The translations under genes and the position numbers were made by a program. Shown here in pieces: positions 1-37,679 of a DNA stretch of 37,679 nucleotides. Each line of letters begins with the position of its first letter. Positions within the stretch are counted from its first letter, which is position 1. The stretch spans positions 1 through 37,679 of IMG/VR virus record IMGVR_UViG_3300042556_000884. One strand, 5' to 3'. Origin of the DNA: a virus. The notes beneath the pieces are model-generated. The model had not been told where the DNA came from and did no database searches. It was given only the letters and a program-made list of their open reading frames with translations.

Positions 1-2906
1 TGCTCTATATCGAATAATCCTACAGATCCACTTTCATCGACAAGTTCAATTCTTGACCAGCCATTACCACGCTTGATGCTTTTGGCCATACCAAACATTA
101 CGAATGATCCCAGCTCTTCAAATTCATCAATCGGTCTAGCTTGCGCTTTAATCTTTGGGTCTAAGTTGGAAAGGTTAAATGAAGGTATTCCTAAAAATTC
201 GTAATAAGACTCGGCTTCTTTACCGCTTCTAGGGTTATCATCAAAAGCAGCGCCCCCAATAGAGTTAAGAGAAGCAATGGCCCTAGAATTAATGCCGCTA
301 CCTTTCTTGGATGCTTTGTCAACAAAGTCTTTGTAGTTTTCATATGGTCTCTTTTCTATAATTTTATTTGCAATACTATCTGAAATAAATTTAATCTCTG
401 CTAATCCAAATCTAATTGAATCCTTTTGTAGTGAAAAGTTTACATCAGACTCATTTACATGCGGAAGCTTTACTTTAATACCAAGTCTTTTTGCTTCAAT
501 CAAATAGCCTGTTCTGGCGTCTTTGTCACCTTCGTTTTTGAGGATCGAGAATAAAAATTCCAAAGGATAATAGCACTTAAGCCAAGCGGTATAATAAGAA
601 AGCATAGAATAAGCGACAGCGTGACTACGATTGAATGAGTATCCAGCGTGAGCTTCAAATGTTTTCCAGAGGTTATCTGCTTCTTCTGCGCTGATATGCT
701 TTTTAGCGCCTTGAATAAATTTATCTTTGAATGGACTGAGTTCTTTTGCATCTTGCTTTTTACCAATAACCTTTCTAACCTTGTCAGCCTCTGACCAAGT
801 CATTCCTCCTAGGTGTACGCATGCTTGCATAACCTGCTCTTGATATATAATCACCCCATATGTGTTTTCAGTAAACGGCTTCATGATTGGGTGGATATAG
901 TTAACTGCCTCATTGCCGTGCTTTCGTTTAATGTAAGATGCGCCAACTGTATTCATTGCTCCTGGTCTGACCAAAGCATTGGATGCAGCTAAGTCTTCAA
1001 ATTTATCAACACGCATTTTTATAAGCAAGTTTGTATATGGTGTTGCTTCTGCTTGAAACACTCCCTTTGTGTACCCATCGTTAAAAATCTTATAAACATT
1101 TTCATCATCTAGGGCAATGTCATAAAGATTAATGTCTTTGCCAGTTCTATTCTTAATTGATTTTAAAGTGTCAGAGATCACAGATAAAGTCTTAAGGCCT
1201 AGGGCATCTAGCTTAATAAGACCTATATCTGCAACCGTATCCATATCGTATGCCACGACTGGAATTCTTCCAGAGACTTCATCGTTTGCATCAGCTCTGG
1301 ACTCTATTGGCGCATACTTTCTCAAATCATCTTTTGCCACTACAACACCTGCAGCATGTACTCCAACACTTCGAATTTTTCCACGAAGTCTTTCTGCAAG
1401 CCAAGTTACTTCTGGATACTTTGCTCTAAACTCTTTTGTATTAGGAGAATCCATAAAGTCTTCAAAGGTATCAATTGATTTCATTGCACGGTTAACATCT
1501 GAAAGTGGAACCATAAATACTCTAGCAGCATCTCTAATAACACCCTTATCTTTAAAATAAGTAAATGTAGAAATTGATGCAACGTGCTTAAACTTTTTCT
1601 TTAAGTAATCCTTTACCTCTTTGCGACGGCGGTCTTCAAAGTCGGTATCAATATCTGGAAAGTCATTACGTTCTGGATTAATAAATCTAAAAAACAGAAG
1701 ATCATATTTAATTGGATCTACATCTGTAATCCCAAGAGCATAGCAAACCAATGAGCCAGCTGCAGAACCACGACCTGGTCCAACCATAATATTATTTGAC
1801 TTAGCCCATGTAATCATATCTGCCACAACTAGGAAATATGAAGCAAATGCCTTATCTTTAATTATAGATAACTCTTCTGCAATTCTATCCAAGTAGACCT
1901 GATCTTTGTCTAGGGATAGTCTTTTAAGGCCTTCTAAGGCCATATCAGACAGTTTCTTGTCAGCATTGGTCTTTGGGATAGGTAGCAGATCTAGCCCCTC
2001 ATAGAAGTCATATTCCTCAATCTTGTCTGCAATCTCCATTGTATTATCATATATATCTGTACGAGTAATGCCTGCCTTATTAAAGTCCGCCTCAATTTCA
2101 GACCTACTTTGAATAAATAGATTATAGTCTTGAAATGATATTCTACGGTCTGGATACAAGTAATTAAATCTATCCAGCATATCTGGCATTTGTCTAGACA
2201 TTTCAAAATCTGCATCTTTATCTGACTTAGGAGATGTTGATAAAATAAGCATTGCTTCTTCTAGTACTCTATCTTCTTCTTTAGCAAAGTGGGCATCACC
2301 TGTTGCCACCGCCTTGATTCCCAGCTCATCTGCAAATTCAAGAAGCTTTGAGTTTATTTCTTCGGGGTTGTGAGATTGAACCTCAACATAAAAGTCTTTA
2401 CCAAAAGTTTTCTGAAAATCTTTGAGAACCATTTTAGCTTCAGAGAACTCGCCTTTTTCAATAGCCTTAGAAATAAGACCGTTAAGACATCCAGACAATA
2501 CAATAATACCTTCTGCATAATCGTTTAAAACCTCTCTGTCAATTCTTGGCTTGTGATAAAAGCCTTCTGTCCAAGCAAGCTCTTGGAGTGTGTTTATATT
2601 CTCTAAGCCCTTTTTATTTTTAGCTAAAAGAATAATGTGATTGTAAGCCTGAATAGATTTATCAGTCTTTGAAGATCTATCAAATCTATCTGTGGGTGAA
2701 ATATATGCCTCAACCCCAAGTATTGGCTTGATTCCTTGCTCTTTGCAGGCTATTTGCATTTCTCGGTGAGAAGACAATGTTCCATGGTCAGTAATCGCCA
2801 GGGAAGTTTGTCCAGCTTCTTTTGCAGCTTTTACGAGCTCGGCAGGAGAATTAAGCCCATCCATTAATGAATAGAAAGAATGCACATGCAAATGTGTGAA
2901 GTTCAA
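1..2906 (-). CDS. dnaE: DNA polymerase III alpha subunit (DnaE type), 5' part; truncated by the window edge
   Basis: Phage-encoded C-family replicative DNA polymerase; 968 codons are visible and the reading frame is still open at the left edge, inside what looks like the OB region. The N-terminus carries a PHP domain with the HLHVHS motif at residues 5-10, ITDHG further on, and a later GDAHF. The palm has GPGRGSAAG near residue 373 and the PDIDTDF motif with D418 and D420, plus a third carboxylate D567 in IKLDALGL; these match the catalytic triad of DnaE. No ATG fits the start: the frame is closed by a TAG at 2940-2942, and the only start with an SD is TTG at 2904-2906, 7 nt after GGCGGAG (2914-2920). 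It follows the SSB gene after 25 nt and is probably co-transcribed with it. The PHP metal ligands look retained, so a proofreading-type nuclease activity is possible (inference). Confidence 0.96.
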   Translation of the reverse strand, partial: MNFTHLHVHSFYSLMDGLNSPAELVKAAKEAGQTSLAITDHGTLSSHREMQIACKEQGIKPILGVEAYISPTDRFDRSSKTDKSIQAYNHIILLAKNKKGLENINTLQELAWTEGFYHKPRIDREVLNDYAEGIIVLSGCLNGLISKAIEKGEFSEAKMVLKDFQKTFGKDFYVEVQSHNPEEINSKLLEFADELGIKAVATGDAHFAKEEDRVLEEAMLILSTSPKSDKDADFEMSRQMPDMLDRFNYLYPDRRISFQDYNLFIQSRSEIEADFNKAGITRTDIYDNTMEIADKIEEYDFYEGLDLLPIPKTNADKKLSDMALEGLKRLSLDKDQVYLDRIAEELSIIKDKAFASYFLVVADMITWAKSNNIMVGPGRGSAAGSLVCYALGITDVDPIKYDLLFFRFINPERNDFPDIDTDFEDRRRKEVKDYLKKKFKHVASISTFTYFKDKGVIRDAARVFMVPLSDVNRAMKSIDTFEDFMDSPNTKEFRAKYPEVTWLAERLRGKIRSVGVHAAGVVVAKDDLRKYAPIESRADANDEVSGRIPVVAYDMDTVADIGLIKLDALGLKTLSVISDTLKSIKNRTGKDINLYDIALDDENVYKIFNDGYTKGVFQAEATPYTNLLIKMRVDKFEDLAASNALVRPGAMNTVGASYIKRKHGNEAVNYIHPIMKPFTENTYGVIIYQEQVMQACVHLGGMTWSEADKVRKVIGKKQDAKELSPFKDKFIQGAKKHISAEEADNLWKTFEAHAGYSFNRSHAVAYSMLSYYTAWLKCYYPLEFLFSILKNEGDKDARTGYLIEAKRLGIKVKLPHVNESDVNFSLQKDSIRFGLAEIKFISDSIANKIIEKRPYENYKDFVDKASKKGSGINSRAIASLNSIGGAAFDDNPRSGKEAESYYEFLGIPSFNLSNLDPKIKAQARPIDEFEELGSFVMFGMAKSIKRGNGWSRIELVDESGSVGLFDIE

Positions 2907-2931
2907 CTTAATTCTCCGCCTATACTCTCTC

Positions 2932-3612
2932 TTACCAGTCTACGCTGCTGCTTGTTGATGAAGACTCTCGTTCTTCTTGAGATGATTCACCTGTATAAAA
3001 TGATGCTTGCTCTGAGTATGGTACGCTACGAACTGCTGTCTTGTCCAAATCAAACAACTCGACAGAAGAAAAGTCAAATGGCTTTTCATCTTTAGCTGCA
3101 GGGATAGGGATAATTGTGTAGCTAGTGTCTGTTTTTGTTCCAGACCTCTTTATTTGCCATGTTAGGTTGGTAATACTTCCAGTTAGCTCAGCATATTCAG
3201 CTACTGTTGGAGTTATTGTCTTACCGCTAATTCCCTGTGAAAGAATTGCAACGTATGGATCATTTTTTCCATCATTTACTAAAACGTTAACATACATTCG
3301 TTTTTTGGCATTCCAGTTGGTCTTTGGATTTGATCTATTTTGTTCACAGCCGTAGCATCTGCCTTCATCATCAAAGGAGCATAAAGCTTTTCGTCTGTAA
3401 TCCTTTGGGCTTGTATGTTCTACAGCAAAGAAGCCGTAGCCTAGCTTAGCGTCATAGTTTGGAGAATTTGGATCTAACTCCTGAAGAAATCTAATAATTA
3501 CCTTTTCTCCATCTTCAATCTTTAACCACTTTGCTTTACTATCTTCTCCATTTGAATATGAAGTCTTTTCCATGGCTCTTGCCATTCCTGCTAGTCCTAC
3601 GATTTTTGACAT
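2932..3612 (-). CDS. Single-stranded DNA binding protein, T4 gp32-like
   Basis: Predicted 226-residue ssDNA-binding protein that would coat the template strand for the adjacent polymerase, primase and helicase. A zinc-binding set is visible as H66-x11-C78-x7-C86-x2-C89, close in spacing to the H-C-C-C zinc site of T4 gp32; it sits in a core rich in aromatic and basic residues (RRKAL, NAKKRMYVNV). The C-terminus is a flexible acidic/serine tail (residues about 208-226, ending VDW), the usual place for protein contacts in phage SSBs. The ATG at 3610-3612 is chosen because AAGGAG lies 7 nt upstream; an upstream in-frame start would add 16 residues but has no such site. The leader contains inverted half-sites (see separate entry). 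Function is inferred from motif layout and replication-gene context. Confidence 0.8.
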   Translation of the reverse strand: MSKIVGLAGMARAMEKTSYSNGEDSKAKWLKIEDGEKVIIRFLQELDPNSPNYDAKLGYGFFAVEHTSPKDYRRKALCSFDDEGRCYGCEQNRSNPKTNWNAKKRMYVNVLVNDGKNDPYVAILSQGISGKTITPTVAEYAELTGSITNLTWQIKRSGTKTDTSYTIIPIPAAKDEKPFDFSSVELFDLDKTAVRSVPYSEQASFYTGESSQEERESSSTSSSVDW

Positions 3613-3632
3613 GTATTTCTCCTTATGTATGT

Positions 3633-3668
3633 AACGGTATATATCCGTTTGTGACCACAAATTTTGTG
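3633..3668 (-). promoter_or_regulatory. Dyad-rich leader of the SSB gene
   Basis: The 59-bp gap between primase and SSB holds three alternating half-sites: TTTGTG (3648-3653), CACAAA (3656-3661) and TTTGTG (3663-3668), separated by 2 and 1 nt, and a second dyad AACGG/CCGTT (3633-3637 and 3645-3649). They lie just upstream of the SD of the SSB gene. They may be an operator, or an RNA structure used for translational control of SSB. No convincing -35/-10 pair could be assigned here. Confidence 0.45.
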
Positions 3669-3671
3669 AGG

Positions 3672-4661
3672 TTATGTTCTATATTCGAAATTAGATATGG
3701 CATTTGTTATACAGGCTTTAATATCTTCATCAGACATATCACCTGCATCTTTTACACCCTCTGGATATATTCTACCATAAGAATGCGATGCCCACAAGAT
3801 GTTTTTGTTACTTAGTTTATATGCAATTGTTGAGCCTAAATCTCTTCCCGCCTTGTCTGCATCTGTCATAATAATAACTGTATTAAAATATCTATTTAAT
3901 AGACTAAGGTTTTGTCCAGATATGTGACCACCAAGCGTAGCAACAACATTTGGAAACCCAGCTTGGTGAACACGAATTGCATCAAAACTGGACTCTACAA
4001 CAATAACCCTATCTCCAATTTTTTTAGCACGGTGTATATTAAACATAGTCTTACTTCTTGGAAGGTCTTTGCTATTCTTAAATCTCTTATCAGAAATAGA
4101 TCTACCAACAACACCTACTGCTACCCCGTCTGGGCTATGAACTGGGACAGTTATCATGTCCATATTGTCTGAATATCCTAATGAAAAATGTTTAATTGAA
4201 TCTAAATCAATACCACGAGACTTTAAATATTCCTGAGCTTTGTTGCTATTAATTAATCCATTATGCAAGTTAATCAATTTGTCTGCTGGAAATTCAATAA
4301 AGTCTGGCTTATCTTCTAAGATATCCTTTAATGATTCATCAAAGTTTTCTAGCGACTCAGACTGCTTTGATTCAATATATCTTAAAGACTGAAATTCATT
4401 TTTGTTTAAAATCTTTTTTACTAGATCGTTTAAGGTTCCAGCCTCACCGCAAGAAGGGTTAAAACAAATGTAGGCACCCTTTGTTTTACTTATACTAAAG
4501 CTTGATGTGTGTCTATTTGAATGAAATGGGCAGTATGCTAAAAAGTCGTTGGATGTTTCTCCAACCATATCTATTCCTAGGCTTTGTACTATTGACCTTA
4601 CGTGGGCATGGGAATATTCCGTTGTATCAACTTTCCTTGTGTCATACCCTCTAATTGCCAT
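3672..4661 (-). CDS. DnaG-type DNA primase
   Basis: 329-residue primase that would make RNA primers for lagging-strand synthesis. The N-terminal zinc-binding domain is visible as C44-P-F-H47 and C66-x4-C71 (CHC2 type). The catalytic TOPRIM domain has the glutamate motif VVESSFDAI (E223) and DADKAGRD (D267, D269). It is much shorter than cellular DnaG (about 580-600 residues) and lacks room for the C-terminal helicase-binding domain, so contact with the helicase must differ. The start ATG 4659-4661 keeps the overlap with the upstream 96-codon gene to 64 nt; an earlier in-frame start 17 codons upstream would lengthen the overlap, and the extra residues do not look like a primase N-terminus. Purine-rich AGGAAAGAAGAAAG precedes the chosen ATG. 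Confidence 0.93.
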   Translation of the reverse strand: MAIRGYDTRKVDTTEYSHAHVRSIVQSLGIDMVGETSNDFLAYCPFHSNRHTSSFSISKTKGAYICFNPSCGEAGTLNDLVKKILNKNEFQSLRYIESKQSESLENFDESLKDILEDKPDFIEFPADKLINLHNGLINSNKAQEYLKSRGIDLDSIKHFSLGYSDNMDMITVPVHSPDGVAVGVVGRSISDKRFKNSKDLPRSKTMFNIHRAKKIGDRVIVVESSFDAIRVHQAGFPNVVATLGGHISGQNLSLLNRYFNTVIIMTDADKAGRDLGSTIAYKLSNKNILWASHSYGRIYPEGVKDAGDMSDEDIKACITNAISNFEYRT

Positions 4662-4888
4662 GCTTTCTTCTTTCCTACATAAACTCCATGGAGAGTCATT
4701 AAGAACTTCCATGTCTGTCCGTCAAATTCTACCGAAAAAGCTGGGTCTATGTCAAGTACCCTGGCGTATCCAGAATCTTTCATTTGGCTTACAAGCAAAT
4801 CTTCATATTGTTTTTTAATTCTGATCATGTCAGAATCATCTAAAAACTCAACTCTTATCTGAAACCTTTTAATATTTTTATGGGTCAC
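4598..4888 (-). CDS. Hypothetical protein between helicase and primase
   Basis: 96-residue soluble protein with no family I recognise. It begins with GTG in a GTGA overlap with the helicase stop codon, which implies translational coupling, and its last 64 nt overlap the primase start. The sequence is mixed charged/aromatic with a beta-rich middle (VEFDGQTWKFLMTLHGVYVG) and no signal peptide or membrane segment. Position between helicase and primase in one transcription unit suggests an accessory replication role, but nothing in the residues shows a specific activity. The overlap makes it worth checking that its C-terminal end is real; the tight GTGA coupling argues that it is. Confidence 0.75.
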   Translation of the reverse strand: MTHKNIKRFQIRVEFLDDSDMIRIKKQYEDLLVSQMKDSGYARVLDIDPAFSVEFDGQTWKFLMTLHGVYVGKKKAWQLEGMTQGKLIQRNIPMPT

Positions 4889-6120
4889 TTGCTCAGCTCT
4901 GGAAGGTCTTCATAGATTGGAGTAATTACTCCCCTATTTATATCCCAGTCAAGGAAGAACCTAAAGTCATGTCCATGTCTATTCTTTCTAGAGACAACCT
5001 CAATAAGATCTGTATTGGCATGCTTATGAATTGCAATAGCCATATCAGCATCATACTCAATGGCTTTTGACCATGCAACCTGACTCATCATTGGGGGTTC
5101 CTTTTGATCTGAGATATCATCTGCAGTTGCAGCAGTAATATCAATAATAGGAATTCCATTTGTTACAGCAAGGAGTTTGAAGTCTCTTGAGATATTTCTA
5201 TTTCTTTCAACTTCAGAATTGCTTCTCTTATTATCATTGAACAGCTGATGGTAGTCAAGGATAACTAGATCTGGTTTATGTTGATCGATCTTTCCTTGAA
5301 TAGTTGCTGGTGTTACTTCTCCAGCACCTTCATTTGAGACAAGGATAAAACTATTCTTACCTTCGGTTTTTTTCTTTCCCCAAGTTTTAAAATCATCAAT
5401 GTTAATATCACCCTTAGAAAGATCGCTGGCTCTGAATAATCCAGATCCTAGCATTGTGTAAATTCGATCTCGCATATTTTCTGGAGCCATTTCAAGAGAA
5501 ACAATCATTGGCTTAAACCCTTGCTCCCAAGCTTTGCATGCCAAGTAAGATGTGAACCATGTCTTTCCTCGGCCTGGCCATCCAATTGCAACAATGAGGT
5601 GACCTGGAGCCATACCAGTTGGGTAGGCCTTATCTATAGCTTCAAAGCCAGTTAAAATTCCTGGGCTTCCTCCCATTGCTAGAGATCTAGTTTTAACTGA
5701 CTCATAGTGTCTTTCAGCTGAGTCAAGGTCTGTGATATCTAAGTCTTTAACATTATTAGTGTATCTACTTAAGTTTGCTAATTGAGACTGCATTGTTCCA
5801 AGCACTCTAGATGGTGCATCTTCTTTTAGAGATGAGCCAGCCTGCATAAGAATTGTCTTTAGCTTGTTGCCCACAAATTCATTTTTTAGTTTGTCTAAAT
5901 AGTATCCAGTCTCCCCTTTTGTTTCAACTGGCTCAAAGTCTTTAAACTTATCCTGCAAAATTCCAACCTCTGGAACTGCCCTAAACTTATAATAGTATGA
6001 CTTGAGGCCTTCCCAGATATCTTTATGAGATACAAATAGGTCGTCTGAATTATCTGCAAGAATGGTGCTTATGTCTTTGTTTTTACAAACTGCTGAAATT
6101 AGTTCTGCTTCTGTATTCAC
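4885..6120 (-). CDS. DnaB-type replicative helicase
   Basis: 411-residue RecA-fold helicase expected to unwind the fork ahead of the phage polymerase. A short N-terminal domain (about residues 1-140) precedes the ATPase core, which begins with a DnaB-like LTGFEAIDKAYPTG segment. Walker A is GWPGRGKT (180-187), followed by a DnaB-like MIVSLEMAPENMRDRI stretch; Walker B is DLVILDYHQL (284-293), equivalent to the IDYLQL of DnaB. A late SRKNRHGHDFRFFLDWD segment fits the DnaB C-terminal strand. The start is GTG at 6118-6120 in a TAGTG stop/start overlap with the previous gene, with AGGA a few bases upstream. The length is close to that of other phage DnaB-like helicases. Confidence 0.94.
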   Translation of the reverse strand: MNTEAELISAVCKNKDISTILADNSDDLFVSHKDIWEGLKSYYYKFRAVPEVGILQDKFKDFEPVETKGETGYYLDKLKNEFVGNKLKTILMQAGSSLKEDAPSRVLGTMQSQLANLSRYTNNVKDLDITDLDSAERHYESVKTRSLAMGGSPGILTGFEAIDKAYPTGMAPGHLIVAIGWPGRGKTWFTSYLACKAWEQGFKPMIVSLEMAPENMRDRIYTMLGSGLFRASDLSKGDINIDDFKTWGKKKTEGKNSFILVSNEGAGEVTPATIQGKIDQHKPDLVILDYHQLFNDNKRSNSEVERNRNISRDFKLLAVTNGIPIIDITAATADDISDQKEPPMMSQVAWSKAIEYDADMAIAIHKHANTDLIEVVSRKNRHGHDFRFFLDWDINRGVITPIYEDLPELSK

Positions 6121-6434
6121 TAATTATCCTCAACCATTCTTTTAGTTTCTTGCAACAGACGGCTTCTGTTAACTTTATCTTCTTTAATTTGAATCATCAT
6201 GTCTTCTATTCTGTCAAAATTATTGTAAAAGAAATTAAGTGGGTGTCTGTTCTTCCCAGTCTTAAAATAATATTCTAATACGTCTTTAGCTCTATCAAAC
6301 CCTATGCTATCAATTACATCCTGCATAGCCCACTTCTCTTTATATCTATTAATTGTTGGCTTTGACTTATAAGCCTCCTCATATAAATTAGAATACAAAG
6401 AAAGTAGGATGTAGGGTTCTTTATTTGCTGCCAC
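6120..6434 (-). CDS. Hypothetical protein, possible helicase loader or primosome factor
   Basis: 104 residues, all-alpha in appearance, rich in Lys, Asp and aromatic residues; contains a DVIDSIGFDRAKDVLEYYF helix followed by GKNRHPLNFFYNNFDRI. That second segment resembles the C-terminal helices of phage replication-initiation or DnaD/helicase-loader-like proteins, which together with its place directly upstream of the helicase (TAGTG coupling) suggests a helper for loading it. This is inference; there is no diagnostic motif. The start is GTG at 6432-6434, 6 nt after GAGGAA, and overlaps the previous gene by 14 nt. Confidence 0.75.
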   Translation of the reverse strand: MAANKEPYILLSLYSNLYEEAYKSKPTINRYKEKWAMQDVIDSIGFDRAKDVLEYYFKTGKNRHPLNFFYNNFDRIEDMMIQIKEDKVNRSRLLQETKRMVEDN

Positions 6435-6630
6435 GCAATTCCTCTTCTACTTCTTGTGTCTTTTGAATTAGCTTATCTTCTACAAACTTATAGACTCGAT
6501 CTGCTGCGGCATCTACTGTTTCGCCTTCTCTAACAAAGTCGTCAACTCCGATACCAATCTTAATGCTTTCAAAGTTTCCAAGGTTGCGTGTAAAAGATAG
6601 ATCTACTCTAACTTGAGTTCCTTTTTCCAT
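6421..6630 (-). CDS. Hypothetical small protein
   Basis: 69 residues: a beta-strand-rich N-terminal half (VRVDLSFTRNLGNFESIKIGIGVDDFV) followed by a charged helix that ends EVEEELRGSK. No recognised family. The start ATG at 6628-6630 follows GGCGGAG by 6-7 nt and overlaps the stop of the upstream 40-codon zinc-finger gene (TAATG). It sits in the middle of the early operon; its 3' end overlaps the next gene by 14 nt. No membrane segment or signal peptide. Confidence 0.75.
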   Translation of the reverse strand: MEKGTQVRVDLSFTRNLGNFESIKIGIGVDDFVREGETVDAAADRVYKFVEDKLIQKTQEVEEELRGSK

Positions 6631-6752
6631 TAGTGCTCCGCCTTTCTATGTCTGCTTAAAGTGTCATGGGCAAAAATGCCCCAACGAACTACTAATTCTT
6701 TTTTACATATTTCACATACTACAACTCTTGCTGGTGCTACTCTGCTTTCCAT
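6630..6752 (-). CDS. 40-residue C2H2-like zinc-finger microprotein
   Basis: A short reading frame fills the gap between two longer genes. Its protein carries C13-x2-C16 and H35-x4-H40, a C2H2 zinc-finger pattern with a long internal spacer (18 residues), and ends at H40. The start ATG 6750-6752 overlaps the upstream HTH gene by 16 nt and its stop overlaps the next start as TAATG, so the frame is tightly fitted to both neighbours. A clear SD is missing (a weak AGGGA lies about 14 nt upstream), so translation probably relies on coupling. A role in DNA binding is possible; a structural zinc site is the alternative. Confidence 0.62.
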   Translation of the reverse strand: MESRVAPARVVVCEICKKELVVRWGIFAHDTLSRHRKAEH

Positions 6753-7219
6753 ACTGGCACAAAGTTCCCTTCTGTTGTCTTAGTATACAATATAGTGTTG
6801 TGTTTGAGAAGAGCCTTCATCTCATTTTTTGAAGGCATGTTATTAGAATACCCTGATTCTAATATAAACTCATGAATGTCCATAATGTCCGATTCACTAT
6901 ACATAAACTTATACCATGTACTATCTGGGTTACCTATTGGATATACCTTTTGAGGATATCTTATCTTCCCGTCCAAAATATAATCTTCTATAGTAACTTT
7001 ATGCTTACCTAGCATCTGGGCTACCTGACTAGTTGAATAAGCATTCTCCATAGTTTTTAAAACTTGTGAATAAGAGTATAGCAATCTCTTTTTATCTGGA
7101 TAGCACCAAGCAACCATTTGGTCTTTAGATCTTGAATGACTTAATACTTTATGTATCTTGTTATTTAAGAAGAAATACCGAATGCTCTTAGCTGACTGTT
7201 TTCTCTTTTTTCTATCCAT
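6737..7219 (-). CDS. HTH (MerR/excisionase-like) DNA-binding protein
   Basis: 160 residues with a basic N-terminus (DRKKRKQSAKS) and a helix-turn-helix in the middle: AYSTSQVAQMLGKHKVTIED at about residues 60-79, followed by a YILDGKIRYPQKVYPIG wing and a MYSESDIMDIHEFI segment typical of MerR/excisionase-type (HTH_17-like) domains. It is the only clear sequence-specific DNA-binding candidate in the window, so it could act on the operator at 8194-8214 or on the promoter family described below (inference). The first 55 nt overlap the zinc-ribbon gene. The ATG at 7217-7219 has AGG about 5 nt upstream. No integrase is seen, so a role as an excisionase is not supported. Confidence 0.78.
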   Translation of the reverse strand: MDRKKRKQSAKSIRYFFLNNKIHKVLSHSRSKDQMVAWCYPDKKRLLYSYSQVLKTMENAYSTSQVAQMLGKHKVTIEDYILDGKIRYPQKVYPIGNPDSTWYKFMYSESDIMDIHEFILESGYSNNMPSKNEMKALLKHNTILYTKTTEGNFVPVWKAE

Positions 7220-7353
7220 TTACCTAATGCACTCGTGTCCTTATTAATCATCCATCTTTTACCGCACATCATGCAGAAAAGCTCTACGTGTAATTTTTGT
7301 GAAAACACTCTATCGACAAAAACTCTCCCCTGGCATTTATTGCATTTCATCAT
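7165..7353 (-). CDS. Small zinc-ribbon protein
   Basis: 62 residues with two CxxC knuckles, C4-N-K-C7 and C27-M-M-C30, the second in CMMCGKRWMI, giving a rubredoxin/zinc-ribbon arrangement; the rest is short and basic. It starts in an ATGA overlap with the metallophosphoesterase stop (7350-7353) and overlaps the downstream HTH gene by 55 nt. A second in-frame ATG immediately follows the first, so the true start may be one codon later. Function unknown; such small ribbons often bind nucleic acid or polymerase subunits. Confidence 0.75.
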   Translation of the reverse strand: MMKCNKCQGRVFVDRVFSQKLHVELFCMMCGKRWMINKDTSALGKWIEKRENSQLRAFGISS

Positions 7354-8150
7354 AGCGTAAATAGTTTCCCATCAACAACACATGAGTAATCTGGTGCCAC
7401 ATGGATCATCTGAATATGTGGATAATCATTTACAATATGTGCAATGGCAAAACCTTTTTGCCAATCGTGGTGCTGCATGTACTTCATTCCTGGACCCTTT
7501 TCATCGCACATGTGACCAAGTTCATAGCCACGAAGAGTTTCTCCCTCTCCATTATTTCTTAATTCATATGTAACTAAGTGGGAAGCAATTCTATGAGAGT
7601 GCCCTCTAATTAAAGAAATTTGAAGATCTTCCATATCTTTTCGGACTGATCCTGTTGATGCAATAGAGAGACCATGATGAACATGGATGTCTCCAAAGCG
7701 GCGCTTAGGCAATTCATTATAATGAATATATTCATACCCTAGTGAATCTAATCCCCATAGAGCTTCTGGAGTAACCTCATTAATATAATCTGGAAGCTTT
7801 GCATCTACATAATTAAAAATTCTAACATCGTGATTTCCAAGAGCAGAAAATAGCTGTGCCTCTGGGAGCATCTCTCTAGTCTTTGTATAAAAATCTCTTG
7901 CGCCTTTTGCTTCATGTCGCATCATTGGAACAATTAAATCTCGGCTATCTGTCTTATGAAGATTTAAAAATTCTGCAGATCTTCCTTCTGTGTACTTACT
8001 ATAGCATGCTTGATCGTCCGTATCACCAAGGTAGTCAACAACATCTGGCTTAAACCACTTCATAACTTTAAACCAAAGTGCGATCATTTTATCATCCTGA
8101 TATGGGAATTGCTGGTCGGATGAAATCATCCACTTTAAATCGTTGCTCAT
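7350..8150 (-). CDS. Calcineurin-like metallophosphoesterase
   Basis: 266-residue phosphoesterase with the full metallophosphoesterase motif series: D12 in SSDQQF, GDTDD at 42-46, GNHD at 105-108, HVHHG at 156-160 and GHSH at 183-186. The first motif reads D-x-Q rather than the usual D-x-H, a change also known in other members. The substrate cannot be read from sequence; phage members are often linked to nucleic-acid or nucleotide processing. It is the first gene after the intergenic switch at 8.15-8.24 kb and is coupled to the zinc-ribbon gene by an ATGA overlap. The SD is weak (AAGG before TAAATAATG). Confidence 0.92.
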   Translation of the reverse strand: MSNDLKWMISSDQQFPYQDDKMIALWFKVMKWFKPDVVDYLGDTDDQACYSKYTEGRSAEFLNLHKTDSRDLIVPMMRHEAKGARDFYTKTREMLPEAQLFSALGNHDVRIFNYVDAKLPDYINEVTPEALWGLDSLGYEYIHYNELPKRRFGDIHVHHGLSIASTGSVRKDMEDLQISLIRGHSHRIASHLVTYELRNNGEGETLRGYELGHMCDEKGPGMKYMQHHDWQKGFAIAHIVNDYPHIQMIHVAPDYSCVVDGKLFTL

Positions 8151-8167
8151 TATTTACCTTAATATGT

Positions 8168-8192
8168 AAAAAAGTCACGGGTACGTGACTTT
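8168..8192 (-). terminator. Hairpin followed by a T-run, likely terminator or attenuator
   Basis: A perfect 9-bp inverted repeat (8171-8179 with 8184-8192, 4-nt loop) reads in minus-strand sense as a stem with a GTCACG/CGTGAC core followed by six Ts. This has the form of an intrinsic terminator for transcripts coming from the tail genes. It also lies downstream of the promoter at 8205-8232, so it would be met within the first 30 nt of that transcript. Confidence 0.6.
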
Positions 8193-8193
8193 G

Positions 8194-8214
8194 ATGTTAC
8201 ATTAATTGTAACAT
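8194..8214 (-). promoter_or_regulatory. Inverted repeat overlapping the -10 box (candidate operator)
   Basis: ATGTTACA (8194-8201) and TGTAACAT (8207-8214) form perfect 8-bp arms around a 5-nt centre. The right arm contains most of the TACAAT -10 box of the promoter at 8205-8232, so a protein bound here would block RNA polymerase. Confidence 0.55.
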
Positions 8215-8232
8215 ATTTATTGAGATTGTCAA
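8205..8232 (-). promoter_or_regulatory. Promoter of the replication-side operon
   Basis: On the minus strand a perfect -35 TTGACA (8227-8232) is followed after 16 bp by TACAAT (8205-8210) with an upstream TG one base away (extended -10). It sits directly after the stop of the last tail-side gene and reads toward the metallophosphoesterase. Predicted RNA start near 8198. Confidence 0.65.
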
Positions 8233-8238
8233 TAGAAG

Positions 8239-8664
8239 TTATGCTGTTTTGCTTGGTTTTGTACCAGCAGCAATAATATCAAATGTTGGAGTTCCGCCAA
8301 TTACTGCACCACTTTTGTTGTTAACGGTAAGCTTAAAAGCACCTATTCCTCCAGTAATTGACCATTGAAGATTATACTTATAAAGATTTCCTCTTGGTGT
8401 GGCTGTAAGAAATACATCAGTGTATCCATTCCAATCCATGATAATGTCCTCTGTATTACCAGTGCTGTCTTTATTTAATCCATTTTCAAATACAACTCTG
8501 TATGCTTTTGTATGGGTAACATTTAAAACAGACACATCTTTTGCCGTAGCTTGGCTAAGACTATAAGTATCTTCTGCTTTAAGCAGGGCTGCAGAAATAT
8601 CGGCTTGCATCTTTCTTAACTTCTGAGCGTCTACTGGCTCACCATCTTGAAATACCTCTGTCAT
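8239..8664 (-). CDS. Hypothetical protein, probable virion-associated
   Basis: 141 residues. The N-terminus is helical (EPVDAQKLRKMQADISAALLKAEDTYS); the rest looks like a small beta-sandwich (YRVVFENGL, DWNGYTDVFLTATPRG, YNLQWSITGGIGAFKLTVNN). No family recognised. It is the last gene before the promoter/terminator switch, and the fibre genes lie upstream in the same operon, so a tail-fibre accessory or receptor-binding role is possible but not shown. The ATG follows AGAGG and lies 1 nt after the upstream stop codon. No signal peptide or membrane segment. Confidence 0.75.
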   Translation of the reverse strand: MTEVFQDGEPVDAQKLRKMQADISAALLKAEDTYSLSQATAKDVSVLNVTHTKAYRVVFENGLNKDSTGNTEDIIMDWNGYTDVFLTATPRGNLYKYNLQWSITGGIGAFKLTVNNKSGAVIGGTPTFDIIAAGTKPSKTA

Positions 8665-8665
8665 T

Positions 8666-8854
8666 TTAAACCTCTTCTAACTTAGTCTCTAGTGATTTTG
8701 AATATTCATCAACAGCTTTTTGATGGCTATCCTTTTCTTCAGACAGCTGTGTTAATTCTGCACGGAGTACAGCAATTTGAGTTTCATAGTTAGAAACTAT
8801 TTCACCAATTCTTTGTTGCAATGCAGTAATAATTAATTCAGCTTTATCTACCAC
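8666..8854 (-). CDS. Small coiled-coil protein
   Basis: 62 residues that read as one continuous amphipathic helix with heptad-like spacing of Ile/Leu/Val (ELIITALQQRIGEIVSNYE, VLRAELTQLSEEKDS) and a charged C-terminus. Likely a coiled coil that oligomerises, perhaps a fibre trimerisation or assembly factor (inference). The start is GTG at 8852-8854, 6 nt after GAGGAA; the upstream stop is 3 nt away. No other recognisable feature. Confidence 0.75.
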   Translation of the reverse strand: MVDKAELIITALQQRIGEIVSNYETQIAVLRAELTQLSEEKDSHQKAVDEYSKSLETKLEEV

Positions 8855-8857
8855 TTT

Positions 8858-9082
8858 TTATTCCTCTTCTGTTAATAGTAATTCTTCTGCGACAAGAGCT
8901 GATCTCTTGGCATTTAGATTTGCAATTCTTGCTGTATAAGCATCAAACTGCTCTTGGTCTCTTGGCGTTACAGCAGAAATCTGAATAACTTCTATTTCAG
9001 AAGCATAAATAGAGTAGTCTAGCTGCTTAATGGCCTGGTCAATAATAGATTTTTTTTCTATGTTAGTTAGTGTTGTTGTCAT
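8858..9082 (-). CDS. Small helical protein, paralogue of the gene at 9110-9319
   Basis: 74 residues, mostly helical. Its pattern L-T-N-x-E-K-x-x-x-I-D near the N-terminus and Y-x-A-R-I-x-x-L-N-x-x-x-S-A-L near the C-terminus also occurs in the neighbouring 69-residue protein, so the two appear to be diverged tandem duplicates. It has the strongest SD in the region (AAGGAGG, 6 nt before the ATG) and its own promoter in the 3' end of the previous gene (9100-9127). Function unknown. Confidence 0.8.
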   Translation of the reverse strand: MTTTLTNIEKKSIIDQAIKQLDYSIYASEIEVIQISAVTPRDQEQFDAYTARIANLNAKRSALVAEELLLTEEE

Positions 9083-9099
9083 TTTATTCCTCCTTTCAT

Positions 9100-9127
9100 A
9101 TTATAGCATTTAACCTTGATTAGTCAA
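9100..9127 (-). promoter_or_regulatory. Promoter with extended -10, inside the end of the upstream gene
   Basis: TTGACT (9122-9127), 16-bp spacer, TATAAT (9100-9105) preceded by TGC. The -35 lies in codons near the end of the 69-residue protein and within a CCTTGA/TCAAGG dyad. The predicted RNA start, about 9093, falls in the AAGGAGG of the next gene, leaving almost no leader. Confidence 0.7.
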
Positions 9128-9319
9128 GGAACTCTTTTCTTGGTTTAGCGCCTCTATAATTCTAGCATAGTTATCTATGTCTATTATATTTTCTTCTATT
9201 TTCCCTTGGTTACCCAAATTATTTAAGATTGGCTTAGCCATAATACTTTCCTCAAGGCGTTTATTCCAAAACCCTATCTTTAAATCAATTAAGTATATCT
9301 TTTCTTCATTACTTAGCAT
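9110..9319 (-). CDS. Small helical protein, paralogue of the gene at 8858-9082
   Basis: 69 residues with the same N- and C-terminal patterns as its downstream neighbour (EEKIYLID; NYARIIEALNQEKSSL) but little identity between. Predicted helical hairpin, no membrane segment. It starts 7 nt after the stop of the 1138-residue fibre with only a weak GAG upstream, so it is probably read through from the fibre gene. Its last codons contain the promoter of the next gene. Function unknown; context suggests fibre assembly. Confidence 0.75.
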   Translation of the reverse strand: MLSNEEKIYLIDLKIGFWNKRLEESIMAKPILNNLGNQGKIEENIIDIDNYARIIEALNQEKSSLTNQG

Positions 9320-9326
9320 AATATCA

Positions 9327-12300
9327 TCAGCTCATAGATTTAGTGAATGATGCAACAGCGGAGTCTCCGCCAGCATTTCTAGCAGATACATAAATTGTAT
9401 AGTCTCCAGGCCCTTGCCATCCATTTCCATCGTATCCTGGTCGGAAAGTTGTTCCACTGTAGCTGTATGCGTTACTTGTAGTAAAAACAGTTCCAGTAGG
9501 TCCTGTGCAAAAAACAGAGTACGCGGTTGGAGAGTTTGTAAAAGACCAAGAAAAGGTTCCTCCGAGTACCAAGCTGTTGTCTCCAGTTATAGTAGAAAGG
9601 ACTGGTGCTGGTGTAGCAGGGGCACTTGTTATTGGCCCTAGCTCTTCACCAGCCGTAAAGGTTCCATTATTAGAGGTTCCTGCCGCATTTGTTGCTGTAG
9701 CAAATGCCCTATAATATTTTCTATTATTAGAGTCATTAAAATCACTTGGTGGAATAACATAAGTGCTGCTTGTTACGTTACCAGCTGATTTAACAAGGGT
9801 CTCACTTGTGGCAACAAAAGCAGTTCCACGATATAAGCGCAAGTCATAGCTTGTAGGAGATCCAAGCCATTGACCTACTCCAAATGTGAATGTGGTTCCG
9901 ACGGCAAGTCCTCCAGATAATGTTGGGACTGATATGTTAACTGGAACAGATGCAGCAGCAGTTGTAGTAAGACTGTAGTTTGCAGATGCGGTATTGCCAG
10001 TTACCGATGTTACCGTTACTGTTCCTGTGTAGGTTGTTCCAGCAACTAGTGCAGTTTTAGATAATGTTTTTTCTGATGATCCAGATCCAGAAAAAGTTCC
10101 AGTTGAGCTCCATGTGTTTTGATTTGTTGAACTCCAGTTAATTGTTCCTGCAGTTTGAGAAATTCCACTGTTTGCTAACATTGATATTGTTGGAATTACA
10201 GCTGCTTGAGTTACAGAAAATGAAGTAAGAGTAGTGCCGTTTGGACTGATTCCATTTGATGCTGTTAATACAAGACGAAAGGAAAGAGCGTTTGATCTTT
10301 GCGCTTCAGTCGGAGTAAAAGTTGATGCGGTAGAAAGAGTTTCCCAATAGAATCCAAATCTATTAAGGGCTTGCCATTGATATCCAAAAGTTATTGGTTG
10401 TGCTCCAGACCATCCAGATGTTTCGGCACTAAATGCTGTACCAACCGCCCCGCTAGAAGGAGAAACTGTTGTAGTGCCTCCAGTAGGTGGCTGGCTAGCT
10501 ATTGCTGCAATTAATGTTCTATTGTCATCAACCCCATCTTGAGTTGAAATCCTATTCATTGAAGCAGTTGGTAAAAGAGTTGATGTCTGTGCTGTTGTAG
10601 AAGACCAGCTTTGTGACACAGTTGCTCCATTTTGTACCGCTACTATGCTTGGAGTAATTGTTGTCAGGCTGTTATTTACAATGTACACGTCTGCATAACT
10701 TTGGTTCCAATAAAATTTAACTTGATATCTTGCAACCTGTGTTGCATCAGTATAATAGTTACCCCACCATGTTACCCAATAATTAGTAGCGTCTGCAAAA
10801 ACCCACAGTCCACCAGTTGATGTATTTGAAGTAGCTGAAACTGCACCTTGCCTTAAATCTCCATTTAATGGTGCTATTGTTATTCCAGATTTATTAAATG
10901 ACGGGATTGTTACGCTGCCAAAGGGGTCGGATTGTTCTTCTATTCCTCCCCAGTTTATGTAACCATTTGTTGAAACATATATATTAGTTCCTGAAGTAAA
11001 TGCTGAAGGCAGAGTTATTCTTCTTTGAGATCCAGTAACTTGAACGTTTGTATAAAAAGTGTAGTTAGATGTAGATGTGGTAGAAAATGCAACAGGCTTT
11101 GTTATAGTTGATAGAGAGACTTGAGATCCTGCGGTTCCTGCTTTAGTGGCACCCATCTGATTTAAATCAGAATATGCTGTTACACCAGTTATTGTTACGG
11201 TAGGGTTAGCAGCACCAGATATTGTAATTGATGCTGGCATAGAATTTGTGTTTAGTGCAAATGTACCATTACCGCTAGACGCTCCAGATATTGTATAATT
11301 TATTTTCCAGCTCTGAGCTCCAGATGTTGAGCTAACGTTAAAACGAAGTGCTCTAGATGTTCCAATTGCTTTAGTAAATGTGCTTATTGGAGAATTTGAT
11401 GCTGTAGAAGATATGTTTGTAACCGTATCAAATGAACCTCCAGTTGGAACAAAGTTTCCTGAAGAGTTATACTGATTTAAAGTTGATACCGTTTGAACAG
11501 ATGGATCTGCTAAAGTTCCTCCAGCTGATGATCCAGCTCCATAACTCCAAAGCTCATAAGATTCTGTATCAGAAGGAAACGATGAACTCATTTCAATAAG
11601 CACAGTGTTTGATGTTGCAGATACTCGCTGCTGGACAGGTGCAGATGGAGTAGTTACAGAACTTATATTAGTTAAAGAATATGTAAATGAAGGCATACTT
11701 GCACCAATTTGTGCAACTACATAGTCTGTGACATCATTGTATGGAGCTAATGCATAATCAAGATCAGTATCTGAAGATGAGTTTTTTAATCTTAATTCAA
11801 CATGAAGCCATTTGCCAGTTGTAGATACTCCACCAAATGTTGTTGGTATTGTAAAAAAATCTTCTCCTGTAAGAACAGTAGTATTTTCAGTTAATATAAC
11901 AGAAGATACAGATGTTGAGTTCCACAATTTAGATTGTGTAGGAGTTTCATATTGACTATCTAATATATACCATCTAAACATAGAATTAGTTTTGTCAATA
12001 GATCTGTACCATTGATTTGCAATAGAAAAGGATACATCTTTTCTTTCGCCTGCTGAAACATCATTATTTGTTTTAAATGCTAAATTGTTAATAACTGGTT
12101 GCTGCTTAATAATTCTAACTGGCTGGCTATATGAAGTTCCAGTTGATCCATTTGATAATGTAATTCTGTCTCTGTACCAAACATACTTTCCGTCATATTG
12201 TAAAATTACAGATTCACTATTTCTTAGCTTGTCTCCATCAAAGTTTCCTTCGTCATTTGTAATAGGTTGTGCCGTTTCCGCAACAGGAGTGCTAGCCTGC

Positions 12301-12743
12301 ACAAAAGTTCTGCTTCTTGAAGCAAGGGTCTCAATATTCTGCCAATCTTGACCATCTCTTCCCCACAAAAATGTTGTAGCAGTACTTCCTTGAGCAATAG
12401 ATGTAGATCCAGGTCCCATCTCTGCAAAGTCGCCCACTACTGTACCAGTATAACTATCATACCTTATTGAAGCGGAGGTCTCAGGATATGGCTGTCCAGC
12501 AAATTTACCAAAGATCTTTTGCCATGTTCCAGAAGAAGTAAATCTGTATAAGGCTCTAATTCTTCTCCAGGATCTCGTGTCATCCGTATATCTTCCTGGA
12601 ACTGTAGTTAAACTAGCTGTTTCGTTATCGCTAGTCCTTCTATACATATTTTTATGCTTGCGCCAATGTTTTGAAGAATCTGTAAAATTTGATGCTGGTG
12701 TATTTGGATAAGATGATGGAGTTGTTTTTCTATATATTCCCAT
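9327..12743 (-). CDS. Large tail fibre / minor tail protein with Ig-like and nidogen-like domains
   Basis: 1138 residues, Ser/Thr/Gly-rich and beta-structured, as in receptor-binding fibres. The N-terminus holds a twofold motif: TDSSKHWRKHKNMYRR and TDDTRSWRRIRALYRF, perhaps the virion-anchoring part. Residues about 570-710 (YVSTNGYINWGG, IAPLNGDLRQG, WVTWWGNY, ARYQVKFYW, ADVYIVNN) resemble a nidogen-like (NIDO) adhesion domain. Residues about 757-838 contain a YQWQ Ig-like domain, with further beta-sandwich repeats to the C-terminus. The ATG is 1 nt after the upstream stop codon. These folds are known in surface adhesins, so binding to the host envelope is the likely job (inference). No enzymatic motif was found. 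Confidence 0.85.
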   Translation of the reverse strand: MGIYRKTTPSSYPNTPASNFTDSSKHWRKHKNMYRRTSDNETASLTTVPGRYTDDTRSWRRIRALYRFTSSGTWQKIFGKFAGQPYPETSASIRYDSYTGTVVGDFAEMGPGSTSIAQGSTATTFLWGRDGQDWQNIETLASRSRTFVQASTPVAETAQPITNDEGNFDGDKLRNSESVILQYDGKYVWYRDRITLSNGSTGTSYSQPVRIIKQQPVINNLAFKTNNDVSAGERKDVSFSIANQWYRSIDKTNSMFRWYILDSQYETPTQSKLWNSTSVSSVILTENTTVLTGEDFFTIPTTFGGVSTTGKWLHVELRLKNSSSDTDLDYALAPYNDVTDYVVAQIGASMPSFTYSLTNISSVTTPSAPVQQRVSATSNTVLIEMSSSFPSDTESYELWSYGAGSSAGGTLADPSVQTVSTLNQYNSSGNFVPTGGSFDTVTNISSTASNSPISTFTKAIGTSRALRFNVSSTSGAQSWKINYTISGASSGNGTFALNTNSMPASITISGAANPTVTITGVTAYSDLNQMGATKAGTAGSQVSLSTITKPVAFSTTSTSNYTFYTNVQVTGSQRRITLPSAFTSGTNIYVSTNGYINWGGIEEQSDPFGSVTIPSFNKSGITIAPLNGDLRQGAVSATSNTSTGGLWVFADATNYWVTWWGNYYTDATQVARYQVKFYWNQSYADVYIVNNSLTTITPSIVAVQNGATVSQSWSSTTAQTSTLLPTASMNRISTQDGVDDNRTLIAAIASQPPTGGTTTVSPSSGAVGTAFSAETSGWSGAQPITFGYQWQALNRFGFYWETLSTASTFTPTEAQRSNALSFRLVLTASNGISPNGTTLTSFSVTQAAVIPTISMLANSGISQTAGTINWSSTNQNTWSSTGTFSGSGSSEKTLSKTALVAGTTYTGTVTVTSVTGNTASANYSLTTTAAASVPVNISVPTLSGGLAVGTTFTFGVGQWLGSPTSYDLRLYRGTAFVATSETLVKSAGNVTSSTYVIPPSDFNDSNNRKYYRAFATATNAAGTSNNGTFTAGEELGPITSAPATPAPVLSTITGDNSLVLGGTFSWSFTNSPTAYSVFCTGPTGTVFTTSNAYSYSGTTFRPGYDGNGWQGPGDYTIYVSARNAGGDSAVASFTKSMS

Positions 12744-12744
12744 A

Positions 12745-15700
12745 TTAGTCTACCGTCATCCATATATCTCCCGCAACAAAGGGTACAGTATCGTACCGTG
12801 ACAATTTGCTATTATAAATTTGTCTTGACTGGTTAGCTACGGTAGGTATAGTCGTTCCTCCATAATGAAAGGCTCTTCCTTTTGTTAATTGTGCATTTTG
12901 ATTAAGTACAACTGTCGCATCTCCACCATAGTTATTATCATCTCCAAATATTATATTAGATGCTCCTGTAAAACTTAATGTTGCTCCATTTAATACAACA
13001 TCACTAGTTCCACCACCATATGACAATGTTCCATTTCCAAGACTGAATGTAGTTCCAGATGTAAGCGACCCACCAAAATATGCATTGCCTGCTGTATCAA
13101 TACTAAATTTACCACTTGCAGTAGAAATTCCACCAGCTCCAATTGTTATTGCTCCTGCACCAGCTGTTACATTTCCTTCAAACGCTCCCGCTGTTGCTCT
13201 TATTGTTCCTTTTACTTCTAAAGTTCCTGTTCCTCTACTGGTCCATTTAACAAAAGCATTATTGTTTCCTATATTTAATGATGGGTACAATACTCCAGCT
13301 CCAGAGTCCCATCCAATATAAAATCCAGTTACTGTACTATCATATGAACTTTTAGCATAAGTATTGCCTGATTCTACAAATGAAGAATATATTCCTCTTC
13401 CTTGAGTATTTACTTTTAAATCTTCAAGCAGACCAGCATTTACACCAGTACCAAATCTATCTTCATAGTTTGTAACTTTTGCTAATGCTGAATTAGCTTT
13501 CTCTATTGCGTCTGTAGCATCTGCGTCTGCGACTATTACCCAGGATGAGCCGTCATACCTATAAGGCTTATTTTTATTAGAAGAGTTTATCCACAAATCT
13601 CCAGAGACAAATGATTGTCCTGATAGATTAGGTCTAGTTGGGGTTGTTAATTGTGTAGCATAAAATGTTCTATTCTTTAAATTAGCTATTGTTCTTGCTG
13701 ATTCTGAATCTTGTGCTATCGTCCATGCTGGTGGATTAAGTGTAGTATTCCATATCTTTAGAATATAGTTGTTTCCAGTATCAACCCAAGCATCTCCACT
13801 CTTATGTCCTGTAGCAGGAACTGGGGGAGTACTTGATGAATAATAAATTTTAGATGTATCATTTAATAGTCCGCCAAGTGATGAACCCTCTTGTACTGTA
13901 ATCTTTCCAGATATTATTGCTCCCGTAGCATAAAGTTGACCATCTGCATTTACCTGGAAACCAGCTTGTCCGCCTACTGTAGAACTATTTATTGCTGGAG
14001 TATTGGTTGTACCAGCCCACAAAACAATATCTGAGCCATCAGTAGCCCTTGGCCTTATTCCAACATAAGAGCCACCATTTGTAGCAATAATAGATGTAGA
14101 AGAAGCATTTGATCCAGATGTTAGAGTTATATTACTTGAAGATATTGTATTTGGCGCTACAGTCCAATTTCCTATTCTAGCTCTATCTGTTCTAAAAGTA
14201 GGAGCGTTAGCTTCAGCATTTGAAATTATTTGTGTTGTTTCTGCCCCACTTGCATCGTAAGCATAAAGTCCTAGATAATTTAGATTCACTCTGTTATTAG
14301 AGTTAGCTACAGTTCTGGCAATTACTGATCCGCCGCCAGTCATTGTTAAGTTGCCAGTTATGCTTCCTGAAGCAGCATTTATTTCTCCTGTTACTTTTAG
14401 AGTTGCACCCTCCCAAATTAAATGATTAGAAGCACTTCCTATTTTAATATTTCCAGAGCTGTACCAATAGTTGTTTGCATTTATATATAAGCCATCGGTT
14501 CCCGTTGCTCCGCCAGCTGAAGTTCCTATCTTCATTGTTCCATTGTTTACGGTCATAGCCCCATCAAAATTACCAGATGATGCTTTTATCACTCCATTAA
14601 CCGTTAAGCCCGCACCGTCAAAATACAGTCTATCTCTTAAAGAAAATTTTCCAGTAGTATCTAAATAAAAAGGAGTTCCTGGACTTGTTCCAGCATCTGC
14701 ATACGTACCAACTCCGCTATATAACTTAAATGGGCTAGCAGAAAGACCTGTTCCAGAAGCATCTATTTTTATAGCAGTATTTACAGTAGAAGTTGCAACT
14801 CCTGTTTGATTTGATAAAGACCCACTAGCTCCAGATCCACCAACCACAACAACAAATGTATTGGTTGTTGTGGATTGTATCGCAAAACTTGTAATATTAA
14901 ATGCTGTGTTGGACATACCAGTTACTGATACCAGTGTCCCGTTTCCAAATCCATGAGTATCAGAAGTTGTATATGTTATATTTCCTGCAGATACAGAGGC
15001 TCCTGTAACCACTGCAGACCTGGCACCTACAGTAATAACTTTATTTGCAAGTAAAGCTGAGGAGTTTACTTGGTCTGCTGTTATTTCTCCAGCTCGTATT
15101 ACGTTTGCACGAATTGCATTTGCAGCAATATCTCCATTATCAATTGCAGATGGTATTCCTGAGCCCTGGGTTCCATAAGATGTTGCAGGACCATCTGCAT
15201 CTTTAGCTAATACTTTTACATAGTAAGTTGTTCCATATGTTAAGGAAGTTGATGTTCCTGGAAGAGTTTTTATTATTGCAAACGTTCCAGTAACCTGTAA
15301 AGCTAATGTTGATACTGAAGGAGTAAAATTATTTGTTGTGGATAAATGAATTTCATATGTTACAGGATCTGAATTTGTTATTGCTGTCCACTTAACTTCA
15401 AGTGCTCCGTATAAAGGATTTACTGTGGCTGCAGGGGAGCTGGAAGGTACCTGACCATCGGTAGGTTCAACTCCAGATACCGATACGCTACTGCTTTGAA
15501 CAGGATCACTAAGTGTTCCATACATATCTTGAGTTTGAACTTTAATGTAATATGATCCTGCAGATAGACCGCCAAATGATATATTTGTGCTAAAGGCAAA
15601 TTGTGTAGTAATTAAAACATCAGTTGATAAATCTTGCCACAGCTCTATCTTATACCTGTCAACTCTTGCTGGCTGAACTGATGGCGCTGTCCATGAGCCT

Positions 15701-17157
15701 AGAACTCCAGATGCTGCAGCAGTTAAAGAAACTGAACTTGGAGGATTTGCCGATAATGATTGTGTTACGCTATTTATATCTGAAGAAAATGCGCTCAAAT
15801 TATTTAGGCTATCATATGATGCTGCTGATATATTGTAGGTTGTATTTGGCTTTAGCCCGCCAAAAGTATATGGGGTAGTTGCTGCTGTATACGGAACAAT
15901 GTCTGTTTGGTAAAGGGTAGCGCCACTCTCTCTAAATCTTAATCTATGAGATTTAGTACTTGTATCTGAGTTAACAATATTAACAGTTATAGTTGATGAT
16001 GTTGAAGATACGAAGTTGACTGTGGGTACTGCTGGCGGAGTTTCATCTGTTGGATCAATTTTATCTGGAGTGACAGAAACTATATTGCTATACCCAGTAA
16101 GCCCTCCACGCACTCTAGAAAATCTTGCTCTTACTTGACGTGCAAGAGAGTTTGTAGTTGGAACATAAGCTGGATTTGAAGTATACGAGCCCTGATCTAC
16201 CCAAGTATCTCCGCCATCTGTGCTATCTTCTATGTATATCTTATCAAACTCGGAGTTATTTGTAAATGAAACAATATAGGACATAGGACCTTTTATTGCT
16301 GAAATAACTGGTGGTGTTAGTGGATCTACATATGCAGTCACATTGTATCCAACTACTGTGCTTGTTTGCAGATTTTTATCTCTTACAAAAATAAATGCGT
16401 CATAGTCTGTTTGAAATGCAGTTACCTGACCAAATATAGCTGCCAGTCGTCCTTCGGTAAATACAATCTTATGCTCTAATGGTGGAATTTTAGTTTTATC
16501 AACATTTGTATACAAAGTAATGTCTTTGCCATCCGCAATTAGTTGAACTGCAAACGAGTCAGCCATGCTGTTTTTAGGTAAATTTACAGGGAATTTCCAA
16601 AATAACACTAGATCTCTTTTAACCCATTCATGTCTAACTTCATAAACTGGATCTGGCTGCTCTAATAGAGTCACACAAAATTCATTTGAAAATGGTGAAA
16701 ATTTTCCATCTTTAGTTTCTGCCTGAAGTTTTACGCAGTATGTAGATACTTTTGTTGCATTGATCTGTATCGTTCCCGCCTTTGTAAAAAATGATGCATA
16801 GCGTACATACTGTTCTCCAAAATCTCCGCCTTTAATCCAGACATTAACTTGTTTAAATATTGAAGAATCATACGGAACAAGGCTGGAGTTTAATCCGCTC
16901 CAGTTGATGTATAGTATTGAGCTTATTGCATCTAAGTCTTGTTCTCTAAACTGTGGGGCCAGAAGGCCTTCTTGTTCAGGTGTTGTAAAATTATATGGAT
17001 CTGAAAAAGGGCTCGTGCCTTTGGTCTTATCTGAAAATACCCAGGCTGCTTCTAGAGAGTATTGAGTAGCAAAATCTAAATCGGATATCTCTACCTCCCA
17101 GTAGTCTCCGTCTTTACTCTGGGTAATTCTTCCTAAATCTTTATACTGTTCAGTCAC
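12745..17157 (-). CDS. Tail tip / central fibre protein with fibronectin type III domains
   Basis: 1470 residues. The N-terminal third and at least three consecutive fibronectin type III modules occupy about residues 1-665; the clearest modules start near 369, 469 and 564 (TTPYTFGGLKPNTTYNISA; GGLSAGSYYIKVQTQD; TYEIHLST). The C-terminal half has AGEITADQV, then repeated short strands rich in Gly/Asn/Thr (SGSITGNLTMTGG; IGNWTVAPNTISSS), as in J-like tail-tip and beta-helical fibre stems. Short GD-x-W repeats (GDAWVD, GDLWIN, GDIWM) recur toward the end. The start is set to GTG 17155-17157 because GGAG lies 6 nt upstream and the upstream stop ends 1 nt before; a TTG 12 nt earlier is possible but lacks an SD. 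Confidence 0.85.
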   Translation of the reverse strand: MTEQYKDLGRITQSKDGDYWEVEISDLDFATQYSLEAAWVFSDKTKGTSPFSDPYNFTTPEQEGLLAPQFREQDLDAISSILYINWSGLNSSLVPYDSSIFKQVNVWIKGGDFGEQYVRYASFFTKAGTIQINATKVSTYCVKLQAETKDGKFSPFSNEFCVTLLEQPDPVYEVRHEWVKRDLVLFWKFPVNLPKNSMADSFAVQLIADGKDITLYTNVDKTKIPPLEHKIVFTEGRLAAIFGQVTAFQTDYDAFIFVRDKNLQTSTVVGYNVTAYVDPLTPPVISAIKGPMSYIVSFTNNSEFDKIYIEDSTDGGDTWVDQGSYTSNPAYVPTTNSLARQVRARFSRVRGGLTGYSNIVSVTPDKIDPTDETPPAVPTVNFVSSTSSTITVNIVNSDTSTKSHRLRFRESGATLYQTDIVPYTAATTPYTFGGLKPNTTYNISAASYDSLNNLSAFSSDINSVTQSLSANPPSSVSLTAAASGVLGSWTAPSVQPARVDRYKIELWQDLSTDVLITTQFAFSTNISFGGLSAGSYYIKVQTQDMYGTLSDPVQSSSVSVSGVEPTDGQVPSSSPAATVNPLYGALEVKWTAITNSDPVTYEIHLSTTNNFTPSVSTLALQVTGTFAIIKTLPGTSTSLTYGTTYYVKVLAKDADGPATSYGTQGSGIPSAIDNGDIAANAIRANVIRAGEITADQVNSSALLANKVITVGARSAVVTGASVSAGNITYTTSDTHGFGNGTLVSVTGMSNTAFNITSFAIQSTTTNTFVVVVGGSGASGSLSNQTGVATSTVNTAIKIDASGTGLSASPFKLYSGVGTYADAGTSPGTPFYLDTTGKFSLRDRLYFDGAGLTVNGVIKASSGNFDGAMTVNNGTMKIGTSAGGATGTDGLYINANNYWYSSGNIKIGSASNHLIWEGATLKVTGEINAASGSITGNLTMTGGGSVIARTVANSNNRVNLNYLGLYAYDASGAETTQIISNAEANAPTFRTDRARIGNWTVAPNTISSSNITLTSGSNASSTSIIATNGGSYVGIRPRATDGSDIVLWAGTTNTPAINSSTVGGQAGFQVNADGQLYATGAIISGKITVQEGSSLGGLLNDTSKIYYSSSTPPVPATGHKSGDAWVDTGNNYILKIWNTTLNPPAWTIAQDSESARTIANLKNRTFYATQLTTPTRPNLSGQSFVSGDLWINSSNKNKPYRYDGSSWVIVADADATDAIEKANSALAKVTNYEDRFGTGVNAGLLEDLKVNTQGRGIYSSFVESGNTYAKSSYDSTVTGFYIGWDSGAGVLYPSLNIGNNNAFVKWTSRGTGTLEVKGTIRATAGAFEGNVTAGAGAITIGAGGISTASGKFSIDTAGNAYFGGSLTSGTTFSLGNGTLSYGGGTSDVVLNGATLSFTGASNIIFGDDNNYGGDATVVLNQNAQLTKGRAFHYGGTTIPTVANQSRQIYNSKLSRYDTVPFVAGDIWMTVD

Positions 17158-17158
17158 A

Positions 17159-18019
17159 CTAGACTCCAAACGACAGATCTAGTTTAAACTCTATCTTAGA
17201 TTCTCTTCCAAGGACCTTGATCATTGTTGAGTCAAGTATCGATCTGGCAATTAATCCGTATTCTGGGTCAAAGGTGTCCTCGTCATTTATTCTAAGGCCA
17301 TCCATAGATACAGATGTTTGAGCTGATGTTGGTGTAATTATTACTCCAACCTTACTAACGCTCTCTGGATTAAATGTTCCTGTTGTTACTCCGCTAGACA
17401 TAAATACAGACTTAATGTTATTCCCTACCGAATGACCAGAAAAAGTAAACTGTATATAGTCTGAATCAGAGCTGTAAAGTCTAACCTTTATAGAAGACAG
17501 GTTTGCATCATTTGCTTTATAGCAAAGGCACATTGTATCAAGTGGGTTATACCCAGAAATATCTAAATTTGACAGTGGATAAGTATACTCTTGTGGGGAT
17601 GTAGAGTTTGAAGTAAAAGTTAAAGAGCTATCTAAAACTCTGCTGTTAACTTGATCTAGCGCTGGCTCTGGAGTCCATTCATAAGGCAATTCGAAATTTG
17701 AAATAAACTTGCTACTATAAAGATGTCTAGCATATGATTGTCCAGAATATATACCAATCTCATTAATTTTTCCAGATATGTTTGTAGGAAGAGTAGCAGA
17801 AAAAATTACGGTATAAGTTGTTGGAGATGTTGTTGTATCAATATTAATTCCGCCTTGCCTAATTGGAACCCTATAGAATTCAAACCCTAATCTTGAGTTT
17901 GTATCAGATATTGGATACTCAGAATTTGTTGCAATACCCAAAGCCATCTCTTTTGAATCCAGAGAGGAGGTTCCTGCAATATAGCTAGTTAAAAATCTTT
18001 TTCCAAATTTTGTTATCAT
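17159..18019 (-). CDS. Minor tail protein
   Basis: 286 residues, mainly beta. The N-terminus (MITKFGKRFLTSYIAG) is followed by a FYRVPIRQGG and GKINEIGIYSGQ segment; such segments occur in phage tail proteins that act as fibre adaptors. The C-terminus ends ESKIEFKLDLSFGV. It starts in an ATGA overlap with the Gly-rich linker gene and ends 1 nt before the FN3 protein, so it is part of the tail tip cluster. No enzymatic motif; the role is taken from context. Confidence 0.75.
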   Translation of the reverse strand: MITKFGKRFLTSYIAGTSSLDSKEMALGIATNSEYPISDTNSRLGFEFYRVPIRQGGINIDTTTSPTTYTVIFSATLPTNISGKINEIGIYSGQSYARHLYSSKFISNFELPYEWTPEPALDQVNSRVLDSSLTFTSNSTSPQEYTYPLSNLDISGYNPLDTMCLCYKANDANLSSIKVRLYSSDSDYIQFTFSGHSVGNNIKSVFMSSGVTTGTFNPESVSKVGVIITPTSAQTSVSMDGLRINDEDTFDPEYGLIARSILDSTMIKVLGRESKIEFKLDLSFGV

Positions 18020-18339
18020 GGTCTTCCTCCCTGTGTGTCTGGCTTAGTTAGTGCAAGAGCGAACCCATCTATCTCTTCTTTGCTTGAATTGTAAATTCTA
18101 AATTTTGCTTTTATTCTTTGTACATTAGAAGAGTCGCTATAAGGAAGAAACCCTTTAAAAATTATATCGCTGAGCTGTGGTCTTTCTGGGCCTCCTGGGC
18201 CATCATCTCCGCCCCCGCCTCCGCCAAAGCCATCTGACTCTCCAACAGATTTAGTGTCTCCAATATTACCCTTCCAAACATCGGCTAGGCGTGGATCATC
18301 GTCATATATTACGGATATCTTTCCTGATTGAATTCCCAT
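18016..18339 (-). CDS. Small virion-associated protein with a polyglycine linker
   Basis: 107 residues in two parts: an N-terminal beta segment (GKISVIYDDDPRLADVWKG) and a C-terminal segment (IIFKGFLPYSDSSNVQRIKAKFRIYNS), joined by a very flexible Gly/Asp/Pro stretch (GFGGGGGGDDGPGGP, about residues 38-52). The linker would let two domains swing relative to one another, which fits a connector between baseplate and fibres (inference). No SD precedes the ATG; instead a TATAAT lies exactly 6 nt upstream, so translation may start from a leaderless transcript. It is coupled downstream by ATGA to the minor tail gene. Confidence 0.75.
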   Translation of the reverse strand: MGIQSGKISVIYDDDPRLADVWKGNIGDTKSVGESDGFGGGGGGDDGPGGPERPQLSDIIFKGFLPYSDSSNVQRIKAKFRIYNSSKEEIDGFALALTKPDTQGGRP

Positions 18340-18345
18340 TTATTT

Positions 18346-18354
18346 ATTATACCA
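18346..18354 (-). promoter_or_regulatory. Extended -10 promoter, probably leaderless
   Basis: TGGTATAAT on the minus strand ends 6 nt before the ATG at 18337-18339, so the RNA would begin at or very near the A of the start codon. No good -35 hexamer is visible; the TG extension may compensate. No SD lies between -10 and ATG. Confidence 0.55.
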
Positions 18355-18362
18355 TTACGCTA

Positions 18363-21300
18363 TTAGATTGCTCTACACGAAATTGAGGTAGTTAATCCTT
18401 CCCTATATTCTAGTGTGCATTTTGTGACTATATATTTATTGTTTAATTCTGTCATGCCCAATATTGGGTAGCTTATGCTAACCATATCTCCAGCAGATAT
18501 TAAAGGATTGCCAAACACGCTCATCTCAACAACTCTTCCTTTGTTCAATACGCTTGCCTTTATCCATTCTGCCAGCGCTTTAGCGTCTGCTTCTGATTGA
18601 ATCCAGGTTGATTGAAATATTACTGGCTCTTTATTTGAAGAATCTTCTGACTGATCTGTATCGTAATCTATAAAACCAGACCTAGTAATTGAATTTCCAA
18701 GTACGTAAAAGCTTGTGTTGTTGCTATCGTCTAGTGGTACTGTTACAGAGCTATTATTTAGAACATATCCTTCTGCTCCAAATGGCTGCAATTTTTGGTC
18801 TAAAAGAGTTACATATTTATTTAAAGATGTTCTAAACATAATAGGCTTTGCTGGCCTGTCATCATATGAAATTTTTGTTTTTTTAATTTCTCTAGCTGTT
18901 GTTCCAAACTCAAAGACTGATCCAGCATTATCCGAACTAGTATCTCCATCATTATAAATGATATCTCCATAAAGCATTGAAAGGGTATCGTCTGAATAAA
19001 CACCATTATGCTCATAAGCAGAACGGCTTTTATTCTTTTCATATACCTCTTCAGTAATGTCATCTGCATAAACATACTCAAAATAAGCAGTTCCTTGACC
19101 ACAGTGAAGTCCTACATTTTTAGTAATTGCCATTGGAGGTATATAAGTACTTGGGGAATCTGTTCCGCTATCGGTTGCTGTTATCTTAAACCCATTAATA
19201 AAAACTGTTATTTCATTTTTAAGTGTGCTAGTTTTTTTAACAAACACGTCGATTCCGTACTCTACTCCAGGATCTACTGCTCCCATTGTTTTTGTAGAAA
19301 TTTGCTGACTATCTTTTAAAACTGTAAGTTTTCCATTTTGATTAACTTTTACAATCATTATGTTTTTCTGTAATCCTGCAAATGCTGTTGTTCTTACTAG
19401 TAAAAAGTATCCATTAGTTCCAGTAGAGTTTAAACAAAATCCTATTCCCCCTACTTGCTCTACAGTGTTAAGCTGGCTTTCAAAAAACATTCTTGTTCCA
19501 AATGCAAAATAGTTTTTAGATGTGTCAATTGAGTTAAATTCTTTAACAGCAATACTAAAACTTTTTTTGTCTTTATCTAAATTAGGAATTGACAAAAATC
19601 CCTTTTTAATCTTTCTTCCTTCTTGTGCAGATGGAATATAATAATTTCCTGATTCTTTTTTAGACTGAGCGGTATCGGGTGTGGCCAAAGTTATATTCCA
19701 CATGTTAAACTTGTTTGGATTTTGCGTGGCAGGTGGTTTTGGATTTATATATGAATCTGGCGCTACGTCATGTGTAGTTTTAGAAGTTTTCAATGCTCCT
19801 CTTGTTTTAATATTGTATCTATTTATTGGCTTAAAAAATTCATATCCTGGTTTTGCTAATGATGAATATTTCCATATATCTGACTGAGTTTTAATTAGAA
19901 CTGGAGGTGCAAATTCATCTTCTCCCTTTGGCACATATTGATAATATACTCCATCATATTCAATAATTTCTCCATTAATCAAAACATATCCGTTGAACTG
20001 ATCCATGATTCTATCTGTTCTGGCGCCAATTACCGTATTTGGATTAAGCTCGAAGTCTGTACTAGAAAGTGTTATTGGTTTTGCAAGCGCCCCAGCTCCT
20101 AGAAACGATGTATCTGATTTCCATAATGGTGAAGATGATTCATTATTTGTAGATGTAAATGCTGTTGCATACCTTACTCTAACTTGATTTGCAGAAAAAA
20201 GTTCTTTTGTTGATAAAGACTGTATGTTTGGTGCGTATGATAAATTTGTTCCAGATTTTATATCTTCACTAGTAAATGTCCAAACAGAAGATCTATTCTT
20301 ATCATACATAAAATCTCTACTATAGAAGTTTAAAATGTTATCCTCATCAACTACAGCGTTCATTTGAATATCTCTGCATAATTCTTGCAGCACATCCCAA
20401 ACTGTTTTATCTCCATCTGACCACCAATATGCTAGTGATGGTATTGAGTTATCATCAACTTTATTCAAAAGCCCTCTTTTTAAATTAATTTTATAAGTAG
20501 AAAATCCAACTGAGTCTAGTATTCTTTTAATAATTGAAGTTACTGGTGAGTCTTCAACTAGCAATTGTGGGCATACAGTATCTTGTAATATTTTTGCTGA
20601 GTCTGTAGCATCTATTGAAGCTTCTCCAAATTCTGAAAGGCTCCAAGAGTTTATATAAAATAGGCCTTGGTAAACCTTTTGCATTGAAGAGCCTACGCCT
20701 ATATTTACATAAGGTCTGATAATAGCATTTTTAAACAAGTAAATCTTAGTGTCATCTATTGTAGTAGAAAACCTATCATACTCAATAATTGATCTAGATG
20801 TAGAGTGTGGTTTTATTATAGATAAGTTTAAATAGTTTGCTGTTATTGCTCCTACTGGAACAACAGATGTATCATCTGACGTAGTTTCTTTATTAACTAA
20901 AAATGAAACAACGTCTGAATCAAGGGAAAGTACCCACCTAGGGCTAAGCTCAATAACACCAATAAACTTTCCAGTATTAGAATTTACTGCAGACAAAGAT
21001 ATCTTTTTTAATTTTTGAGAACTAGTATAATTTATTGTCGATGAGTCAGTTGACCATGTTGATCCATTATAATATATTGCTACTTCACCAGTTATTATGT
21101 TAATCGCAGAGCCAGGACCAGCAACAGATATAGTTGTATCATCTTCCTTTACTCCAGTTATGGTCCAAGAATCTGGTGTATCATGATTGATTTCAAACCT
21201 AGCAATAATTTTATTTGTAGGTATTAGCTTGGCTGTAGTTTTTGCCTCATCGGAAAAATATTGTAATGATATATTAATGTCTTTATTTTTAGGGGCAAGC

Positions 21301-21644
21301 CAATATTTGTATACCATGTCTGGGCCAGGATAGTAAAGTCTTGGATTTGTTCCCATTTGTATATCTCTAGGATTTTCAAAAGAATCTACTGGAGTATCTG
21401 TGTATCCAGTTGTATGAACTAAATATTTAATGCCTGCAGATAAAGGCCTAAATGGTTTATATATTGTATCTATTGGAAACAACTTTTGGAAAGCAACTGT
21501 ATAGTTGTTCTCCATTGCATCAGATGTTGCAGTTATATATTCTACCATTGTGTTTAAATTATACTCAATTGTAGCACCAGCTGATGTTGAAACTGAATAT
21601 CCCTTTTTAAGCAAATCGCTTGTAGCGGTTGTTACGGATATCAT
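18363..21644 (-). CDS. Large tail hub / baseplate-like minor tail protein
   Basis: 1093 residues. The middle (about 330-500) contains QGLFYINSWSLSEFGEASIDATDSAKIL and SVGFSTYKINL, followed by WDVLQELCRDIQMNAVVDEDN, a pattern seen in ReqiPepy6 Gp37-like and hub proteins of siphovirus tails. Residues about 668-838 look like an inserted concanavalin/LamG-type jelly roll (FAFGTRMFFES, IGFCLNS, YGIDVFVKK, EITVFINGFKI). The C-terminus (SAGDMVSISYPILGM, KYIVTKCTLEYREGLTTS) is the usual end of such hub proteins. The start is the ATG of an ATGA overlap (21642-21644), with GGAG 5 nt upstream; the longer upstream start is rejected. Likely part of the tail tip, with sugar-binding potential (inference). 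Confidence 0.82.
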   Translation of the reverse strand: MISVTTATSDLLKKGYSVSTSAGATIEYNLNTMVEYITATSDAMENNYTVAFQKLFPIDTIYKPFRPLSAGIKYLVHTTGYTDTPVDSFENPRDIQMGTNPRLYYPGPDMVYKYWLAPKNKDINISLQYFSDEAKTTAKLIPTNKIIARFEINHDTPDSWTITGVKEDDTTISVAGPGSAINIITGEVAIYYNGSTWSTDSSTINYTSSQKLKKISLSAVNSNTGKFIGVIELSPRWVLSLDSDVVSFLVNKETTSDDTSVVPVGAITANYLNLSIIKPHSTSRSIIEYDRFSTTIDDTKIYLFKNAIIRPYVNIGVGSSMQKVYQGLFYINSWSLSEFGEASIDATDSAKILQDTVCPQLLVEDSPVTSIIKRILDSVGFSTYKINLKRGLLNKVDDNSIPSLAYWWSDGDKTVWDVLQELCRDIQMNAVVDEDNILNFYSRDFMYDKNRSSVWTFTSEDIKSGTNLSYAPNIQSLSTKELFSANQVRVRYATAFTSTNNESSSPLWKSDTSFLGAGALAKPITLSSTDFELNPNTVIGARTDRIMDQFNGYVLINGEIIEYDGVYYQYVPKGEDEFAPPVLIKTQSDIWKYSSLAKPGYEFFKPINRYNIKTRGALKTSKTTHDVAPDSYINPKPPATQNPNKFNMWNITLATPDTAQSKKESGNYYIPSAQEGRKIKKGFLSIPNLDKDKKSFSIAVKEFNSIDTSKNYFAFGTRMFFESQLNTVEQVGGIGFCLNSTGTNGYFLLVRTTAFAGLQKNIMIVKVNQNGKLTVLKDSQQISTKTMGAVDPGVEYGIDVFVKKTSTLKNEITVFINGFKITATDSGTDSPSTYIPPMAITKNVGLHCGQGTAYFEYVYADDITEEVYEKNKSRSAYEHNGVYSDDTLSMLYGDIIYNDGDTSSDNAGSVFEFGTTAREIKKTKISYDDRPAKPIMFRTSLNKYVTLLDQKLQPFGAEGYVLNNSSVTVPLDDSNNTSFYVLGNSITRSGFIDYDTDQSEDSSNKEPVIFQSTWIQSEADAKALAEWIKASVLNKGRVVEMSVFGNPLISAGDMVSISYPILGMTELNNKYIVTKCTLEYREGLTTSISCRAI

Positions 21645-22234
21645 ACCTGCTCCAAAGTTATACTTACATCCCAATAAGTCTGAAGTCCTCTTTTTACAAC
21701 TGTAAAATCAGCAGATGTAAACATTACAGTATAGGTGTAGTCATCTACAAGAGCTCCGTCTGATTGCTCTATAAGATCTGTTGAAAAAACTGTTGGGTTA
21801 AGCTTTATTTTAAATGCTCCTCTACCAGCTACGCTTTCATAAAAATTCTTTATATCTTCTGCTCCCCAGCCACCATCAACTGTTTCGTTTCTAAAAGAAG
21901 GAAGCATGTCCCAAGAAGCGCTAACACTTATCTTGTCTGCAATAAAATACTTTCTCATAGTTCCATTTGACATTCTGGCTGACTGCTCAATTCTAGTGTT
22001 ATCTAATGTCAGTGGGCCTCTATTGTGCTCAGTAACTCTCCTAAATTTTGTCGTAGTTGTTTTATTAGCATACGCAAGGCCGTTTCTAGTTGCAGTTGTA
22101 GCATCATATTTATTTCCTGGAGCAGTTACTGTTGCTCCTTTGTAGTCAAATGTGTTAGTAGCTGGATCAATTGCAAATGGGTCTGGTGCTTCTATGTATA
22201 ATATTGACCCTTTAGATAGATTTTGAAAACTCAT
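21641..22234 (-). CDS. Distal tail (Dit)-like minor tail protein
   Basis: 197 residues, directly downstream of the tape measure gene, where siphovirus genomes usually encode Dit. The sequence is beta-rich (FRRVTEHNRGPLTLD, FIADKISVSASWDMLP, YTYTVMFTSADFTVVKRGLQTYWDVSITLEQV) with the final strands typical of tail-tube-fold proteins. The ATG at 22232-22234 overlaps the tape measure stop (TGATG); a GTG one codon earlier is also in frame. It is coupled by ATGA to the hub protein. Assignment rests mostly on position and fold impression. Confidence 0.75.
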   Translation of the reverse strand: MSFQNLSKGSILYIEAPDPFAIDPATNTFDYKGATVTAPGNKYDATTATRNGLAYANKTTTTKFRRVTEHNRGPLTLDNTRIEQSARMSNGTMRKYFIADKISVSASWDMLPSFRNETVDGGWGAEDIKNFYESVAGRGAFKIKLNPTVFSTDLIEQSDGALVDDYTYTVMFTSADFTVVKRGLQTYWDVSITLEQV

Positions 22235-25200
22235 CACCCACCAACCTTTCTATTTACTCCAGATGCCATTTCTTTAATTCTCATTTCTCTATGTATTTCC
22301 ATTGCAACGTCTTTTGCTGTTACTGTAGTTCCATTTAGCTCTACATTAATATTATATACTGATCCTGATGCTACTGCTGAAGATGTAGCATTTGGATTGA
22401 ATGGATTCATATTCGCTGGGATCACAGCTTCATTTTTATGAATTAACGCTAGCATATCTTGTGGAACCATATTGATTCCCGCCTTAAATTTAGGCAGTCT
22501 CATTCCTGCTGATTCAATTAATCCACCTAATGCTTTATGAGGTACTAATGTAGGATTTCTAAGCATTGCAAGTATTTGTGACTCAAGTGAGGAAGGTAGC
22601 TGTCCCTTACCCATCCTTTCAATAAGATCCTTAACCATTTGGCCAGTTACAGTATGCTTTTGTATTTGTGCAATTGAATTTTCTACCGTGGTGTAGGCTA
22701 TTGCATCGGTACCTAGCTGATCAAAATTTTCTACTCTAGTTGGGTTATCTGTTACCGATTTTCCTATTTCTGGAATAGCAACTCTTGTTCCATTTCTATG
22801 AATAATTGCCTTTATTCCATTTTCTGCTAGCCATGGAGAAATGTCGTCAAAATATCTTTGGAAAATCCTATCCCTAAGTGCTCCAGGGGCTGTAGCACGT
22901 GGATATCTTCCACCCTCTTGACCTATCAACATGCTTATAACATAGTCCTTAGATTGATGATCTTGAAGTTTAATTTTACCCGACTCTATGTCTCTTAATA
23001 ATTTTGCAAACACATAGGGCTGCTGTGAAGCTAGCGTGTTTGCATTATGTCTAAGGTCTATTACATCTTCTTTCTTTAATGCAGATGTAACAGAATAGAC
23101 TGTATTCTCTGGAGATCTCATAAGGTATGCTAAGGCCTGCCTGTAATCTTCTGCGGCAAACATCTGACCGCCGTACCAGCTGTCTAATCCAGTTCTATTT
23201 TTTAAATCAATTTTTCCATCTACCGTTGGTAGGTTTCCACCATGGAATAAAGATTTACTTAAAAGCTCTTCTACTGTGGATACTGATTTCGTCAATGGAG
23301 AAGTGTAATTAAATGTAGCTCTTAACTTTAAGCTGTCGGCAATTGACTCTGCAGTGTATTCGTCATGAACCCTTAACCCTTCAAAGCCAGGAACCTTCTG
23401 GTGTGCAAGAACTGCGACTTCGTGTTGAGTCAATGTTCTTGGGTCTGGTTTTTTCGCTAAATAATGTCTTGCAAGTATTTTTTTGTATGTTTCATATTCC
23501 CAAGGTTTTACTCTTGGTCCTGTACTCATAGTGCCTTTTGGTAAACCACTTACATCAAAACCATCAAACTGTCCTCTGAACATTTCGATTGGTGATAATG
23601 GTGGAGCTGCTGGTAGTGCTGCAGAAGCTGCGGCATTTGCAGCCATACGACTAGATGAACGCCATGGAGTTAAAAATGTTAATGCCCCAGCATAATCCAC
23701 AATCTTTCCAGCAGTAGGGTCAATTTTTCCAAGTGGGCCCTCATCTGTTTTATTGGTGACAGATCTATATACTGAAGGTATTCCTGTAAACTCTTGGAAA
23801 TCCTTATCTTGGACTTTAGTAGGCTTAGGTACTATGCCCTTTGTCAGGCTGCTTAGGCCAGTTTGCCCTAGGTACCCTGCCTGATTTATAATATCCATAA
23901 TCATTGATGATGCTGGATTTGTTCCACTATTCATTGCATTCTTAAAGAACCTAAATGCCTTTGTAATTGGATTTACATCATGCTTGTGACCGACTGCCCC
24001 ACCTGCGTGAAACATAAGTGGACCAAGTCCGTAGACACCGCTTCCAATGCCTCCCATAGAAGCTCCAGAGCCTGCGTAACGCATTGGATCCTTGTCAATA
24101 CCCATTCCTGGGCCGCTAGGCTTATTTGGCTGCTCAGTCATCTGATGCCAGTAATCTGAGCGATTGGCTATCTTTCCACTAAATGGAAGTCCTGGTATCT
24201 CTGTTCCGCCCCAAATGTCTTTACCCTTACTAGGACCGTATCTTAACTCTCCCCATCTTTGAGTATAAGGGCTGCCTGATGGTGTTCCATCACTCCAATA
24301 ATTTGGCATATCTTCAGAGTATGGAGACCATTTAAATTTAGATCCTGGTAAATTTCTTCCATGTCTATGCCCAACTGGACCTCCTTTATGTAATCTAAGC
24401 ACTTTATGCAGAGCATCTACAACGTCTGGTCCGCCAGCAGCGTCTACAGCTTTTGCACTAAATACATATTCTCCATCTGAAAGCATTGCTGGAATAGAAT
24501 CTGATGTTGCAGTTCCTTCGCCAAATACTTTTCCACCTTCATGGTAAGACTTTAATCTTCCGTTTCCACCTGGTAGAGCAGCAAACCATGCACCAACTGT
24601 TTTTCCATCCTTCGTAACTTTACCATTTGAATAGTAAATGTATCCGTTTGTATCCTGGTAAGTAAGTTTGCCACCATTTGCTTTAGCAAATTTTAAGTTA
24701 GCATCGGCATATCCTGTAAACTCTCTATTGTTTAGACCTTTTATAGGTACTATGAAAGTTTCTCCAGATACACCATTTGCGCCTTTAGGTGGTGCTACTG
24801 GTAGACTCTTATATTCTTTTTCTGATATCTCTCTGCCAGATGAATCAAAATATTTTTTAGGATCTCCTGGCATACCTGTTCCAGTAGTCTTTCCAGCAAC
24901 ACCAGTCTTTGATAATTTGTTTGGATTAACTCCTAAAGCTTGAAGCAAATCTACTCTAAGTCTATCTAAGTTAGTTTTACCACCAGTTATTTTTTCTGCA
25001 ATATCAGATACTGCCAACATATCTTTACTAAATTGCTTAAGAAGATCTGGGTTTATTATTGGAGATGGAGTTACAACTTTTCCATCTGGACCAATTGTTG
25101 GCATTCCAGATCCAGTCGTTGTCGGCGCTTTTGTTGTAAGGCTTACAGGCTTTCCATCTTTATCAAATAGTTTTAATTTTTGGAATCCTTCACGAACTGC

Positions 25201-28200
25201 TTTGGCAAGTGCTGTGTTTCCAGTTCCAGCTGTCTGAAGTTCTTTGGCTAGTGCAAGGAGACCTTCCTGCACTTTCTTTTCTTCTTTTATTCTTTGTGGG
25301 TCTGGCATAAGCTTTGCCTTTATTCCACGCTCAATTAACTCATTATATGATTGCTGGAAACCAACTAGCTTTTCAGAAACTTCTGCCGCTTGTGCTGCAT
25401 TGTCTGTAGCATTTTGATTAGCGTTATTATCTCTGTCAGCTTTATTTTGTATAGCATCGGCATCCTTTTCTAAAGGAGCCTTTGCTCTATTTGCTGCATC
25501 TTCTATTGCCTTTTGAGCAAGTTCTGATTGTCTATTTAAAGTAAGCTGATCTATTTCTAATTGAGCACGATTTGCTGTTGCCATATCTCCACGAGAGACA
25601 GCATCAGCATATTCAATCTGAAGTTTTTGTAGCTCTAGTGCATAATTTGATGCATCTTGAGTTGCTCTTAAAGACTCTAACTTCTTATTCTTTTCATCAT
25701 CAATAAGTTTAATTTTTTTAGAAATTAACTTTAATTCTTCTTGTGCGCTTCTTTGGGCTGCAGCTGCAGCTCTTTGAGAAGCGGCGCTAACAGAATTTAT
25801 CTGCTTCTTTAATTTTTCTAAAGCAGACCCAACGTTTCCAAAAGTAGTAGTGTCCCCACCCGCTTTAGTTAATTGAGTAATTCCTGAGCCAACTGCTTCA
25901 GAAAATCCAGCTAACTGAATTGCCAACTCTGGACCAATTTTGCTTAAATCATAACTAACGCCAGATGTAAATAAACTCCATTTTGCTAATATACTTTTTA
26001 CGCTATCTGATTTAGTTACAATTCCAGCCAACAGCTTGTTTGTCTTGCTAAGGTTATCATATGCCTCTTCACCAATTGGGGCAGTAAACCCTGGATACAT
26101 TTTTTCTGAACTAGACATGACCATGTCATAAGCCTTATAATCATCTATAACATTTCCCATTGCATCTTTTGTTCCAATTAAGCTTGATGTTGCTGCCTGG
26201 AAAGTATTTATCAATCCTTCAAATCCTACAGCAACCTCTTTATACCAATCGGCTGTTCCTGAGCCTTTGTTTAATGTGTTTATCAAGTTTCCAACAGCAT
26301 ACTCTGCAGCCGTTGCTTTGTCTACAATTTTTCCAAATGCACTGTTTCCTAGAATGTCATATGCCTGCATAGCCTTATTACTATTAAGCAATGCCCCATA
26401 TAGCTTTCTGTTTGCTTCTTCAACACTCATTCCGCCTGCAATATATTGAGCCTTTTGAGTTGATAGAAGTCTCTTTGTTTCTTCTGTACTAGTTGATCTA
26501 TTAATAGATTCAATAACTTCTTTTAAGGCCTTTCCTTCTTCTTTAGCCTTTTTTACATCTTCTACAGATTTAGGAAGTCCAGGCATTCCTATTGAATTAA
26601 ATTGTGATGCTTTAGCTGCAACTGCTACAGCTTTTTGCTTATCTAGATAGCCCTGCATTGTTTCTTGCAAGTTAAAGTATTTAACTCCTGCCTGTTCTGC
26701 AGCTTTTGCAGTCATTGAAAGACCCATTCTGGCATCCTGCCAGTCATCTTGAACTGCCTTATAAATTTTAAATCCTGCTGTTGCAACTGCTATAGCTATT
26801 CCAATTGGACCAAAGCCTTTTGCAAATCTGCCTAGTAAAGCAATTCCTGCTTTTAGGCCTTTCATTGTCATTGAGAATCCTTGTATTGCAGCTTTGGCTG
26901 AAGTTGCACCAGCTTTAACTGCAGTAAGCATTCTTGCCAAAGGAAGCATTGGAATTATTGAGGTAGCGGCCATCAATCCCATTCCAGCAGTCATTCCAGA
27001 CATTTCTGTTCCAAAAACTTTTACCTTTTCTTTTTGCATCAATGCCATGCCACCCATTGATCCAGCCATACCAATTCCCATTTGAGCACCCACGCTCATT
27101 CCATTGGCTCTTTGAGGTATTTTAACTCCCTCTGCTTTTGCCTGCTTTGCAGTCATGCTTACGCCATTAACTAGGTACTCTGTTCTTCTAAAACCTAGAC
27201 TTCCTACTTTTCTAGACTGTATTCCATCACCTAAATCTTTATATTTACCAATATACCCTGGGCCAAAAAATCCTTGTGGTGGGGCTTGTCCAACTGGATA
27301 TCTTGTTGCTGCATAAGCATTCTGCTCAGCTACAATTGAATTGTAAAACCTTGACCCAGCTGACTTAAGTCTTGAAGCTTGTGCTTTTGATGAAGCCAAA
27401 ACTTGACTTGATATAGCTTTTGTATAAGTAATTATTGTATTTGCTGCAGACTTTGTTCTATTAACAATAGACATTGCACTTTCTTTAGTTGACATAGAAA
27501 TATATTGTGCATTAAATTTTATAGCTTTTGCTAGCTGCATTGAGTCTCTTTTAATTGCATTTCCCATTGATGCAAATGCTGCGGTTATTGCGGATGTATT
27601 TCCTATTCCTGGAATATTCATTGGCATTGTTGGCATATTCATATGAGGGAATTGTGCAAGTCTCATCACACCAACTGTTCTGGCCATAGATTCAGTAGGA
27701 ACTCCAGTGTAAGCATTACCACGGACTCCAGTTCCTCCAACAAACGGAACACGTGCTACCTGCATCTGAGGGTTTCCAGTTGCTGTATATGAAGATCCAC
27801 TGCTTGGGTTATAAGCTGCGGCTCTCTCTGCTCTTGCTCTTTCTTGCGCTGCTCTTGTAGCTGGGTTACCTAGTCTTCTTGATCCATCTTTTTTGCGTCC
27901 ATAAGCATATCTGTTTCTTTGAACTGGACCTCCACCAACTGGTCCTCCAGCATTAAACTTAGGATTAGCATGCATAGAATGATATTTGGCCCAATCAACA
28001 TCCATGCCAGCTTCAAACCTTTCAAGCATAGCTAAATAAGGCTTTCTTTCTTTTTTAGGAATAGCAAGGATATATTTCTTTAATTCTGGATAAGCAGCTT
28101 TCATTTTTTCTCTTATGGCATCCCCATACTGCTTTGGAGTCATTTGTGCAATAATAGGAGCGGTGTCATGAGCAAAATCTTTTCTAGCCCCTCCACGAAC

Positions 28201-31200
28201 CTGCAGCAAATTGATCATTGCCATCTCTTCCATAGAAGGCATTGTTTTTGCATAGTCATCATTCATAGATGCCTTAGCTAATACTCCTCCATTTCCAACA
28301 TCAGCTAGTCGTCTTCCATGAACATTTGCTCTTGATAAATCTTTATTTCCAAAAATAAGAGATGCAATGAGCTGATCTAAAACTTCATCCTGACTAAATT
28401 TTCCAGCAACAGCTGTATTTGGGTTAATGAACCCTTCATCATAAGGTGATTCTGCACCAAAGAATTTTGACTTTCCAGTTGGGTCGAGGGGATTAGGAAT
28501 TGTTTTTCTAGTTTGAACTGGAGTAATAAGACCTAGTATTCTTCCTATTTCTGTTCCACGAGTTTCTGCAACTAAACTTTTTTCATTTGGAACCGCTTTA
28601 AAAAACACTCTGTTCTTTTGATCATCATCATAAACTCCACCAACTCCAGGTACAGGGAAACTACGACCTGTGCTTGGCGATAGTATGTGGCTATATGATG
28701 TATTTGGATATGGAGAGCGTCCTGTAAAGGACATTGAGCGGGCATGGCCTAAAACCTTTAATTGTTGACTTGGTGTTAATAACCTAAGCAGCGGAGCGAT
28801 GTTACCGTAGTTTAATCTATTTCTAGATATAGCCCCTCCTGGAATCATTCCACCAAGGTTGTAGCCAGCTGGTACAAGTCTAGGTGGTCTTCCTGGAATC
28901 CACTTTTGTCTTGTTGCTGCAGCTTGCAAGAACATGCTCCAAGAATCTCTTTGTTTTCTATTTGCTCTTATAACCTTACCAGATTCTATTTGTGCTTTGG
29001 TCTTAAATTTACCATCATCCATGACTGCTGCATACAAATCATCTACTGTTGCAAATTTATCCATTCCTGTTTTCTTTAAAGCTAATGCAAAATTATCTCT
29101 TGCATCTGCTCCACTTAAATTCAAAACATCTCTTGATAATCCAAGCACTTCAAGCCTGCTCATGATATTATTTATTCCTGAAGGCATAACTGCAGCAAGA
29201 CCCATGTAGCCGCTGGTCATATAACCAAGTGTGCCTCTACGTCTAAAGTGTGCTCTATCATGCAATCCTTGTATGATTGGCATTCCTTTACGATTTTTAA
29301 ATGTTGTTGGAGAAACATCTCTTATTAAATCATGGACTCCAGCAAAGCTTTTGTCAGCTAGCATTGCATCCCTGACCTTGTTTAAATTATAGTTAAGAGC
29401 CTTGCTACTGCTTGTCTCGGCAGTTCTAGCATTTTTAACTTTTAGCTCTTTATGCTTTTTTTCTAAATCTTGTACCTGTTTAATTCTTATCTTTACGAAT
29501 TTCTCATCAGATCCACCAGATTGCATTTTAGCAGAATCAAAATTAGATGTTGCTGTCTTTATAGCTTGATCCATAGGCATCTTTGCTGTATAAGATAGTT
29601 CTGCTGCGTCCAACATGATCATTCTTACTCTCATGTCATCTTCATATCGTGGGTTATTAATAAATCTTAAATATTCCTTGTACTGTTTTTTAAACAGCCT
29701 TTCATCCATTTTGCTTCCTGGAGTACTAGATGTTTTCTTTCCATATCCAGTAACACCAGCCATAATCTGCCCGCCAAAATTATATCCACTATTTGCTGCA
29801 TCTACGGCTGCATAAAGCTCAGGCATTCTTTGAATTTGTGGACCAAAGACAACCTCCCGTGGGGTAAGAGCTGCGGTAATGCTTCCACCATTATTCAAAT
29901 AGGTAGATGGAGCCATAGCAACTAAAGCAGCATTTGCTGGATCCATAGAAGCCTGCTGATTTAAAACATATCCACCAAGAGGGACCTCTCCCAACCTATC
30001 GTCATAGTTAACTGAAGATGGACCAGACACCATGGTTTTATTTGGGCCAAACGATTCTACGTCTCCTCCAGTATTAAATCTAGGCATTCTTGTTGTTTGA
30101 ATACTATATGGTGCGCCGAATGTTCTTACTCCACGAAGTCTTCCAAACTCTTCCATAACAGAGGCATTTGCTTTTTTCTTATAAAGATCTCTTAAAGTAA
30201 ACTGACCATTTGCATCAACAACTGGTTGATCCATCATCGGAGCTCTTGTTAAATCTAGCGTTCTTCCTCTGCCTGCAGCATACATACTCACCGCTGCACC
30301 CATGTCTGCCTCTATTTGTGCATTGAGTGCTAAGATCCTTGCCTTTGCCTGCTCAACTGTTATTTCTGCACTTCTCATTTGCTGCACAATTACTGCTGCT
30401 TGTGTTGCTGCACTATCTGCAAATCTTTGAGTTATTGGTAGTATGTCATCAAATGTGTCTAGTAGCTCTCTGCTTACTGTTCCACCCATGGCAATTGTTT
30501 TCTTTAATTCCGCAACCTCTTGCTTGGTTTGCATACCAAGTGTTGCCATCAAAGCGTGAAATTTAGCTGCTTCTCCTGGAACAATTCCTGTTGATATTCC
30601 TTTTATACTTGTTAGTCCTTCAATATTTGGAAGTCTATCATGCATGTATATTTGAGGGGTTCTTGATATTCCTCTGTTAACTGGAACTGCTCCTGGAACA
30701 CCACCAAATATTGTTGCAGGATTATTAGGGTCTCTAGGGTTAATATGAGACATTGCTCTAGTGTTAACATCTCCTACATAAGGATCATCGGGGTCAACAA
30801 CTCTTCTTCCAGCAACCATTACTGGTGCACCGCCAACTGTACTTACTCCTGGGTTTACAGGAACAGCATTTTTCATCGAAGCTGCTTGCAAATTTTGATA
30901 ATCTAAAACAAGTTTTTGTAATGCATTGTGAAGAACTTGAGCTGCTGCTGCATCTGAATAAAATGCGTTTTCCACCATTTCTGCTGCTTTTTGAGCAGCA
31001 ATAATTTCTGGAGTAAGCATCTTCCAGCCATTAGCTTTCATAAAGAATGCTCTTAGTTGAACAATACCCTTAGTTATGTATCCAAAGAAGTTAGCAAGAA
31101 CACCAGTTAACATAATAAGTGGTCCAACTAATGCTGTAAATCCTGCTAAGAAAGTAACTGCTTTTTTAATTGGGGATGGTAAATTACTAAAGAAGTCTAA

Positions 31201-32772
31201 TATCTTTGCTGCTGCATTTACAAGCTTTGTTGCAACTGGTAGGAAATCTTCTCCAATATCTGCCAGAGATGCTTTTAGGGATTCCATAGCTCTTCTATAT
31301 TTTCCAGAAGCGGATTCCGTTATCATTCCTAATTCTCGCTCAGCAATTCCTGCTAAATCTGAAGTGCTTGCTTTCATCAATTCCATAACCTGAAGTGTCT
31401 GGCTACCTTCCTTGCCTAGGTTATTAAGCAGGGCGCTCATTCTTGCAAACTGAAACTTTCCAAACATTTGCTCCATTGCTCTTGCTTTGCTTAACGGGTC
31501 AAGGCTGTCTAAAGCTTTTTGTAAGTCTGTTAATAAGCCTGTTGTGTCTCCAGTATTTTTTGCAACCATACCCATAACATCTATGCCAAAGTCTGACATC
31601 ATCCCGACAGTTTGTTTTGTTGGGTTTATAAGAGATGCAAGTCCAGACTTTAATGCGTTAGCACCTTCTGATGCATTAATTCCACCTTCTCGCATTGCTG
31701 TCAAATAAAGAGCTAGGTCTTTGACATCTCCGCCTAGTTGCTGAATTACTGGACCTGCTTTTGGAATTGCTTCTACTAAATCTGCAAGTGTAGTTGATGT
31801 CTGGTTTTCAACTGCGTTTAAAAAGTTAATTGATTCTGTAAGCTCTTCTGTATTCTGTTTAAATGCTGTTTGAATTGATAAAGTTGCCTTCATAGCATCT
31901 TGTCTATCAACTTCACCCAAAATAGAAAGTCTAGTGGTTTCTGAAATTGACTCTAAAAGATCGTTGCCCATCTTTCCAGTCGCTGCAATATCAGCACCCA
32001 ATGCAATTGTATCTTTAAATGAGGCTCCCATTGTTTGGGATAAAGACTTTGCTGTTTGCACAACCTCTTCTCTAATTGCTTTGAGATCTTGTGCAGATGT
32101 TGATGCTAGTCCTCCGTAAACCTTTGTTAATCTTACTAATTCAGCATCTGCTTCTCTAAATGCTTTACCAGCTGCCGCTCCAAACATTGTAAGTGGAACG
32201 GTTAATCCAACTGTTAGCTGTCTACCTGCCCACTGAGTATTCTTACCCCAGTTAATTAAAGATCCTGCTCCTTCAGACAATGCACGATTCATTATCTGCA
32301 TTTCCATTCGAGCTAGTTGTGCGCTATTTCTTACAGCATCTAAACCTCTAGGAATCATAACATTGTACTGCATTAAACCTTGAGCATTTCTACCCAATGG
32401 TTGAAGTACTGCATTCTGAAGCATTACCTGCTCTTTGGCAAGCTCCCTGATCATGCCCTTTTGTGTTGTAGCATGCTCTCTAAATGTTGAAAAATAGTTT
32501 TTAAGTTTTAATCTACCAGCGTCTAAGTTTTTACCAAACTTATCTACATCAGAATTAAGGTTTACAAAGTGGCTGGAGTACTGTCCACTACCAGTCAGTG
32601 TATCTCTAAATAAGTTATTTGCTAACTTTGTTGAAGCAGCTATTGCTCTGTTTGAAGAAAGAAGCTCTCTTTGTAATTGTTGCAGACTAGCGCTAGCCCT
32701 GTGTACTTCAGACACAAGGCTAGACAAGTCGGCTTTGGCGACTATACTGGTTACAATTTGTTCGTCAGCCAC
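22234..32772 (-). CDS. Tape measure protein with embedded enzyme-like modules
   Basis: 3512 residues; it sets tail length and is injected with the DNA. N-terminal coiled coils lead into a conserved tape-measure domain at about 190-420 (SQTMGASFKDTIALGADIAA, AIPKAGPVIQQLGGDVKDLA). Hydrophobic segments lie near 540 and 1890-2000, and a long coiled coil near 2310-2460. Two regions look like inserted enzymes: a HipA/PI-kinase-like module around 1360-1600 (K1392, E1403, D1478, N1483, D1491) and an ADP-ribosyltransferase-like module around 3170-3340 (H3177, GGQMFAAEDYRQALAY at 3201-3216). Short aromatic-x-x-Gly-Gly motifs recur throughout. The start is GTG at 32770-32772 in a TAGTG overlap with the chaperone fusion. 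At about 0.15 nm per residue the maximum tail length would be near 530 nm, less the globular inserts. Confidence 0.95.
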   Translation of the reverse strand: MADEQIVTSIVAKADLSSLVSEVHRASASLQQLQRELLSSNRAIAASTKLANNLFRDTLTGSGQYSSHFVNLNSDVDKFGKNLDAGRLKLKNYFSTFREHATTQKGMIRELAKEQVMLQNAVLQPLGRNAQGLMQYNVMIPRGLDAVRNSAQLARMEMQIMNRALSEGAGSLINWGKNTQWAGRQLTVGLTVPLTMFGAAAGKAFREADAELVRLTKVYGGLASTSAQDLKAIREEVVQTAKSLSQTMGASFKDTIALGADIAATGKMGNDLLESISETTRLSILGEVDRQDAMKATLSIQTAFKQNTEELTESINFLNAVENQTSTTLADLVEAIPKAGPVIQQLGGDVKDLALYLTAMREGGINASEGANALKSGLASLINPTKQTVGMMSDFGIDVMGMVAKNTGDTTGLLTDLQKALDSLDPLSKARAMEQMFGKFQFARMSALLNNLGKEGSQTLQVMELMKASTSDLAGIAERELGMITESASGKYRRAMESLKASLADIGEDFLPVATKLVNAAAKILDFFSNLPSPIKKAVTFLAGFTALVGPLIMLTGVLANFFGYITKGIVQLRAFFMKANGWKMLTPEIIAAQKAAEMVENAFYSDAAAAQVLHNALQKLVLDYQNLQAASMKNAVPVNPGVSTVGGAPVMVAGRRVVDPDDPYVGDVNTRAMSHINPRDPNNPATIFGGVPGAVPVNRGISRTPQIYMHDRLPNIEGLTSIKGISTGIVPGEAAKFHALMATLGMQTKQEVAELKKTIAMGGTVSRELLDTFDDILPITQRFADSAATQAAVIVQQMRSAEITVEQAKARILALNAQIEADMGAAVSMYAAGRGRTLDLTRAPMMDQPVVDANGQFTLRDLYKKKANASVMEEFGRLRGVRTFGAPYSIQTTRMPRFNTGGDVESFGPNKTMVSGPSSVNYDDRLGEVPLGGYVLNQQASMDPANAALVAMAPSTYLNNGGSITAALTPREVVFGPQIQRMPELYAAVDAANSGYNFGGQIMAGVTGYGKKTSSTPGSKMDERLFKKQYKEYLRFINNPRYEDDMRVRMIMLDAAELSYTAKMPMDQAIKTATSNFDSAKMQSGGSDEKFVKIRIKQVQDLEKKHKELKVKNARTAETSSSKALNYNLNKVRDAMLADKSFAGVHDLIRDVSPTTFKNRKGMPIIQGLHDRAHFRRRGTLGYMTSGYMGLAAVMPSGINNIMSRLEVLGLSRDVLNLSGADARDNFALALKKTGMDKFATVDDLYAAVMDDGKFKTKAQIESGKVIRANRKQRDSWSMFLQAAATRQKWIPGRPPRLVPAGYNLGGMIPGGAISRNRLNYGNIAPLLRLLTPSQQLKVLGHARSMSFTGRSPYPNTSYSHILSPSTGRSFPVPGVGGVYDDDQKNRVFFKAVPNEKSLVAETRGTEIGRILGLITPVQTRKTIPNPLDPTGKSKFFGAESPYDEGFINPNTAVAGKFSQDEVLDQLIASLIFGNKDLSRANVHGRRLADVGNGGVLAKASMNDDYAKTMPSMEEMAMINLLQVRGGARKDFAHDTAPIIAQMTPKQYGDAIREKMKAAYPELKKYILAIPKKERKPYLAMLERFEAGMDVDWAKYHSMHANPKFNAGGPVGGGPVQRNRYAYGRKKDGSRRLGNPATRAAQERARAERAAAYNPSSGSSYTATGNPQMQVARVPFVGGTGVRGNAYTGVPTESMARTVGVMRLAQFPHMNMPTMPMNIPGIGNTSAITAAFASMGNAIKRDSMQLAKAIKFNAQYISMSTKESAMSIVNRTKSAANTIITYTKAISSQVLASSKAQASRLKSAGSRFYNSIVAEQNAYAATRYPVGQAPPQGFFGPGYIGKYKDLGDGIQSRKVGSLGFRRTEYLVNGVSMTAKQAKAEGVKIPQRANGMSVGAQMGIGMAGSMGGMALMQKEKVKVFGTEMSGMTAGMGLMAATSIIPMLPLARMLTAVKAGATSAKAAIQGFSMTMKGLKAGIALLGRFAKGFGPIGIAIAVATAGFKIYKAVQDDWQDARMGLSMTAKAAEQAGVKYFNLQETMQGYLDKQKAVAVAAKASQFNSIGMPGLPKSVEDVKKAKEEGKALKEVIESINRSTSTEETKRLLSTQKAQYIAGGMSVEEANRKLYGALLNSNKAMQAYDILGNSAFGKIVDKATAAEYAVGNLINTLNKGSGTADWYKEVAVGFEGLINTFQAATSSLIGTKDAMGNVIDDYKAYDMVMSSSEKMYPGFTAPIGEEAYDNLSKTNKLLAGIVTKSDSVKSILAKWSLFTSGVSYDLSKIGPELAIQLAGFSEAVGSGITQLTKAGGDTTTFGNVGSALEKLKKQINSVSAASQRAAAAAQRSAQEELKLISKKIKLIDDEKNKKLESLRATQDASNYALELQKLQIEYADAVSRGDMATANRAQLEIDQLTLNRQSELAQKAIEDAANRAKAPLEKDADAIQNKADRDNNANQNATDNAAQAAEVSEKLVGFQQSYNELIERGIKAKLMPDPQRIKEEKKVQEGLLALAKELQTAGTGNTALAKAVREGFQKLKLFDKDGKPVSLTTKAPTTTGSGMPTIGPDGKVVTPSPIINPDLLKQFSKDMLAVSDIAEKITGGKTNLDRLRVDLLQALGVNPNKLSKTGVAGKTTGTGMPGDPKKYFDSSGREISEKEYKSLPVAPPKGANGVSGETFIVPIKGLNNREFTGYADANLKFAKANGGKLTYQDTNGYIYYSNGKVTKDGKTVGAWFAALPGGNGRLKSYHEGGKVFGEGTATSDSIPAMLSDGEYVFSAKAVDAAGGPDVVDALHKVLRLHKGGPVGHRHGRNLPGSKFKWSPYSEDMPNYWSDGTPSGSPYTQRWGELRYGPSKGKDIWGGTEIPGLPFSGKIANRSDYWHQMTEQPNKPSGPGMGIDKDPMRYAGSGASMGGIGSGVYGLGPLMFHAGGAVGHKHDVNPITKAFRFFKNAMNSGTNPASSMIMDIINQAGYLGQTGLSSLTKGIVPKPTKVQDKDFQEFTGIPSVYRSVTNKTDEGPLGKIDPTAGKIVDYAGALTFLTPWRSSSRMAANAAASAALPAAPPLSPIEMFRGQFDGFDVSGLPKGTMSTGPRVKPWEYETYKKILARHYLAKKPDPRTLTQHEVAVLAHQKVPGFEGLRVHDEYTAESIADSLKLRATFNYTSPLTKSVSTVEELLSKSLFHGGNLPTVDGKIDLKNRTGLDSWYGGQMFAAEDYRQALAYLMRSPENTVYSVTSALKKEDVIDLRHNANTLASQQPYVFAKLLRDIESGKIKLQDHQSKDYVISMLIGQEGGRYPRATAPGALRDRIFQRYFDDISPWLAENGIKAIIHRNGTRVAIPEIGKSVTDNPTRVENFDQLGTDAIAYTTVENSIAQIQKHTVTGQMVKDLIERMGKGQLPSSLESQILAMLRNPTLVPHKALGGLIESAGMRLPKFKAGINMVPQDMLALIHKNEAVIPANMNPFNPNATSSAVASGSVYNINVELNGTTVTAKDVAMEIHREMRIKEMASGVNRKVGG

Positions 32773-33439
32773 TAATTACTCCTAGAGTATCCTAACCCTG
32801 CGCCAATTCCAAATCCAGCTTGTGCTGCGAAGGGACCTTGTAAACCAACAACATCATCTGCTGATGCTTTAATTCCAAGAGCTCTTCTTTGGATATCCTC
32901 AAAGGTAGAACCTTTTTCTTTTTCTTCTACATCATCATCTAATTGTATTCCTTTTAGAGATGCTGCGAATCTTCTTTGGTTATGCTCTTTCTCATTTATC
33001 GCTGTTATGGTTTGAACCAATTCTGGCATCGATAAATTTTCTTCTAGCTCTTCGTAATTCTTCCAGTGACCTAAAAGAAAAACTTGGCCTTCTAAAGCGG
33101 CTAAATCTAGTTCTGACCAGCCAGTACCGCTGCCGCTATTAGGTTTGGGTCGTCCATCTTAATTCCTCCGCAAACTTCAAGGATGCGATTAATTGTTGGA
33201 ACATCTAATGCTTCTTCAAGTTTATCGATATCTTGAACAAGATCTGGCAGCTGAACTTCTAGTGCAACTCCGCATGCTTCAACTAAAATTCCAAGAGTAG
33301 CAGCTTCATCTTCCGCATCTTGAACCTTCTTGATTACTTCCATAAACTTACGCAGTTGCTTGATTGATAATGGCTTGAGCTTTACTTTAGCTCCGCTTTG
33401 TAGTTCAATCTCTTCTACATCATATACTGTTGTTGCCAA
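32772..33439 (-). CDS. Tail assembly chaperone, -1 frameshift fusion (G-T type)
   Basis: The upstream chaperone (frame 0, 33439 down to 33143) continues in the -1 frame after the slippery site CCCAAAC (33143-33149) and runs to a TAG at 32772-32774. The product is about 222 residues: 99 from frame 0, then about 123 beginning PNSGSGTGWSELDLAALEG and continuing into GHWKNYEELEENLSM. The extra part has no good start of its own before an internal ATG at 33027-33029, and the -1 frame is open back to the slippery site. This is the arrangement of lambda gpG/gpGT. The long form would recruit tail tube protein to the tape measure, whose gene follows at once. Confidence 0.85.
33107..33439 (-). CDS. Tail assembly chaperone, short form (G type)
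   Basis: 110-residue acidic protein between the major tail and tape measure genes, the standard place for the tail assembly chaperone. The opening TTVYDVEEIELQSGAKVKLKPLSIKQLRKF is typical of these proteins. The start is TTG at 33437-33439, 5 nt after a full AAGGAGG (33445-33451); there is no alternative ATG in frame nearby. It has its own promoter 24 nt upstream of the SD, preceded by a hairpin, so it may be expressed separately from the major tail protein. Most ribosomes should end here at the frame-0 TAG. Confidence 0.88.
   Translation of the reverse strand: MATTVYDVEEIELQSGAKVKLKPLSIKQLRKFMEVIKKVQDAEDEAATLGILVEACGVALEVQLPDLVQDIDKLEEALDVPTINRILEVCGGIKMDDPNLIAAAVLAGQN
33143..33149 (-). other. 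Programmed -1 ribosomal frameshift site CCCAAAC
   Basis: The heptamer has the form X-XXY-YYZ read in frame 0 (C-CCA-AAC), so both tRNAs can re-pair after slipping one base back. It lies 12 codons before the frame-0 stop, and the -1 frame is open from here to the tape measure start. Confidence 0.82.
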
Positions 33440-33467
33440 TTTATCCTCCTTAAGGATCGTCTAAATT

Positions 33468-33496
33468 ATTATAGCATAACCATTATACGGATACAA
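33468..33496 (-). promoter_or_regulatory. Promoter of the chaperone / tape measure genes
   Basis: TTGTAT (33491-33496), 17-bp spacer, TATAAT (33468-33473) preceded by TGC (extended -10). It begins 1 nt after the terminator hairpin at 33498-33529. Predicted RNA start near 33461, just upstream of the AAGGAGG and TTG start of the chaperone. Confidence 0.78.
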
Positions 33497-33497
33497 C

Positions 33498-33529
33498 ACT
33501 AAAGCCCCCAATTTCTTGAGGGCTTTAGT
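33498..33529 (-). terminator. Hairpin after the major tail protein gene
   Basis: ACTAAAGCCC (33498-33507) pairs perfectly with GGGCTTTAGT (33520-33529) around a 12-nt loop. The T-tract is short in minus-strand sense (three Ts inside the stem), so termination may be partial. It lies 18 nt past the stop of the major tail gene. Confidence 0.68.
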
Positions 33530-33546
33530 ATTAATTATTAATATAA

Positions 33547-34326
33547 TTAAACTTTTAGAACTCGGTCAATAATCTTACCGTATTCTGAACCTATGTGATC
33601 TAGCTCACCTGATGGTAGAAGACGGAATGTTACTGGAAATGTTGTTGCTGCTGTACGAGCCAAAGAGAACTGTGACTGCTCAACAGACAAAACACGACGT
33701 GCATAATATACACGCTCAGCTGCAGTTGCCTCTGATGTTGGGGCTTGTCCGACTGCAATTAGTTGACGCTCTGTTGGAGCTGAACCAAGTGCACCTGCTT
33801 CTAATCCAAGGTGATCTTCTGCTGCTAGTCCTGTTAGAACTGCTTCTGGTGTTCCACCCTTTTTTTCTGTCAATGTGCTTGACTTCTGACCAAATACTGC
33901 AAGAATGTTCTCTAGAGTACCTTCTGCCATTTCTGTAGAAATTTGAACCTGCATAGCAGACTTAAATAGCTTAGCTGTATCTAGCAACTGGTCAACAGTT
34001 ACTGAGTCATATGTTGGCTGATAGCTGATCTGAAGACCATTGTTTGTGTAACCTACGTTACGATATGCTGCTGCTGTTACGCCACCTTCTTTATTTGGTG
34101 TTGCCGCATTTAAAGTATCTGTATAAGATACTCCTGATGCAAAAACTGGTACTAGTGTGGATGGTGCAACCTTTGCTGCTCCAGTTCCTGTTGCTGCTGT
34201 TCCTGAATTTGCTAAACCTGCTTCCATGCTATTGTCGTATCCTGGAGTTGTAGAATCGTCTACAGACAGGAATAGCGGTGAAGCTCCTACGAGAATATTC
34301 TTCTCATTACCGACTTTTTGTGCCAT
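33547..34326 (-). CDS. Major tail protein
   Basis: 259-residue tail tube subunit, assigned by its position (after the tail terminator gene, before the chaperones) and by its sequence: GNEKNILVGASPLFLS at the N-terminus, then YRNVGYTNNGLQISYQPTYDSVTVDQL and TEMAEGTLENILAVFG, patterns typical of actinophage major tail proteins. It ends with a beta-rich TFPVTFRLLPSGELDHIGSEYGKIIDRVL. The ATG is preceded by GGAGAAATAACA. A 101-bp gap upstream holds no convincing gene, and a hairpin follows the stop, which suits a highly expressed stand-alone unit. No Ig-like C-terminal extension is present. Confidence 0.88.
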   Translation of the reverse strand: MAQKVGNEKNILVGASPLFLSVDDSTTPGYDNSMEAGLANSGTAATGTGAAKVAPSTLVPVFASGVSYTDTLNAATPNKEGGVTAAAYRNVGYTNNGLQISYQPTYDSVTVDQLLDTAKLFKSAMQVQISTEMAEGTLENILAVFGQKSSTLTEKKGGTPEAVLTGLAAEDHLGLEAGALGSAPTERQLIAVGQAPTSEATAAERVYYARRVLSVEQSQFSLARTAATTFPVTFRLLPSGELDHIGSEYGKIIDRVLKV

Positions 34327-34427
34327 TGTTATTTCTCCTTCATTTCATGAAATTAATATATATATATTTGGCTGGCTAGGCCCTTTCCTCTGTTCTAATT
34401 TTACTCTACTAGCTTATAAAAGGCAAA

Positions 34428-34937
34428 CTAGGCAAACCTTCCCTGCCCATTTGTTATTCTTGAGTATTTTACCTCTAATATTACATCTGAGGCATAGAAT
34501 CCCTGTATCTCTTCTGAGGGTGATGTAGATGATATTTCTGCTATATGTATACTATGGAATTTAAATTTATCTGATAGCCCCGCCCATTTATTGACATCCT
34601 TGGCAGACTCATCCATTCTTCTAAACTCATCAGTTAGGAAGTTTCTTATTTCAACAATATCAAGGAGATCTGGTGAATATAGGGTTAATAGGATTTGTTC
34701 GCAGCATATCATCCAGTTGTTCTCATAAGACATTCCTATCTTATCGTAGACTATGTGCTTCTTTCCGCTCAAGAATTGATTCATTTCTGGCTGTTGCTGT
34801 ACTGGAACAATTGGAACAAGAGTCTCATTTAAGTTGTCTGAGTAATAGTCTTCCTGATTAAATATATCAAGTGCTGTAAGTCTGCTCCACAAGAACTTTC
34901 TTATTTCAAACATCGCATCTAATTTATAATTAGCCAT
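34428..34937 (-). CDS. Tail terminator-like protein
   Basis: 169 residues, alpha/beta. N-terminal helix FEIRKFLWSRLTALDIF, then strands (IVYDKIGMSYENNWMICCEQILLTLYS) and a helix (LLDIVEIRNFLTDEFRRMDESA), ending with strands (FYASDVILEVKYS). This order fits the tail terminator/completion fold that caps the tail tube. Its place directly before the major tail gene supports this. The ATG overlaps the previous gene by 8 nt, with GAGG 8 nt upstream. Assignment is by position and fold impression only. Confidence 0.72.
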   Translation of the reverse strand: MANYKLDAMFEIRKFLWSRLTALDIFNQEDYYSDNLNETLVPIVPVQQQPEMNQFLSGKKHIVYDKIGMSYENNWMICCEQILLTLYSPDLLDIVEIRNFLTDEFRRMDESAKDVNKWAGLSDKFKFHSIHIAEISSTSPSEEIQGFYASDVILEVKYSRITNGQGRFA

Positions 34938-35721
34938 TTGCTAACCTCGCAAATGCTGCTGATGTAGCGGCATCCGCTTCGTTTGCTAATTGATTTGCAG
35001 AGAAGCTATATTTAACTGTCTTAACTTGTGCTGGAACTCCTAATGCTCTAGATAATGATGAATTAAAAAGTCTTTGGAATCCCGATTTTTTTATAGACAT
35101 ATTAACTAGCTGACCAGTAAAGAAATATCTGTAGGCAGAAAAGAAAGAGTTTTTTACTGCAGCTCCACCTGGTTTTCTAACCGTAACGGATTCGCCCTTT
35201 GGCATAAAAACTGTGTAGCCATCTATGTCAAATACTAGTCTTTCTGAAAATCTAGGTGCAATCACTACAGTTTTTCCCTCTTCCATCACAGAAGCTTTTT
35301 TTACAAATACGTGTCTGTTGTTAGAATTTTCAGCTGGCACAAACGATTTAGAATCAGTTAGCTCATAGTTAACTTTTAAAGAAAGTCCATCTACTGGCAA
35401 CTTTTTTAATTTAAATAGTCTTGCCTCGTCTTGGCCAATCCTACCCCATTCATAAACATGGTGAAAAGACTTTGGAGATGTTCTTGCTTTTGCATCTACA
35501 TACTCTCCAAAATCAACTTCAAGCTGATCAAATATTACATTTCTAAATGCGGATTGAAATTGTGGATTAGATGCCAATTTTGCCATCACATTTGTTTTAT
35601 AAAATAGGGCTGCAGATATTTGTGCAACAGTACTGTCTCTTATTGCACCACTAACTGGCTTGTTAGACATTAAATTAACTAGCCCGCTTGCCGCTCTAAT
35701 TGCTAAAATTTCAGATGCCAA
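34930..35721 (-). CDS. Neck / tail completion protein (HK97 gp10-like position)
   Basis: About 263 residues. The position between head closure and tail terminator is that of HK97 gp10-like neck proteins, but the sequence is longer than usual and I recognise no definite motif; it has a SFHHVYEWGRIGQDEARLF segment and a C-terminal basic tract. The start is uncertain: TTG at 35719-35721 follows GCGGAG by about 10 nt and gives an 11-nt overlap with the previous gene, while TTG at 35763 adds 14 residues with a poorer SD. No ATG is available in that part of the frame. Confidence 0.7.
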   Translation of the reverse strand: MASEILAIRAASGLVNLMSNKPVSGAIRDSTVAQISAALFYKTNVMAKLASNPQFQSAFRNVIFDQLEVDFGEYVDAKARTSPKSFHHVYEWGRIGQDEARLFKLKKLPVDGLSLKVNYELTDSKSFVPAENSNNRHVFVKKASVMEEGKTVVIAPRFSERLVFDIDGYTVFMPKGESVTVRKPGGAAVKNSFFSAYRYFFTGQLVNMSIKKSGFQRLFNSSLSRALGVPAQVKTVKYSFSANQLANEADAATSAAFARLANG

Positions 35722-36136
35722 TTTGCTGATTCTCCGCTCTTTGTAGTGATGAGTTGTATCCAACTACATTTCCAAATGGATCTGCTATTGGAGTTGTTCC
35801 TATCACATCAAATACAGTATCTGTATCACTTGGGTAATTCAATTCATACCAAATGGCTTTGCCATTGGCATCAACAATGTTTTTAATCTTATCTCTGGCA
35901 GTTAGCCTATCAGATGTTCTTACTTCTATATATTGATTATTAGAATATTTGTTTGAAAACTTTTGGTTATCGTTAGACCTATTTCGGCTTTCTGTAATAA
36001 CTCCTCTAGCATAACAATCTATTGTTTTTATATAAGAGAATTCTCTAATCATTGCACCAGTGTTTGAATCTTGCCGTTCTGATTGACGGTAGACATCCAT
36101 TTTCATGGTCATTAAACCATCAACTAAATCAAACAT
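35711..36136 (-). CDS. Head closure (head-tail stopper)-like protein
   Basis: 141 residues, beta-rich. The run MKMDVYRQSERQDSNTGAM, then FSYIKTIDCYARGVITES, a long disordered-looking basic loop (NRSNDNQKFSNKYSNNQ), and IEVRTSDRLTARDKIKNI resembles the phage head-tail joining family, small barrels that plug the connector. It starts in a TAATG overlap with the adaptor gene, consistent with the usual adaptor-stopper order. It ends 53 nt inside a possible longer frame of the neck gene; that is not treated as real coding overlap. Confidence 0.75.
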   Translation of the reverse strand: MFDLVDGLMTMKMDVYRQSERQDSNTGAMIREFSYIKTIDCYARGVITESRNRSNDNQKFSNKYSNNQYIEVRTSDRLTARDKIKNIVDANGKAIWYELNYPSDTDTVFDVIGTTPIADPFGNVVGYNSSLQRAENQQIGI

Positions 36137-37119
36137 TACACAATCACCATTTGAGTAATAACGTAATCGGCTAAAAGTTTATCTGCATAAGATGATCCTG
36201 TGCCACCAAATGCTTCTGAGGAATATTCAAAGTCCCAGTCTGTTGTAGATATCTTTTTAACATATCTTTCTCTCCAGACACGATCCTTTGCAAAGTACAT
36301 CTTCATCAGCTCAACTGCTGCGTCTCTGACTTCATTTGGAACGTAGTCCCAACCAAATCTTGCATAAACCTTGTACGACTTTGATCTTCTAAAAATATTT
36401 GGAGATAAATCATTAATAGATGGCGGGACCATTCCATTTGCAATATACACATCATTGTCTAATGATGATGTATGGCTTGCTCTTATTCCAAAACCACTTA
36501 CTGTATTTTCAACAGATATTCCAACATTGTTAATGTTATTGATATTGTCTATAAGCAATTCATCATTGGCATGTAGCGTATGTAGCCGATTTATTTTTTT
36601 AGGCATTGCAAGTGTGTCTGAATCACTTCCTACTGTAAAGAATCTGTCATCATGTAAATAAAACTTCTGACCAGTATGTCCATCAATTATATTTCTAGCA
36701 TACCTTTCAGCTAGCTTTAATTCCTGGTATGTTCTATGACTTGGATCATTTGCATCTGAACCAAGACCCATCTCTTGAGCTGCCTCTTGAATATCAACGT
36801 ATGGAGTGACAACATCTAGGTAGGTTGTAGTTGAGTATGCAACTGAGTTGAACTGCCAATCCCATACTAACTTAAACTTTCTATTTCTTGTTGCATGCTG
36901 GACTGGTAGATAAACACCAAACGATCCTTGATCAACTTCGCTTGCTTCTGCTGTTACAGTTGCAATAATTGATGAAGGATTAATCTGTGGAGAAACAAGC
37001 GGATCGCCAGTTATGTCATAAAATTTTACAACTACTGATGATGTTGGCGTTATAGCTTCACCTTTTACGTAAAGTTTTGTTGTTGCTGCCGTGCTTGTGT
37101 TTATGTATATCTCTGCCAT
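36136..37119 (-). CDS. Head-tail connector (adaptor) protein
   Basis: 327 residues. The N-terminal 110 residues form a beta-rich domain (TKLYVKGEAITPTSSVVVKFYDITGD) that is extra relative to small HK97 gp6-like adaptors. The second half is mostly helical, with IQEAAQEMGLG, then YQELKLAERYARNIIDGHTGQKF, which is the region typical of adaptor proteins, and VPNEVRDAAVELMKMYFAKD later. It stands first in the connector block after the SAP-domain protein. The ATG is 9 nt past the previous stop. The function is inferred from the helical motif and gene order. Confidence 0.78.
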   Translation of the reverse strand: MAEIYINTSTAATTKLYVKGEAITPTSSVVVKFYDITGDPLVSPQINPSSIIATVTAEASEVDQGSFGVYLPVQHATRNRKFKLVWDWQFNSVAYSTTTYLDVVTPYVDIQEAAQEMGLGSDANDPSHRTYQELKLAERYARNIIDGHTGQKFYLHDDRFFTVGSDSDTLAMPKKINRLHTLHANDELLIDNINNINNVGISVENTVSGFGIRASHTSSLDNDVYIANGMVPPSINDLSPNIFRRSKSYKVYARFGWDYVPNEVRDAAVELMKMYFAKDRVWRERYVKKISTTDWDFEYSSEAFGGTGSSYADKLLADYVITQMVIV

Positions 37120-37128
37120 GTATTAGGC

Positions 37129-37527
37129 TTAGTTGTAGTACTCCTGTACTTCTCTAGGTGTAGCCAATCTAAACCCTTCCTCCTTATCAAAAATTTCTTG
37201 AGCCAAATCTGGCTTCATTGCTACAAATGGGTGCTCAATCGTAAATGTAAATCCAAGTGCATCATATCTGTAGTTTGGTCGATCCATCTTTACAAGAACC
37301 ATATCTTCATCAAGCTTTTGATTTGGATCTAGCCTAGGAAGAATTTCATCTGCATCTTCTTTTGCGTTCTCTATGTTTTTAAGTGTGCCTTGGTATACTG
37401 ACCAAGTTACTCCTTCTTCTGTTAGGGCTGCAATAACATCTGCTTTATTTTTTAGGCCATCAACATCAACTGCGAAGTCCGCTGCTAATGTCTTTAGTTC
37501 CTTGACCTTAAGTGTGTCAAATGACAT
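37129..37527 (-). CDS. Head-tail region protein with an N-terminal SAP/HeH-type domain
   Basis: 132 residues. The N-terminal LKVKELKTLAADFAVDVDG and KNKADVIAALTEE segments form a helix-extended-helix (SAP/HeH/LEM-like) motif, commonly found in small phage proteins encoded just after the capsid gene. The remainder has a FTFTIEHPFVAMKPDLAQEIF segment that looks beta then helical. The ATG at 37525-37527 is preceded by AAAGGAG at 7 nt, so the nine residues of a longer frame are left out. It has its own promoter with TGCTATAAT about 28 nt upstream of the ATG. It may bind DNA or the connector (inference). Confidence 0.78.
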   Translation of the reverse strand: MSFDTLKVKELKTLAADFAVDVDGLKNKADVIAALTEEGVTWSVYQGTLKNIENAKEDADEILPRLDPNQKLDEDMVLVKMDRPNYRYDALGFTFTIEHPFVAMKPDLAQEIFDKEEGFRLATPREVQEYYN

Positions 37528-37554
37528 ATATATACTCCTTTGGTATGTATACAA

Positions 37555-37583
37555 ATTATAGCACTATAAAATTAAAATGAAAA
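37555..37583 (-). promoter_or_regulatory. Promoter of the head-tail connector operon
   Basis: TGCTATAAT (-10 at 37555-37560) with a weak -35 TTTTCA (37578-37583) 17 bp upstream, overlapping the foot of the terminator hairpin. Predicted leader of about 21 nt to the ATG. Confidence 0.65.
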
Positions 37584-37606
37584 GCCCCCAAAATTAATTG
37601 GGGGCC
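37580..37606 (-). terminator. Intrinsic terminator after the partial upstream gene
   Basis: GCCCCCAA (37584-37591) pairs perfectly with TTGGGGGC (37598-37605) around a 6-nt loop, and in minus-strand sense is followed by TTTTC and a T-rich tail. It lies 26 nt past the stop codon of the upstream gene. Confidence 0.8.
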
Positions 37607-37630
37607 TTTCGGTAGTTATTTCTTATTTAA

Positions 37631-37679
37631 TTAAGAAGCAACCTTAACGTCTTTTACGACTACCCATGCATCTGCCTGC
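37631..37679 (-). CDS. C-terminal tip of an upstream gene, possibly a capsid protein
   Basis: Open to the right edge, this frame encodes the last 15 residues of a protein (ADAWVVVKDVKVAS at the end) and stops at TAA (37631-37633). The gene order (terminator, promoter, then head-tail connector block) and the short beta-strand ending are those expected of a major capsid or head decoration protein, but the fragment is too short to decide. Confidence 0.5.
   Translation of the reverse strand, partial: QADAWVVVKDVKVAS

What the first reader, a model, noticed from the sequence alone, without database searches (positions are those of the whole stretch)
28150..28700. Kinase-like module buried inside the tape measure protein
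Residues about 1360-1600 of the 3512-residue tape measure protein contain VFFKAVPNEKSLVAE (K1392, E1403), FGNKDLSRANV (D1478, N1483) and LADVGNGG (D1491). The spacing and surroundings match the ATP-binding Lys/Glu, the catalytic Asp-Asn and the metal-binding Asp of HipA/PI3K-4K-fold kinases, and all key positions are filled. Gly-Gly linker motifs lie on both sides (near 28850 and 27950). Tape measure proteins enter the host with the DNA, so this could be an effector delivered at infection. The residues are seen; the fold and role are inferred.
Basis: partly seen in the sequence, partly recalled or inferred. Interest (0 to 1): 0.75.

Follow-up and report, generated by a model that had tools for sequence, protein, structure and literature searches.

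The report
Kinase inside a phage tail ruler
The giant protein that sets the tail length of this environmental phage carries a built-in, swappable domain shaped like HipA-type kinases, with every catalytic residue conserved, so the tail ruler may also deliver an enzyme into the bacterium at infection.

Summary
The tape measure protein (TMP; window 22234-32772, minus strand, 3512 aa) has K1392, E1403, D1478, N1483 and D1491 as stated, between Gly-Gly linkers. Residues about 1353-1605 form a discrete module. AlphaFold2 on 41 environmental relatives (pLDDT 78.9, pTM 0.78) gives a kinase fold. Foldseek puts CtkA first; a second aligner puts CotH kinase, CtkA, PI4KII, Fam20C and HipT/HipA above classical kinases. 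The five residues, named before any alignment, are invariant in 93 of 93 rows. The module comes and goes: 41 complete TMPs with 48-62% identical N-terminal parts lack it, and in a pair 84% identical over 1006 residues it is replaced by other sequence. Relatives' TMPs have a variable C-terminal slot with, in different phages, CHAP domains, HExxH motifs, ART-like and GNAT-like segments and a second kinase-like family. Most likely the TMP is a modular effector carrier bringing an active phosphotransferase into the host cytosol with the DNA. Fold, conservation and modularity are computed; activity, substrate and delivery are inferred. Nearest in print: polyvalent proteins and the TMP-related CIS effectors Tme and Sle1. 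My searches of an open-licence library found no kinase described inside a phage TMP.

The parts
22234..32772 (-). Tape measure protein, 3512 aa, carrier of the modules
   Evidence: PhageMin_Tail 1.1e-25; phrog_10030 3e-121; 322 isolate phage records match part of the first third, most often Streptomyces and Gordonia phages
27958..28716 (-). Kinase-fold module, aa about 1353-1605
   Evidence: conserved block; model pLDDT 78.9, pTM 0.78; structure matches; profile match to HipA above 150 of 150 shuffles, weak in absolute terms
28597..28599 (-). K1392, predicted ATP-binding lysine
   Evidence: 93 of 93 rows K; in a strand of the model; hhalign puts the VFFK stretch on HIIK 178-181 of E. coli HipA
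28564..28566 (-). E1403, predicted helix-C glutamate partner of K1392
   Evidence: 93 of 93 rows E; lies in helix 73-88 of the model
28324..28341 (-). D1478 to N1483, predicted catalytic Asp and metal-binding Asn
   Evidence: 93 of 93 rows D and N
28300..28302 (-). D1491, predicted metal-binding aspartate
   Evidence: 93 of 93 rows D; it is the first residue of a low-confidence stretch of the model (167-182, pLDDT under 50)
28816..28860 (-). Gly-Gly linker on the N-terminal side of the module
   Evidence: in the pair L175/L173 Gly-Gly motifs occur around the edges of the swap
27919..27960 (-). Gly-Gly linker on the C-terminal side of the module
28843..29400 (-). Region aa 1125-1310 before the kinase, function unknown
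   Evidence: In 37 of 41 kinase-less TMPs the N-terminal match ends before it; in 4 (L160, L117, L153, L133) it reaches into it
22504..24360 (-). Variable C-terminal slot, aa about 2805-3423
   Evidence: aa about 2960-3360 is matched by only 2-4 of 92 relatives over most of its length, while 92 of 92 match the kinase; content differs between phages
22702..23559 (-). ADP-ribosyltransferase-like segment in the slot (LFHGG ... YGGQMFAAED), motif resemblance seen by eye only
   Evidence: structure prediction failed (pLDDT 38.1); no Pfam hit

Best explanation
The segment is a genuine HipA/FAM20/PI4K-like (atypical) kinase module carried as a swappable cassette inside a phage tape measure protein. 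Proposed working: the TMP is built into the tail; at infection it leaves the tail with or ahead of the DNA; the module, which must pass unfolded or sit at the tail tip, refolds in the host cytosol where ATP is available; there it phosphorylates (or otherwise transfers a nucleotide phosphate to) a host target early in infection, in some phages together with other enzyme modules in the variable C-terminal slot. Shown by computation: module boundaries, fold, invariant catalytic residues, purifying selection, gain or loss independent of the ruler. Inferred: catalysis, substrate (protein thought likelier than lipid), delivery and timing.
For: Fold: model pLDDT 78.9, pTM 0.78. Foldseek ranks three CtkA chains first, best E 1.0e-3. 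VIA: Z 10.0 CotH kinase, 9.7 CtkA, 8.5 PI4KIIalpha, 8.3 Fam20C, 8.1 MavQ, 7.8 HipT, 7.3 HipA; classical kinases from 5.7 down. Residues invariant 93 of 93, 41 of these non-redundant at 90%; 71 of 71 with letters at K and E, 72 of 72 at D, N and D, in a wider set with the divergent copy in L181. dN/dS in the module 0.13 against L003 and against L001. Profile match to HipA 26.8; 0 of 150 column shuffles reach it, maximum 24.7. TMPs without it: 41 complete ORFs; at least 6 gains or losses on a tree of 76 rows, still 6 without the two short frames L137 and L154; swapped out between L175 and L173, 84% identical over 1006 aa. Fellow modules in relatives: CHAP 5e-13 and 7.5e-13, HExxH motifs, second kinase-like family. 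Phage structure matches include proteins named PI3/4-kinase, portal and ADP-ribosyltransferase.
Against: No experiment. No Foldseek hit is below 0.001, TM-scores are near 0.4, below the three CtkA chains Foldseek lists mostly classical kinases with CotH only at rank 36, and Z 8-10 is only moderately above this aligner's background. The model is weak at residues 167-182, which begin at D1491. No Pfam or PHROG kinase family and no PDB sequence match. hhalign's own probability for HipA is under 4%, and the second kinase-like family shows no signal to HipA (0.2%). N-to-D spacing is only 8 residues. A folded kinase of about 28 kDa is probably too wide for a siphophage tail tube, so delivery needs unfolding (general knowledge). 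dN/dS of the module (0.13) is higher than that of the TMP parts before it (0.06-0.09). Slot modules other than CHAP rest on motifs.
Confidence: 0.6

Rival explanations
1. The kinase works in the producing cell during assembly. It phosphorylates the TMP itself, tail chaperones or tail proteins before the tail closes, and is only a passenger in the virion.
For: The TMP is made in the cytosol where ATP is present; the catalytic residues are conserved in every copy aligned.
Against: 41 complete related TMPs lack it and at least 6 changes are needed on the tree. A crude neighbour test (113 loci upstream, 98 downstream) gave no convincing partner gene: top hits were mostly antisense frames, and the few sense-strand associations look to me like lineage markers, which was not tested.
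Confidence: 0.2
2. A pseudokinase or nucleotide-binding scaffold: the fold is kept for binding or for mechanical reasons in the tail, without phosphotransfer.
For: Weak model confidence at the metal-binding loop and a short N-to-D spacing.
Against: All five catalytic positions are invariant, which pseudokinases rarely keep (general knowledge).
Confidence: 0.12
3. Chance resemblance: an ordinary tape measure stretch with kinase-like letters.
For: No sequence-level match to a kinase in Pfam, PHROGs or PDB.
Against: Predicted fold, invariance, discrete gain and loss.
Confidence: 0.05

Closest known systems
Polyvalent proteins of phages and conjugative elements (PMC5512222)
   Same: Large proteins predicted to be virion-carried and injected, mixing kinase, ART, GNAT, peptidase and peptidoglycan-attacking domains (abstract and passages)
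   Different: Their kinases are described as a Ser/Thr/Tyr-kinase branch that lost its C-terminal subdomain, and 'tape' occurs 0 times in the text. Here the carrier is the tail ruler and the fold matches the HipA/FAM20/PI4K side.
Tme and Sle1, tape-measure-related effectors of Streptomyces contractile injection systems (PMC11126660, PMC13277306)
   Same: TMP-like protein with a C-terminal functional domain; in the Sle1 group that domain differs between relatives; actinobacterial setting
   Different: They belong to bacterial CISs, not to a DNA-carrying phage. The functional domains in what I read are an endonuclease (Tme), a ribosome-associated domain (Sle1) and one presumed to act on nucleic acids (Micromonospora), not a kinase.
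HipA / HipT / CtkA kinases
   Same: Overall fold in structure comparison and the K, E, D, N, D set (for HipA recalled, apart from the K register)
   Different: No HipA_C hit; part of a giant structural protein instead of a small toxin-type gene; N-to-D spacing of 8
Phage and archaeal-virus proteins with predicted PI3K/PI4K-like folds (BFVD A0A6J5MJB0, L7TJZ0 of HSTV-2, portal-named A0A6J5S481, ART-named A0A6B9L6W7 of Mycobacterium phage Onyinye)
   Same: Structure match to the module, E 9.5e-5 to 1.6e-3; two of the four are named portal or ADP-ribosyltransferase
   Different: None of the 50 listed rows is named a tape measure protein (several have no name); similarity is low (TMq 0.28-0.45 in the top seven)

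Membership tests
Protein-kinase-like fold, HipA/FAM20/PI4K side | Kinase fold with ATP-binding Lys and Glu in the N-lobe | tested here: met
   Model and matches; K and E invariant. Prediction, not a solved structure.
Protein-kinase-like fold, HipA/FAM20/PI4K side | Catalytic Asp, Asn five residues later, metal-binding Asp | tested here: met
   D1478, N1483, D1491 in 93 of 93 rows; the loop at D1491 is poorly modelled
Protein-kinase-like fold, HipA/FAM20/PI4K side | Phosphotransfer activity | not testable with these tools
   Needs an experiment
HipA family (PF07804, HipA_C) | Match to the HipA_C model | tested here: not met
   0 matches in the window record; the control rings in 4 of 14 genomes. 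Profile-profile signal exists but is weak.
HipA family (PF07804, HipA_C) | Operon with a HipB antitoxin | not tested
   The module is part of the TMP frame; no HipB search was run
Kinase families of Pfam (such as PI3/PI4 kinase, CotH, polyvalent-protein kinase; that these are in Pfam is recalled) | Match to a Pfam kinase family | tested here: not met
   41 of 41 members scanned at E up to 1: 18 weak families, none a protein- or lipid-kinase family; one is PNK3P, a phosphatase model, 0.21
Tape measure protein | TMP N-terminal profile, giant ORF in the tail module | tested here: met
   tail proteins next to it
Polyvalent proteins | Two or more disparate effector-type domains in one virion-associated polypeptide | tested here: inconclusive
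   Relatives L003 and L031: kinase module plus CHAP. In the window the second domain is an ART-like motif only, and its structure prediction failed.
Polyvalent proteins | Injection into the host | not testable with these tools
   Inferred from general TMP biology

The most novel reading that the evidence does not exclude
A large group of environmental phages with TMPs related to those of Streptomyces and Gordonia phages uses the tape measure protein as a modular effector carrier: a constant ruler plus swappable enzyme cassettes (up to three kinase-like modules in one protein, L181), a tail-borne counterpart of polymorphic toxins and the phage-side relative of the Tme/Sle1 effectors of contractile injection systems.
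Probability: 0.5. Interest if true: 0.85.

Novelty: new variant of a known kind. Interest (0 to 1): 0.72.

Why it matters
Tape measure proteins are usually treated as passive rulers and DNA-entry channels. If they also carry swappable host-acting enzymes, TMP length is not only tail length, a kinase could act at the very start of infection before any phage gene is expressed, and the TMP-like effectors of contractile injection systems get a phage-side counterpart. The close pair L175/L173 and the 41 kinase-less TMPs give ready comparisons.

Tried and rejected
Sequence searches with the module: tblastn against 50,697 isolate phage records with three queries (window, L007, L004) found nothing. 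The genome-contig scan matched 55 pattern stretches, none a relative. PDB searches gave only weak unrelated rows, such as uteroglobin, a sugar-binding protein and succinyl-CoA ligase. Pfam and PHROG scans of 41 members gave no kinase family.

Structure of the ART-like segment: AlphaFold2 failed (pLDDT 38.1, four close sequences). I claim a motif resemblance only and ran no fold search with it.

Neighbour genes as partners of the kinase: of 144 loci, 113 (80 with, 33 without the module) were usable upstream and 98 (63 with, 35 without) downstream. Top hits are mostly antisense frames; a few sense-strand families differ between the groups (for example 24 against 0 and 56 against 33, p about 9e-5 each), but the test ignores kinship and I take them for lineage markers. 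No partner is claimed.

Module against the second kinase-like family: weak (probability 12% with 3 sequences; 2-5% with 7), though 0 of 150 shuffles reached it. I do not claim that the two are one family. The second family against HipA gave nothing (0.2%).

Kinase families that the structure lists do not show are not excluded.

Literature: nine full-text searches of an open-licence PMC library. Most subscription journals and preprints are not in it.
Full report
What was checked. The window is a virus record of 37,679 bases (G000) with one open frame of 3512 aa at 22234-32772 on the minus strand. It is a tape measure protein by Pfam (PhageMin_Tail, 1.1e-25) and PHROGs (3e-121). A query of its residues 25-1091 matches 322 isolate phage records, all under 60% identity, most often Streptomyces (126) and Gordonia (105) phages; in the 30 rows shown the match covers about 600 residues. 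After it in gene order come tail proteins and then replication genes (single-strand binding protein, primase, helicase). Window G+C is 38%; the host is unknown.

Relatives. Scans of IMG/VR with the module gave 5 loci, 18 loci, and then 161 relatives among 277 pattern-matching stretches, of which the best 80 were kept. I aligned all 92 distinct loci of these three calls with the window (93 rows, 41 at under 90% identity). In every row the module lies in a long open frame; the shortest (1153-1219 aa) are cut by contig ends. Its position differs: around aa 1320-1690 in the window's group, around 780-1070 in a second group whose N-terminal part is only about 35-45% identical to the window. K1392, E1403, D1478, N1483 and D1491 are unchanged in 93 of 93 rows. 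In a later wider set 109 loci carry the module, giving 71 unique segments plus the window: D, N and D in 72 of 72, K and E in 71 of 71 with letters, one row having gaps there. This set includes L181, whose copy scores lowest of those I looked at and sits at aa 2836-3100.

Fold. AlphaFold2 with the 41-sequence alignment gave pLDDT 78.9 and pTM 0.78. K1392 falls in a strand (model residues 64-70) and E1403 in the next helix (73-88); two strands and a helix follow before the catalytic loop, the order of a kinase. Foldseek put three CtkA chains first (E 1.0e-3, 4.7e-3, 6.1e-3; TM near 0.4); below them come mostly classical kinases, with CotH at ranks 36 and 41. VIA-align, a second look at those candidates, ordered them CotH kinase (Z 10.0, 4.0 A, 213 aligned), CtkA (9.7), PI4KIIalpha (8.5), PI4KIIbeta (8.4), Fam20C (8.3), MavQ (8.1), HipT (7.8), HipA (7.3) and actin-fragmin kinase (7.0), with classical kinases from 5.7 down. 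The tool warns that Z under 8 can mean only a common arrangement; the top values are above that and the list is coherent, but they are not high. Residues 167-182 have pLDDT under 50, so the loop from D1491 on is not well modelled. In BFVD the best matches are phage proteins named PI3/4-kinase catalytic domain (rank 1), portal (rank 3), ADP-ribosyltransferase (ranks 4, 5) and a PI3K/PI4K-domain protein of a haloarchaeal tailed virus (rank 7), with TMq 0.28-0.45.

Sequence-level link to HipA. Ordinary profile searches find no kinase, and HipA_C does not hit the window record. A profile of the module aligned to nine HipA proteins scores 26.8, above all 150 column-shuffled versions (mean 15.7, maximum 24.7) and the reversed profile (20.0). 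The alignment puts VFFK of the module on HIIK 178-181 of E. coli HipA; that K181 is HipA's ATP-binding lysine is recalled, not from a call. hhalign's own probability stays under 4%, so this is support in the right register, not proof.

Selection. Window against L003: dN/dS 0.13 in the module, 0.06-0.09 in the first 1310 residues, 0.34 in aa 1625-2000, and 0.42 across the C-terminal slot, where the alignment is poor (25% identity). Window against L001: 0.13 in the module.

A module, not part of the ruler. A separate scan with the TMP N-terminal part found at least 579 relatives, of which the best 80 were kept. Of these 80, 11 carry the module, 41 are complete and lack it, 2 run more than 1400 residues past the N-terminal domain without it, and 26 are cut too early to tell; the 80 are those nearest the window, so this is not a prevalence. 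Over everything held then, 172 ORFs have that N-terminal part and 103 of them the module, a number inflated by the module scans. The 41 align to the window from aa 1 to about 900-1300 at 48-62% identity, and 37 of them again from aa 1814-2049 on, leaving the module out. Two (L137, L154) are only 1022 and 1179 aa long and may be broken frames. On a tree of 76 N-terminal parts (38 with, 38 without) the label needs at least 6 changes, 5 forced by well-supported branches, against 25.8 in shuffles; without L137 and L154 it is still 6. The sharpest case is L175 against L173: 84% identical over residues 1-1006 and 54% from L175 residue 1573 on, with L175 residues 1007-1572, module included, standing where L173 has about 170 residues; Gly-Gly motifs occur around both edges, and a 72-residue stretch inside the L175 segment (1259-1330) matches L173 at 40%. 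Kinase-less complete TMPs have a median of 2162 aa (n = 41), complete unique ones with the module 3248 (n = 58).

The variable C-terminal slot. In the window's group the stretch from about aa 2805 to 3423 differs from phage to phage; leaving out L001, which matches to its end, the unmatched tails run from 51 to 1928 residues. Of nine tails scanned, Pfam finds CHAP above its cut-off in L003 and L031 (5e-13, 7.5e-13), below-cut-off LysM and CHAP in L025 and GNAT and SprT-like in L057, and nothing convincing in the other five, the window's included. HExxH lies in the slot of 7 of 58 complete unique module-bearing TMPs (rows with a position beyond 2800). A second kinase-like family (K, E, DxHxGN, IDFG) occurs in 7 unique copies, two of them in L181 beside the module, and keeps these residues in 7 of 7 by eye; no structure was predicted for it. 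The window's slot holds an ART-like segment (LFHGG ... YGGQMFAAED), seen by eye; five loci carry it at 82-100% identity, but the structure prediction failed and Pfam is silent. L017 and L078 show another ART-like stretch by eye.

How it most likely works. Kinases need ATP, so the module acts in a cytosol: in the producing cell or, after ejection, in the new host. TMPs are thought to be released at infection and to help DNA across the envelope (passages in PMC11126660, and PMC7824862). The repeated gain or loss of the module without loss of the TMP, the swap between Gly-Gly motifs, and the company of hydrolase, protease-like and ART-like modules in relatives fit a cargo better than an assembly factor. 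My odds: kinase fold about 0.9, active phosphotransferase about 0.75, the whole delivered-effector explanation 0.6. The substrate is open: CtkA, CotH and Fam20C act on proteins, PI4K and MavQ on lipids (recalled and from entry titles).

What is known. Polyvalent proteins (PMC5512222, abstract and passages seen) are the nearest concept, with kinases, ARTs, GNATs and peptidases in injected proteins; 'tape' occurs 0 times there, and 'tape measure' 0 times in PMC9503650 (passages seen). Tme (PMC11126660, passages) and Sle1 (PMC13277306, abstract and one section) are TMP-related effectors of contractile injection systems; [quoted passage not shown] Searches for a kinase in a TMP listed 4, 5 and 1 papers; of those ten listings I opened one for passages (PMC7824862) and judged the rest by title and start of abstract; none describes one there. 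PMC12487901, was opened for passages and has no 'kinase'.

Verdict. The observation and the fold reading are confirmed by computation. The effector reading is the best explanation but untested. As a kind of system it is a new variant of virion-borne effectors, with the tape measure protein as carrier.

Noticed in passing
window 22702-23559 (-), TMP aa 3072-3357: ADP-ribosyltransferase-like segment (LFHGG ... YGGQMFAAED) in the variable C-terminal slot; copies 82-100% identical in L094-L098. Structure prediction failed.
   Followed up: partly
L022, L024, L031, L146, L179, L180, L181 (C-terminal part of the TMPs): A second kinase-like family (K, E, DxHxGN, IDFG); L181 has two copies plus the module of this report, three kinase-like units in one 4557-aa TMP.
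   Followed up: partly
L003, L031, L033, L043, L057, L063, L104 (TMP slots): HExxH motifs in the slot, some reading HELGH like zinc metalloproteases; CHAP domains in L003 and L031 (Pfam) and L043 (by motif).
   Followed up: partly
L005, TMP after the module: Stretch SSHIIPKSKID...LDNLMLDTN that reads like an HNH nuclease motif, followed by a GPKGAGDIVPAMLAPGEAVIP segment of a kind that recurs in these TMPs.
   Followed up: no
L062 TMP slot: Segment that reads like a GNAT acetyltransferase by eye; Pfam gave no GNAT hit for it.
   Followed up: no
window 9327-12743 and 12745-17169 (-): Two large proteins beside the tail genes (1138 and 1474 aa) without a PHROG match at 0.001.
   Followed up: no
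TMPs such as L173, L175, L078: Recurrent PGE(A/F)V motifs near Gly-Gly linkers, more than one per protein, possibly module boundaries.
   Followed up: no
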